This document shows, piece after piece, positions 1-64,000 of a DNA stretch of 64,000 bases. A model generated the notes under the pieces. It searched no databases. It was not told the DNA's origin and was given only the letters and a program-made list of their open reading frames with translations. A program made the position numbers and the translations under genes. Every line of letters begins with the position of its first letter. Positions within the stretch are counted from its first letter, which is position 1. Source of the stretch: Pegea sp. RAD2-039 (Eukaryota > Chordata > Thaliacea > Salpida > Salpidae); NCBI GenBank assembly GCA_034620365.1, contig JAQGEQ010000080.1:62001-126000 (forward strand), read 5' to 3'.

Positions 1-115
1 TATATTAAACATTTCTTGAGTTTTGTAATATCTTCGGTTAATTGAATAAAATTGATCTTATTTATTTCTATTATTTTATATTATTTATCTACAAATAGTG
101 AATGGCTTTAGATAA
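1..115. repeat. Direct repeat, left copy (cut by window edge)
   Basis: This AT-rich stretch recurs at 957-1068. Shared landmarks in order are a TTGA(G/A)TTTTGTAATAT block, an AATTGA/CAATAAAA block, TGATCTTA, TATTTCTATTATTTTAT and TTATCTACAAATAGTG. The copies differ at scattered positions, so the duplication is not recent. The minus-strand LINE tail at 118-199 starts right after this copy. No coding potential is visible. It could be an old transposon end or a simple segmental duplication. Confidence 0.6.
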
Positions 116-117
116 CA

Positions 118-199
118 ATTTATTTATTATTTATTACAATAAATGTGAGGGAGGGTGCCTAAAGAGAGCACCTCTCGCTAACACACATTCTCACAAATT
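118..199 (-). mobile_element. LINE 3' tail with conserved hairpin, copy A
   Basis: Read on the minus strand, this is the same roughly 80-bp element found at 4899-4975 and 47769-47852. It begins near TGTGAGAATGTGTGTTAGCG, continues through an inner stem (GAGGTGC pairing with GCACCCTC, one bulged C) inside an outer stem (AATGTG pairing with CACATT), and ends in an A/T-rich tail of the ATAAATAAA type. At 4.9 kb the same hairpin ends a recognisable LINE 3' end, so this is most likely a 5'-truncated insertion of that LINE. Confidence 0.6.
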
Positions 200-956
200 A
201 GATCTATTTGATGTGTAAACGAAAAAGCATATGACAATGAAGATGGAAACTATTTATGAAAGTATATACTACTATTTAAAATAGTTAAAATTTCTTTGAA
301 GAAGTAGAAAACCTATTGCACCAGAAAATTTGAGATTCTTAAGATGAAAATAACTTTTCAAAGAGCTACAAACATCAAAATTGAAGTAAAAACCCAAGTA
401 TTAAAAGTTAGAGTCTTGAAATTAACTAAAAGTTTGAAAAAAGCTAATATTACATTTAAACAAATTATAAGAAGGAAAAACTCTTAAGTTAAGAAACTAA
501 TTTTTCTTTGACTAAAACGTAGGTATATAAAATGATGTTTTATGAGATATAAACAAAAAGTTGTTACAGATATACTCAAAATTTTCAAGGAAAGGCAATC
601 GAAAAACTTCTAGGAAACAGTTTTTGATTATGACAAAAACTGATGTTTTAAAAAAAGGAAATGTTGAAAAATAAAACCTTGAACCTTTTAAGACCTCTTT
701 AAAAAGCAAAACGGAATAATCCAGGAAAACAGAATTTGCGGGGACTAATTAATTTCCTAGGTTTAAAAAACAGCTTTTGAAGACAATCTCTTAGTAAAAA
801 AATAAATTTAATAGTTCAAAAAAAAACTTAGTAAAAGACATAAAAGACATATTTTTTATTTATTAACAAAAACAAGTGGAAATTGGTTTCTATGGATGAA
901 GTTAATCCAATAAAATGACTACAATGAAATAAATCTGAAAATTTCTTGATATATCT

Positions 957-1068
957 CCATTTTACATAATTCTTGAATTTTGTAATATTTTCGCTTAATT
1001 CAATAAAACTGATCTTAATTATTTCTATTATTTTATTTTATTTATCTACAAATAGTGCATGGATGCAA
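957..1068. repeat. Direct repeat, right copy
   Basis: Second copy of the sequence at 1-115, in the same orientation, with substitutions and small indels. The two copies bracket about 840 bp in which I recognise only the LINE tail at 118-199. The rest (200-956) is A/T-rich with no supported gene. Confidence 0.6.
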
Positions 1069-1080
1069 AAAAGATTACAT

Positions 1081-2239
1081 TTTGGAAGTTGTATTCTCGA
1101 CTTAACTTGTATCCCGACTTAATTTTATAAAATCTTTTAAATTTGTTGTATTTAGAGTTACAAAATAGATTCTTAATCAAACCCGCTGAAAACATAATAT
1201 TAGCCAACCTTACACGGGTTCACACTAATCTAAATCATCTATATTCAGACGTTCCTTTTTCTGCCTTTTTCGATTTTATAACCATCAATTCTTTAACTCA
1301 TTCATTCAAAAAGGTCACATTTTAGAAGTTATATTCTGTAACATCGTTGGACTTAACTAATTTGTATTCTGTTCATTTATCTCTTCCACCTACAACAAAA
1401 TTTCATTACCTCTTTTATATTTCAGTGTAATCCATCTATAAGCTCCCTCAATGGTGATATGGCTTCTCCTAATTCGTATAGAACTAACTTTAAATAGATT
1501 TAACATCTATCTTCTTCTGAATGAAAATGTCATTAAGGGATTATTACAATAATCAATAAAGATCCATAAAGTCATTATATAAAGATTTTAATTCAAAAGT
1601 TTGTTCCATTAAAAGCTCTCCCTATCGTACTAAGACTCCATCCAACATTAAGAGCTTATTAAAAAGTTTATTAAAAAGTTTATTAAAAAGTTTATTAAAA
1701 AGTTTATTAAAAAGTTTATTAAGAGTTTATTAAAAAGTTTATTAAAAAGTTTATTAAATGAAAAACATCTCTGCTAAGAAAATCTTAAGCTCATCACTTA
1801 AATTTTATGAAATTGCTAAATTAAAATTAAACTCCAAATCATACATACCGCTCTTATTGATAAAGAGAGGCATATAAATCGAATCAATCTAATCTTATGG
1901 ATGACTTTGTTCTCACTGAATTTGTCATTTTCACTGCCGTCTACATCATCAAAGATAAATTAACTCGTACATCTGATAAAACAACTTCCTACTTGTAAAA
2001 GAGATCTTATCGACTTAATGATACAGCCTTTATTATATGTCTTCATCAGTTTCTTCAGCTATTCACCGTAACAATAGAAAAGCTGCATCAACATCCAAGT
2101 TTATAAAAAGAAGACAGATTCAAACCACTAATTTCTCGTAAATGAAAAGAACTCCTTTCTACCTTATTAGGAGATTTATTTATTCTCGGTAACAGCCTGT
2201 ATTACTTATTTTTTAATTTCTTTTTATCCTCTAGCTACG
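1081..2239 (+). other. Probable LINE-derived debris, not resolved
   Basis: Short open stretches on the plus strand (for example 1143-1325) lie upstream of a recognisable reverse-transcriptase fragment in the same orientation. They could be remnants of the endonuclease region of the same element. I could not match any endonuclease motif, and stops occur in all frames. The assignment rests on position and orientation only. The stretch also contains the 12-bp tandem repeat at 1655-1757. Confidence 0.25.
1655..1757. repeat. 12-bp tandem repeat (TTTATTAAAAAG)n
   Basis: About eight units of TTTATTAAAAAG in a row, with one unit shortened (AAGAGTTTATT). This is a simple AT-rich minisatellite with no coding meaning. 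Confidence 0.85.
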
Positions 2240-2620
2240 AACATCACAACGGTTTCATTAGTTATCCATTTCATAAAAAGCCAACCAGAAGTAAGCCACT
2301 AAATTACCAACAAATTGATCTTACCAGTAACTGCTATCCTTTTGAATTGATCATTTTATAGAAAATTATCTTCTCAGCAACAATTTGCTCTTTGATTATC
2401 AATTTGGATTCCTTCCTCTAAGATCTTCAAGTGATCAGCTGTTATCTTGTCTCCATCAGTGGCTGTATTCTTCAGCAAATAATCTAACGAGCAATATCAT
2501 CTATAGAGACATTTGGATCAGTTTCACATTCCATATTTTGGTTAATCTCAGGCAGTTTAACATTAACTTCACTTATTTCTATTGAATTGAGTAATTTTGT
2601 AAAATAAACAACAAAGAGTG
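2240..2620 (+). mobile_element. Degraded non-LTR retrotransposon reverse transcriptase fragment
   Basis: The clearest open segment (about 2385-2585) contains YQFGFLPLRSSSDQLLS, the classic QFGFRPGRST-like block of LINE reverse transcriptases in the CR1/Jockey-like range. It is followed by a weak remnant of the next RT block, where the YxDFSKAFD aspartates would be expected. Stops and frameshifts before and after it, including one between an upstream NYRPISLTS-like remnant and this block, show that the copy is dead. The C-terminal region of probably the same element lies downstream at about 4074-4384, and a UHRF1-like fragment lies between the two parts. Confidence 0.7.
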
Positions 2621-3063
2621 TTACCAAAACAAGATTACTAAAACATTTTTTTAAATAAAGGTTTACTAAAGGTTTTTTTGTGGTTTTTAGTAGTGTTCCA
2701 TTTAGTGATGATTTTCTTTCTACATCACTAAATTTCCAAAGATTTCAGCACTAAGAAAAGGGCTCTTCAATCTTGTTTGGAACCTGCTGGCTTCAATTGA
2801 GACAACTCACCATCGACGAATATATTTTTAAATAAACCTTTAGGCTCAACGTCAATTGACTTCTTATAAGATTACAATAAAATTTATGTTATTCAAGAGC
2901 TGGCAATTTTAAAGACTTATAATGAAGATTCAAAACGGGTCCAGCACACAAATTAATTCTTCAAAATTCGGTCATTAACTTCATACCAAATTCTCAAATC
3001 TTTTAAGATCAAAAATATTTGGACATTAGTAAAGCTATTCACCAAATACATCTGTCCTAAAAT
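2621..3063. other. Unassigned spacer between LINE fragment and UHRF1 pseudogene
   Basis: AT-rich sequence with stops in all frames. It includes a patch of T/A-rich near-repeats around 2640-2710. It could be decayed LINE sequence or upstream parts of the UHRF1 copy (the PHD-SRA linker), but nothing is recognisable. Confidence 0.3.
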
Positions 3064-3572
3064 AGAGTTCAACTCTTCCTGTAAGTTTCATCATCTGGTG
3101 TTTATCGTCCTCCTCTTGCTGGCATACATAGGAGTATAAAAGAACCTTTTTGTATTTTTGATAATTATGAAGATGAGGAGAACCAAGAGGATCATTTTAT
3201 GTAATCTGGTTCTGGGGGAAGATGAAAAAACGCACTAACGTACAATCCAAAGACCAACAATTGACTTTAAGAAACTTAGTTCTGGCGAAAACAATGTATG
3301 GTTGCAAAATAGATACGGAGAATGGAGAAATAACAGATAATTATAAGCTTTCATCGCCAGTGCTTGTAGTTAGAAGTTATAAGACCCATCCAAAATATGC
3401 TCCAAAACAAGGATTTCGTTATGATGGTTTATACAAGCTGTCTGAGTACTATAAAGAAATTGGAAAATCAGGTCTTTTTATTTGGCAGTTTATTCGTGAA
3501 CATGAAGAGCTTTTAACTATCTGTAAAATCTCATCAAAAGCAGCTTTAGTGACGGGGTTAAGTTTAAAATAA
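3064..3572 (+). pseudogene. UHRF1-like SRA-domain retropseudogene fragment
   Basis: UHRF1 binds hemimethylated CpG through its SRA (YDG) domain and recruits DNMT1. Here an intronless plus-strand stretch spells most of an SRA domain. It begins with SSGVYRPPLAGIH from about 3085, then SGSGGR near 3200, then in another frame KRTNVQSKDQQLT and HPKYAPKQGFRYDGLYK, ending in GKSGLFIWQF. The YDG signature is intact. It is broken by an in-frame TAA where a Tyr codon is expected just before SGSGGR, by a frameshift right after GGR (before KKRTN), and by a stop plus small insertion near 3070-3084. Homology fades after about 3500. The lack of introns and the LINE surroundings suggest a LINE-mobilised cDNA copy. 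No RING, PHD, tandem-tudor or ubiquitin-like part is visible. An open 116-codon stretch from 3222 covers only the second half. Confidence 0.8.
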
Positions 3573-3789
3573 AGATTATGATGTCACTAATTGAGAGGAG
3601 TGTATAAAGCATCTCGTAAATTTGTAGAATAGACAAACGAACTTTAAGCACCGTAATATAAAAAATAATTAATAATATATCATTATAGTTTTAAAAATGT
3701 TTACATAATTAGGAAATTAATAAATTGAATTTAAGTGATAATAAATAGAATAACTAAATTCTTATTCACTAAATGTTTTAACCTGCTTC
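3573..3789. other. Unassigned AT-rich spacer
   Basis: I see no gene or repeat here. Confidence 0.3.
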
Positions 3790-4020
3790 AACTGTGCAAG
3801 TAGGTCAGGACAGAAGTTATGGAGACTCAGTTGTTACCCATGCAGCAGGATTCCACTTTCCACGCCAACAAGGACATATAAGAGAACAGAAGGACTGATG
3901 TAGCTGCGCCCAGCTGGTATCGAAGGAGCTGCCAGAATGACACTGTACAGAGACAAGCTACCTACGGGTTTATGTTCGGAGTCTTGCGTCTTCTAAATCT
4001 CCCTAATATCCAATAAGCCG
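3790..4020 (+). repeat. Dispersed repeat X, copy 1
   Basis: A richer-GC block of about 210 bp, homologous to the minus strand of 17720-17960. Shared words in order include ATGGAGA, CCCATGCAGCAGGATTCCAC, GGACTGATG, GAGCTG, AATGACACTG and CTACCTA. This copy carries indels, for instance four extra bases after GGATTCCAC, and stops. The other copy keeps an open frame. It ends where LINE ORF2 C-terminal sequence begins, so X may be part of that LINE or an older insertion. I do not recognise the encoded peptide. Confidence 0.6.
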
Positions 4021-4614
4021 GAGAACAGATTGTTTTAAAAATGGATGAAATATATTTGAAGTAGTTAGATCTCTTTGCTTTCTGCTTCTTCAATTTAGAT
4101 ACTTTGGAAATTCGACGGATTAAATACGACTTAATTCTTATTTCTATAATTATCCACAATTTAATTGATATTCAGTTTGATGATTTCTTTTCTATTAGTC
4201 CTTCCCTCAAGTTAAATCAGCTCAGACGACACACTTTACATCTTAATAAGCTTATATCACCTGGTACATTAGTCAGAGCAAGTTTTTTCTCATACCGCAC
4301 AATTAGTACATGAAACCAGCTGCCATTAGACATTGTCATCTCGGAGTCACTCGCGTTGTTCAAGCAGAAGTTGAACCGTTATAATATTGCCAACATTGTC
4401 ATTTCTTAACTGTGATTTTTTTTCTCTTTCTTATATTATTAACATTCCATGTAATTGTTCACTGTTATATGTTTTGAGGACTACTGAAATACCATGTGTT
4501 GCATCTTTTACTTTCTATATTTTTGACTCAATAGATGTAATTAATAATTTTCAAAGCATAATTTGTTTCCACCAGATAATAATAATGTTAATTGTCGTAA
4601 TTTCTTCTTGCTAA
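4021..4614 (+). mobile_element. LINE ORF2 C-terminus and 3' UTR, copy 1
   Basis: The open stretch from about 4095 reads LEIRRIKYDLI, then IIHNLIDIQFDDFF, FFSYRTIST, a stop where Trp is expected, and NQLPLDIVISESLALFKQKL. This matches the conserved C-terminus of CR1/Jockey-type LINE ORF2 proteins, which run from an LExRRLRGDLI-like block through FFSxR and WNxLP to a final FKxxLD-like block. The TGA replacing the Trp codon near 4313 shows the copy is inactive. After about 4409 comes a 3' UTR starting GTGATTTTTTTTCTC, shared with the second copy at 4725. The terminal hairpin is absent from this copy. Confidence 0.75.
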
Positions 4615-4724
4615 AGTAAATAGCTGTTACAACCATTAAAATGCAACTCTTATCTTACTTTAATTAGATTAGTTATTTCTAGCACTAATTCAATATCCAG
4701 GAAACTTATTAAACTTATTAAATA

Positions 4725-4977
4725 TGATAGTTATAAACATCGTCTCAGTTTCTTTAATTTAGATACTGTGATTTTTTTTCTCTTTCTTATATTATTAACA
4801 TTCCATGTAATTGTTCACTGTTATATGCTTTGAGTGATATCGAAATACCATGTGCTACATCTTTTACTTTCTATATTTTTGATTAAATAGATGTTACTTG
4901 TGAGAATGTGTGTTAGCGAGAGGTGCTCTTTTCCGGCACCCTCCTTCACATTTATTGTAAAAAATAAATAAATTTCT
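4725..4977 (+). mobile_element. Internally deleted LINE 3' end with terminal hairpin, copy 2
   Basis: The left part matches the LINE copy at 4065-4100 (TTTAATTTAGATAC). It then jumps directly to the 3' UTR at GTGATTTTTTTTCTC, so roughly 305 bp of ORF2 C-terminus are missing relative to copy 1. It ends with TGTGAGAATGTGTGTTAGCG, the GAGGTGC...GCACCCTC stem inside the AATGTG...CACATT stem, and an AAAATAAATAAA tail. It is non-autonomous and cannot code for a protein. Confidence 0.7.
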
Positions 4978-6481
4978 TTGCTTTCAGTTAGTTATCGTCA
5001 AGTTAGTTTCTCTCAACTGTATACCAACGATCCCAAATACACTACGTTGTAAGCCAGTAATTTCTTAGGATTTTGACATAAACTCTGACTCCATTGAGTC
5101 CATCAATAGACTGTATTTATAAATAATAAATATTAAGTAATAATATTAATATAAATATAAATAATTAATATTGAATAACATTTATAATCTGATAAGGTAG
5201 AGGAGTCAATTATTTTCAACTAAAATTTCTTAATTTCAAAGCTGTTTACCATAAAAAGCATTGAACTTGATTTAATTGAAAATTTACATAAAGTGCATTT
5301 TAGTCGAACTTTTAACTAGATTGTTAAATCTCCCTCCATTTCTAATCATTTGTAAAAGTAGTCCTGCAACAAAGCTTGTTCTTGCAAGAAGTCTAGTAAG
5401 AAAACTTGTTGCTACAATAGAAACTGTTAATTATTGGATTGTTATGTTTAGTTTAATCTATTTAATAGTTGTTCGTGAATGAGACTATTATATCGACCAA
5501 GTTTGATATAAAACTTTGACAAAACTGTCTAACTGGTCATAGAAATTTTATTAAAAATGATTTTCTCTACAATTTGTATTAAAAATTAGGATGAAAATAG
5601 ATCATAGATATTATTTATTATATATAATATTATTGTGTATACTATTATTGTTATTTATATACTATTGTATAATATATACATATATCATATAAATATTATA
5701 TATTATATAAATATAATAGATATCATTAGAGAAACTATTTTATGAACTAATAAAGTTTATTTTTAGATACCAAAGTAAAAATCCTTACTTTACAATAAAG
5801 TTAGCTTTACTTTGACCTTTTAAATTAATAAACAGTAAACATAAATAAAATCAAATTTGAAAGCTACTAAATTAAGAACTCAGATTTTATTTCTAAATAA
5901 ATTGTTAAAATGCTTTTAAAAGTATGAAGTTAAAAATTAAAGTTTCAAATAACAAATAACAGTTACTTTGAACCTTTTAAAAAATGATTAAGAATTTGAA
6001 GTTTTGGTTTTTCGAACCATAAGAATGCTTGACATTAAGTCTTATTTGTTTTCATTTGAATTTGAGATTCTTTAATATTTACTTATTATTTATTAGTGTT
6101 AAACATTATTAGTTTATATTAATGTTCATTGTTGCTTATTTTTTAATGTTTATTTATTAGTTTAAATATTGTAAAAGCTTAAACAATTTTTAAGATTTTT
6201 TGATTTAACATTTTTTAGAGTTTTTAAAACAAGAGTTTTTTTGTTATATTTTGTAAAGAATTGTTCAAAATTGGAAGAGTTTAGGATAAAAGTGAACTAA
6301 CTCGAGGATTCTTATAACTATAAGACTAAATTATAAGTTTATAATTATGATTATAAGAGCTTTTAATGATATTTAAAACTTTCAATTATTTTCTTTGATA
6401 ATTTTTATAAATTTTGATAAAAAATGAATAACTATCAGTTCAACTTTTAATTGGATTTTTTTTATTTAGATTTCGATTAGT
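4978..6481. other. Intergenic AT-rich DNA upstream of the kinase
   Basis: No supported gene. It contains an ATATTATATA-type low-complexity patch at about 5610-5720. Just before the kinase start, at about 6458-6472, a run of T followed by ATTTAG looks like a 3' splice acceptor. It may mark an upstream intron or a trans-splice site. Confidence 0.5.
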
Positions 6482-7726
6482 ATGACTGAACGTTTTAAAA
6501 GATGTCGCCCTTTTTGGGGCATGGTTGTAGGCGCTAGATCCAATCACCCCTTGGTTTATCTGAAGAAATCAAAGTCTAAGATCTATATTGATTCTAGTTC
6601 AGGAACTACACAAATGATTCCTTCATCAATTCGTACAGATTTGAGATTCTGGAAAAGAAACATTTCGAGTTTTATACTGATGTTAGATGACAAGAATAAA
6701 GATGAAAGAATCAAGATTAGATTTGAAACAAAGAAACTTAATGATCCAATATTACTTCAGGAAGATTATATACATCCTGGAGCAGCAACTTTAAATGATG
6801 ATCTATTTAATATTTCAGTTGATAACAAAACAATAAAATTAAAAATCATCATATTTGGAAAGACTCCATCTGATGAAGGACTTGATTCACTTAAAAAACG
6901 GCTGTATATGATTTCAACCACATCAACAGGAGCTTTTGGAGTTGTCTATAAGATGATTGAACCTTCAACATCTAAGTATATAGCAGTGAAGTCAATTCAT
7001 TATGACAACGATCAAAACAACAGTGAAAGCCGACGAGCTTTTTTGAAAGCTGAATCAAATATCTTGAGCATCTTAAAACATCCAAATATTATCTCAAAAG
7101 ATGGCCCACAGTATAATAGTTCTGATATTCTGTGCTTGGAATTTGCTTTTGGGGGAACTTTAATTCCTTTTATTCATAATAATAAGGTGGATGTTGGGGG
7201 CATGAAGTCCATTTTTAAGCAAATATTGTCAGGATTGATTTACATCCATTGTAGTGGATACTCACACCGAGACATCAAACCTGAAAATATTCTTCTGATG
7301 AAGAACAGTCTGCCGCCAGTTGTGAAGATCGCTGATTTTGGATCTTATGGGAAGTTTAATCAAGAAGATGAGATCTTTTCTTGCTCTCCAGGGTATTGTC
7401 CTCCTGAGACACTTATTAAGATAGTTTATCCACAAACTGCAGTCACTTCATCTGCTGATATTTGGAGTTATGGAGTCACTTTATATGAAGTTATAACTGG
7501 AAAGAGACCTTTTGATACAAGACTTAATAGTAGGACATTTCAAGCCAAGATCGAAACCCAGAAACTGAATCAGAATGACTTCAAGTTGACATATGATGAT
7601 TTTCCTGAAACAGATGGGAAGAAAGATCTCATCGATCTCATTTCTCGATGTCTTCGATTAATACCGAGAGAAAGAGCTACAGCAATCCAATTGATGCGAC
7701 ATTTATGGCTTTCCACCCGTTTGTAA
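6482..7726 (+). CDS. Single-exon Ser/Thr kinase, CHK2-like
   Basis: A 414-residue protein kinase that should phosphorylate Ser/Thr on protein substrates. Residues about 138-411 are the catalytic domain. The glycine loop STGAFGVV (148-155) has Ser in place of the first Gly. Other landmarks are the ATP-binding Lys170 (IAVK), helix-C Glu191, HRDIKPEN (262-269), DFG (285-287), PPE in place of APE (307-309), DIWSYGV (326-332) and a late RER Arg. All catalytic residues are present. Residues 10-125 have the length and position of an FHA domain, and the order FHA-like, then kinase, plus local similarity points to CHK2. The phosphopeptide-binding FHA motifs are not clear, so this part is degenerate or misassigned. 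The gene is intronless among intron-rich neighbours, which suggests an intact retrocopy. The frame is open upstream to an acceptor-like TTTATTTAG about 12 nt before the ATG, so an extra 5' exon or a spliced leader is possible. Confidence 0.8.
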   Translation: MTERFKRCRPFWGMVVGARSNHPLVYLKKSKSKIYIDSSSGTTQMIPSSIRTDLRFWKRNISSFILMLDDKNKDERIKIRFETKKLNDPILLQEDYIHPGAATLNDDLFNISVDNKTIKLKIIIFGKTPSDEGLDSLKKRLYMISTTSTGAFGVVYKMIEPSTSKYIAVKSIHYDNDQNNSESRRAFLKAESNILSILKHPNIISKDGPQYNSSDILCLEFAFGGTLIPFIHNNKVDVGGMKSIFKQILSGLIYIHCSGYSHRDIKPENILLMKNSLPPVVKIADFGSYGKFNQEDEIFSCSPGYCPPETLIKIVYPQTAVTSSADIWSYGVTLYEVITGKRPFDTRLNSRTFQAKIETQKLNQNDFKLTYDDFPETDGKKDLIDLISRCLRLIPRERATAIQLMRHLWLSTRL

Positions 7727-10422
7727 CTCACTGCAAAAGTACAATTGCCATCAAGTGTTGCCAATATTTTTAGGATAACTTATATTTGTTTAAACATAAT
7801 AATGTTAATTAGAGAATTTGGAAAAAAAGTTGAATCATAATGATTCTATTTTACTTTTTATGGAATTTAATTAAACAGCTTACTAATATTTGCTCTGTTC
7901 TTTATTTCAATTTGAGAGATATTTTTTTCTATTTGGTAAAAGTATAGATGAATAAGAGCAGAATAACTGTTAACTAGCTGTTGATAGAGTTTAGTATGTT
8001 TTTAGATAATTTTGCATACAAATGCTCTTAGCTACTTTAAAAGATGATATAAATTCTTCATTAGTAAGTTTATTTATCACTTTAAATATCATAGATTACA
8101 AGCAAGCATTTAAAGTCTTCTAACTTTTAGTAATAATTTATTCAAACCAAAAAATGAAAATTAGTTTTTTTGGATGCTAACAACTGGAAGCTTTACCACT
8201 TTACCCTTAAGCTGTTATTATTATTAGCAAGAAATATATAAAAGCTGTGTATAAGTTGTATTCACTCTGACATATGATAGTTAAGTTTAAGTTTGTAGAT
8301 CGTTGACGAAATAGCAATAATATTATGTTATTTAACGTTGTGTTGCTTTATCTACAACTACAAAAATTATAATTATTATAACTTAAAAGAGAGCTTTATT
8401 CGATTGCAAAAGGCGGCTATTAACGGCGGTAAACAAAAACGAATAACTCAATTGTCAGCATACAGAAAGCTCTTTAAATCAATAAGATACTTCCGTTCTA
8501 ACCACATTTACGTATGCGGTAAAATATTTTTCTGTTATATAGTTCATATAGTGAAGCTAGAATTTCCAATAAACTACTACAGCTATGTGACTAATTTATT
8601 TGCATAGGTATCATATGGATCCATTCAAACACTAACAGCAGCTACGCAGACCAAACAAGCATCAATTAACTTACCATAACCGACGACTGATTCATTTGTC
8701 AAGGTTCACGAATAGATGGTAAACCTTTCGACCGTGTAAAATGTAAAACTTTCTATACCAATTTTCTGATTCAACAATATACTACCGCATTACAAATACC
8801 AAAATATCAAGAGATTAAACTTTCATAGAATGCAAATTATTAATGAAGTCGGTTGTATTGCTTACAATCTTTTAAATTTTCTTGAAAAGTAGTTCATAAA
8901 AATCGAAAGTTTGAAATATATTTGAATTCTGTACTTAATTAATCTTGAAAATAATTCAGAAACTGATAATTTGTGATGTTAAGTCGTTGAGATAGAAAGA
9001 TTTACTTAACAATAAGTTTAGATCTACAATAGTGAACCATTTGATAATAATTTAATAATAATTATTCAGATAATTAAAAAACTGTAAAGTATTAAAAGCT
9101 AAAAACCCAATAAAAATAAATAATAAATAAAAAAGAAAAAACATTTTGTTCAGAGTATTCTTAACTTGTTGTATGATGAAACCACAAATATTTAGTTGAA
9201 AAATCATAATTTTTAGACTCAAACTTAATTTGATTTCAAAACCATAGAAATTAGAAAGATAAAAAAAATTGAAATTATTCATCTTTACATTTTAATTAAA
9301 ATTTTTTAATTAACTTTGGTGTAACAGTTAACTGATGCATCATCCATTTAGTTAGATGTTTAAATTGAAAAAGTTCTGGTTAGTTAATGACTACATTTAA
9401 ATTTCAATGTTAGTTTTATTTAAATATAATAATAAAACTCACTTAAGGAAGCTTTAACAAATCATTATCATTATTATGTTACAATTATCACAAAATAAAT
9501 GCTTCTTAAATTTATCTTTATTTATAGATCCTCAATAAAATCAATCGCGTTATAATGATTATTTTCATAATTATAATATTAATCTCGTTTAATAATTTTT
9601 AAGCTTTTGTAATAATCTTCATTCTAAATTAACTTAAGGCAATCTCTAAAGTTGAAGTTTTAACCATTTTGGAACCATTTTGTAATTATTAATAACAAGT
9701 ATAACTTGAACGATTATTTTTTAAATTATTTTTTAGGAAAAAACGACTTATATTAATTTATTTAAATGTCAATTTTGAAAAGAAAACTTCCATTTACTTT
9801 AAGTTTTAATTCAATTTATATGAATATCTTTCAATCACCATGGAAATTAATTAAATGTTGAAAAAAATATTGGACAAGTTTGAAAAGATTTCCAACTAAA
9901 TTTATAATCTTTGAAAAATAAACAAAAATTTGGAAATGTAAAAAGCAACATTTATTTCCACTTATGTTTATCTTATCTAAAAGTTCATAAAACATTAAAA
10001 GTAATCCAGACAAGTTATATCTATAAGTTTCGTTACAATTTTCTGTATAAAGTCTTCAAGAAAAATAACTCTAAAATTTTGACTAAAGTTTACATTTCAA
10101 ATTTATCTTAGTTGCTGTTGTAGAAACTTAATTTTTAGTAAAATCATAAAAAATTAATGATAGAGATAAAAATGTTTAATTTTATTTTAGATTTACAAAA
10201 ATCTTTTAATTATAAATAATTTGTCAAATTACAACAGGCTTGCTAATCATGAAAGATAATTGATCATTAATAATTTAATTAATTGGTTTAATCAGAATTA
10301 TTTGAAGTTTTAAAACTTCAATAAGATATTTATTTGAACAGAAATTTTATCATTTCAGAAATTTATTTTTAATAAAAAATTGATTTGTGACGAAATCGAG
10401 ACACAAACTGATTCCATAAAAA
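7727..10422. other. Intergenic AT-rich DNA
   Basis: Convergent space between the plus-strand kinase and the minus-strand R-SNARE gene. The stretch 8338-8607 is open for 89 codons but has no recognisable motif and sits in skewed AT-rich DNA, so I do not call it a gene. I see no RNA gene or repeat array. Confidence 0.5.
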
Positions 10423-11312
10423 TTATTTTTTCTTTGAATTTTGCCGACTAATTGGTTTCTTCTTCTTCACTTCATCTTTTACAGGATTTTCAGAACTTTT
10501 TGATTTTTCTTTTGAATCTAAAGAAAAAGCAATTTATGAAAATTAGTCAATAAATAAAAATTATTGATAAATAATAATTTTTTAATCTTTCAAACAAAAA
10601 AAACTTATCAATAAACCTCGCCGAGTATTTTCAATCTTTGAATCACTATTTTCTTTCTTTCTGATGGAGATTTTACGAAGAAAAGTAGATATTTGTTTAA
10701 TTTTGCCCCAAATAAACGTGAAAAAAGACTTGATTCGAATAAAGAAATAACAGAATTCAGTACAATAACCAAAACAACATTTCCTTGCCTTATTTCTTTG
10801 CTTCACTTCTTCAGAAATCTAAAAAATTAAATCAAAAGTTGAAGTTATTTCAGTTTTACTTTTTATTTAATCCCAAAAAAGTTAAGAATTAAATCATCAA
10901 CTTGTTAAAATTATCTAATTACAATAAAGTTTTATTAATTAACTCATTTTTCAAATAGCTTTTAGATATGAAATTATCATTTTTATAAGTTTTTATTATC
11001 ATTATTTTAATAAGATCATTTATCAGTGACAGTAAAAAGACAAAAAGCTATTTAGTAAAGTATGAAAATATAAATAGATACACATTATTATTATTATTTT
11101 AGTATTTATTTTCAGATTAGAAAACTAGAATAACTTCTAGAAAGAATTTTCACTTTTTCAAAATGCCTAGAAAAAGTTTCAAGTTCTTTTGAAACATTTT
11201 GAAGTTTTTCCAGTTCTCTATCACGTGACTTTAATTCTTGAAAAACTGTATTTCTAACTATATTTTGAACTTCTTCAATTTCCTCTCTAAGCGATTTTCT
11301 AGTTTTACTCAT
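10423..11312 (-). CDS. VAMP-like R-SNARE, atypical C-terminus (3 exons)
   Basis: R-SNAREs sit on vesicles and zip with Q-SNAREs to drive membrane fusion. The exons join in frame as 11312-11154 (donor after FEK), 10818-10617 and 10517-10423, giving 151 residues. Residues 11-66 form the SNARE helix: EEIEEVQNIV, the zero-layer Arg in LKSRDREL (Arg30), and FSRHFEK-ISEEVKQRNK. It lies closest by eye to VAMP8/VAMP4/VAMP5. No N-terminal longin domain is present. After the helix, a clean 20-residue membrane anchor is missing. Instead, residues 67-105 are Cys/Phe-rich and interrupted by charges (Cys67, 68, 72 and 76; then FFIRIKSFFTFIWGKIK). A Lys/Ser-rich hydrophilic tail ending in SKKK follows. Membrane attachment may be by acylation or an amphipathic helix (inference). 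It could be a divergent VAMP or a specialised non-fusogenic regulator. Confidence 0.7.
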
Positions 11313-12680
11313 TTTTATTTTGAAAATTTACAAAAGTTTATCAACATTTAATTATTTTTGTATTTCAAACGACATAAAAGAAAATTTACGAACTAAAACA
11401 CTATAAAATTTGGGGTTTGTAAAATGAATACCAATTACAAATAGTAATCTATTTATTACGAATAGTTTTTAAAAATAATAAATAATTAATTCATTTTATT
11501 ACAGATAGTAAACAAATCTAAAATTAAATGTTTCGAATAAAATAATAACCATAAAAATTACGACTTAATTAACTTATTAAGATTAATCTTTTAAAATCGA
11601 ATAAATAAAGAATCAAAAATAAACTTATTTAAAAATGTCAATTTTTCTATTCAAAGCTTTATAGAAAAAATATATAATCTAAATAATTGAATATTTGTTT
11701 ATTTACTGTAGTATGTAAAAATTCAACTTTTATGGTCGAATTACAAATGGACACCTAAAAGATTTTTCATTTGCAGCTAAAAGTTTTTAAGTGATTATTA
11801 TTATTAATTCTTAAGTGAAAAAGTCAGAAAATTTTTAAGAAAAATCCAACTAACGCTACAAAATTATGAATAACATAAAATAATATTTGATAATTGAGTT
11901 AAACACTTTTTCTAAGGTTTTAATTAACTTTTATTTAATTAAAAGCTAACTGTATAGTTTTAAAATTGTAAAACATTTTAGTTATATTAACATATAAAAC
12001 AACTTTAATTGGTAAAATATAATTCGAATTATTTCTTACTAACTAATAAGTATTAAATGATTTCAGTTATTCAAAAATTTTTATTGAATATCAAAAAATG
12101 TAAACTGAAACATTCTTTTTTGTTTATTTAATATCTCGGCAGAGAAAATATAAAAAACAATAAAAAAGACAACTTTAACACAATTTGAAAAATCGATTAA
12201 TTAATATTTTCATCAAAAAACGAATTAAATGACAATTTATAAATAAAAATTTTTATAACTTAATAAAAAAAAATTATTTGAAAAACTCAAAAGTTTTAAT
12301 TTCTTTAATCTGAAGATCAAATTAAAAATGTAAATTTACGTCTGAAGCAGAATTTAATATTTTTGACTCATTAAATATTTCGAGTTTTTAATCTTAATAA
12401 AACAATAGAAGTTTTGACAACTATCAAAATGACATTAAAGTCGAACAAACTCACAAAAACTGTTTTATGTCAAAAAGTAAAATTTTATCAACTCAAATCT
12501 ACAAATAAATAAAAAATTTTATTTGAAATTACAAAATTCAATTTTCTACAAACAAAACATTTCACGAAATGACAAAACTGCATTCGACCATTTTCAACCT
12601 CAGAGAGCTAAATGAGACCGGAAGTGATTGTGATGACGTCATTTGAAACATCTGTAAAATAATCATTTCAGATGACGTCA
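11313..12680. other. Intergenic AT-rich DNA between R-SNARE and CABIN1
   Basis: No gene is supported. I looked here on the minus strand for the C-terminal exons of vertebrate CABIN1 and found none. Minus-strand AATAAA hexamers, for example at 12518-12523, could serve the CABIN1 poly(A) site, but such hexamers are frequent in this composition. Confidence 0.45.
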
Positions 12681-15600
12681 TCATCGTACAAAAAAACCTG
12701 TTGAATCAGATGGTAACTCGATGACGTCACTAAGGCGAAAATCGTTCTCGATTGGACGATGATGAGGGATTTGATCCAGAAGAGGAGTTAAAGGAGCGGG
12801 ATCAGGACTCGGATTCGGATAAGATTTGATCTTTCTTCGAACAATCGATCTTGTATAAACAACTGCTCTTCTTGCGAGCCTAATACGATCTTCATCTTTC
12901 AAGTATTGCCTGAAATTTGACAATGACGTCATCAACATCAAAAATGACGTCAGTACCTCCCTGAATCCGGGATTCGATTAAGAAGATTGTGGATGTGAAG
13001 AAGAGATTTATTATCTTTCAATTGACGCAACACGAAACACAACAGCGCCACACAACGGTAAAGATGAGAAGAGAAACTGCCAGGTCTGAAAAACATCAAA
13101 ATCATCCTCAGACGCAGATCTTACTGATCCTCAGACGCAGATCTTATTAATCCTCAGACGCAGATCTAACTGATCCTCAGACGCAGATCTAACTGATCCT
13201 AAGACGCAGATCTTACTGATCCTCAGACGCAGATCTTACTGATCTTCAGACGCAGATCTTACTGATCTTCAAACGCAGATCTTACTGATCCTAAGACGCA
13301 GATCTTGCTGATCCTCAGACGCAGATCTTACTGATCCTCAGACGCAGATCTTGCTGATCCTCAGACGCAGATCTTACTAATCTTCAGACGCAGATCTTAC
13401 TGATCTTCAGACGCAGATCTTACTGATCCTCAGACGCAGATCTTACTGATCTTCAGACGCAGATCTTACTGATCTTCAGACGCAGATCTTTACCTGTCAA
13501 TATCATCAACAGTAACTCTCCATACTCCATTAAATAAATTAGTTTTGTTTCGATCTGCTAGTAACCCAGGTGACGGCATATGATCTAGTTGTTGCCATGA
13601 CGACGTGAACGGCGCTCCATACAATAAGTCACGTGACCATTCCAGGTGCTATGACGTAATGATGACGTCACAGACGTGATGACGTGCGTGAGATGACTGA
13701 CCAGTTTATGGGACCATGTAGCGTAGAGGTGGGCGAGACGATACACAGATTTGTAATGTTGCGGATAACGATGAAGACACATTTGAAAAGCTGCCTCACA
13801 GTGATCCACAATTGAGAGGATTGTGTCTTCAATTCGGATCTTCCAATCATTTGCAGATATCAGTTGATCTGTTTGATCGAAGATAAGATTTCGATTATCG
13901 AAGTGATGACGTCATCACCTTTTTGTTTGATGTTTTTCTGTAAATCGATAATTTCATTTTCCTCTTGTGAAAAGCTGCCGGTAGATGGCGTGTTTGTTGT
14001 TGTGAGTAGAAGAGGAGAATCTTGAGTTTTAGAGCTCGTAGAGTCTTCATCTATAAGAAGAGATGAAGATCAAGTCTTTGAAGATTGTTTCTTGGATGAT
14101 ACTCACCAGTTTTAAAGACATCATTGAAATTAAGAGCTTGTTGGACTGATTCAGGAACTAAAGATCCGATGATGAAGTCTTTGGAGCTCTTTACTCCTCC
14201 AACGAGTTTTGAAGGAAGCTGAAAAGACGAAGATCAGAAGATGAGGATCAGAAGATGAAGATTTGGAGACAAAGATCAGAAGATGAGGATCAGAAGATGA
14301 AGATCAGAAGATGAAGATTTGGAGATGAGGATCAAAAGATGAAGATCAGATGATGAAGATCAGAAGATAAAGATCAGAAGATGAGGATCAAAAGATGAAG
14401 ATCAGATGATGAAGATCAGAAGATGAAGATTTGGAGACAAAGATCAGAAGATAAAGATCAGAAGATGAAGATCAGAAGATAAAGATCAGAAGATGAGGAT
14501 CAAAAGATGAAGATCAGATGATGAAGATCAGAAGATGAAGATCAGAAAATGAAGATCAGATGATAAAGATCAGAAGATGAAGATCAGAAGATGAAGATCA
14601 GAAGATGAAGATCAGAAGATGAAGATCAGAAGATGAAGATCAGAAGATGAAGATCAGAAGATAAAGATTAGAAGATGAAGATCAGATGATGAATATCAAA
14701 AGATAAAGATCAGAAGATGAGGATCAAAAGATAAAGATCAAAAGATGAAGATTAGAAGATGAAGATCAGAAGATGACGATTAAAAGATGAAGATTTGAAG
14801 ATGAAGATCAAAAGATGAAGATCAGAAGATGAAGATCAGAAGATGAAGATTAAAAGATAAAGATCAGAAGATGAGGATCAGAAAATGAAGATCACATGAT
14901 GAAGATTAGAAGATGAATATCAGAAGATGAAAATTAGAAGATGAAGATCAGAAGATGAAGATCAAAAGATGAAGATCAGATGATGAAGATCAGAAGATGA
15001 CGATCAGAAGATGAAGATTAGAAGATGAAGATCAGAAGATAAAGATTAAAAGATAAAGATCAGATGATGAAGATCAGAAGATGACGATCAAAAGATGAAG
15101 ATCAGAAGATGAAGACCAGAAGATGAGGATCAGAAGATGAAGATCAGAAGATGAAGATCAGAAAATGAAGATCAGATGATGAAGATTAGAAGATGAAGAT
15201 CAAAAGATGAAGATCAGATGATGAAGATCAGAAGATGACGATCAGAAGATGAAGATTAGAAGATGAAGATCAGAAGATAAAGATTAAAGATAAAGATCAG
15301 ATGATGAAGATCAGAAGATAAAGATTAAAAGATGAAGATCAAAAGATGAAGATCAGATGATGAAGATCAAAAGATGAAGATCAGAAAATGAAGATCAGAT
15401 GATGAAGATTAGAAGATGAAGATTAGAAGATGAAGATCAGAAGATGAAAATTAGAAGATGAAGATCAGAAGATGAAGATCAAAAGATGAAGATCAGATGA
15501 TGAAGATCAGAAGATGACGATCAGAAGATGAAGATTAGAAGATGAAGATCAGAAGATAAAGATTAAAAGATAAAGATCAGATGATGAAGATCAGAAGATG

Positions 15601-18600
15601 ACGATCAAAAGATGAAGATCAGAAGATGAAGACCAGAAGATGAGGATCAGAAGATGAAGATCAGAAGATGAAGATCAGAAAATGAAGATCAGATGATGAA
15701 GATTAGAAGATGAAGATCAAAAGATGAAGATCAGATGATGAAGATCAGAAGATGACGATCAGAAGATGAAGATTAGAAGATGAAGATCAGAAGATAAAGA
15801 TTAAAGATAAAGATCAGATGATGAAGATTAGAAGATAAAGATTAAAAGATGAAGATCAAAAGATGAAGATCAGATGATGAAGATCAAAAGATGAAGATCA
15901 GAAAATGAAGATCAGATGATGAAGATTAGAAGATGAAGATTAGAAGATGAAGATCAGAAGATGAAAATTAGAAGATGAAGATCAGAAGATAAAGATCAGA
16001 AGATGAAGATCAGAAGATGAAGATCAGAAGATGAAGATCAGAAGATGAAGATCAGAAGATGAAGATCAGAAGATGAAGATCAGAAGATGACGATCAGAAG
16101 ATGAAGATTTGAAGATGAAGATTTGAAGATGAAGATCAGATGATGAAGATTAGAAGATGAAGATTAGAAGATGAAGATCAGAAGATGAAAATTAGAAGAT
16201 GAAGATCAGAAGATAAAGATCAGAAGATGAAGATCATAAGATGAAGATCAGAAGATGATGATCAGAAGATGAAGATCAGAAGATGAAGATTTAGGGAAGA
16301 TTACTTTGTTTTCTTGAGAAGAAGATGTGGAGTTTTGATTCCCAGATTTGAGCTCTCTACGAAGAGCAAACGGGGACTTGGCTGCCTCATCCAAGATATC
16401 TAAAGATCATGATCAGAAGATCACTTCTCTCAAACAAAAGATCAAACCTCTGATAGTATCAAGCTCTTGAAGAAGATCTTGCTGCTCCTGAGGAGTTTGG
16501 AAGTTGCTCTTATAAAAATTGGGACTTTTCGGATCAATCCTTGCATGAGTTGATAAAAATGAAAGAGAAGACGCGTGAAGACGGAAGAACATCTCCAACG
16601 GCTCCACCATCAAATCATTCGGCATCGAATATCTGCTCTGTATCTTCTTCGGATACCTAAAAGTGACGTCATCAGTAACATCAGTGACATCATCAGTGAC
16701 GTCATCAGTAACATCAGTGACGTCATCAATAACGTCATCAGTAACATCAATGACGTCATCAGTGACATCAATGACGTCATTAGTAACAACAATGACGTCA
16801 TCAGTGACATCAGTGACGTCATCAGTGACATCAGTGACGTCATCAGTAACATCTGTGACATCATCAGTGACGTCATCAATAACGTCATCAGTGACATCAG
16901 TGACGTCATCAATAACATCATCAGTGACATCATCAATAACGTCATCAGTGACATCAGTGACGTCATCAATAACATCAATGACGTCATCAATGGCATCAGT
17001 GACGTCATCATCATCGCTTACTTAGCTGAACGATAATGTAATCGATTCGCTGCTTCTTGATAATGACGTAGTGATGACGTCAGCGGTTTCTTCTGCTTCT
17101 CAGAGATCTTGCCAAGCATGTATTCAATAAACCACTCTTCCTCGTACACGTCATCACTCTAAGACACAAATGATGTCATGATGACGTCATCATCTTCAAA
17201 GAGACTTACGTCACATTGACGGACAGTTTCGAAACTCTCATGAGCAAGTTCTAACATCTTTATCTTCTTCAATTTCAGATCTTCTATCTCCTTGATCTTC
17301 TCTTCAATGGGACACAAGTCATCTTCATCCAAGGATTGATTCGGAAGAAGATTATTCGATTTTCGATTCAGTTCTCTATGACGTAATCAGTTGTGACGTC
17401 AGCACTGATGACGTCATCTCACCTTGAATACATGGCTTGTAACCAATATGTGAGACTCCCAAATTCGATGAGGAGCTTCACGTTGTTCTTATCGATCCGA
17501 AGAGCTTGTTGGAAGCTAGAGATCGCGAGCTGGGCTCTTCTTTCTGTCCCTGATTTGGAAAGCTGAAAAAAATTCAAATTTTTTGAGAAATTAAAAACTT
17601 CAAAATAAATTTTTTCAAATATTTTCTTTCTGTGATTTAAAAACTGAATTATCAAAAGAGAAGTCCGTCTTCAAGATGTAGCTGATCAAGTTGAAGGTCT
17701 CAGGAGGACATATTAGTGACAAGGAAAAGTCCCAGGGGTCTTGTGGGTCTAGGGTGGTCTGGTCACGAAACTTCTAGGAGATCCGAATTTAAAACCCGGA
17801 GCTGGAGACCCATAGGTAGTTCGTCCTCAGTTGTACTCAGTGTCATTATCACAGCTCCTGTGACGTCAGCCGGATGCAGCTGCATCAGTCCTGTTCCGCT
17901 GCATATCTGGTTGGCGTGGAATCCTGCTGCATGGGCAGCAACTGGGTCTCCATAATATCTGTCCTGGCTTACATAATGACCATTTTTGACCCAAGCAAGT
18001 CAAGCTACTATTTGATATTTTCAATAATTTTGTAGAAAATTTCGATTTTTAAACAAATATTAAAAAAGTTTCAGAAATGAAATTTTGAGGAATTTTCAAG
18101 TATTTAGTGAAAAGTTAAAAACTTTCTCAAATTTATTAAATCTGAATTTGAAGCAAGATTTCGAAGATTTCGAAGATGTTGAAGATTTCGAAGATGTTGA
18201 AGATTTCGAAGATGTTGAAGATTTCGAAGATGTTGAAGATTTCGAAGATGTCGAAGATTTCGAAGATGTTGAAGATTTCGAAGATTTCGAAGATGTTGAA
18301 GATGTTGAAGATTTCGAAGATGTTGAAGATTTCAAAGATTTCGAAGAATTTCGAAGATTTTGAGGATTTTTGAGACTTTTTTTGGTTTTTCGGAAAACTT
18401 CAAAATTTTTTTTACTTTATTTTGAGAATTTTTTGGTTCACATCTTCTTAATCTTCCATCTGTTTGACTTGATCTTGCAAGAGCAATCCCTGCCCAAGAA
18501 TCCAACCTAAAAAGTCCCAAGATCAATCGGATGTTGAAATTAAAGATCTCAATTACCTCTTAGGATCAATCACAAGATTCAAAAGATAATATTTTACCGC

Positions 18601-18780
18601 TGACGTCATCTCACTGCTTTTGAATGAATAATCAGCCAACAAATAGAACATCTCGCCTAATGACGTCATCTCGTCACGCTCTATAGGAGATGTGACGTCA
18701 CAAGATAGAGATATGAGAGTCCCTTGACAATGATCTTCAAGGAAATTGTTTACTTCAACTTCTTTTTTATCTATCTTCTC
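12681..18780 (-). CDS. CABIN1: CABIN1 exons, C-terminal TPR block
   Basis: Exons read by eye are 18780-18557 ([18 protein letters not shown]), from 18506 ([16 protein letters not shown]), 17562-17423 ([20 protein letters not shown]), 17158-17022 ([17 protein letters not shown]), 16656-16448 ([16 protein letters not shown] and FRLHASS), a piece ending 16305 ([17 protein letters not shown]), 14218-14109 ([15 protein letters not shown]), a Ser/Thr-rich linker near 13910-14040, the [18 protein letters not shown] exon near 13730-13810, a piece ending 13494 ([27 protein letters not shown]), 13085-12957 ([18 protein letters not shown]) and 12909-12681. The joins I checked keep phase. The last exon ends in a Pro-rich stretch ([17 protein letters not shown]) and TGA. 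Confidence 0.85.
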
Positions 18781-21700
18781 CTAAAGACACAGAAGATGAA
18801 GACACAGATGAAGAAGACACAGATGATGAAGATACAGATGAAGAAGACACAGATGAAGAAGATACAGATGAAGAAGATACAGATGAAGAAGACACAGATG
18901 ATGAAGATACAGACGATGAAGACACAGATGAAGAAGATACAGATGAAGAAGATATAGATGAAGAAGACACAGATGAAGAAGATACAGATGATGAAGACAC
19001 AGATGAAGAAGATACAGATGAAGAAGACACAGATGAAGAAGATACAGATGAGGAAGACGCAGATGATGAAGATACAGATGATCAAGACACAGATGAAGAA
19101 GACACAGATGATGAAGATACAGATGAAGAAGATACAGATGAAGAAGATACAGATGAAGAAGACACAGATGAAGAAGATACAGATGAGGAAGACGCAGATG
19201 ATGAAGATACAGATGATCAAGACACAGATGAAGAAGATACAGATGAAGAAGATACAGATGATGAAGACACAGATGAAGAAGACACAGATGATGAAGACAC
19301 AGATGAAGAAGATGCATATGAAGAAGACACAGATGAAGAAGACGCAGATGATGAAGATACAGATGATCAAGACACAGATGAAGAAGATACAGATGAAGAA
19401 GACACAGATGAAGAAGACACAGATGAAGAAGACACAGATGAAGAAGATGCATATGAAGAAGACACAGATGAAGAAGACGCAGATGAAGAAGATACAGATG
19501 ATGAAGACACAGATGAAGAAGATACAGATGAAGAAGATACAGATGAAGAAGACACAGATGATGAAGACACAGATGATGAAGACACAGATGAAGAAGACAC
19601 AGATAAAGAAGACACAGATGATGAAGATACAGATGAAGAAGACACAGATGATGAAGACACAGATGATGAAGACACAGATGAAGAAGACACAGATGAAGAA
19701 GATACAGATGATGAAGACACAGATGAAGAAGATACAGATGAAGAAGATACAGATGAAGAAGACACAGATGAAGAAGATACGGATGAAGAAGATACGGATG
19801 AAGAAGACACAGATGATGAAGATACAGATGAAGAAGATACAGATGAAGAAGATACAGAGGAAGAAGACACAGATGAAGAAGATACAGATGAAGAAGACGC
19901 AGATGATGAAGATACAGATGATCAAGACACAGGTGAAGAAGATACAGATGAAGAAGATACAGATGATGAAGACACAGATGAAGAAGACACAGATGATGAA
20001 GACACAGATGAAGAAGATGCATATGAAGAAGACACAGATGAAGAAGACGCAGATGATGAAGATACAGATGATCAAGACAGATGAAGAAGATACAGATGAA
20101 GAAGATACAGATGAAGAAGACACAGATGAAGAAGATGATACAGATGATGAAGACACAGATGAAGAAGATACAGATGATACAGATGAAGAAGACACAGATG
20201 AAGAAGATACAGATGATGAAGAAGATACAGATGAAGATGATGAAGACAGATGAAGAAGATACAGATGAATGAAGACACAGATGAGAAGACACAGATGAAG
20301 AAGATACAGATGAAGAAGATACAGATGAAGAAGACACAGATGAAGAGAGACACAGATGAAGAAGATACAGATGAAGAAGACACAGATGAAGAAGATACAG
20401 ATGAAGAAGATACAGATGAAGAAGACACAGATGAAGAAGACACAGATGAAGAAGAAGATACAGATGAAGAAGATACAGATGAAGAAGACACAGATGAAGA
20501 AGATACAGATGAAGAAGACAGATGAAGAAGATACAGATGAAGAAGATACAGATGAAGAAGATACAGATGAAGAAGACACAGATGAAGAAGATACAGATGA
20601 AGAAGATACAGATGAAGAAGACACAGATGAAGAAGATACAGATGAAGAAGATACGGATGAAGAAGACACAGATGATGAAGATACAGATGAAGAAGATACA
20701 GATGAAGAAGATACAGAGGAAGAAGACACAGATGAAGAAGATACAGATGAAGAAGACGCAGATGATGAAGATACAGATGATCAAGACACAGGTGAAGAAG
20801 ATACAGATGAAGAAGATACAGATGATGAAGACACAGATGAAGAAGACACAGATGATGAAGACACAGATGAAGAAGATGCATATGAAGAAGACACAGATGA
20901 AGAAGACGCAGATGATGAAGATACAGATGATCAAGACACAGATGAAGAAGATACAGATGAAGAAGACACAGTTGAAGAAGACACAGATGATGAAGACACA
21001 GATGATGAAGACACAGATGAAGAAGATACAGATGAAGAAGATACAGATGAAGAAGACACAGATGAAGAAGATACAGATGAAGAAGATACGGATGAAGAAG
21101 ATACAGATGAAGAAGACACAGATGAAGAAGATACAGATGATGAAGATACAGATGAAGAAGACACAGATGAAGAAGACACAGATGAAGAAGACACAGATGA
21201 AGGAGACGTAGATGAAGAAGACACAGATGAAGGAGACGTAGATGAAGAAGATACAGATGAAGAAGACACAGATGAAGAAGATAAAGATGAAGAAGATACA
21301 GATGAAGAAGACACAGATGAAGAAGATACAGATGAAGAAGATACAGATGAAGAAGACACAGATGAAGAAGATACAGATGAAGAAGACACAGATGATGAAG
21401 ATACAGATGATGAAGACACAGATGAAGAAGACACAGATGATGAAGATACAGATGAAGAAGACACAGATGATGAAGATACAGATGATGAAGATACAGATGA
21501 AGAAGATACAGATGAAGAAGATACAGATGAAGAAGACACAGATGAAGATACAGATGAAGAAGACACAGATGAAGACACAGATGAAGAAGATACAGATGAA
21601 GAAGATACAGATGAAGAAGACACAGATGAAGAAGATACAGATGAAGAAGACACAGATGATGAAGATACAGATGATGAAGACACAGATGAAGAAGACACAG

Positions 21701-24700
21701 ATGATGAAGATACAGATGAAGAAGACGCAGATGATGAAGATACAGATGAAGAAGACACAGATGAAGAAGACACAGATGAAGAAGACACAGATGAAGGAGA
21801 CGTAGATGAAGAAGACACAGATGAAGGAGACGTAGATGAAGAAGATACAGATGAAGAAGACACAGATGAAGAAGATAAAGATGAAGAAGATACAGATGAA
21901 GAAGACACAGATGAAGAAGATACAGATGAAGAAGACACAGATGAAGAAGACACAGATGAAGAAGACACAGATGAAGAAGACGCAGATGAAGAAGATACAG
22001 ATGAAGAAGATACATATGAAGAAGACACAGATGAGGAAGACACAGATGATGAAGACACAGATGAAGATACAAATCAAATAAAAACCTGGATCTTATGAGG
22101 GACATACAAAAGAGCTTTGTGAATTTGTTGTGAAAAATCTTGAGTAATTGTAAGTGCTTTCAAACTATCAAATTGTGCAAAAAATTTTGGTTTGAAATAA
22201 TTGAAGAAAGTTACATAATCTTTCCAAGTATGAACTTTTAATCTATCAAAAAAAATCGATTATTTCATATCTTTAAAGATTAAGAAGAAACCTAGAATGA
22301 TGATCCACAAATTTATTCAATTTGCTTTTAGATGGATATTTAAAAATACAAAAAAAAGTTTGTTCCACAACAAGTTGGATATTTCTGTCTAAATCTGGTT
22401 TGAAAATATGACCAAAACTGAAAAAGAAACATCCAAATAAGATGATTAAAAGATGTATGATCTTACTGATCTTTAGATGATTTATCACTGATCTCAGCTA
22501 GAATCATTCGGAGTAGGAATCCGTTTTTAGCGCAACAGAATCCTGAAAAGAATTTGGATTTATTGATGAGTTTTTAAGATGATTTAGAAGACTTTTTTCT
22601 CCAATTATTTGATGAAAAATTGATAATAAATGAATTTGGTATCGGAACATCTCATCTTCATCTAAAGACTTCAAACTTCTGATGACAAGTTTTAAAAATC
22701 TACAAAAATTAAGGATTAATCTTCTAAAAGATCCTGGATGTTGAGATTGACTTGTAGAAGATACAGATCGTCGAGATATTGAAAGATGCATCATTAGAGA
22801 AGTGATTCCCGCAGTTGATGTTGTTCATCAAGATCTCTATGACACTTAAAAATCCAAAGATCAGATTTGAAACATCTTTAGATTCAAACTCATCCAAATC
22901 TTTTCCACTTTCAATAAAATCTTCTAAATCTATGAAAGATGTGATGAGGAAGAGCAAGATCACAAGATGAAGATACATTTAAGGAAGACAGAGAAAGTCT
23001 TCTTCCAATCTTTCATCTTTTGAAGAGATAAGAAATCTTTCTTGGGTCTTGTTTTATCGTTACTCTAAAAAAATCCCTTTTTAATCTTCAAATAACTGAT
23101 GACGTCATCGTTCACCTTCACTAACTGCGCGTTTACTTCGTTGATCACGTGACTCAACGCCACAAACATCCGCTTGAAGTCTGACGTTTTACTCAAAGCC
23201 ACCACCAGATGTCGTAATTGCTGAGGTCTTTCAACGCTCGAAGATACGCTTGAATGATCACAAAGAGTTGGAAAGAGTAATGACGTCACTTCGGCGTATT
23301 GATTCTTCTCGAAAAGGATGTTGACGTCATCCAACAGCTGCGTTCTGTAACAAACAGTGATGACGTCACGATTAGATGACGTCACTCGCTCACCTATGCA
23401 TGTCGTCGAAACGCGTTTTGATGACGTCAGCGTTGACTTGGTTTAGTGTCACGTGGTTGACTAGCTTAAGTGTGATTGGAAGATTGCGTCGTGAGTTTGC
23501 TGCTGACGTCACACCTGCATGGAAACGATGATAACGTCACTGATGATGACGTCATCACTTACTTGAGCAATGATGAAGAAATTGGAAGGATTCGAATTTA
23601 TGGTGACGAAAAAATGCAAATTTGTATCGACACCACTGAAAACGTAATAAAAAGTCTTCCGCATCATCAAGACTCGATTCAAAGATCTTTGAGATCTTTG
23701 GGAAGAAGGATTCGATGTAAATGAAGATCTGGAAGATCTCTTGCTCCGAGATTTCATTGATCATCAGATCAACTTGGAGCTCAACACAAGTCAGCATCAT
23801 TTCCAACAATCCTCTCATCTTCCTAAAGATCATGTGATGTTATGACGTCATGATCGCGTTTGCGACTTACAAAAAGTCTGTGAAGTCATCAACGGATAAC
23901 TGTTGGATGTTAGGAAGAATAAGATGAGAGATACGAGCCACCACAAGAGGAAGTCCTCTCTTCCACCGGATGTTGATCTTTGAGATAAAGATTTAGTTGA
24001 TGAAGATGAAGATGGGGATCTACTTTTTGGGCAAGTTGGAAGCAGAATTCCTGCATCCATTTAATGATGTTTGATCCTTGAAAAGTCTCAATGAAATGGA
24101 GGAGCTCCTGGACTTCATCTTCATCACTCTCTTTATTTGAAATTAAATTTTTTTTCGAAATCTTCATTTGATCATTTTTTGTGTCTTCATCTGTAGTTAG
24201 GATCTTCTTAGGATCATTGGATCATCTCATAGACATCTCACCTTTATCAGATGATTTTAATGATGACATCATATACGGTGAAGATTCCATAAGCTTGATG
24301 ACGTCATCTGGAAGAGCTTCTTTGATCATTTTAAAATAGTTTTGTTTTAATTGAGGAATATTTTCAGGTTTTTCATCGACCTGAAAAAGTCACGTGATTA
24401 GTTGATAAGTCACGTGATTAGTTGATAAGTCACGTGATTAGTTGCTAAGTGACGTGATTAGTTGATAAGTCACGTGATTAGTTGTTAAGTCACGTGGTTA
24501 GTTGTTAAGTCACGTGGTTAGTTGTTAAGTCACGTGATTAGTTGTTAAGTCACGTGATTAGTTGTTAAGTCACGTGATTAGTTGTCAAGTCACGTGATTA
24601 GTTGATGAGTCACGTGATTAGTTGTTAAGTGACGTGGTTAGTTGTTAAGTCACGTGATTAGTTGTTAAGTGACGTGGTTAGTTGATAAGTCACGTGATTA

Positions 24701-27700
24701 GTTGTTAAGTCACGTGATTAGTTGATGAGTCACGTGGTTAGTTGTTAAGTGACGTGGTTAGTTGTTAAGTCACGTGATTAGTTGTTAAGTCACGTGATTA
24801 GTTGATAAGTCACGTGATTAGTTGCTAAGTGACGTGATTAGTTGATAAGTCACGTGATTAGTTGTTAAGTCACGTGGTTAGTTGTTAAGTCACGTGGTTA
24901 GTTGTTAAGTCACGTGATTAGTTGTTAAGTCACGTGATTAGTTGATAAGTCACGTGATTAGTTGCTAAGTGACGTGATTAGTTGATAAGTCACGTGATTA
25001 GTTGTTAAGTGACGTGGTTAGTTGATAAGTCACGTGATTAGTTGTTAAGTCACGTGGTTAGTTGTTAAGTCACGTGATTAGTTGTCAAGTCACGTGATTA
25101 GTTGATGAGTCACGTGATTAGTTGATAAGTCACGTGATTAGTTGCTAAGTGACGTGATTAGTTGCTAAGTCACGTGATTAGTTGTTAAGTGACGTGGTTA
25201 GTTGTTAAGTCACGTGATTAGTTGTTAAGTCACGTGATTAGTTGATAAGTCACGTGATTAGTTGATAAGTCACGTGATTAGTTGTTAAGTGACGTGATTA
25301 GTTGATAAGTCACGTGATTAGTTGTTAAGTGACGTGATTAGTTGATAAGTCACGTGATTAGTTGTTAAGTGACGTGGTTAGTTGATAAGTCACGTGATTA
25401 GTTGTTAAGTGACGTGATTAGTTGTTAAGTGACGTGATTAGTTGATAAGTCACGTGATTAGTTGTTAAGTCACGTGATTAGTTGATGAGTCACGTGATTA
25501 GTTGTTAAGTGACGTGGTTAGTTGTTAAGTCACGTGATTAGTTGTTAAGTGACGTGGTTAGTTGATAAGTCACGTGATTAGTTGTTAAGTCACGTGATTA
25601 GTTGATGAGTCACGTGGTTAGTTGTTAAGTGACGTGGTTAGTTGTTAAGTCACGTGATTAGTTGTTAAGTCACGTGATTAGTTGATAAGTCACGTGATTA
25701 GTTGATAAGTCACGTGATTAGTTGATAAGTCACGTGATTAGTTGATAAGTCACGTGATTAGTTGCTAAGTGACGTGATTAGTTGATAAGTCACGTGATTA
25801 GTTGTTAAGTCACGTGGTTAGTTGTTAAGTCACGTGGTTAGTTGTTAAGTCACGTGATTAGTTGTTAAGTCACGTGATTAGTTGTTAAGTCACGTGATTA
25901 GTTGTCAAGTCACGTGATTAGTTGATGAGTCACGTGATTAGTTGTTAAGTGACGTGGTTAGTTGTTAAGTCACGTGATTAGTTGTTAAGTGACGTGGTTA
26001 GTTGATAAGTCACGTGATTAGTTGTTAAGTCACGTGATTAGTTGATGAGTCACGTGGTTAGTTGTTAAGTGACGTGGTTAGTTGTTAAGTCACGTGATTA
26101 GTTGTTAAGTCACGTGATTAGTTGATAAGTCACGTGATTAGTTGCTAAGTGACGTGATTAGTTGATAAGTCACGTGATTAGTTGTTAAGTCACGTGGTTA
26201 GTTGTTAAGTCACGTGGTTAGTTGTTAAGTCACGTGATTAGTTGTTAAGTCACGTGATTAGTTGATAAGTCACGTGATTAGTTGCTAAGTGACGTGATTA
26301 GTTGATAAGTCACGTGATTAGTTGTTAAGTGACGTGGTTAGTTGATAAGTCACGTGATTAGTTGTTAAGTCACGTGGTTAGTTGTTAAGTCACGTGATTA
26401 GTTGTCAAGTCACGTGATTAGTTGATGAGTCACGTGATTAGTTGATAAGTCACGTGATTAGTTGCTAAGTGACGTGATTAGTTGCTAAGTCACGTGATTA
26501 GTTGTTAAGTGACGTGGTTAGTTGTTAAGTCACGTGATTAGTTGTTAAGTCACGTGATTAGTTGATAAGTCACGTGATTAGTTGATAAGTCACGTGATTA
26601 GTTGTTAAGTGACGTGATTAGTTGATAAGTCACGTGATTAGTTGTTAAGTGACGTGATTAGTTGATAAGTCACGTGATTAGTTGTTAAGTGACGTGGTTA
26701 GTTGATAAGTCACGTGATTAGTTGTTAAGTGACGTGATTAGTTGTTAAGTGACGTGATTAGTTGATAAGTCACGTGATTAGTTGTTAAGTCACGTGGTTA
26801 GTTGTTAAGTCACGTGATTAGTTGTTAAGTGACGTGATTAGTTGTTAAGTGACGCGGTTAGTTGTTAAGTGACGTGGTTAGTTGTTAAGTCACGTGATTA
26901 GTTGTTAAGTGACGTGATTAGTTGTTAAGTGACGTGATTAGTTGTTAAGTGACGTGATTAGTTGTTAAGTCACGTGGTTAGTTGTTAAGTCACGTGGTTA
27001 GTTGTTAAGTGACGTGGTCAACTTACAGTTTGATTTGATGCTTCATGAAGTTTTCTTGTGACGCATCGATTTCGAGTCGACCTTCTTTTTTTATTTTCAT
27101 CTCTAAAAAAATACTTCGAGATTTGAAAATAAGATTTAAAGAAGAAGAAACATTCTTTAAAAGAAGAAGAAACATTCTTTAAAAGAAGAAGAAACGATCT
27201 TTGAAGATGAAGACACAATCACTTACAGATGGATCGGTGTTGATGAAGATTTTCGTTTCTTTCTTTTCGCAGCTTTTGGGTCTTCCATGTCACTAGTTGT
27301 AGCAGAAACTGCAGCTAAAAAATACAATGACGTCATCACATCTATACATCACTGATGACGTCATCACTTTCACAAAACTCTTCAACTCGATCGAGAAGTT
27401 GATACAGGATCGATCTAACAGCAATTTCTTGATGATGATCTTCAATTGAAATCAACATCTCTTCAAGGGTCTGTTCAACTTCCAATCGTATCGCGATGTC
27501 GATGACGTCATCACCAAAAACTGACATCTCAGAGTTATCGGATTCAGATACGGAGTTGATGACGTCATTACTGATTACATCTTCTAAGAAAGTGTGGAGT
27601 TTTAGAGAGGGATGAGTTTCTCTGTTTACTACCTCTTGGTTGTGTCTTCTGTGATGTAAGATCTGAAAAATAGATCTTCGAATGAAGTCCTGCTTCCGAA

Positions 27701-29683
27701 CTCTTCATCAGTTTGTTGTAAGTCGTGATGAGCGCGACTCCCAAAGATTTCTAATCACAAGATGATCTCTCTGATCTTAAGATGAAGATTCAACTCACCC
27801 AATCAAGTGATGATAATTTGTTGACAGTGACGTCATCAGGAGGTTTGTGACGACACGCGCTCTGATGACGTAGACGAAGCTTCGCGACCTCTTCTAAGAG
27901 CTGAAAATATATGTTGATGGAAGAAATAGAAAGATTTTTTATTTACTTCTCTTTTGGTTTCATCAGCGATGATGACGTCATAGATAGAAGAAGAGCTGTA
28001 GAAGGAAAAGATGAAGATTATGATGAAGATGAAGATTAGAGGAAAAACCAGAGTTTGAAAAGATGAAGACTATCTCGACGAAGATGAGGTGAAATCCGAA
28101 AGATTTCATCTCGAAAGATAATCGCTTTTAAATAAGAGTCTTCACGTTCAAGAGATCTTGCGATCCAAATAAGACATCCTAGAAAAGAAATCTTTGATGT
28201 AAAAAGAGTTTTAAAGACTCGTTAAAGATGTCTAAGACCCTCTGGTTACATATGCTGGATTAGTAACCCAAAAATTTCATGATTTTCTAGTTGATGATAA
28301 ACCCAACAAACTTTGCATCAATTGATCCCCCCTCAGAGTTTAGATCTTCAAAATTATTTGAGACAAAGAGGCAATTATGTACCTCATCTAAAGTTAGTTT
28401 ATAATCAAATATATCATCTCTAAGTTGATTATTTGCTTGTTGCAGTTAAAAAAATTACTAAATGTTACAAATTAGATAAACACTTTTCAACCTACCTTCA
28501 AAGTCATACAAAACAAACAGAACTGTTATCAAGTAGTCAACACATGGCCAGTGAAATGGGTTACATTGTAGTCCACATGTAAAAGCGTGCCTAGCTAGAT
28601 AAAACCGTCCCAGATAAATAGCATGTTTACCAATACTAAGCCATAAAGTTACATCTGTAGTATCCAGTTTAACAGCCTGTTAAAAATGAATAAAATTTTA
28701 TTTTTTTTTCGGTTTTTTTTTAGACTCACTTCAAGGTAGTGTTCCATCGCATTTGATATATTTCCTTTTAATTCTTCCATAAAAGCTAGATTTTTATGTG
28801 AAGAATATTTGAGGACTAATCCTGGGTTTTTCAGGGGTTTTTCAACTGCTTCACCATCCTCATTCAGAAGAGTTGAGACTGCCTTGAAATCAAAACACTG
28901 GTCACCAAATAATTCATTTCAAAAATTTCTACTTTTTTAATTAATTAACTTATTAATAACATGTATATTATGTTATATTTGCAATAAGAACTGTATAATT
29001 AGTAAATATATATTTATAATAAATCTAACAACTTAATAGTCTATCAAACAATAATTAAAATTAATAATAAATATATCTATACGAAATTATAATAATGAAA
29101 GCTATTAAAATAAATTAACAAATGATTTTACTAAAACTGAAATCATCAACTTTGCCATAAACTACTTTTATATTTATATAAATAGAAAATTAGACTTACT
29201 TCAATTACTAATGGTGTTTGTAAAGTTTTATTAAATTTTTCAGATGCTTCGTCATGACATTCATTCTTCAGTAACAGTAAAGCTGAATTATATAATTCAT
29301 AAACCTGCACTTGCTGTTAAACAATGAAAAATTATTTAAAGTTGATATAATATTATCTAAATAATTCTAAATAATTTAAATACTGAAATATTGGTTCAAA
29401 ATAAGTTAAAATAAATCATTTTAATTCTTTATAAAATCAATATTTAATTATGAAAATAGTTTTAACTTGAATCTAATTTCTAAAAAATATAAATAATTTT
29501 AAAATATCTAAACAAAAATAATAAATAAATACCTGTGCCTCTTTAGTTTCTCTAGTAAGAAGATTTGATCCTGGGACCTTGCTACTATTTGAAGATTCAT
29601 TCAATGCTCTTAATCTCAACTGAATCGAAAAAATTTTTAATTTTTCTTCTTTAAACTTTTTTATAAAAAATTTAACTTACCAT
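12681..29683 (-). CDS. CABIN1: CABIN1 orthologue (calcineurin-binding protein cabin-1), whole gene
   Basis: CABIN1 is a nuclear TPR-rich scaffold of the HIRA complex, which deposits histone H3.3. In vertebrates it also binds calcineurin and MEF2. The exons read on the minus strand stay collinear with vertebrate CABIN1 from the start ([10 protein letters not shown]) to the last TPR block ([15 protein letters not shown]). Diagnostic words include [56 protein letters not shown] and [12 protein letters not shown]. The ATG stands alone in its exon, followed at once by a GTAAGT donor. The gene has many short exons; five introns are almost pure minisatellite and a sixth contains one. The frame closes at TGA 12681-12683. 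The vertebrate C-terminal calcineurin/MEF2 region has no counterpart in the window. I see no frameshift in the exons I traced, so the gene looks functional. Some small central exons were not delimited. Confidence 0.92.
13105..13490. repeat. 23-bp minisatellite filling a CABIN1 intron
   Basis: Seventeen copies of (G/A)ACGCAGATCT occur at exactly 23-bp spacing from 13111 to 13479, with no indel. The unit contains CAGACGCAGATCTTACTGAT. Substitutions are few (TCCTCAG/TCTTCAG, ACT/GCT). The intron is 13493-13086 on the minus strand. Its donor is GTA followed directly by the first unit, and only about 20 nt of unique sequence precede the acceptor (GATGTTTTTCAG). On the sense strand each unit junction reads CAGTAAGAT, close to a 5' splice site. 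Confidence 0.95.
14226..16290. repeat. 14-bp minisatellite filling a CABIN1 intron
   Basis: About 2.06 kb of GATGAAGATCAGAA-type 14-mers. Variants include GATCAAAA, GATTAGAA, GACGATCAGAA, GATTTGAA and GACCAGAA. The intron is 16304-14219 on the minus strand. The donor is GTAATC and the array begins about 15 nt in. The acceptor is CTTTTCAG, directly at the other end of the array. The sense strand is pyrimidine-rich (CTGATCTTCATCTT). A higher-order period is visible: the rare GACCAG variant recurs at 15115 and 15631, 516 bp apart, with matching flanks. Confidence 0.93.
16663..17010. repeat. CRE-rich tandem array (TGACGTCATCAG-type) filling a CABIN1 intron
   Basis: A repeat of 12/24-bp character alternating GTGACGTCATCA with GTAACATCA/GTGACATCA words. 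By eye it holds 13 complete TGACGTCA palindromes, the CREB/ATF consensus. The intron is 17021-16657 on the minus strand, 365 nt. The array runs from about +11 after the donor (GTAAGC) to about -6 before the acceptor (CACTTTTAG). Open frames of 120-153 codons on both strands are by-products of the repeat. Confidence 0.93.
17720..17960 (-). repeat. Dispersed repeat X, copy 2 (open reading frame)
   Basis: Homologous to 3790-4020 (+). On the minus strand this copy is open from about 17990 to 17755 and encodes a stretch with [38 protein letters not shown] and [19 protein letters not shown] before a stop. It lies in a CABIN1 intron between the LDSWAG and SSFQQAL exons, in the sense orientation. It has no counterpart in the human CABIN1 sequence I recall. 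I do not recognise the peptide. It may be a transposon-borne domain or an alternative exon. Confidence 0.55.
18154..18354. repeat. 18-bp minisatellite in a CABIN1 intron
   Basis: Units of GAAGATTTCGAAGATGTT and the shorter GAAGATTTC/GAAGATGTT halves, about eleven in a row. It lies inside the intron between the LDSWAG exon and the next exon. Unlike the other arrays, it does not reach the splice sites: several hundred bases of unique sequence and repeat X share the intron. The acidic (ED/FEDVEDF) and Ser-rich frames are artefacts. Confidence 0.92.
18786..22070. repeat. 15-bp minisatellite (ACAGATGAAGAAGAT) filling a CABIN1 intron
   Basis: About 3.29 kb of 15-mers. Main variants are ACAGATGAAGAAGAC, GATGATGAAGA, GCAGATGATGAAGAT, GATCAAGACAC, GGAGACGTAG and GCATATGAAGA. 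The intron is 22085-18781 on the minus strand. The donor is CAG|GTTTTT with the array starting about 16 nt in. The acceptor, GTGTCTTTAG, grows directly out of the last unit. The sense strand is (TCTTCTTCATCTGT)-like and pyrimidine-rich. Register is lost only at about 20060-20540. Because 15 is a multiple of three, open frames of several hundred codons (DTDEE, SSSSV, KKIQM, FFICI types) appear on both strands. None is a gene. Internal duplications are visible at offsets of about 859 bp (19800/20660) and 594 bp (21201/21795). Confidence 0.95.
22086..27995 (-). CDS. CABIN1: CABIN1 exons, central region
   Basis: Firm exons are 27995-27947 ([14 protein letters not shown]), 27900-27799 ([13 protein letters not shown], ending LSSLDW), 27102-27027 (KKRRSTRNR, a basic NLS-like segment that follows [11 protein letters not shown] from about 27300-27230) and 24380-24242. 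They are followed by exon pieces with [112 protein letters not shown] and, ending at 22086, a block with [16 protein letters not shown]. Each has its counterpart in the same order in human CABIN1. Small introns here are about 50-150 nt. The large exception is 24381-27026, which is a pure tandem array. Several exon codons embed TGACGTCA. Confidence 0.8.
24386..27020. repeat. 20-bp E-box/CRE minisatellite that is an entire CABIN1 intron
   Basis: The unit is GTTGTTAAGTCACGTGATTA. Variable positions are GTTG(T/A/C)(T/C)(A/G)AGT, (C/G)ACGTG and (A/G)TTA. There are 132 units in strict 20-bp register without one indel. The intron is 27026-24381 on the minus strand, 2,646 nt: a 6-nt donor (GTAAGT), then units to within a few bases of the acceptor (CTTTTTCAG). 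Nearly every unit carries either CACGTG (a bHLH-ZIP E-box, usually as TCACGTGA) or GACGTG (a CRE-like half-site); one reads GACGCG. On the sense strand unit junctions read AACTAAT or AACTAAC, branch-point-like words. A block of about 1.09 kb (24387-25475) recurs without a difference at +1,320 bp, and a smaller block at +880 bp. Confidence 0.97.
28049..29683 (-). CDS. CABIN1: CABIN1 exons, N-terminal TPR block
   Basis: The exons and phases fit exactly: 29683-29681 (ATG only), 29619-29533, 29313-29200, 28882-28730, 28676-28496 and 28178-28049. The peptide runs from [13 protein letters not shown] through [70 protein letters not shown] and [14 protein letters not shown] to [13 protein letters not shown] and [10 protein letters not shown]. 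These correspond to the first TPRs of human CABIN1. The join between 28496 and 28178 (split Gly codon) is fixed by the homology. An exon-like stretch between them at 28383-28435 must therefore be skipped. The first five exons use AT-rich codons in AT-rich DNA. The sixth and all later exons use richer codons. Confidence 0.9.
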
Positions 29684-32006
29684 AACAAGTTTCTTTTAGT
29701 TGTTCAACTATAATTTTTACTATTTTCTATAAAAATATTAAATATCATAAATAATTAATCAGTTTTAAGCAATTAAAAGTTAAATAAAAGAATATTTGAA
29801 GTTTTAATTTTCATTTGAATATTTTAAATAGCTCTAATTAAGGTAGATAACAATAATTTTTGTGTTTAAAACTTAAATAGACAATTTAAATCACAAAAAT
29901 AACACAACAATTAGTAAAAATATGAAAAATATTTAAATATAATTTCTGATATAATTTAAATATAAAAGTATGAATAAAATTAGAAAAAATTAATCTTTCT
30001 AGTAAAATAAATACTTACAAAATTAACTTATTTACTTTTTATCTGCATAAAGTTTATATAAATAAACTTTTTAATTATAAAAAAATTTCAAATAAATATT
30101 TATTTGCTTAAATAACACTTAATATTACCTTAAATAATTAAATAATTACATAATTATACCTAAAGAATCCTTAAAAAATGTGTTAAGATATCTTCTGCAT
30201 AAATCAATAATTGGTTAAGGTACTTTCCCGTTTCAAAAAACAAAAAATTTAAAAAAATTAGTTTTATATAAATCTGCAAGAAATGAACAAACTGTATAAA
30301 TAAAAACTATTTAAAAAAATATCTATATTTTTTTATTTAAAGGATTCATTCTTTTTTTAAAGAGTCACTCAATAAGAAAATTTAAAAACAAGATGATTGG
30401 TTAGCATAATTAGTTCTTAGGAAAATCAGCGACAATTTTTAAAAATTAGAGCGATATAAGTACTTATCCAACAAAATGGTTCTATTTATAAAAAGAGTAA
30501 TGCCTGAGACAAGCAGAATTGTTACAAAGATGAGATTTCAAAAGGAGCTAGAAAGAAGCTAAAATTTGGTTTAGTACAAGTTAAAAATATGAGAAAACAA
30601 TCTCTCTGCAAACAGATTTTTAAACTCAAACAACAAGCAAAAGAGTTCAGTCGAGATAGGAAACAAAAACTTCTTTTCTTAAAATTTGAAGAAGGATGAT
30701 AGAAATATGAACTTTAGAATAAAACTTTAGTAATAATTAGGTTCACATAAAAAATTCAAATACTATTTAGTTATTAATTTTAGCTAAGAATCAATTATTA
30801 GCGATTTATGAACAAATGTTATTAGAATGGACAGATGAAATGTCAGTTTTGCAAAACGGAGAGTAAAATGTTTTAAGTACTCTACATAGACTGACATTAA
30901 ATCAAAAGCTCACTTTTCTGTGAGTAACTAAACAAACAACTAATCTTTAAAACAATAAATGAACAAATTTTAATTGGATAAAACAACCTGCGGGACAGCT
31001 CCAAAAACAAACAAACAAAATAATGATCATCATGTTTTAAAAGTAGTTTTAGCAGTTTTGGTTTTACAGATGTGAAAAGACACGCTACTAAAAACACTTT
31101 GAGACTAAACAAAATAGGTTGAAGTGTATAGGACATTTTATAATTATCTGCAGATTTTGTTAAATGGTTATTAAATCTGAGATCTATAATCTTGAAAAAC
31201 AATTTTGTAAGATCTTTGATTGAAACTTTACTAAAGAAGTTAAAGCCACGAAAATTTGGTTCTTATATTAATTGATGCTATAATTTTCAACAATTAAACG
31301 TTTTGTGACTATTTGAATCTTTCCTTTGAGGTCTGTCAGTAATTTATGTTCTATAAGAACCTTTTTTTTAAATTAGAACTTTAATTAAATAATATAAATA
31401 GTTTTCTACAAGTTTTTGTTAAATAAAAGATTTTCAATTTCCTGAATGAAACCAGACTGATGTAACCCTGTTTCAACTCAGTCTGAGGTATACACTAAAA
31501 ACTTAATTAAGTTTTTTTAATTGGTATCTAAGATGTATTTGTCAATTCTTTGTTTGAAAACGTTCTTTCTGCTTTGTATAACATGAAAGCATTTTAATTC
31601 AACTAATCTATTGTTTTATTCATTAAAATTCTATTAACTGATTTGCTGTTTTGGATATAATATAAAGCTGATAAGATTTAAGAATAAAATGTTTGTGTCA
31701 ACAAGATTTATTTGAGTATTTACACTTTCAACAACTACTAGACAACCAGCAAATTGATAAAACAATCTTTGCCATCTATCTTTATTTTCAGCTTTCAACA
31801 AAATAATAATTTGTGTAAATATAACTTGAAGATTATCTAATTCTAATCATTTGAAAAATTTGGCGTTTTAAATTAGGTTTAAATACTTTATTTTGTATTT
31901 AATGAAAAGGAACACAACTTTGAAAAGATGCAGAGAAAGCAATTCAATCAATAAAAGTATATTAAAAAGTAAAATTAAATATCAAACTAAATATTTTCAT
32001 TCTTGA
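29684..32006. other. Intergenic DNA between CABIN1 start and UQCRH end
   Basis: AT-rich. The CABIN1 5' leader must begin here. A TTTTTATAG acceptor-like site lies about 45 nt upstream of the ATG on the minus strand, so the leader may be spliced. The stretch 30897-31202 is open on the minus strand but shows no family motif. No RNA gene or repeat was seen. Confidence 0.45.
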
Positions 32007-33202
32007 CTACTTCAGCATCTTAAACAAGTTTTTGCGAGCCTAAAAAAATAGTTTATTAAAACCATTATATACAAGACAGATAAAGTGAAAGATATTTTTT
32101 GGAAAATTTAGTTAATTTATATTTAAAGAGTTTAAAAGATACAATTGGGAACTTACACAGTCATCAACACAGTGAACTAAATCCATTAATTCTTCAACAC
32201 AATTTTCAGTCGTTGCATATTTACTGTTGACTCTTTCATTACAAGTATCTAGTTTACATTGGAAAGTCCTACAAGAAACATTGCATCTTTCACGTAGACA
32301 TTTTAATTGATCCTAAAATTTGATTAAGATCATTTGATTAAAAACTGAATCAAAAGTTTTATAATAATATCTTAAAGTTTATAATTTTATTTTATAATAA
32401 AATCTAAATCAAAATAATCTTCTTGTTGAAGAAAACTTTGGTAAAAATTCAGGTTAAGATTTGTAATCTTATAATTTTCTTTGAGACTCAAGTTATAGAA
32501 TTTTCAACTAAAGTCTTTTTACTGTCACTACGTTACTAACTTTTAAAAAAGACTTGAAAAAGCTGATATTTAAGAAACCATATTCTCAACAATTTAATTA
32601 CAAATTATAAAACTAAGAAAATGATCATATAAACACTTAAAAACCACATCTAATGCCTAGTAATAAATAAAACAAACAAATGATGTAAGAGGAAACTTAC
32701 AACTAATTCTTTTTCTTCTTCTTCTTCATCATCATCATCATTTTCTTCATCATCTTCATCTTCTTTGTCATCTTCATCTTTAGCTTCTTCTGTAAGGTCT
32801 TCTGTTTTACAATTACCTTTTTCTACTTCTATATTGTCTTCTTCATCATCTTTATTTTCATCTTTTTCGTCTTTATTATCATCTTTTTCGTCTTCATCAT
32901 CTTTATCTTCATCTTTTTTGTCTTCATCATCTGTATCTTCATCTTTTTTGTCTTCATCTTCTGTCTTTTCATCTTTATTTCTATCTTCATCTTTTACATC
33001 TGTGCAAAAGATTTCTTCTTCTTTCTGTAAATAAACTTTCATCAATGATAAAATTAAGGAATAAAGAAATCAACAAAACCTTAATAATTATAATTCAAAA
33101 TAATTGATTTTGTGATACAGTGACACAAAAATCAAAATTGTGAAAACAAATCGAACTTACATGACCATCAGAGTCGTTAAAGAAAAATCCAAAGACGTTC
33201 AT
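32007..33202 (-). CDS. UQCRH: Cytochrome bc1 complex hinge protein (subunit 6) with long acidic insert
   Basis: The hinge protein of respiratory complex III lies on the intermembrane-space side beside cytochrome c1 and helps dock cytochrome c. Four exons join in phase 0: 33202-33161 (MNVFGFFFNDSDGH), 33024-32701 (108 codons, almost all Asp/Glu/Lys), 32312-32157 (DQLKCLRERC to DLVHCVDDC) and 32039-32007 (ARKNLFKMLK, stop), giving 184 residues. The C-terminal 62 residues align with human UQCRH throughout (RERC, LDTCNERVNS, TENCVEEL, final NLFKMLK), and the four structural cysteines are kept with extra Cys beside them. Human UQCRH is 91 residues with a short Glu run. Here the acidic region exceeds 100 residues and looks like an expanded D/E/K repeat. 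No cleavable presequence is obvious. Confidence 0.9.
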
Positions 33203-36200
33203 AATTACTTTTCTGAACCTTTACAATAATATATTTAATTAAGATTGTTTATTTACTAAATGAAAAACATGTTCACCACCTAAAATGATCTTATGCATAT
33301 CTACTTTAATTGACTTATATAAAATTTGCGTTTATATAACAACATTATTAAGAATTTTTTTGTTAAACTTTTAAATCACTATTCAACTAAAGTATATCAG
33401 AAGAATTTCAAAGTCTGGGTGGTCTATATAAACCTCTCTTTTTACAAGCAACAAGCAAATCAAAGTACAATGATTTTGAAAAGTTTATTTTCTAATCATC
33501 AGATACAATAGTGAATTTTCAAGGTTATAAGGTATATTTGTTTGGTACTAAAGAAGGTATTAATTGAAATATTTATGCAAATGTGTCAATTAAAATAGTT
33601 TTACAAAAACATTAGCGAAAAGTAATCAACTGACTTAAAATGTCTTTATATAACACAACATCAATGTCAGAATAAAATGATAAAGAAAAGAATTTAAACC
33701 ACACAAGATGAGTTAGTATATTAAGAACATAAGAACACAAGTATAAAGAATAGAAAAAAGAATGAAAACCGAATTCTTTTTAATTGAAATATAGCTTCCA
33801 AAGTCATTTAGTAAAAAATACTTTATCAGATTAAATATCATATAAAAGGTTAGATGATTAAATATAATAAAAACCACTTACAAAGAAAACTAAAGAAGTA
33901 AATGTTATTTTAAAAATTTCATACATGAGTTTTATTTAAAATAATTTAGAGACTTCTTATAGAGTGAATTTTTATTTAAAATGTTTAAAAATTCAAAGAT
34001 AATTTTTTGAGAGAAAAAACTAAATATTTAATATCTAAAAAATCGTCTAATAAACACATAAATCACAAAAAAAATAACAAAAATAAGTTTTATTCTTACT
34101 AAAGATCATAAAACTATAAAAATATAAAATAAACTTTAATTGAATAAATACAATTTATTAAAACACTAATTAATTAATCGAGAATATTTTCAGCGCTAGT
34201 TTAGATCAAAAACAAATTTGGAATCAACAACAAGTTCAATTTGTCAATGACAACTTAATAATCCCATTAACTATACCAAGTTATTAAAAAATGTCATTCT
34301 CTTTCACCTATAGGAGATAATCTTTTAAATAGAGATACTAATAATATGCAGAATTAATCTCAATAATTAAAATTGGTATTAAGTTAAATACGCTGATGAA
34401 ATTAATATTTAAAGTTTTTATTTATTTTGCTTTTTATCGTAAATATATGTTGATGACAACAATTAGCGATTGATTAAGTGTTTCCATATAAATATTATAA
34501 AATTACTTTTTGTTGCTCAATATTTTTAACTTGATTAGACTTTAGATTTATTAAGTTAAGCTTAAAATAAAAATAGTTGCATGAACTGAAATATTCAACA
34601 TTTTTTTTACCTAATTTCAAGATTATAGCTAAAATTCAAACTATAATATAATCCATTTATCTATTTAATTTTCAAGATATTATTTTTTTAGTATCTGAGT
34701 AACATTATGATTAGTTTTACCAATCTTAATTAATAAAAAAGTTATTTGTATACAGCTCAATGTATCCTATCTTTATTAAATTTTTTAACATAAAATTTTT
34801 GGGTGCGATTTTCATATATTTAAAGGGAAAATTTAATAAAGTATTTTTAGTCTATTGTGAAAGATTTGAAAAGCTTAGTTTTGAAATCGATAATTTTAGA
34901 GATAAGTTTAGCATAATGGCTGTACTTTAACTTTGACATTCTAACAAACAAAATATGGTTAACATTTTGCAAAAATATTTACCTTAAATATATGTTTATA
35001 CAAAAAAGAAATGTTTGCCGAAAGAAGTATTTAATTTTTTGTAAGTTACACACGATGGAACATAGTAATGTTAGTACTAAATGTTTAATTTATGTATAAA
35101 CTTTCAATAAGAGGAATTTACTGATATTTATTCGAGGAAAACCAAATTGACAAGTTGGAGTGTTTGATCTTGAAGTCTATACTATCTTCTGATATAAAGT
35201 TTTGTTTTTTTCAAGTAATAAAATATTTATAGACGTTTTTGAGTTATTTGTATAAAATGACTTTTTTTGATAATGGTATTTAACATTTGTGAATTTTTTA
35301 AGTTTATACAGAAATCAAAGATATAGCTGTTGACTTAACAAATAAGTTAGTCTGAAATTTAATTTAATTAATTTGAATTAAAACAATCTAATAAACATTT
35401 GTTTTCAAAGTTTTAACATCAAACTAAAAGTTGCTTGTAAAATAAATTATCTTACAAACTAAACAAAATGACAGAAAAAAAATCATTTTATTTTCCAGTT
35501 GGTTTTATCAATGTCTGTAACCATATTTTTAAACAGATTAAATTTATAAATTTAATTTTTTTTACATTTAAAGTTCTTGATATCAATACATAATTACAAA
35601 AGATTATTGTTAGGAGTTTTTTTTGAAATAAATTTATTCACAAGTTTTAATCAATTTTATTTATTTACTATTATCAATAATTTTAAACAATTTTATCATT
35701 TGAATCAAACTTAACATTTTCGGAATTTATCTGAGTTTGCTTACAAAGGATTTCTTTCAAAATGAAACTAAACTTTTTATATATTTAACAATTATTTTAC
35801 ATGAAAATATTTGAAATAGCTAAATAATTAAAACAAGCTCTTGATATTTAAAATGTAAGCTATGCTATAATATTTAGGAGAATTTTAACTGACATATACA
35901 TAAGATTTTATTATACTTTCATTTAAATTTAACAATGAGAAAATATTTTAACTTTGAACATAATGACCTCTAAAACTTCATATCTATCAAACAACTAAAA
36001 TTATTTCACAAATTATTCTAAATTGATGAAATATTAATTTGAAAAAGTACATTAGTGTTTCGATACTTTTATTAAACGCAAACATTTCAAATTTGACTTT
36101 AGATGAAGGATCTTCTATTGTAATTAAGCAGTGAGTTACTTTCGTTGACAATATTGTTCGTTATACTTCCAAAATAGAATAATCACTTATGTGCATTCAG

Positions 36201-39200
36201 CTGTAACAACCACAATTTTTACCTGACAAGTTAAATGCTTCAAAATTAAGTTAACTAAAAAAGGACTTAAAGTGTAAATACTTTGCATAAATTAAATTAA
36301 ATGTTTTGTATAAAGTTCAATTTAGTGTAAATTAACTTCAAAATATTTACCAAACTTCTTTTAAAATGTTTTATTTTGGATAAATTTTCACAATTTTTTT
36401 ATTAACCTAAAAAATTCTAATTGATTTTTATAGTAAGTTAATTAAAACAAATAATTTGAACTCGTTAAACTTTCTTTTCTTGTCTATCTGCTGTTTAACT
36501 TTCAAAATTATAAAAAATTTAAAATTATGTAGTTGGAAACACTAAATAAGCAAACATGATAACTTAAATATCATTTCCGTTCATTGAGCTTTATTCATCC
36601 TAAAAATGATGAGCTGCAGAAGAAGGAAGGACGTTAGTTACGTGAAGGAATGTAGTTGTAAATTGTGGTGATAATTAAATGCTACAACAACAATCTGAAT
36701 ACCGAACAATAAATCTTTGATATTGTAAATGGGTGACATTTTTTACTAGTTAACTGATAAACAAAAAAAAGTTAAATAATTAGTTTATTAACTTAATAAA
36801 CTATCTTAATTATTTAAAATTTTAAAAGAACAATAATTTTAGTTTAGATTAATTACTAAGAATTTTGGCATTTTACATATTTATTTATTTTCTGAATTTC
36901 TTTGGAAAATTTTGACAAATTGTTATTTGAAATTATTAAGATTTTTAAAAAGTAATTTTAGTGTTTCTAGTTCTTTTTAAAGATTCAAAATTCATTGATT
37001 AATTGAGATTCATCAAATAACATTTTCAGGAATTTTACCGATGAATCGCTAATAGTTATTTTTGACAATTTTGAGTTGTTAAAAAAAGAAATTCAAATTT
37101 TTTATTTTAGTTATGTAATTAAACGTATAAATTGTGAAACTTTTATAAAATACTTTTGAATTTTAATTTATCAAATTCTGTTTTAATCCCTATTCAACTA
37201 ACAACCATAAAAATAAATTTAAAGCTTGTAAAAGATTTTAAAACTTCTATGATATGTTAGATTGCCAACTAAACACCAAAAAAAAGATTATTAGCTTTTA
37301 AAACAATACTTTCCTCAGATTAACAGCTATTTCATATTCGAATATTTGATTTTATTTTCTGAAATTTAAATAAACACCAGAATTTTATAGAAGGTAATTT
37401 ATTGTTAAACAGTTTGTGAGGTCTTGTAAATAGAACAAATAGTTTTTTTCTTTCACCAACCAGTAATATCTGCCAATCTTCCAACTACTTAATCATTTTT
37501 CTAATTTTTTTGATGAGCATGTAACAAAAATGAATTTTCATCTAGTTGTTGGATTTAATATGATGTTAAAACTTTAAATTATAAACTCTTTTTAATAATA
37601 AATTTACTTAGCATCAAACACTTGATTTGTTTGATAACATTAATCAATAATTAAACTTTAAAATAGTCATATCTTATCTGTTGAATATTTACAGAAGTGT
37701 TTAAATACAATATTGTTTAATCAACAAACTACAAACAACTTTTGATTACAACTAAAATCAAAATCGTTTTAGACATTTAATTTTTGAGAAGTTTTTATTT
37801 ACATTTTTCTCTTTATTAAAAACAAAGTTTTAATATGTTAGTTGTTGCAATATACATAATTAAAATCAAATAATGGATAAATAAACAGAAGATACAAAGA
37901 AGAATTGCTTTAAACAAATTTTTAAATCAAAAGTTTAAACATAAGTGCTTTTAAACAAATTTATAGGACCATTTTAGATACAGATAATTTTATTAATCTA
38001 AAAAAGTCATAGGAAACATCTCATTTTATATTTCAAAGTTTTTAAACTGATATTAAAATTAATTAAAAACTTTTAAACAACTTTTAAAAAACTTTAAATA
38101 CTTTACTTTTAGAGTTATTGTTATCCACAAATATCTTTTTGCTGTTTCCACTAAATACTTCATTTAACTTTGTTTGCTTAATTAAAACTTGACTATTGAA
38201 AGTTAAAAAAATATTTATGTAGAAGTTTAATATTTTTTTTTATTTTCATAAGTGAAAAGACAAGAAGAACCTTTTATAATATAATAGAACTTGTTATTAA
38301 ACTAGAAAGTTCTACTCTATCTATATTATTCTTTCCTATTACTTATTTCGTAAACAATTTATCTTATTTTCAACTCATTTATTTGATTTAAAGTCATTTA
38401 TAACTTTAGTATCTAATTTTTAAACTAATGGTTATTAAATTTATAAACACCAATATATGGTATTGATAGAATACCACACCTGTTGTAGAAGTAAATCCTA
38501 CAGAGGTTATTTTGCTTGAAAAGTAAGAGACCTAGCAACCCATTTTTTTAAATAAAATCATATTTATAACGAATTCTCGTAAAAACGTTCCTTATAAGCT
38601 GTCTTCTACATTTGAAAATATATTTTTGTTTGAGATCTCTGATTGGAATGAAAATATGTTTTAGCTTTATTTAGATGAATTGTTTTTAAATGGTCATAAA
38701 TATTTCGTTCTAGTGTTCTTCTAATTTTTTACTAATTATTATAAGATTTTTATCAAGAAAAAAATCATTGAAAGTTAATACTCTTGCAGAACTCGAAATC
38801 ATAAATAAGACTGACATTAAATAAAAGAACATCTTCAAGACCATCTTAAAGAACTTCCATATAATCGAACCAAGAGTGAACTGAAGATAAAACAGAAGAC
38901 TTTGAGTGAAAAACAAATAAAAGTTTTTAGTAAATAAATAAGTTTGATTCTGTATTTTGATCCGATGAAAACTTAATCAAATGATTTAGTTGATAAATTC
39001 ATATCTTTAGCAAATATCACTTTGACAAGTGTTAGCAAAAACACTTTTAGTTTAAATTAATTTTTTATGATTAAGTATAATTGTAAGCTTTACAAATATT
39101 TTGTTCTTTTTACAAATTTTATTATCAATGTATAAACACTTGAAGTTAATCACAAAGTTGTTTTAAAATGTGAATTATAGAATGATTTATACAGACTGCT

Positions 39201-41920
39201 TATTCACAATTGTTTATTTGTTTGTAGAAATAAGAATTTTAATTATAAATTGTAATCTAAGGTAAAAATACTTTGAAAAATGTTCAATGGTTTCAAGTTG
39301 GAAAAATCCAATGCTTCTAACAGTTATTTATATCATCTTAAACAAAATATTGTTTCCTTTTCTTATCAAACTTTTAAATTAATAATTTTTGAGATTTTTT
39401 CTGTTTACAATAAAAAGATTTTCGTCATTGATATTGAAGGAACTGTTTTTTCTTATTAAAGCTAATTTAATAAAGTTCATCATCCTATTTAATGGGCTTA
39501 ATTTTATATTTACATATTCATTGAATTTATAAATAAAATATCAAATAGTTTCAGCAATTTATAAAATGATTGAAAGTAAACTAAAGAGCTTTGAAAATTT
39601 AGAAGAAAATATTTTTAAGCATAACAGGCAATTATCTAAACATTGTAGCATATTTCAAATACCAACATCTTAACTTTCCACTTACAAGTAAATCTTAAGT
39701 CTGTTCATGAGTCTTACTCATACACTATTTAAGTGTGTCAAGATACGTTTACTAAACAATAATTATGCAAATAAAACAAAGCTTTTTTTATAAACTTGAT
39801 ATTTTGTTGATATTAAATATTACTTTTATTGTGATGCTTTTAGAAAATAAAAGTTTTAACAAGTTTATTTTTATTCAAAAGTTACTTCAATTTTTAACAA
39901 GTTTTATAAGATGTATTATTATGAATTAAATGTATATTTAACTTTCTAAACTTTATTTTTTATCAATTAGTTAATTTTTTTCTGAAATAGATATTCATAG
40001 CTTTAGAAACAAACTACAAAATGGTTTATAAGTCGAACATCGAATTTTTTTGAAAGCTTCTAAAACATTTATTTATAATATTTCAACATTACAAGTTCAA
40101 AATCAAATCTTTAAATGATTTCTTTCATTTAATTCGCTTTTAAATGAACAAAATTATTAGTATCTATTTGGTTTTAATCTTATTTTAATGTTGAAGTCAT
40201 TTTGTTGTTACTAGATAATAACTTGAAAGCTAATAAAAACTAAATATAATTTCATTTAATTAGGTTTTCTGTAAATATATTTAAAAATTTTATTCTTAAT
40301 TCTATTTGTTGAATATTTAGATTTTTATCTTGCTAAGAAGTTTTATGTTCCAATTATATTTTTAAATATAACATAAGTAAGTAATAAGTACAAAACTAGA
40401 ATAATCCACAAAAAGATTTATATTAAGGCTTTGTCTGAAATAGGTTTCATAAAATACTAACAAAACAACAAAAACAACATAATTAAAAAAAAGGTTGAAC
40501 AAGTTTGTGAGGTTGTAAATAAAGTCATTTTCAAACTTAAAGTTGAATTAAGAACAAACTTTTTAATTCAGATTATTTTTTTAATATTGAGATGTTATTA
40601 TAAACTTTAATTAAATTAAAAAGTTTTGTATTTCTTTTTCTAAATCCAAACTGTTTATAGAATCATCTATAATTTAGACAAAACATAATTTTTGCAGACA
40701 AATCTATCTGTAACAAGCCTAATTAGAAATTAATTAATTAATTAATTTGTAAAGTTTTCAAATCATAACAAAAGAATACAAAACGTTGAAGACCAGAATC
40801 AACTTCATATTGTGTTTACATGAACTTTTTATAACTTGTTATATCTCTTTTACTTTAATTGATGCAAATAATAATATGTAATTTTTAATGAACAGTTTTT
40901 AAAGCATAAAACATATCTTAATTGCAGTTACTTTGAATAAAACAATTATAAAAAGTAATACAAGTTGTTGATATATCATTATTTAAATAATTATTCAATA
41001 TTTTCCATAAACAATTTTAACAAATGCTTTAAACTGTTTTAATTTTGATGTACACTAAAAAAAAAAACCCTTACTTAAAATTAGTGTTTTAAAGAATACT
41101 CATAATCAGTTAATGTCACTTTTATGCACAGATTTATAAATATTTGAGTATTTATTAAACTAATTAATCTAAAAACTTATAATGTTGCTCATTTTTGAAA
41201 ATATTTTGGAAACACTGCATTAAATGCAAAGTAATTAAGTGTTTTTGGTTAAAATTTAAATCTAATTATTTTCAACCAATAGAGCGTTACATGATACGGA
41301 GTTAATTATAATTAATTAATAACTGTCTTAAATGTCTTTATTCAAACCAAAAATATAAATCTTTCAAAAGAATTCTAGTTTAAAATCATTATTTTAAAGA
41401 ATATCCTTGTATTAAATGTTTTAAAAGTTTTAAATATTTCAAATTTTAGCATACTCAATGTTTAATAAAGAAACCAAAAAAGTTACAGCCCAACAAAACC
41501 AATTCAGTTGTTTGAGATTGTCTACCAGTATATCAAGAAACAAACTTGAAAAATAACTATTAAAAATGCTTAAAAGACAAAAAGCAAGTCAAAAAATAAG
41601 ATTCAATCGCTCACACCTTCTTCATGATTCAATTTTTTAGATTAAAAGATAAACTCTTTTGATACCCTGGCTTTTTTCATCAAATTTCTTACCTTTCTCC
41701 ATCAAGAATAAAAGAAACTTAATTTCGTGAGCCACAAGAAACACCCTATTATTAGATCAAAGCTATTAAATGAAGCAAAAAGAGAATAAATTTCATTTAT
41801 GAATGTTGGTAGTCATAGCCACCTAATACTTGAAATTCTTTGTAAAAAATCAATACACGTTTTTTTTGGTTATATTCTTTAATTCGATCTTTTTTTGTTC
41901 AATGATGAGATAGAGACATA
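33203..41920. other. AT-rich gene desert
   Basis: About 8.7 kb of very AT-rich DNA with stops in all frames. I see no conserved protein motif, tRNA-like B-box, tandem array or LINE hairpin. The only repeat noted is the 28-bp word at 36629-36656. The UQCRH promoter must lie just above 33202. A TTCAG 3' splice-like site occurs about 10 nt upstream of its ATG. Confidence 0.5.
36629..36656. repeat. 28-bp dispersed word, copy 1
   Basis: Reads GGACGTTAGTTACGTGAAGG and continues for eight more bases. It matches 49068-49095 at 26 of 28 positions; the two differences are T/C transitions. It stands out in its AT-rich surroundings. Function unknown. Confidence 0.6.
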
Positions 41921-41929
41921 GGGGACGAA

Positions 41930-43235
41930 AAAGAAGTAAAAAAAAACAAAAGATCTTGGATTCGCGCCCCGAAGAAGTGAACTGGATTAGTTGACGAGGT
42001 TTTTACTCAATTTGTTAGAGATCTAAAATAATTGTAATGAAAAGCCGGTAGAGGGCGTTAGTGTAAAACAAAACTGATGACGTCATAATAGCGTGTGTTT
42101 GATGACGTAATGATGACATCACTAAGATTAACCCTCTCAATATGGCAACAAATGCAGCATGAGGAGTGATGATGACGTAATTTAATCTCGAATCAGAGAC
42201 AGTGATCTCTGGTTTGTCATCTTAAAGACACAACAAAGATTAACAAGGCACAGAAGGGGGATTTTTTGGCGGGTTAAAACCACAAAAAGAATGAACCCAA
42301 AAATGAAAAAAGCCATTTTGTTTTATCCAATTAATATTAGCTCATTTATATACAGAACAAAGAGCAAAGATGGTTACCGAGAGAAAAAATCACGTGACGA
42401 TCAGTTGAAAGAAGATGAAGACACAAATTATAATAGAGAGCTGTTGGTAGAGAAGAGGATTAAACAATGGATGCTGATTTGAGCTTCACGTGCGCCCCTC
42501 TGTCGCGCGTTAGTGACGTCACGTTCTATCACGTGATGTCAATGCTGTTTTAAAGGCAGGATCATGGGTAGTGAGTGGATCTGGGTTCGGGGTCTCTGGC
42601 ATTCAATTTTGGGTGGGTTTGTGTGATAGGCAATAAGATAGAAAGAAAACAAATGAAAACGTATAATGAACAAAAAGAAAAACAAATTCGCTGGGGATTA
42701 AGCGAAAAAAAGCCAAATTGTTTCATTGCAGTTTGATTAACTGCAAAAAAAGTTATCCGTTGACTATTTACAACATAGCAGAGAATAACAAGAGGAGAGA
42801 AAACACGAATTGTAAACGAAGTGAAATGAATAAGTTACAAATAGGATTATCTTCCTGTTGCTGTTTTTTCTGTTCTCATCTCTTTTTATCCAAATCATCT
42901 TCATCATTTGCTGCTTGTAGAGCTGTTTCATCCTAGGTACGACAAAAATGAGGTAGTGCCATTTGACAGCAACTCAAACATCTTGACGGATATTTATTGA
43001 GCTCTGATTGAATCCAGAGCTTGTGACATCATTAATTTAGTGAAAGGATCGGATTTGATAGGGTCTTTATTTGTTTCTTTCAGCACTGAAGAAATGAAAC
43101 AGAAAGGCGACAAGACAAGTAAGTATAAAAAGCAGAAAACCGTCAGGTCTTTGTCGAAACCGCCTTTTGAAGCAGGATTCTTCTGATGGTTGTTGTTGGT
43201 TACGAGATAGGGGGAGAAGGAAGAAGAAAATTTAA
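41930..43235. promoter_or_regulatory. CpG/CRE-rich island downstream of laminin gamma
   Basis: The base composition rises sharply compared with the desert to the left. The island holds TGACGTCA (near 42078 and 42515), TGACGTAA variants (near 42110 and 42173), TCACGTGA (near 42391 and 42525) and CCGGTAGAGGGCGT (about 42046), which resembles a CTCF core. It covers the laminin 3' flank, with a minus-strand AATAAA at 43066-43071. It could be an enhancer or the promoter of an unseen plus-strand transcript. An exon-like unit sits on the plus strand at 43084-43119 between TTTGTTTCTTTCAG and GTAAGTATAA. No convincing ORF is present; 42291-42482 and 42718-42936 are open but featureless. Confidence 0.4.
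43066..43071 (-). promoter_or_regulatory. Candidate laminin gamma poly(A) signal
   Basis: AATAAA on the minus strand about 175 nt after the laminin stop codon. It is the first canonical hexamer I noticed downstream, in DNA that is locally not extremely AT-rich. Confidence 0.4.
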
Positions 43236-43243
43236 TTTTTCGC

Positions 43244-46200
43244 CTAGGGTTGTTCTACTTGCTGACTAGCAGCACATTCCTTTGGTACTGTGTCTCGAAT
43301 ATCTTCCAGATTTTTGATGTCTTTTCTTAATTGAGCGATCTCTAAATCATAATTTTCTATTTCTCTTTCCTGCTCTATACTAGCTTCTTCAAGCTTTTTG
43401 ATTTCCTCAGGTATATTAGAATTATCTACTTGCGCCTGTAACAACTCTAATGATCCTTCGAGCTCTTCAAGTTTTGTATCATCAGCAACATCAAGTCCAT
43501 CTGAACAAAAAAACTCACAATTAATCTGATTTCTAAAATTTCCTACAAACTGATTCAAATTTGAGATTTAAAAGTAACAATTTTTGCCGTTTAAAAAAAC
43601 CTGGTTTAAATACGAGTCAGCCAATAATTTACCCAAGTCAATAATCAATTGGTTTAACTTGTCCACGACCTTGTCCACAGCTTCATCTGCTGTTGAGGCA
43701 TTTGATTTTGCCATTTGCATATGTGTGATGGTCTATATTTGTAAAATAAATTGGCTTAAAAACTATTTTCAAAGGACTATTGTTTTATTATTTTATATCA
43801 ATATTGACAACGAAATTTCTAACTTATTTTTGTTTTGGTTTTTACACGATTATAATAATTGTTGGTTTTATCTTAACTTTAATTCTTTTGAAATTATTGT
43901 GTTCAGTTTATTTATATATTATATACAACAAATAATTTCGTAAATTTTAGATTTATAAAGTGGAAATTATTCTAACAAGTGAGTGTTATCAAACAATCTC
44001 TACAACTTACTTCTTGCAGTTGTTTTTCATCTTCATCTGCTTTCTTCTCAATAAGAGTTAAGCCTTCATCTAGAGCATCTAATTTATTTAGCAAAGAAGC
44101 AGCATCCATTGAAATAATATCAGCAGTAGCCTGACCAGTTGTTGCATCTTCCTTTATTTTTTCAGATTCCTGAAGAAGTAAGGATGATAATGTTCAAGTA
44201 AATATATTAATGAAAAAGTCAAACAATATTTTGAAGACACATAAAAGAATATCAAGTCAAATTTTGAAGTTAAAAGCAATGATGTAGTAATTACTTATCA
44301 AACAAACTAAGATACTAACTGCTTGTATGCTGCTTGCAATATCTAAAGATTGTTCAGCTTTGTCACTGGCTTGTTTGGCTATTTTTCTTGATTCTCCTAG
44401 CTTATTTTGAGTTGCTTTTGTGGTTTCATTTGCTTGAGTAATTTTCTTTCTAATTTTATCAGCTTTTTCTAACGAGGCATCCGCATCGTTACGGTTCTGA
44501 TTTATTTCGTCGTCGAAACCTAAATGAAGATTTAGTTACATGAGAGAAATTGTGTTGTTTTCATTCAACAAAACCCGCTTTGCCCGATTAAACACCTTTC
44601 AAAGTGGTCTATGCTATTTATTAATTTACAAATCAAATTTAAACGGAAATAGGCCTGGTGGTCCTATTTGCAGCAAATGCTTACTCTGCAAAGTTTGAAG
44701 TCTATGCAACAACGATTCATATATAGTGTTTCCGCGAGTGACAGATTCGTTTGCATTTTGGTAGACAGCGTCGGCTCGAGCTAATAATTGATCTACTGAC
44801 TGTAGAAGTAAAAACAGCGATTAATCAAAACAGGCCATGAAAAAACAGTGTTACCAAAGACATTTTTCAAATTTCTTTAAACGAAAATATTTAAGATTTT
44901 TTAAAGATAACTTTTGAAAGAAGTTGTTTTTATAATTTGTTTTATCATTTTAACGTATTGTTTTTTTGTTTAATTTTCGAAAATTGTTGGCATTCTAAAA
45001 GATAAAAAGGTTTTGGGAAGTATTTTCAATACAAACTCAATTTGATTAAATTGATATCAATCTATCTGTAAACATAAAACATCTATTCAAAATGTATAAT
45101 AAAACAACTCATAAGTGGCAATATAGATCTTTAATTTGTCGCTAATTTCTGTACAAATTATTTATCATCAATCAAACCACATTGGCTTAAAACAGAAATT
45201 AATAACCTGTTGATTTGCTTGCATTGTAGAATACATTGAATCAGCTTGTGCTACTAATGCAGTTAACTCGAAATAGTTAACATTGTACTCATCAGTTAGC
45301 TGATCGATCTGTTTGAATAAAAATCCAATTAAAAAATGAATTGATTTTCTCAGTATCTACTAATTGTCACTTACTGTTGGGGTCATTCGGTCGATCGCAC
45401 TAAGAAATACTTTAGCTTGAGAGATGATAAGGTCAGTATCAATTGAAGGAAGATCTAGTTTGCTTGCAGCTGTGAAGAGATCTGTTGACTGTTTTTTCAC
45501 AGTATCTGCTTTTGCTTTCATTTTTCCAGATTGATCTAAGAGTTGATCTCTTAAGACACCAACAGCAGGAAGTTTGTTCCTTAAGATGATAAAATTTAGG
45601 AAAGATCAGAAAATATCTTCAAAGACTTACTCTTCTTCTACAACATCTTCTAAACTTTGCATCAAGTCATTTAATACATCTAATGCTTCTTGTATGGAAT
45701 CTCTTGCTTTGGTTGAGGCATCCAACGCTTCTTGTGCTGTGTTGGACGCTTCAGCAGATTTACTTTGGATATTATTTGAAAGTATTCCTGCTTCATTTGC
45801 CAACTTAGTCATATTGTCATGTCTATTTTCAGTTTCATCAGCAATTCGTTTCGCTTCTAATAAGTCTTCTGCAGCCTATTACACAACAATCAAATAAATA
45901 TCAGATTCGAAATCACCAGTCTCATCTTAAACCTGCATCAATTTTCTATCAGCTCGTTCAAGTGAATTCTCAATTCTCTCTTTTCTGGCTTTTGTCTCTT
46001 CAGTCTTTTCGCCAGCTTCTTCCACAGATCGAGCACACGAATCAATATCATCTTCTGAATTAGTCAACATTGCAAAGATTTTTTGTAATTCAGTAGACAC
46101 ACGTCCAATTTCATCTCGTAGATCGTCTTGGCCTTCTAAAAGATTTTCAAATTTGAGTTATATAAAAAGAACTTGTACAAATATTTACTGTTGAGTTGGA

Positions 46201-46389
46201 GAGCTGTTTCAAACAACTCAGCTACTGTATTATTTAGCTCATTTAGTTTAGATTCAAAGTCAGCATCTCCTCCAGTGTCTTTTGGTGGCTGATCATCAAA
46301 ATTTTCAACTATATTTTCAAGTTTTTCAAGTTCAGCTCTATTGTTGTCAACTGCATCTTGTACAAGACCATAACAGGCAGGACATTCTG
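43244..46389 (-). CDS. LAMC1: Laminin gamma exons: coiled-coil arm and C-terminus
   Basis: The arm starts with [16 protein letters not shown], equivalent to human ECPACYRLVKDKV. It continues through about nine exons of heptad-rich sequence ([104 protein letters not shown]). The last exon is 43500-43244, with [35 protein letters not shown], Cys and the terminal EQP. This region forms the triple coiled coil with alpha and beta chains. Introns are short except the one around 44810-45200. Confidence 0.9.
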
Positions 46390-49300
46390 TAAATTTGGTT
46401 GATAAGTTTTTAGTATCAGAGTATTTCAAATTATATTATCGAAAGCGGAAATAAATATCTATCTAATTTATAAACATTTAGATAAATAAAATATTTATGT
46501 TTTATTTACTTTTGATTTCATAGATTGGTTTATCGATTAAACTAAATAGATTAATATAAACAAAATATATTTTCGGGTCATTATTTATAAAATTTGGTAA
46601 CCAAAACAGATTGAGACCTTTATTTTGAACATACAAAAATTGAAATCAATCAAATGTTTTCAAAGCTTTGAACAAAAGAAAAAAAACTCATAAATATTTA
46701 ACGACTTAAAATCATACTAATCAGAAAACTCTAATTTTCTGACCTAGTAGAATAAACTTTTTGAAAACATTCAATCTACTTTTGTGGTACTTAATTGATT
46801 CTATACAATTATCAACTAAGTTAATGTATAGTTGTAATTAGATACATGAAAGTTTTTGAACTATCTTCAAAGTATTTAAGATAATTAGAACTTCTAATGT
46901 TGCTCTAGATAATAATATTAAGATGTTTTAAAAAATATTAAATTTTAGATGAAAGGTAGACTGACCAACACAGCCAGCTTTAATATTGTGGTAATTCTCC
47001 TGGCACATGTCGCATTTGAGGCCCAGGACACCTTCATGACACATACATTTACCATTTTCTCCGCATTGTAAAGAAGAACTGCCGTCTGGGTTGCAGTCAC
47101 ATGCTGAAAAACAAATCAACAATTACAGGAAAGTCGTTTTAAAGCGTTTTATCATAAAATTATCGTCTTGTAGGCAATGAGTAAGCGGTTAGATTGATCA
47201 TTTTGCAGTTACTTTCTCGTTAATTTTCAAATGATTATACTACTATTAATGATGATTAAAATGTTTTAAAAGTTTCGTAATTTTGAAAAAAAATCAATTT
47301 AATGAAGAACAAAACAATTTATTATCAAGAGAAAATTATCTAAAGTCAAATCTTCTAACCACTTCAAAGTCATCAAATTATAAATGATTTTTAGGGTTCA
47401 CTGGCGAGACATCAACTAAAACTTTACCTTTACAACCAGCTCTCGTCATTCCATAGTGATTAGGAAGACATTGATTACATTTTGTTCCTCCAACTCCAGG
47501 CAGACACACGCAATCTCCAGTATTTTCATCGCATTCTCCTGTTACAGAGCCAATAGAATGACACATACAGGCTTCACACCCGCCACCACTGTTAAGATTC
47601 CAGTATCCTTTTTGACACTGATCACATTTCTGACCTAATTTAGAGAATCAATAATTAGGACGAGCCGAATGACTCGTTGAAGGAATCAGTTTATTTTAAT
47701 ACGATTCACATAAATAAAAACATAAAAGTTTTTTTGACTAACTACAATTATTCTAACTTAATAGGTACTATTTGTGAGAATGTGTGTTAGCGGGAGGTGC
47801 TCTCTTCAAGCACCCTCCTTCGCGTTTATTCAAATAAATAAATTTGTATTTTCTTTTAATCTAAACTTAAAAAAATAATTCTACATTTAATCAATAACAA
47901 TTATTTATCTAGATAATTTTATTCTTATAGTTTAGTAAAACTAAACACAATATGTATAAAGCCTGTATTTTCAAATCTAAACTCTTATCTTATAAACAAA
48001 GCTGGAAATACTGACCAGTAACAAATGGAAAGCAATCACAATTTCCAGTTGTTGAATCACAGTCTGATAGATGTCGACTTCCTAACCCATCGCACTCACA
48101 CACTAAAAGAATATATAAGTGACAGTGCATTCTGTTTTCAGTTTGTTATGACATTTTATAATCTCAAAAAGCTGTCTTTACTCTAGAGAGTAACTTAAGA
48201 TGGAAATTTTTCTGTAGTTCATAACATTTAAATCTTTAGCGAAAGAAAAATAGTTTATATTTGAAGAGTTTTTCGTTTGGAAGTTCCCATTAGAAGTAAA
48301 TATCTAGAAACTCTAACTTAATTGCTTCTAGTAATTAGAATGATTAATTCATGTTTAATGGTCATAAAACTAATCTTAAAAAGTGTTTGTAAATACAAAA
48401 AAAATGTTGAAAATTATACCAACATCTTAAATGTCAAATTTAAGTACTTACATTGGCATCTATCGTTTGGATTGTTAGATATTGGTTTACCAAAATAACC
48501 AGGTAAACACTGGTCACAGTAATAACCAGTTGTGTTGTAGATACACTTTAAACATTCACCAGTGGTGGTATTACAGTTCATAACTGCGTTATCATCCACA
48601 TTTCCGTTACACATACATTGTTGACAAGGTCCTCTCCCTCTTGGGTCCCCAAACCAACCATCAGTACAAAGCTCACATTGTTTGCCTAAAAAATAATAAA
48701 AGTTTAATTTACTGAATCATATAAATAAGAAGAATAATTAGTTCAAACAGTATCATGTTTGAATCTTTGAGTTAGTAGGTTACCAACGGTGAAAAAGTCA
48801 CGTGGTTTGTTTCTAAACCAACAAACTTCAAAGTTGTTTGTGTGCTTATCCCTGTTCACATTTCGGTTATTTCGTTACTTGCTCACTAAACTCAACGACA
48901 TCACGCAGATTTGAAAGTGTTACGAGTATAACAGGATTCCCTAAAACTTCAATCAAATCACGTGACAATAAGTGTCTTAAGACACCGGGAAAAGAAGATT
49001 ACGTGATGAAATAACGACTCGTCTTTATCTGGTTAACATCTTTTGCCTACTCCCTTGAAAAGTCTGAGGACGTTAGCTACGTGAAGGAATGCAGTAGAGC
49101 AAAACCCAGATGATAAAATGATGTAAAAATTGACATATTTGATTTTCTGTCCCCTTAACTTTCGATTCCTTGATGTTGATGCAGAGGGATATTTGTGGGA
49201 TTCTAACTGAATGATTCAGTGATGCGTAACGAGCAAGTCCAGTTATGAAATCGAATATTTTTTAAACGTTGGATTTTCGCAGATAAGTAGAAAGAATTTC

Positions 49301-52300
49301 AAGAACGCCTCTATCCTCTTTATTCTCTATATTAAAATCTTTTACTTTTCTGCAAGATTTATCATCCTAAATTCGTCTACACTTTACCAAATCTAACTCT
49401 TTTAGTTCCATAAACTCATCAATACTAAAATGTTTAATTATTACCAAGATTTCAAGAAGAGTAATTGAGAGCTTCTAGAAGCTGATGCAAAATGTGCAAG
49501 ATATATTTTTGTCAGGCTTTATCTTAAATCAACCACGCATGAACTATCTTTCAAGCATAACCTTGAGCAACTAACCAACTTTATGCAGTAAAACATGTCT
49601 ACCTCGATAAAGGAATAAAACTGAATTCCTATCTCTTCGCTGAACCGGAAGAGATACATGAAAGAAACCAAATAAATAAAACAGAATGTGAAAAATAAAA
49701 TTGAAATATTTTTTTTAAAATTGATGCATTGAATTTTGCCTGAGGTAATAAAGAACAAAGAAAAAGATAGCTAACTTGTTCGATACTTTAGAAGCAATGA
49801 ATAAGTGTAGCGTTGATAATTTATAATTAGGCGTTTGTAAATTAGGATGATTTAAATTTGAAATTCTCTCATGACTTTTATTGCAGATTTTTTTCTGGCT
49901 TTTGATTTTTTACTGACATTTTAATCAGCTAAGAAACGAGCAATTTGAAATCAACTTTTTAATGAAATCAAAATTATCTCACCTGCATAACCTACAGGAC
50001 AATTGACACACACGACCTCATCTGTGTCTGCAATCAAGGCACATCCTGAGTTATCAGGGCATGGGCAAGGCTGGCACTCTTGGGGTGTTCCTCTTCGTCT
50101 TTCATCTTTATTGAAGTAGAAGCCTTCAGCACAAAGCTCACAATGTTCTCCTATAGTATTGTGCATACACACACAAACACCTATCAAAGTTACAAGTTTT
50201 AGATATCATTCTAACTCTAATTTATTTACTCACCTGTATTTGGGTCACACGTATCGCCATGACCATGACAATTACAAGGAACGCAATTATCAAATTCATC
50301 TCCATTTGGAGGGTCTCTTGTGTACCCAGCTTTACAAGTATTTAATGAGCCAGGGTAGTATCCCTTCTTCTCACAAACTTCGACCCAATCAGCAGGTTCC
50401 CCGCTTCCTTGAAAAACTGCTGTTTCTAACTTGACGTTATCAAGATAAACTTTTGCTGTAAAGAAGATTAGAGATGATAAAAGTGTTCATTGTGAGGTAT
50501 AAATAACCTCAAGTATCAAAACTATAAACAAAATATTTAAGTTGTAAATGACAAAGTAAAGAAACAAATAATGAAGCTATGTAAGTTTTGATGGTTTAAC
50601 CGAATAGTCTGCCTGAAGCTAAATTGAACTTTTTCAATCCGTGGCTTTTTGCACAAATTTGTCAAGGTTCTTTTGAACTTCAATCCAAACTCTATCAGAT
50701 AAACGCAGTAACAGTATAGTTACAAACAATTGTTTTCAATTGAGACCACTTATTTTTCAACTTTACATATAGAGCTAATAAATAGTAGTATCATAAGTCA
50801 TGCAGAAACATAAAGTTCAAGTATACTAGTAATAAAATGTAAAAAATTTGAAGTCTTTAGTATAATGTCACAATCGCGAGTCGACATATTTAGATAAGTG
50901 TTTGTTTTTGTCATGTACGAGACGCTGAATATTTACTTACATCCAAAAGCATAGCTAGATCGGATTTTGACCGCTGTCAAACGGTTTAGAAGTTTTTGAA
51001 ATTCAAATGAAGATATTTCAGGTTGAAAACCAGCAGCTTCATGTAACCTAAAGCGAAAGTTCTGTTTCTTCAGTCTTGGCAAAGGGTTACCCTGTGTTAA
51101 GAATTTCAATTATTAGAATAATATCTCTTTAATTAAAATTAAATTTAGTTTAATTTAGCTACAAGAATTGAAATAAAACTATCGTTTCATAAGTCCATTG
51201 ATAACCCAGCTATTGTTATAGAGAAGAACATGTGCTTTTAGGAATAACAAAGAAACTTAGAATACATCCATTTGAATTAAAGTTAATACTTTGACAATGA
51301 ACATATGGTATATGTTGCGACTATTGTAAAGCGGTTTAGGAAACCAGGGTTAACAGCCTGAATAACGAACCTCAAGTAGTTATAAATTAAATTATCAAAA
51401 CATTAACCTGCTCAGTAATTGTGAGAGAAATTCTATTTCCATTTCCTTCCAATACAAGATCATTTCTACTTGTTCGGATGTTTTGTTCCACGTTTGATTC
51501 GCCACTTCCTTCTATTGAAGATGAGTCGTATTCATCTAGCTTCAAGTCGAAACTTAAAAACTGTCCATAACTCTTTTGTTGGTCACCAAGAAATTTATCT
51601 AAAGTGGAAAAAATGGTCGATTTGAGAACTGTTTTGAACAAAGCTTATAAATATTTAAATCTTAATTTTTATCATTAAGTTATTATAAATAGCTAAATAA
51701 AATAAAAGTATATTTTGGATAATATTTTTCTTGAGTTCAAACAGATAAAATTTAAATTATCGGAAAAATTGTATTTAAAAAAGTTAAACTTTTAAAATAC
51801 GATATTTAAGTTTTTTGATCTTTAGAAAATTTATAAATGATATAGATAGAAGTTCAAGAACTTTTTTTCTTGTTTAATTATTAAGAGTTTTCATTTAATC
51901 AAAATTAGAATCAATTTAATAGTTTTTAGGCTGTTTTCTAACTTCTTATTATAATCAGCTTAATATTAAGCACTTACAAAAGCTTTTATACTTTGAAAAT
52001 TACAAAAAGTTCTTTTTTTAGATATTTTTCTTATTATTATCATTCTATTAGAATTAAATATATTTCTATAATGAAACTTAATAATTCTTCTAACAATTAA
52101 ATCGACTATTTAATCTTAAAATGGTTTCAGCATTAATTTAGTTCTAGAAAAATAAACTGAAAAAGTAATTAGAAAAAAACAACTCTAGACTCCAGGGTTA
52201 GTTAGAAGAAACTCACTTTTAAATCTTAAATTAAAGTTGTTTACAAAGCTTGGCTTTAATACTATATATCTAACAGATTGTTGGTTGGTTGTAAATTATG

Positions 52301-55300
52301 TGAATAACATCACTTAATGAGGTAGCAACTCACTTGGTGCCATAAAGTACGTCATCAAATACTGATCAGGTCTCATGCTGATAGCTCCTCGGCGGTGATA
52401 AACTGGTAAATCAGCTCCGGAGAAGTCTGTACCGATCCAACCATCTTTATCTGGAAGACAAAACAATTTTAATTGATGTCTTGTGACCGGAAGAAGAATA
52501 AACGTTAAAACGGAAATGTGAAAAAAGTTTTCTGTTTTATTTGATGTACTTAATTTTGAGTTTATCTTGTGTCTTGTGAAATATCTAAATGATTATCAGG
52601 AAGTAATTATATCACTAAGCAGTCTCTTACATGATTTACTCGAAATCTCTCTTTTAAAAGATCAAATCTTATTTTCAAATTTATAAAATGAAATTTGTAA
52701 CTTAAATAATTCACAAAATTATCGAAAACTTTTGAAGTAATGAGACATTAATCTACGTTTTCAAAAGTCTAGAAAAATACTGAAAAAGTAAATATTTGAA
52801 CAAACGATTTTACAATAGTAACTATTTTCAATACTAATAATCTACTAACCACCATCTAGTCACAAATACTACTAGTTAGTTATTTTTATTGAATTTAGAA
52901 GCTATTTAATTTGAATATTGAGAAATTAGAAAACTTACCGCTGTAAAAATCACTTATAATTTCATCTTTTGTGTAATCGCTAGACACTCTACAAACACTA
53001 GAATGACCATAACAGAAACATGAGATGCATCCATATGGATTACTAGATTGTAGGTTCATACTCCCAAGCTTACATCTAAAGATTTAAAATTAATTTTAGA
53101 TGTAAGATTTTTTATTCAAATTAATAAACTATAGGAGTTAAAAAAAAATTTAAACGTTTTAGACATACTTGTTACAACGTAAACCTTCAACGTTTAATTT
53201 GCAACTGCATTGTCCACTTTCAGAGTCACAGATAGTACCTTGAACTGTTCCAGCATCGTAACAGCGGCACAACCTGTCAAAACCAAAGAATTGGTGATTT
53301 CAAATTGTTTAGATATCATTTCACCACAAAATTGTAAAATTTTGCCAAAACTATTATAAAAAAGCCTTTTGTTTTGTTGCTTGTTTATTTCTTATCTTTC
53401 TTTCACTTTCTAATAATTGACGTTTTTAACCCAAAGTGCATAACTTTAATTCTTTCGAATAAAATCTAAAAACAAAATTGTTGAAAAAGAATTTGACGTC
53501 ATCAATTAGGTCTTTGAAGATCAAATGAAAAAACTGTGTATCGAGTGTTCGAAAAAATAGTTTTAACATTTTTAGCACTTTTGCTTTCATACATGTCTCG
53601 GACTAAATATTTACTTACTAAAGACTATAATAATAAACACCAGCTGATTATTAGAATTAAATAAGAGTTTAATTTGTTTAAGAGCTTTTTGTAAACTTAC
53701 AAGTATTATCTTGATAGGAAATAAAGAGAAACATTAAATTGAACGTTGAGTCATAAAAATATATTTATCTAAAAGGTATGCAAGAAGTTGGTCTTATTTG
53801 ACTTTATTATTAATAAGGTGTTGAGAAAAAATATTTAGATACAACACTCGCCAAACATAAATGTGATGATTTATTCATATTAATTGTTCATATTTACATT
53901 TAATTAATTGAGAAACTGCCAGTTATGCTGACAATTTGTGTGGTGGACCTAAATATGTTTCAGTTTAACTTTTCAAGAAGCTATAACAATACATTTTTGT
54001 GTCAAAGTACCATCCATAATCGTCATTATTTATTTAATAATTAATTCTGCTCAAATCAATTAATTATTTAGAGATATAGCAGAAGAGTAATTAACAAAAA
54101 TTTCAGATATTTTTTCTTTCTTATATTTAAATGCAGACAGAAAAGAACGCAGTTTTTCTTAATCTTTGAAATCTTAATCAATACAATGTTTATAGCAAAG
54201 ATTTAAGCTTATAATTGAAATGCAAGCAAATCTGTAAACCGAAAACTCACGAGCATCCTCCTTCGTTTAATCCAAAGTATCCTTCAAGACATCGATCACA
54301 TCTGCTCCCACCTACCCCGGGCTTACACATACACTGTCCATTTTCGTCACAACGTTGTGTACGTGAACCTAGTATTAAAAAAATATGAAAATCATGATTA
54401 GTGTTGAGTAGGACAGCAAATATCAACTAATTCTTTGCTTATATTTAATTGAAGTCAAATATATTTCAAAGTTCTTTAAACATTTTTTTTGTTTTAATCT
54501 CATAAAGCTTTTTACAAACCCAACTGATTGCAGTTACAGGCTTCACATTGATTGCTTCGTACATCTCTGTAATGGTAAGGCAAGCAGTCCTGACAATTTG
54601 GACCATCTGTATTATCTGAGCACTCAATACAACGTCCACCACGTCCAGTGGCTAGGAACAGGCTATGGTCATATTCACATTTTTCTGATTTTCCATTACA
54701 ATCACATTCTAAAGAGAAAAGGTAATGGGTGTGGTTAGAAATGGAAGTTGGTAAACTTGATAAAAAGTTTAGAATATTTACAAATATTCTGCTAATATGG
54801 ATTTTATATTTCATTACTCAAAGAAAAAACTAAAAACTCAAAATTTTTGTGAACTTCTTCTGTAGTAATCAATTTTTTTCAACTATTTTCTCAATTTTAC
54901 AAACAAACTGATCTATATAATCTATAAAAAGTTCCAATCAAAGTCCATTAGAAAAAGAGTTATGTCTTATTTATCATACTCTTATGAATCGAACCCAAAA
55001 TCCTCTTAAAGACTCTGAGCTTGATTGGCTGATTAGATCATGTATATATCTTCTAAACAGAGATTCTATTTTTATAACTTTCTCCTTACAGTATGGAGAA
55101 AAGATTCTTATAACTGACAAAAGTAAAACACAAAAATAAAATGACACAAGTTATGGGCTTGATTTAAAAATGAACAAAATCTGACTATTAGATATCTTTA
55201 AACATAAAAGAACTAAAAGTGTTTTATCTAATCAGTGAAAAATGTAAGTCTAGACGATCGTAAGAATGACGTCATGATTAAATCATCGATGTTGCAATTA

Positions 55301-58300
55301 AACTTATTCACTAATTACAAAAGCTTAAGTCAAAAATTGTGTTCGATAGAAGATGAGGTAGAAAAAGAATATCTGGTTAAAAGCAATAAATAATTATTTC
55401 CTACAACTTTAATTATAGACTAAAGTGTATTCTGTTCATCTATTTGAAAATAAAGTCACATCAAGATAAAAATAACATCCAAATATTTTCTTTCAAGCTA
55501 AAATTCCAACTGGCTATTATGGCTAGGCTGATTGGCAGCTTATTGGGCAGTGCAGGTCAGTCCCTGTCTATTAAAATTAGTAGCAAAAAAGAATATTTTA
55601 CAGGCGGTAACAGCTCAAATAAATTCAAAACTATGCCAATCAAAAAAGCTAAAAAAGCCTTATGCATAGAACCTGATAAAAAAGTTAATAGCGCAATAGA
55701 AAAATTTTGATGACTTCCTACTATAGTGGTAGTAGCTAAACTTTAAAAGGAAACCATGCAGACAACGGTTTTTCTGCTGCAATTCAATCTGTATTTTATT
55801 CTTTTCTTTGCTTGACGTCATCAGTTTCGTATTAATAATGATTTTTAGCATGGAAAACAATTTAGTGGTTTGATTACTTCCTATTTGACTATTGTTTATG
55901 AGCAATTAACAAATAACTGAAAGAAACTTTTAATTTTAACACAACAATTAAAAAGTTGAAACTTTAAAATTCATTTTATATTTTTCGTTTTCTGATTCAG
56001 TTACTGAATCAAATAAGTCCATTTTCGTCAACAAATTTCTCAGCTAATTGATTTTGAATCCGAACAAAACGGAACAAAACTTCTTTAAATTTTTATTCCC
56101 ACTTTTAAACAAGATTTCATAAAATGATAATCAGGGGGTTTGTAGCTCTTTATTTTTCATAAATCAAGGTCCTGGAAGAAGAATCAGAAGTAGAAGACAT
56201 ATTTTGAAGACTGATTTGTTGAATGAAAGAAGATCTTATTTACTTCAATCAAAAATAGATTTTTAATCCTTTACCATAACAATGTTGAAACGTAGGGCTG
56301 TTTTGGGATCATTGCTGGTAAATGGTCAGAGGATTTTGTAGTTCTTAAATGCTAGAGAAAAACTAGAAAATGACACGTCAGTAAATACATCTCTAACTTT
56401 ACAAATATCTTTTAAGTTTATTGCTTTTTAAGATTTAAGTTTTCAAGAGATGCCATCTATGTTAGAGGAACTATCTTGATCAGAATTTTTAACCAAACTA
56501 TCATTATATTTCTTCTTTGTTTTTAAATCAAGATTCAAATAAAATTTAATGAAAAACCTCCAATTAATTAACTAAAAATATAATTTATTAGTTATTTTCA
56601 AAGATTCAACTTTGTAAATGAAAAATGAGGTAAACTGATAAGTGAGAAGCTTACAGATGGTTAAATTGAATACAAATAGAAAATTACGGAAACCAAATTA
56701 AAATGAACAGAGTCAAATAATATTTCAAGATAAATGTAACCTCAAGTAACCTTATGTTAAGAAGAAAATAATTGCTGACTAAAACCTAAAGTTCTGTTGA
56801 CTGTTTCAAATGGCCTTCCTTGAATACATCTTTTAAAGTGGTCATAAGAATTCAAAGATTGACAATTGAGCAATGAAAAGAAAACTTAAAATATAAATAT
56901 ATAATATTCAAATATTTTTTTACATGATTTAAGAAAGTTATTTATTTTTCATTGAACAAAAATACAATTGAATTAAATTATTAATAAGAATAAACATTTC
57001 AAATAACAATTATCACAAATTAGTCAAAAACTTCTTAAGTTTGTAAGTCTCTACATAATAAACTACAGAGGAAAATAAACAGAGAAAAGGACTTACTCTG
57101 ACAAACTGATGGATCTTCACGGGTAGCTGGTTTCCACTTTAAATCATTGTAGCCATCAGCGCACCTTTCACAGTCAGCACCAGCAGTGTTGTGTTGACAG
57201 CGACAAACTATAACCTCAGTTGCTGTTAAATAACATTCATTTGCGTGTCCATTACACGAACATCTGTAGAATAATTTAGATAAATTTAAACATACTGTAC
57301 CTATTAAAATAGTTGAATAGTAAAATTCTTTTACAAAATAATAGTAAATTTATCATTTAATAGCTTGTTAGTAACCTATTACTAGCGAATTTTTAAAAAA
57401 CATATTACAAGAGTTTGGAATATTGGCTCTTTATCTTTTTCTGAAAATGAATTCTTTCAAAGATTTTTAATTCTCATATTTCAATTTCTTAATGTTAGTA
57501 AGAAATTTTGTAACCAAACGAGGTATAGTTTAATTTTGATTAATATTTGACCTTTACTTTAAAAGGGCATATATGTATTGGACTAAATTTAGAATTCAAC
57601 CGCCTATCAGAATTCGTCAAGCCCAATAAAATTGATTATTTTATTTTGAAAAAGGTTAGAGTAAAATTTGAAAATGTCTCATCGAATTTAGTGCTGGTTT
57701 TCTGGAAATTTCGTTGTTTATAATTGATTTACTTTTTTTCAAGTTTCTTACACTCTATTAAAAATGATTAGTTTACAAAAAGTCATAGATAATTGAATCA
57801 AATCAAATTCCTCGTGAAATTAAGCTCTTTTCTAGGATGTGATGAAGTTAGCGGAAATGGAATACCTAAATTAATCGTCTTTGCTGCTATTGGTCAATAA
57901 TCTAGTTTAAAACAGATTAGATCAGAAAAAATTCAGTAAACATTTTGATTCACAATTGATTCGTTAAAGATGCCAAAAAGACTGATAAAATCTTCGTTCG
58001 GATTATACAGCAAATAAAATTGAGATATATAAATTTCAACTCAATTGTTTTTTCTAAATCTCATATTTGTCAGACAAAACAAACTTAAAATGAAACAACA
58101 TTAAAGCAATCATTTAAATTCTTCTACTAACCAAAAAACCATAATGATATGTTAGCATCTTAGAAAAGGACATTTTTTTCTACAACCAATGAACACACGT
58201 TAAACAAAATATCAGAATGTTTTTGAAAACTTATAAAGTTTTATTACTCTTATAATTCACATATTAAGTCATCAATTGAATTGAGGCAGTAAATAAATTA

Positions 58301-61300
58301 ATATATGTTTGTTAAGAACTAATTCCTTAGTGCTGCTTGAATTACTTATAAAATGACACATGGAATTTTAGAAGATCAAAACCAGACATAACTGAAGATG
58401 AAGATGCAAAAACAGTTTATCCAAATACTAAAAATAGGTCAGTTAATTAAAACAAACCGTTTTAACTTAAAAGTGTGAAGGTTTAATTGATTGTTATCAT
58501 TTTTAGTAAATATTTAACGAATGACTTTAAAATTTTGAAGCTGATAAAACTACAAAAGATAAATTTTAACTTAATTTAATTATTACTCGTTCAGATAAGG
58601 GTTCCATGTTGAAGCCATCGTGTTTATGAGTGGTATTTTCAATGATTAAAAAATTTGGACTGCAAAAAATTTAAGTGGAAGAGATACTTGCTTTTTTGAA
58701 TAGTCGTTTGAAATTTATTTTTTAGAAATATTTAAAAAAAAATTATCTAAGTAATAAGCAATTATCAGCCGTTAATCATTTAAGTCAAATATTTGATAAT
58801 TATTTAATTAGCAAAGTACACAACAATTTAGTTTCAAATTTTGATAATCAAATTTGTTATCATTTGTGAAATTAAATATAAAAATGAACAAACAAGTAAA
58901 CTTAAATTAAGGTTATTTCAATATTTAATTTTTGGTATACAATTCGTAAAATAATACAAAAAGCTTTTACAACTTATAATGGCAATTCTCATAAGAAGTA
59001 TTTTCAGACATTAAAAACTTTCCTTTGTTATATGAAAATTAAGTCTAAACTTACACTAGTAAAATGAAACCATATGATAAAAAATAAAAAAAAAACTCTT
59101 AATCAAATCTCACTTATTTTTTTCTATTTTCTTTAAACATAAATCAAACTCAATATCAAACAACACCAAATACTTTGTTATGATCATTTAAATAGCATTA
59201 AAATTAGTTGTTTATACAAATTGTATGAATAAACTTACGTTCCTCCAACAGAAAGGTCAGAGATTGCATAAAAATAAGACTTCAAGACTTCAGGGTCTTT
59301 AAATACTTCATCCCCAAAAGTATTTAAACGATTCAAACTTATTCTAATTGCAACGGCTTTAACCCAATCCTAAAAAATAATTGATTTTAAAATTATGTTA
59401 ATTACTAAGCTTTTTTCGTTGTATATAACCAAGAAATATTTTTAATTTTTTAAGTTATTTATATAAAATTTAATTTTTACTAATTTTCAATATTTTTTAT
59501 CTTAACTAATCTTTTTTTATTCTAAATAAGGTAAGTTAAATAAAGATTAATTTATAAGTTTGTAGAAACTTATTTAAATAGTATTAAACTTGAAATGAAA
59601 CTTAATACTAATAGCAACTATTAGTTTCATTTCAACCAGCAAACAACTTTTATTTCTATCAATTTTTGTCTTCGGTTAAGCAATTTCGCCCGTTTAAACG
59701 AATCTCAATTTTTCTTGAACAACAAATAGTTAGCTGCCGTTAAAATACTTCAGAAAAACGTTATTTTGACGCACCCTTAAGAGAATTCAATCTGTGGGGG
59801 GGGTGTTGAACTTTTATTTGCTTCTTTTAATTTGAAACTTATTATTTAATAAAAAATTTCCCGGTGGCATGTTTCGTAAATTAAATTTATTAAAGATAAA
59901 TACAAACAGAATCGGCCGATAAACTTTGAGTTTTAATTCTGAATTTTCAGTGCATCACAAGAATCTTTCATCTTTACTCATCCAAACTCGTCTGTCATCG
60001 ATATAATTTTGAGGAGTTTAAACGAAACAGTTACTTTCACATATAGTTTAGTCTGTAAGGTGTTGAAAGAGTTTATGGTGGGCATAAATAAATACAATCT
60101 ACATCAGTCGCTGCTACTGACTTAGGGAATCAGATTTTTTTTATTAAGTAATGCTCTAAAATAAACAAAAAAATTAAAAAAATTTGAATACAAAAATTCC
60201 TTATCTATCAATTTCTTGTCACACATAATCAGTATTTTGATTTGCGTCTAGGAATTTACTGATCAGAACTAACTTGAATAACTGATAAAAGCACAAAACT
60301 TTATATTTTAAACAGGTTAATGCTGATAAAACCATAAAATAAAACTTTTTTAATGACTTTTTTTCTTGAAAAAAAAAGATATAAAAACTATTTTCTGAGA
60401 GATTATTTCTGTAATTGTTTGTTTAAGGAACCAAATAATGAAACTTTGTGACCTAATCAATAATATATTTGTCGTTTTAGAAGGAATAAAAAAGCTTGTA
60501 TCTTAAAATTATTAAGTTTAGATTAATATATATCTTCAATAACAAAATATTGCAACTCAAACCTAATCTAAAAATTAAAATGTCAAATGTGATATTAAAA
60601 ATATATACAAGTTTCTATACAACAATTTTATTGTTGTAAATTTTTACATAATTCTTGTTTTGGTTAATAAACAATAGATATAGATAGAAGTAGAAAGCAA
60701 TATAAAGTTGAAACTTGTCAATTACATGTGTCAACAGGTATTTATAGATAACAGAAGCCTTTATCAAAAACTGATGCTAAATTATGCGTGATGGTAGAGT
60801 TCCAAAATAACATAATTGGCTTTTTAAAGAACATTTTGTGAAAAGAGCTAATAAAACATTTTCCAGTCTTAACAAAAACTTTCTAAAACTTCTGAAAAAC
60901 AAAATAATCTTTGTAAAAAACCAGTTTCAGATACAGACAGAAAAGGAATCTTTTAAACATGATTGATTATTAATAGTCAAAATGAATTATTTATCGGCAA
61001 TTACAAGTCAAAGAAAAGTTATTCAGGGTATTTGTTAGATCTTGTGGACCTTTAGTTTGGTCGATAAGTCGAAGTCTGTTATTTCTTTTGTTATTTTCAA
61101 AAGTCTGCATAAGTTACTAACGACGTTTTAGACCCGGAAACCTCCACACACCACCTTTGCTAAACTGCTGTTGAAAGCGAGAGAAAAAAGAAGAAAGAAA
61201 ACTTCACTGCTTAAAAGCATGTGAAGCAAGGAGAAGCCACACCCTTTATTCTTGATATTTTTTATATTTAAGTTAAAATTTTACGCGGAAAATATGTCTT

Positions 61301-64000
61301 TAAAACTAATTTGTCAAAAGTCTGTAAATAGTTTCTAGAATGTCTGATTAAATAAATTTAAATAAATATTTTAATAAAAAGATTTATAACACGTGTAAGA
61401 TGCTTTTTAATTATTTCATTATGATTAAAACCAATTAAATAAAATTCTATTTTATCCTAAACAAAACAAACTCTAAACTTGTTTTCATAAAATTAAATCA
61501 GACAAAAATTTAGACAGTAAATATTAAGCAAACTTTCTAACCAGTGATTATCAGAATAGTTTGTTAATTTCTCAGTTATTATCTACAAGTTTAGTTCATA
61601 ACACATTCCCTAAAAAAGGAACCACTATCTTAGTTTAATTTCAAAACCTCTAGCTCAGGAATTCTTTAAACCCTTTGAAGTTCCGAACCAAAGTTGCTGC
61701 AAGCTACGTACTGTAAGGTATCTCACCAACATAGCTAAGATAGTTATTCAAAAAAGTTTGAATTTTTAGAGCTTTTTGATTATCATTTTCAGGTTTTTTT
61801 TATTTACTGAGCCATACCAAGTTGATATGCAGTTTTAATTCTAAAAACTTGAAAGTAAAACTTAGAAAAGGTAAAGTTGATAAGGTCATAATTTGAGTTC
61901 ATTTAAATAATGGAAGTTTTGTCGCATATACTTGTTCAAAATAAAAGTACCTTAACTTTATTTTTCAAAATTAGCATGTCTGAAACTTTAATTTAACTTG
62001 AAAGAACTAAAAAATGTTTCAAAAGTTTTATGCAAATGAACAAATTTGATTTAATGTAGCACAATTAACTTTCTTAGTAGAAAAAGTTGGCGATTAAAGC
62101 TGGAAAATTTATACTGTACACAATCAAGTCATAAACATCATAATTGCTTTCATAAATCGCCCATTAGGTCTTTCACGAATAAAATTCAAAATAATTTATA
62201 CTTGAATATTTTTCAAAGATAAAATTTCAAGAAATATGAAAGATATTTTAAGTTAAGATATTCTGCTGAAGAAAGATAGATGTTCACTAATAGTTAGTTA
62301 AGTAATAAAGTTTTAAGGAGGGACTACAGCTTAACAGTAAGCTTAGTAACTTATGGAACCAACTAACAAGTTACATCAGTTAAGTTCATTTCTTTTCAAT
62401 AGTAGCTATTACCTGAATTACTACTTGTAAAAATTATTTGGACTATATAGCAGCTGTAAACTCATGAATTGAATAATAAATTTAATTGGTTGCCTAGTAT
62501 GTTACCCTAGATGTAATTCTTGATGTCAATCATATCAAGACTTAATGCTAAAAATTTCTAATTTAGACGAATTTTAAACTAAATTTTCAAAGTTGTTGAA
62601 AGAAATAAGGGTAAAAATTTGAACTTATTGAAACGTTAAACGTTGAGTGATTAACGATTTACTTTTAGAGTCTTACAGTACTGAATATTGAATCATTAAA
62701 TCTTAAAAAACAGACAAATTATCAAGAAAATCTTCTTAACAATAATCTTTATAAGTGTAATAGATTATTTAATAATTAAAATGTTGTTTAGAATCCAACG
62801 TTTCGGATGATTTATTCGAAATTTAGTTGTATTGATCCAAATGTCATTTAAAGTTTAATGAAATGTGCAAATTATCCAACAATAAGATGAAGATGACGTC
62901 ATCTTTTCAGTTAGAAGGCTAATTAACAGCTGCAAATATACTAAAATTGTTACAGACAAGAATTTGGTTACTCTATATTTAAAAGTATGATTTAAACTTA
63001 TTTTTGTCATCTATCAAAAGAATGTTATTTTTCAAGATATAAGCTTGTTTTTCAACTTGTTCTTTTCTGTCATATCGAAAATTTGTAGTTTTCTTTTTTA
63101 AAAACAACAACAACATCTTTGAAAATTAAATCAATTTAGTAAGACAATATTAAAACATCCATAATTACCACGAAACAAGCTGAAACTAAAAATATCTAAA
63201 AAGTTTTCTCTAATCTTCAAAGTAACTCAAACTTATTTGTGATTTATTATTATTTGATAAATAAATAATATTATGATTATTTCACTGAAAAACCTTCAAA
63301 CTGAAAACTGACTGTTTCTAGCTGATTAGAAAATAATATCAATTTCATCATCTGTTCTTTCAAAGAAGAGGACTTTTATAAATAACTTCAAAATCTTTTT
63401 AGAAGAAGCTACGCTTAAAAGAAAACTTTCAAAACATCATCGTAAAAATAAAACAACTTTCAAATCTGCTTTCTTATGCAACTATTTGATTTTAAACATT
63501 TATCCACGTCACAAAACTTATTAGTAAAAGGATGAAGATCACACCCTTAATGTTATCGTCAAACTCCACCACCCATATTGAAGGACCTAAAAATCTGTAA
63601 CCTTTAGGATGAACTTTGACCCTTTGACTTAAAATCTAAATTGATAAGTCTCATCAACTACTACACATAATATTTTCTCAAATTTTCGTCTGAAATCGAA
63701 ACTTATCGGAGATTTAATAAGGCTCGGGTAGGTAGCCTTAAGTAAACATTCACAATAAATATTAGTTTACAAATTAAAAGCAATCTTAGTATAAACCAAG
63801 AACAACATTAGCACAACGGTCATTTTAAGCACTCAACAAAAGTTACAATAATTTTAATAAACTTGAAAATATTGAAGGGACAATAGAATTCAAAAGAAAA
63901 CTCTCTTACTTGTAAAACGACGCTTCTGTCAAACTCATAGGCGCTTGGACGTCCTTGTAATGTACTAAAAGCTATATTTCCACCGGTTAGTGGTGAGATA
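43244..64000 (-). CDS. LAMC1: Laminin subunit gamma-1 (5' end outside window)
   Basis: Secreted basement-membrane subunit that pairs with alpha and beta chains in a coiled coil. At least 26 exons lie on the minus strand. The window starts inside the N-terminal LN domain ([18 protein letters not shown]), which ends with [17 protein letters not shown] (laminin-type EGF) repeats, a laminin IV-A domain, more LE repeats and a long coiled coil follow. The C-terminus is [13 protein letters not shown] then VEQP and TAG at 43246-43244. Phases fit at the joins I checked (for example 59369-59239 to 57263-57097 to 54708-54520). The C-terminal Cys that links to the beta chain and the Glu third from the end, needed for integrin binding in vertebrate gamma-1, are both kept. 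The signal peptide and most of LN lie beyond 64000. Confidence 0.95.
46970..50187 (-). CDS. LAMC1: Laminin gamma exons: C-terminal LE array with nidogen site
   Basis: The exons carry, in order, [15 protein letters not shown] with [20 protein letters not shown] (about 50187-49982), [20 protein letters not shown] (48685-48452), [12 protein letters not shown] (about 48102-48024), [18 protein letters not shown] (about 47634-47427) and [19 protein letters not shown] (about 47103-46970). The second of these corresponds to the LE module that binds nidogen in vertebrates, with NVDDNAV at 48602-48582 where NIDPNAV is expected. A LINE tail (47769-47852) sits in the intron between 48024 and 47634. Confidence 0.9.
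47769..47852 (+). mobile_element. LINE 3' tail with conserved hairpin, copy C
   Basis: About 84 bp matching the 3' ends at 118-199 (minus) and 4899-4975. It lies antisense in a laminin gamma intron. It starts TTTGTGAGAATGTGTGTTAG, has the GAGGTGC...GCACCCTC inner stem, and ends in CAAATAAATAAA. The right arm of the outer stem reads CGCGTT instead of CACATT. It can still pair with AATGTG through two G-U wobbles. Confidence 0.65.
48582..48602 (-). other. LAMC1: Nidogen-binding motif in laminin gamma (NVDDNAV)
   Basis: These codons encode Asn-Val-Asp-Asp-Asn-Ala-Val in the LE module equivalent to the nidogen-binding module of vertebrate gamma-1 (NIDPNAV). The Asp, second Asn and final Val, reported as the key contacts in vertebrates, are retained. 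The Pro between them is replaced by Asp. Confidence 0.75.
49068..49095. repeat. 28-bp dispersed word, copy 2
   Basis: Reads GGACGTTAGCTACGTGAAGG and onward, with two C/T transitions from the copy at 36629-36656. It sits in a richer-GC part of a laminin gamma intron (about 48780-49130) that also carries two CACGTG E-boxes, near 48798 and 48960. Confidence 0.6.
50235..52450 (-). CDS. LAMC1: Laminin gamma exons: laminin IV-A (L4) domain
   Basis: Exons are 52450-52334 ([27 protein letters not shown]), about 51600-51409 ([37 protein letters not shown]), about 51090-50941 ([33 protein letters not shown]) and about 50457-50235 ([30 protein letters not shown]). The globular L4 domain interrupts an LE repeat, as in all gamma-1 chains. 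The order and the flanking half-LE motifs match vertebrate LAMC1. The DYSSS-type acidic loop ([12 protein letters not shown]) is longer than in the human chain. Confidence 0.88.
52939..64000 (-). CDS. LAMC1: Laminin gamma exons: end of LN domain and first LE repeats
   Basis: Exons are 64000-63910 (end of what is visible of [24 protein letters not shown]), 59369-59239 ([15 protein letters not shown]), 57263-57097 ([20 protein letters not shown]), 54708-54520 ([32 protein letters not shown]), 54368-54251 ([19 protein letters not shown]), about 53275-53169 ([14 protein letters not shown]) and 53075-52939 ([24 protein letters not shown]). The LE repeats show the eight-cysteine pattern. The intron between 59369 and 63910 is about 4.5 kb and the one between 57263 and 59239 about 2 kb. 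Both are AT-rich and hold nothing I can identify. Confidence 0.9.
55440..55760. other. Unexplained richer patch in a laminin intron
   Basis: A plus-strand frame of about 88 codons is open here (55444-55710), with an internal Met followed by [20 protein letters not shown] and a Lys-rich second half ([10 protein letters not shown]). The text does not resemble its AT-rich surroundings. It could be a fragment of an unknown mobile element, an organelle or bacterial insertion, or chance. I recognise no family. Confidence 0.25.

Follow-up and report, generated by a model that had tools for sequence, protein, structure and literature searches.

The CABIN1 gene and its array-filled introns

The window, that is, the whole analysed stretch of 64,000 nucleotides from the salp Pegea sp. 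RAD2-039, carries a CABIN1 gene on its minus strand. Exons and introns were predicted by a small gene finder, for which long open frames and splice sites of the same genome (assembly of 105.7 Mb in 387 contigs) served as training set. The gene and its seven array-bearing introns are listed below.

12698..29619, minus strand: CABIN1 gene, 37 modelled coding exons and 36 introns
13086..13493, minus strand: intron of 408 nt, filled by the 23-bp array 13104-13490
14219..16304, minus strand: intron of 2086 nt, filled by the 14-bp array 14224-16290
16657..17021, minus strand: intron of 365 nt, filled by an array of about 21/33 bp, 16662-17010
17563..18415, minus strand: intron of 853 nt, not filled, with the 18-bp array 18155-18369
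18781..22085, minus strand: intron of 3305 nt, filled by the 15-bp array 18784-22067
24381..27026, minus strand: intron of 2646 nt, filled by the 20-bp array 24387-27016
27103..27226, minus strand: intron of 124 nt, intermediate in size, with a 22-bp unit in 3.7 copies at 27138-27217

Among the 7984 best candidates by shared words that were scored in the protein search, tunicate CABIN1 proteins gave the best matches by E-value, with identities over the searched region of 47% for Phallusia mammillata, 43% for Clavelina and 36% for Styela. Pfam and PDB searches with pieces of the protein returned weak matches only, the best being of TPR type, and the identity of the gene rests on the match to tunicate CABIN1. 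Neither a tRNA scan nor an Rfam scan at the gathering threshold gave a match anywhere in the window. Within the model, the 5' end and the piece 17563-18415 are uncertain; two exons inside this piece and a 33-nt exon at 12619-12651 were left out. A looser, retrained gene model called too many genes, and the stricter version took its place; the latter still makes doubtful exons elsewhere, and reliance is placed on those CABIN1 introns that are backed by protein alignment. As the gene finder admits GT-AG introns only, the GT-AG ends of 36 out of 36 introns are not independent evidence.

According to the original prediction, five introns of this gene are built almost wholly of minisatellite and together account for about 8.8 kb. 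The trained model placed these five minus-strand introns at exactly the same coordinates, with arrays ending 3-18 nt from the splice sites and a summed intron length of 8810 nt; the raw sequence of each starts with GT and ends with AG. Donor-to-array and array-to-acceptor distances are 3 and 18 nt for the intron at 13086, 14 and 5 nt at 14219, 11 and 5 nt at 16657 (taken from the TRF row ending at 17010), 18 and 3 nt at 18781, and 10 and 6 nt at 24381.

The expected collinearity of the exons with CABIN1 is borne out by BLASTP blocks against the Phallusia protein, covering residues 1-1122 at 32% and 1217-1724 at 47% identity. Three introns (13086, 16657 and 18781) sit within ungapped aligned stretches, with clean junctions at DIDR|PGSFS, SAK|YPKKIQ and PHKIQ|EKID. 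At the other two (14219, QENK|LPSK; 24381, SNQT|VDEK) the junction residues align, with gaps 1 to about 7 residues away. With GT-AG ends at in-frame junctions and a conserved protein running collinearly across them, the five intervals are predicted to be spliceosomal introns.

Unit lengths of 23, 14, 15 and 20 bp, as predicted, were confirmed by TRF (reporting threshold, score 50). The 23-bp array holds 16.8 copies (score 662) of the sense unit CAGTAAGATCTGCGTCTGAGGAT, which contains AG. The 14-bp array (147.8 copies, score 3098) has the sense unit CTGATCTTCATCTT and the 15-bp array (219.1 copies, score 4844) the sense unit CTTCATCTGTGTCTT. For the 20-bp array (131.5 copies, score 4301; sense unit AACAACTAATCACGTGACTT), 10 AG were counted over its length. 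The fifth array, built on TGACGTCATC, gives several TRF rows and deviates from the proposed unit of about 12/24 bp, since periods 33 (score 279) and 21 (score 278) fit best and the 12-bp row is weaker (score 219). All five are minisatellites, consisting of head-to-tail units of 14-23 bp (21/33 for the fifth), within the roughly 6-100 bp that define the class, in about 10-219 copies, with variant units and block duplications inside the arrays.

The figure of five arrays proved to be an undercount, as two more lie in the same stretch, at 18155-18369 and 27138-27217. The former shares its 853-nt intron with a coding-like stretch at 17645-17963, comprising two model exons that do not align to CABIN1; it was treated as intron and is perhaps a short interspersed element.

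Between 12.6 and 28 kb the gene has 30 introns, of which 23 are 60 nt or shorter with a median of 49 nt (normal range 46-56 nt). Every one of the seven longer introns (124, 365, 408, 853, 2086, 2646 and 3305 nt) contains a TRF array, and no array with a TRF score of at least 50 was found in the 23 short introns or in the exons of this stretch. The AT-rich 5' part of the gene has modelled introns of 184, 317 and 317 nt that carry no array of comparable size. Arrays are therefore not the sole route to a longer intron, and the coincidence of long intron and array is limited to the 12.6-28 kb stretch rather than extending over the whole gene.

The flanks of the five arrays plus two units amount to 47, 51, 56, 58 and 67 nt, in comparison to 46-56 nt for normal introns. 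Reduced to two units, the five introns would thus be close to ordinary size, which is compatible with, but no proof of, such an ancestral state; the 23-bp array (67 nt) and an 11-bp array in a dynein gene (35 nt, see below) fall off the normal size. Since host introns of about 49 nt leave no other room, an array in them must end beside both splice sites. The arrays had been described as trimmed to the splice sites. Their ends do lie this close, and a minimal intron with no spare room would account for the tight fit, so that no trimming device is required.

Seeds, shared words and recurrence in the genome

Short direct duplications are also visible in ordinary introns of the gene, in which they form two-copy seeds:

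12910..12956, minus strand: ordinary intron of 47 nt, TGACGTCATT twice at a lag of 21
23345..23393, minus strand: ordinary intron of 49 nt, GTGACGTCATC twice at a lag of 16

We compared spaced duplicates with dinucleotide shuffles. Short introns of the CABIN1 island described below gave a mean z of 1.56 (p<=0.05 in 5 of 23), short introns outside islands a z of 0.32 (3 of 37) and 49-mers from exons a z of 0.17 (7 of 74). For the four short introns of the dynein locus that were included, z was 1.68 with p<=0.05 in one.

Words of the array units recur in the short introns as well. Counts of unit 7-mers there, observed versus shuffled, were 42 and 7.9 for the 14-bp unit, 19 and 5.2 for the 15-bp unit, 53 and 3.2 for the 21-bp unit and 27 and 5.5 for the 18-bp unit, i.e. 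four of six unit vocabularies are enriched. For the 20-bp and 23-bp units the short introns show no such enrichment (2 versus 2.6 and 3 versus 1.6), and hence no seed is visible for these two. Several unit words are over-represented in exons, too, and on both strands (59 versus 7.0 for the 21-bp unit).

Inside the large arrays, longer blocks are repeated exactly. The 20-bp array contains a repeat of 1090 nt at a lag of 1320 (66 units), and further exact internal repeats in the big arrays measure 393 and 298 nt. They suggest that blocks were duplicated recently, with the assembly as a possible alternative source of the 1090-nt repeat.

The units had been considered private to their introns, with no two alike. 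This does not hold genome-wide. When a 28-mer of the 14-bp unit was searched with up to one mismatch, the genome gave 1037 matches, and the exact ones fall, among the matches listed, on at least 12 contigs, that of the window included; moreover, the 14- and 15-bp units have CTTCATCT in common. The 20-bp family occurs on two contigs, that of the window and contig 8, where its relative lies in an axonemal dynein heavy chain gene (locus L012; DHC_N2, E 5e-35). One modelled intron of this gene (582-1017 of the locus) is filled by an 11-bp array, which ends 9 and 4 nt from the modelled splice sites; two other introns there, which carry 20- and 33-bp arrays, are by TRF limits not filled. Locus L022, probably a Cdc42 effector gene judging from PBD and BORG_CEP matches below the Pfam cut-off, contains a pair of degenerate 14-bp arrays that have the same sense orientation and lie in introns likewise not filled by TRF limits.

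Three other repeats were noted in the loci read. At 1-1848 of locus L029, a 228-bp tandem repeat with copies 97% alike lies inside a strongly coding open frame and represents a repeat protein gene. A 12-bp array of 45 copies (TGATGTAGTTGA) at 2-544 of L022 belongs neither to the gene model nor to a stretch that qualifies as island. In the AT-rich flank at 1081-1531 of L025, a 12-bp AT-rich array (TTTAATAAACTT) resembles in style the window array 1656-1758 (TTATTAAAAAGT).

Motif-rich islands and the proposed origin of the arrays

The 8-bp palindrome TGACGTCA, which also occurs in the extended form TGATGACGTCATCA, is concentrated in the array-bearing part of the window and in parts of three further loci:

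12600..28000 of the window, no strand: TGACGTCA-rich island with sharp edges, holding all seven arrays described
8-7087 of L012: further island by TGACGTCA enrichment
271-564 and 7675-9839 of L018: further islands by TGACGTCA enrichment
4024-7828 and 9222-9737 of L022: further islands by TGACGTCA enrichment

Of 50 copies in the window, 44 are found within 12.6-28 kb. In this stretch the CABIN1 exons carry 14 copies against 0.095 expected from dinucleotide shuffles, and the non-array remainder 17 against 0.045. The copies in coding exons encode peptides of the DDVI/DVIS type. Pooled over the islands of the window, L012, L018 and L022, the palindrome is about 57 times commoner than outside.

Arrays of at least 150 bp number 12 in 33.2 kb of island and 3 in 235.1 kb outside, the array near 16.7 kb being counted by its 16662-16968 row; in this sample the window and L012 were chosen for their arrays and L025 as adjoining the window. 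When only the 19 arbitrarily placed stretches are considered, 3 arrays in 12.0 kb of island compare with 2 in about 172 kb outside, the three island arrays all belonging to L022, with none in L018, and one of the two outside arrays lying in a coding exon. An association of arrays with islands is likely, although the islands that are independent of each other are few.

We consider ordinary minisatellite birth and block amplification inside the minimal introns of a repeat-prone compartment, with the splice sites kept by selection, to be the best explanation of these findings, with a probability of roughly three in four. The default intron of the 12.6-28 kb stretch is about 49 nt long and consists of a donor, a branch-point/pyrimidine region and an acceptor. 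Short words 11-21 nt apart in such an intron could give rise to a two-copy seed of the kind seen in the ordinary introns. The seed may then have grown by slippage and subsequently by block duplication; the block repeats themselves are observed. With only about 20 nt of a 49-nt intron outside the two units, a grown array would have to reach nearly up to both splice sites, donor and acceptor presumably being kept by selection on splicing. Growth from a 49-nt ancestral intron is itself inferred. Arrays appear to gather in gene-sized TGACGTCA-rich islands, which may act as repeat-prone compartments, an association drawn from few islands. An advantage for units whose transcribed strand is free of AG, in that they add no cryptic acceptors, is suggestive only.

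The earlier proposal that intron interiors are amplified from a seed while the splice sites are kept fits well with the two-copy seeds, the words shared with short introns by four of six units, the 3.7-copy intermediate and the block duplications. Its other variant, that the interiors are replaced, is not needed and finds no support.

For the islands themselves we tentatively entertain a more specific reading, which we hold to be possible but not probable. A process linked to the palindrome, e.g. motif-directed recombination or repair, might write TGACGTCA into exons and introns alike and give birth to minisatellites, which splicing would then filter; mainly AG-poor, sense-oriented units would reach kilobases, and minisatellites would largely determine intron length in these genes. 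A tie between TGACGTCA enrichment and recombination, as in fission yeast, where the CRE-like motif M26 marks hot spots, is only a guess. As marked compartments, the islands are where the cause can be sought.

Splicing might also act on the unit itself, such that AG-free units with branch-point or pyrimidine signals grow and the arrays are functionally adapted introns instead of passive repeats. We regard this as rather unlikely. Among the 13 arrays with a gene strand, some of whose units are related, the sense strand of the unit is free of AG in 9 and the antisense strand in 1, and CTNAY is present in 7 sense versus 2 antisense units. The 14- and 15-bp arrays contain no AG at all over 2067 and 3284 nt, respectively, and the four arrays with AG in their sense unit are short (387, 181, 178 and 80 bp). 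However, several AG-free arrays are equally short (215-423 bp) and 10 AG are tolerated in the 20-bp array. Ordinary short introns are AG-poor as well (28 AG versus 65 CT), so that the seed could already have supplied the bias. In the sampled 268 kb, sense and antisense counts of unit words next to TTTYAG did not differ significantly for any unit (10/7, 9/4, 6/13, 15/10, 17/17 and 8/5, sense first), which argues against a strong claim on orientation at that resolution.

Ongoing removal of AG inside the arrays was considered and rejected. A permutation by variant type over nine arrays, which allows for copies sharing one mutation, set 13 observed AG against 31.2 expected (P 0.17); at the level of copies, P was small for both the 14-bp array (0 of 1000) and the 15-bp array (1 of 1000). 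A filter that prefers units with an AG-free transcribed strand is kept as a suggestive but unproven hypothesis.

A dedicated system that replaces or inserts intron interiors and leaves the splice sites in place, be it introner-like or delivering arrays by transposon, seems improbable. It would account for the 14-bp unit at unlinked places on, among the matches listed, at least 12 contigs including that of the window, for the 20-bp family on two contigs, and for the 38 places in the genome at which CTGATCTTCATCTT stands at most 22 nt upstream of TTTYAG, a count for this one orientation in which many places read like plain acceptors. On the other hand, the units differ among the five introns, most of their words and some seeds are already present in ordinary short introns, an array of intermediate size exists in the 124-nt intron, and no shared end-to-end element was found in the loci read.

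There is equally little probability that the long arrays are assembly artefacts, produced by inflating genuinely small arrays or by merging those of two haplotypes. The exact 1090-nt repeat at a lag of 1320 in the 20-bp array could represent a duplicated assembly path, but seven different arrays occur in this one gene and more on other contigs, the copies within each array of the window have diverged (0.77-0.94 identity at one period), and the exons on either side run collinearly with Phallusia CABIN1. Coding arrays can practically be dismissed: although a minus-strand frame of 1103 codons stays open through the 15-bp array, which also lies within plus-strand frames of 455 and 584 codons, any open frame stays open in 15-bp units, the CABIN1 alignment runs straight over the interval and well-scoring splice sites flank it.

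Taken as minisatellite growth inside minimal introns, the gene presents a size series from 49-nt introns, some of them seeded, via 124 nt (3.7 copies) and 365-408 nt to 2-3.3 kb. Such a series is a natural experiment on minisatellite birth, on repeat-driven intron growth tolerated by splicing, and on which units are tolerated.

Comparison with known systems

Human MUC2 contains seven intronic and two exonic minisatellites, and eight novel ones were reported as unique to this gene (PMC2065792). CABIN1 is similar in that many unrelated minisatellites occur in a single gene. Unlike those of CABIN1, the MUC2 arrays are not described as filling minimal introns in the part of that report drawn on here. 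Its authors tie minisatellite density to the near-telomere position of the gene (PMC2065792).

VNTR polymorphism clusters in human subtelomeres (PMC7608644), and five VNTRs are reported for hTERT (PMC2915984). As in these VNTR-rich human genes, the arrays described here are clustered and many are intronic, in particular compartments; in contrast, the compartment of CABIN1 is marked by an 8-bp palindrome, exons included, and its arrays take up almost the entire intron. An excess of the C. elegans minisatellite CeRep25B is reported near regions of alternative splicing (PMC4039745). It is one named family, whereas the CABIN1 arrays belong to several unit families. The portions of PMC1636649 and PMC13326754 used here contain nothing about intronic minisatellites.

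Among tunicates, intron sizes peak at 47 bp in Oikopleura and show a minor peak at 60 bp in Ciona (PMC4122922). The gene shares with Oikopleura, for which rapid intron turnover is described (PMC4122922), short introns of the tunicate type and fast intron evolution. Array-filled introns in tunicates are not described in the titles and abstract openings among the matches listed for the open-access literature.

Introner elements differ from the present case. Nothing here indicates that introns are new or that a single element has been copied in full to many sites, and in place of the same element from splice site to splice site the five CABIN1 introns contain five units. Elsewhere in the genome, the shared 14-bp unit was observed as a repeat word.

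The original prediction had regarded the arrays as resembling no named system. Several unrelated intronic minisatellites in one gene do have a precedent in MUC2. What is unusual about CABIN1 is the combination of minimal introns, arrays that make up almost the whole intron, several of them per gene, and an island marked by a motif.
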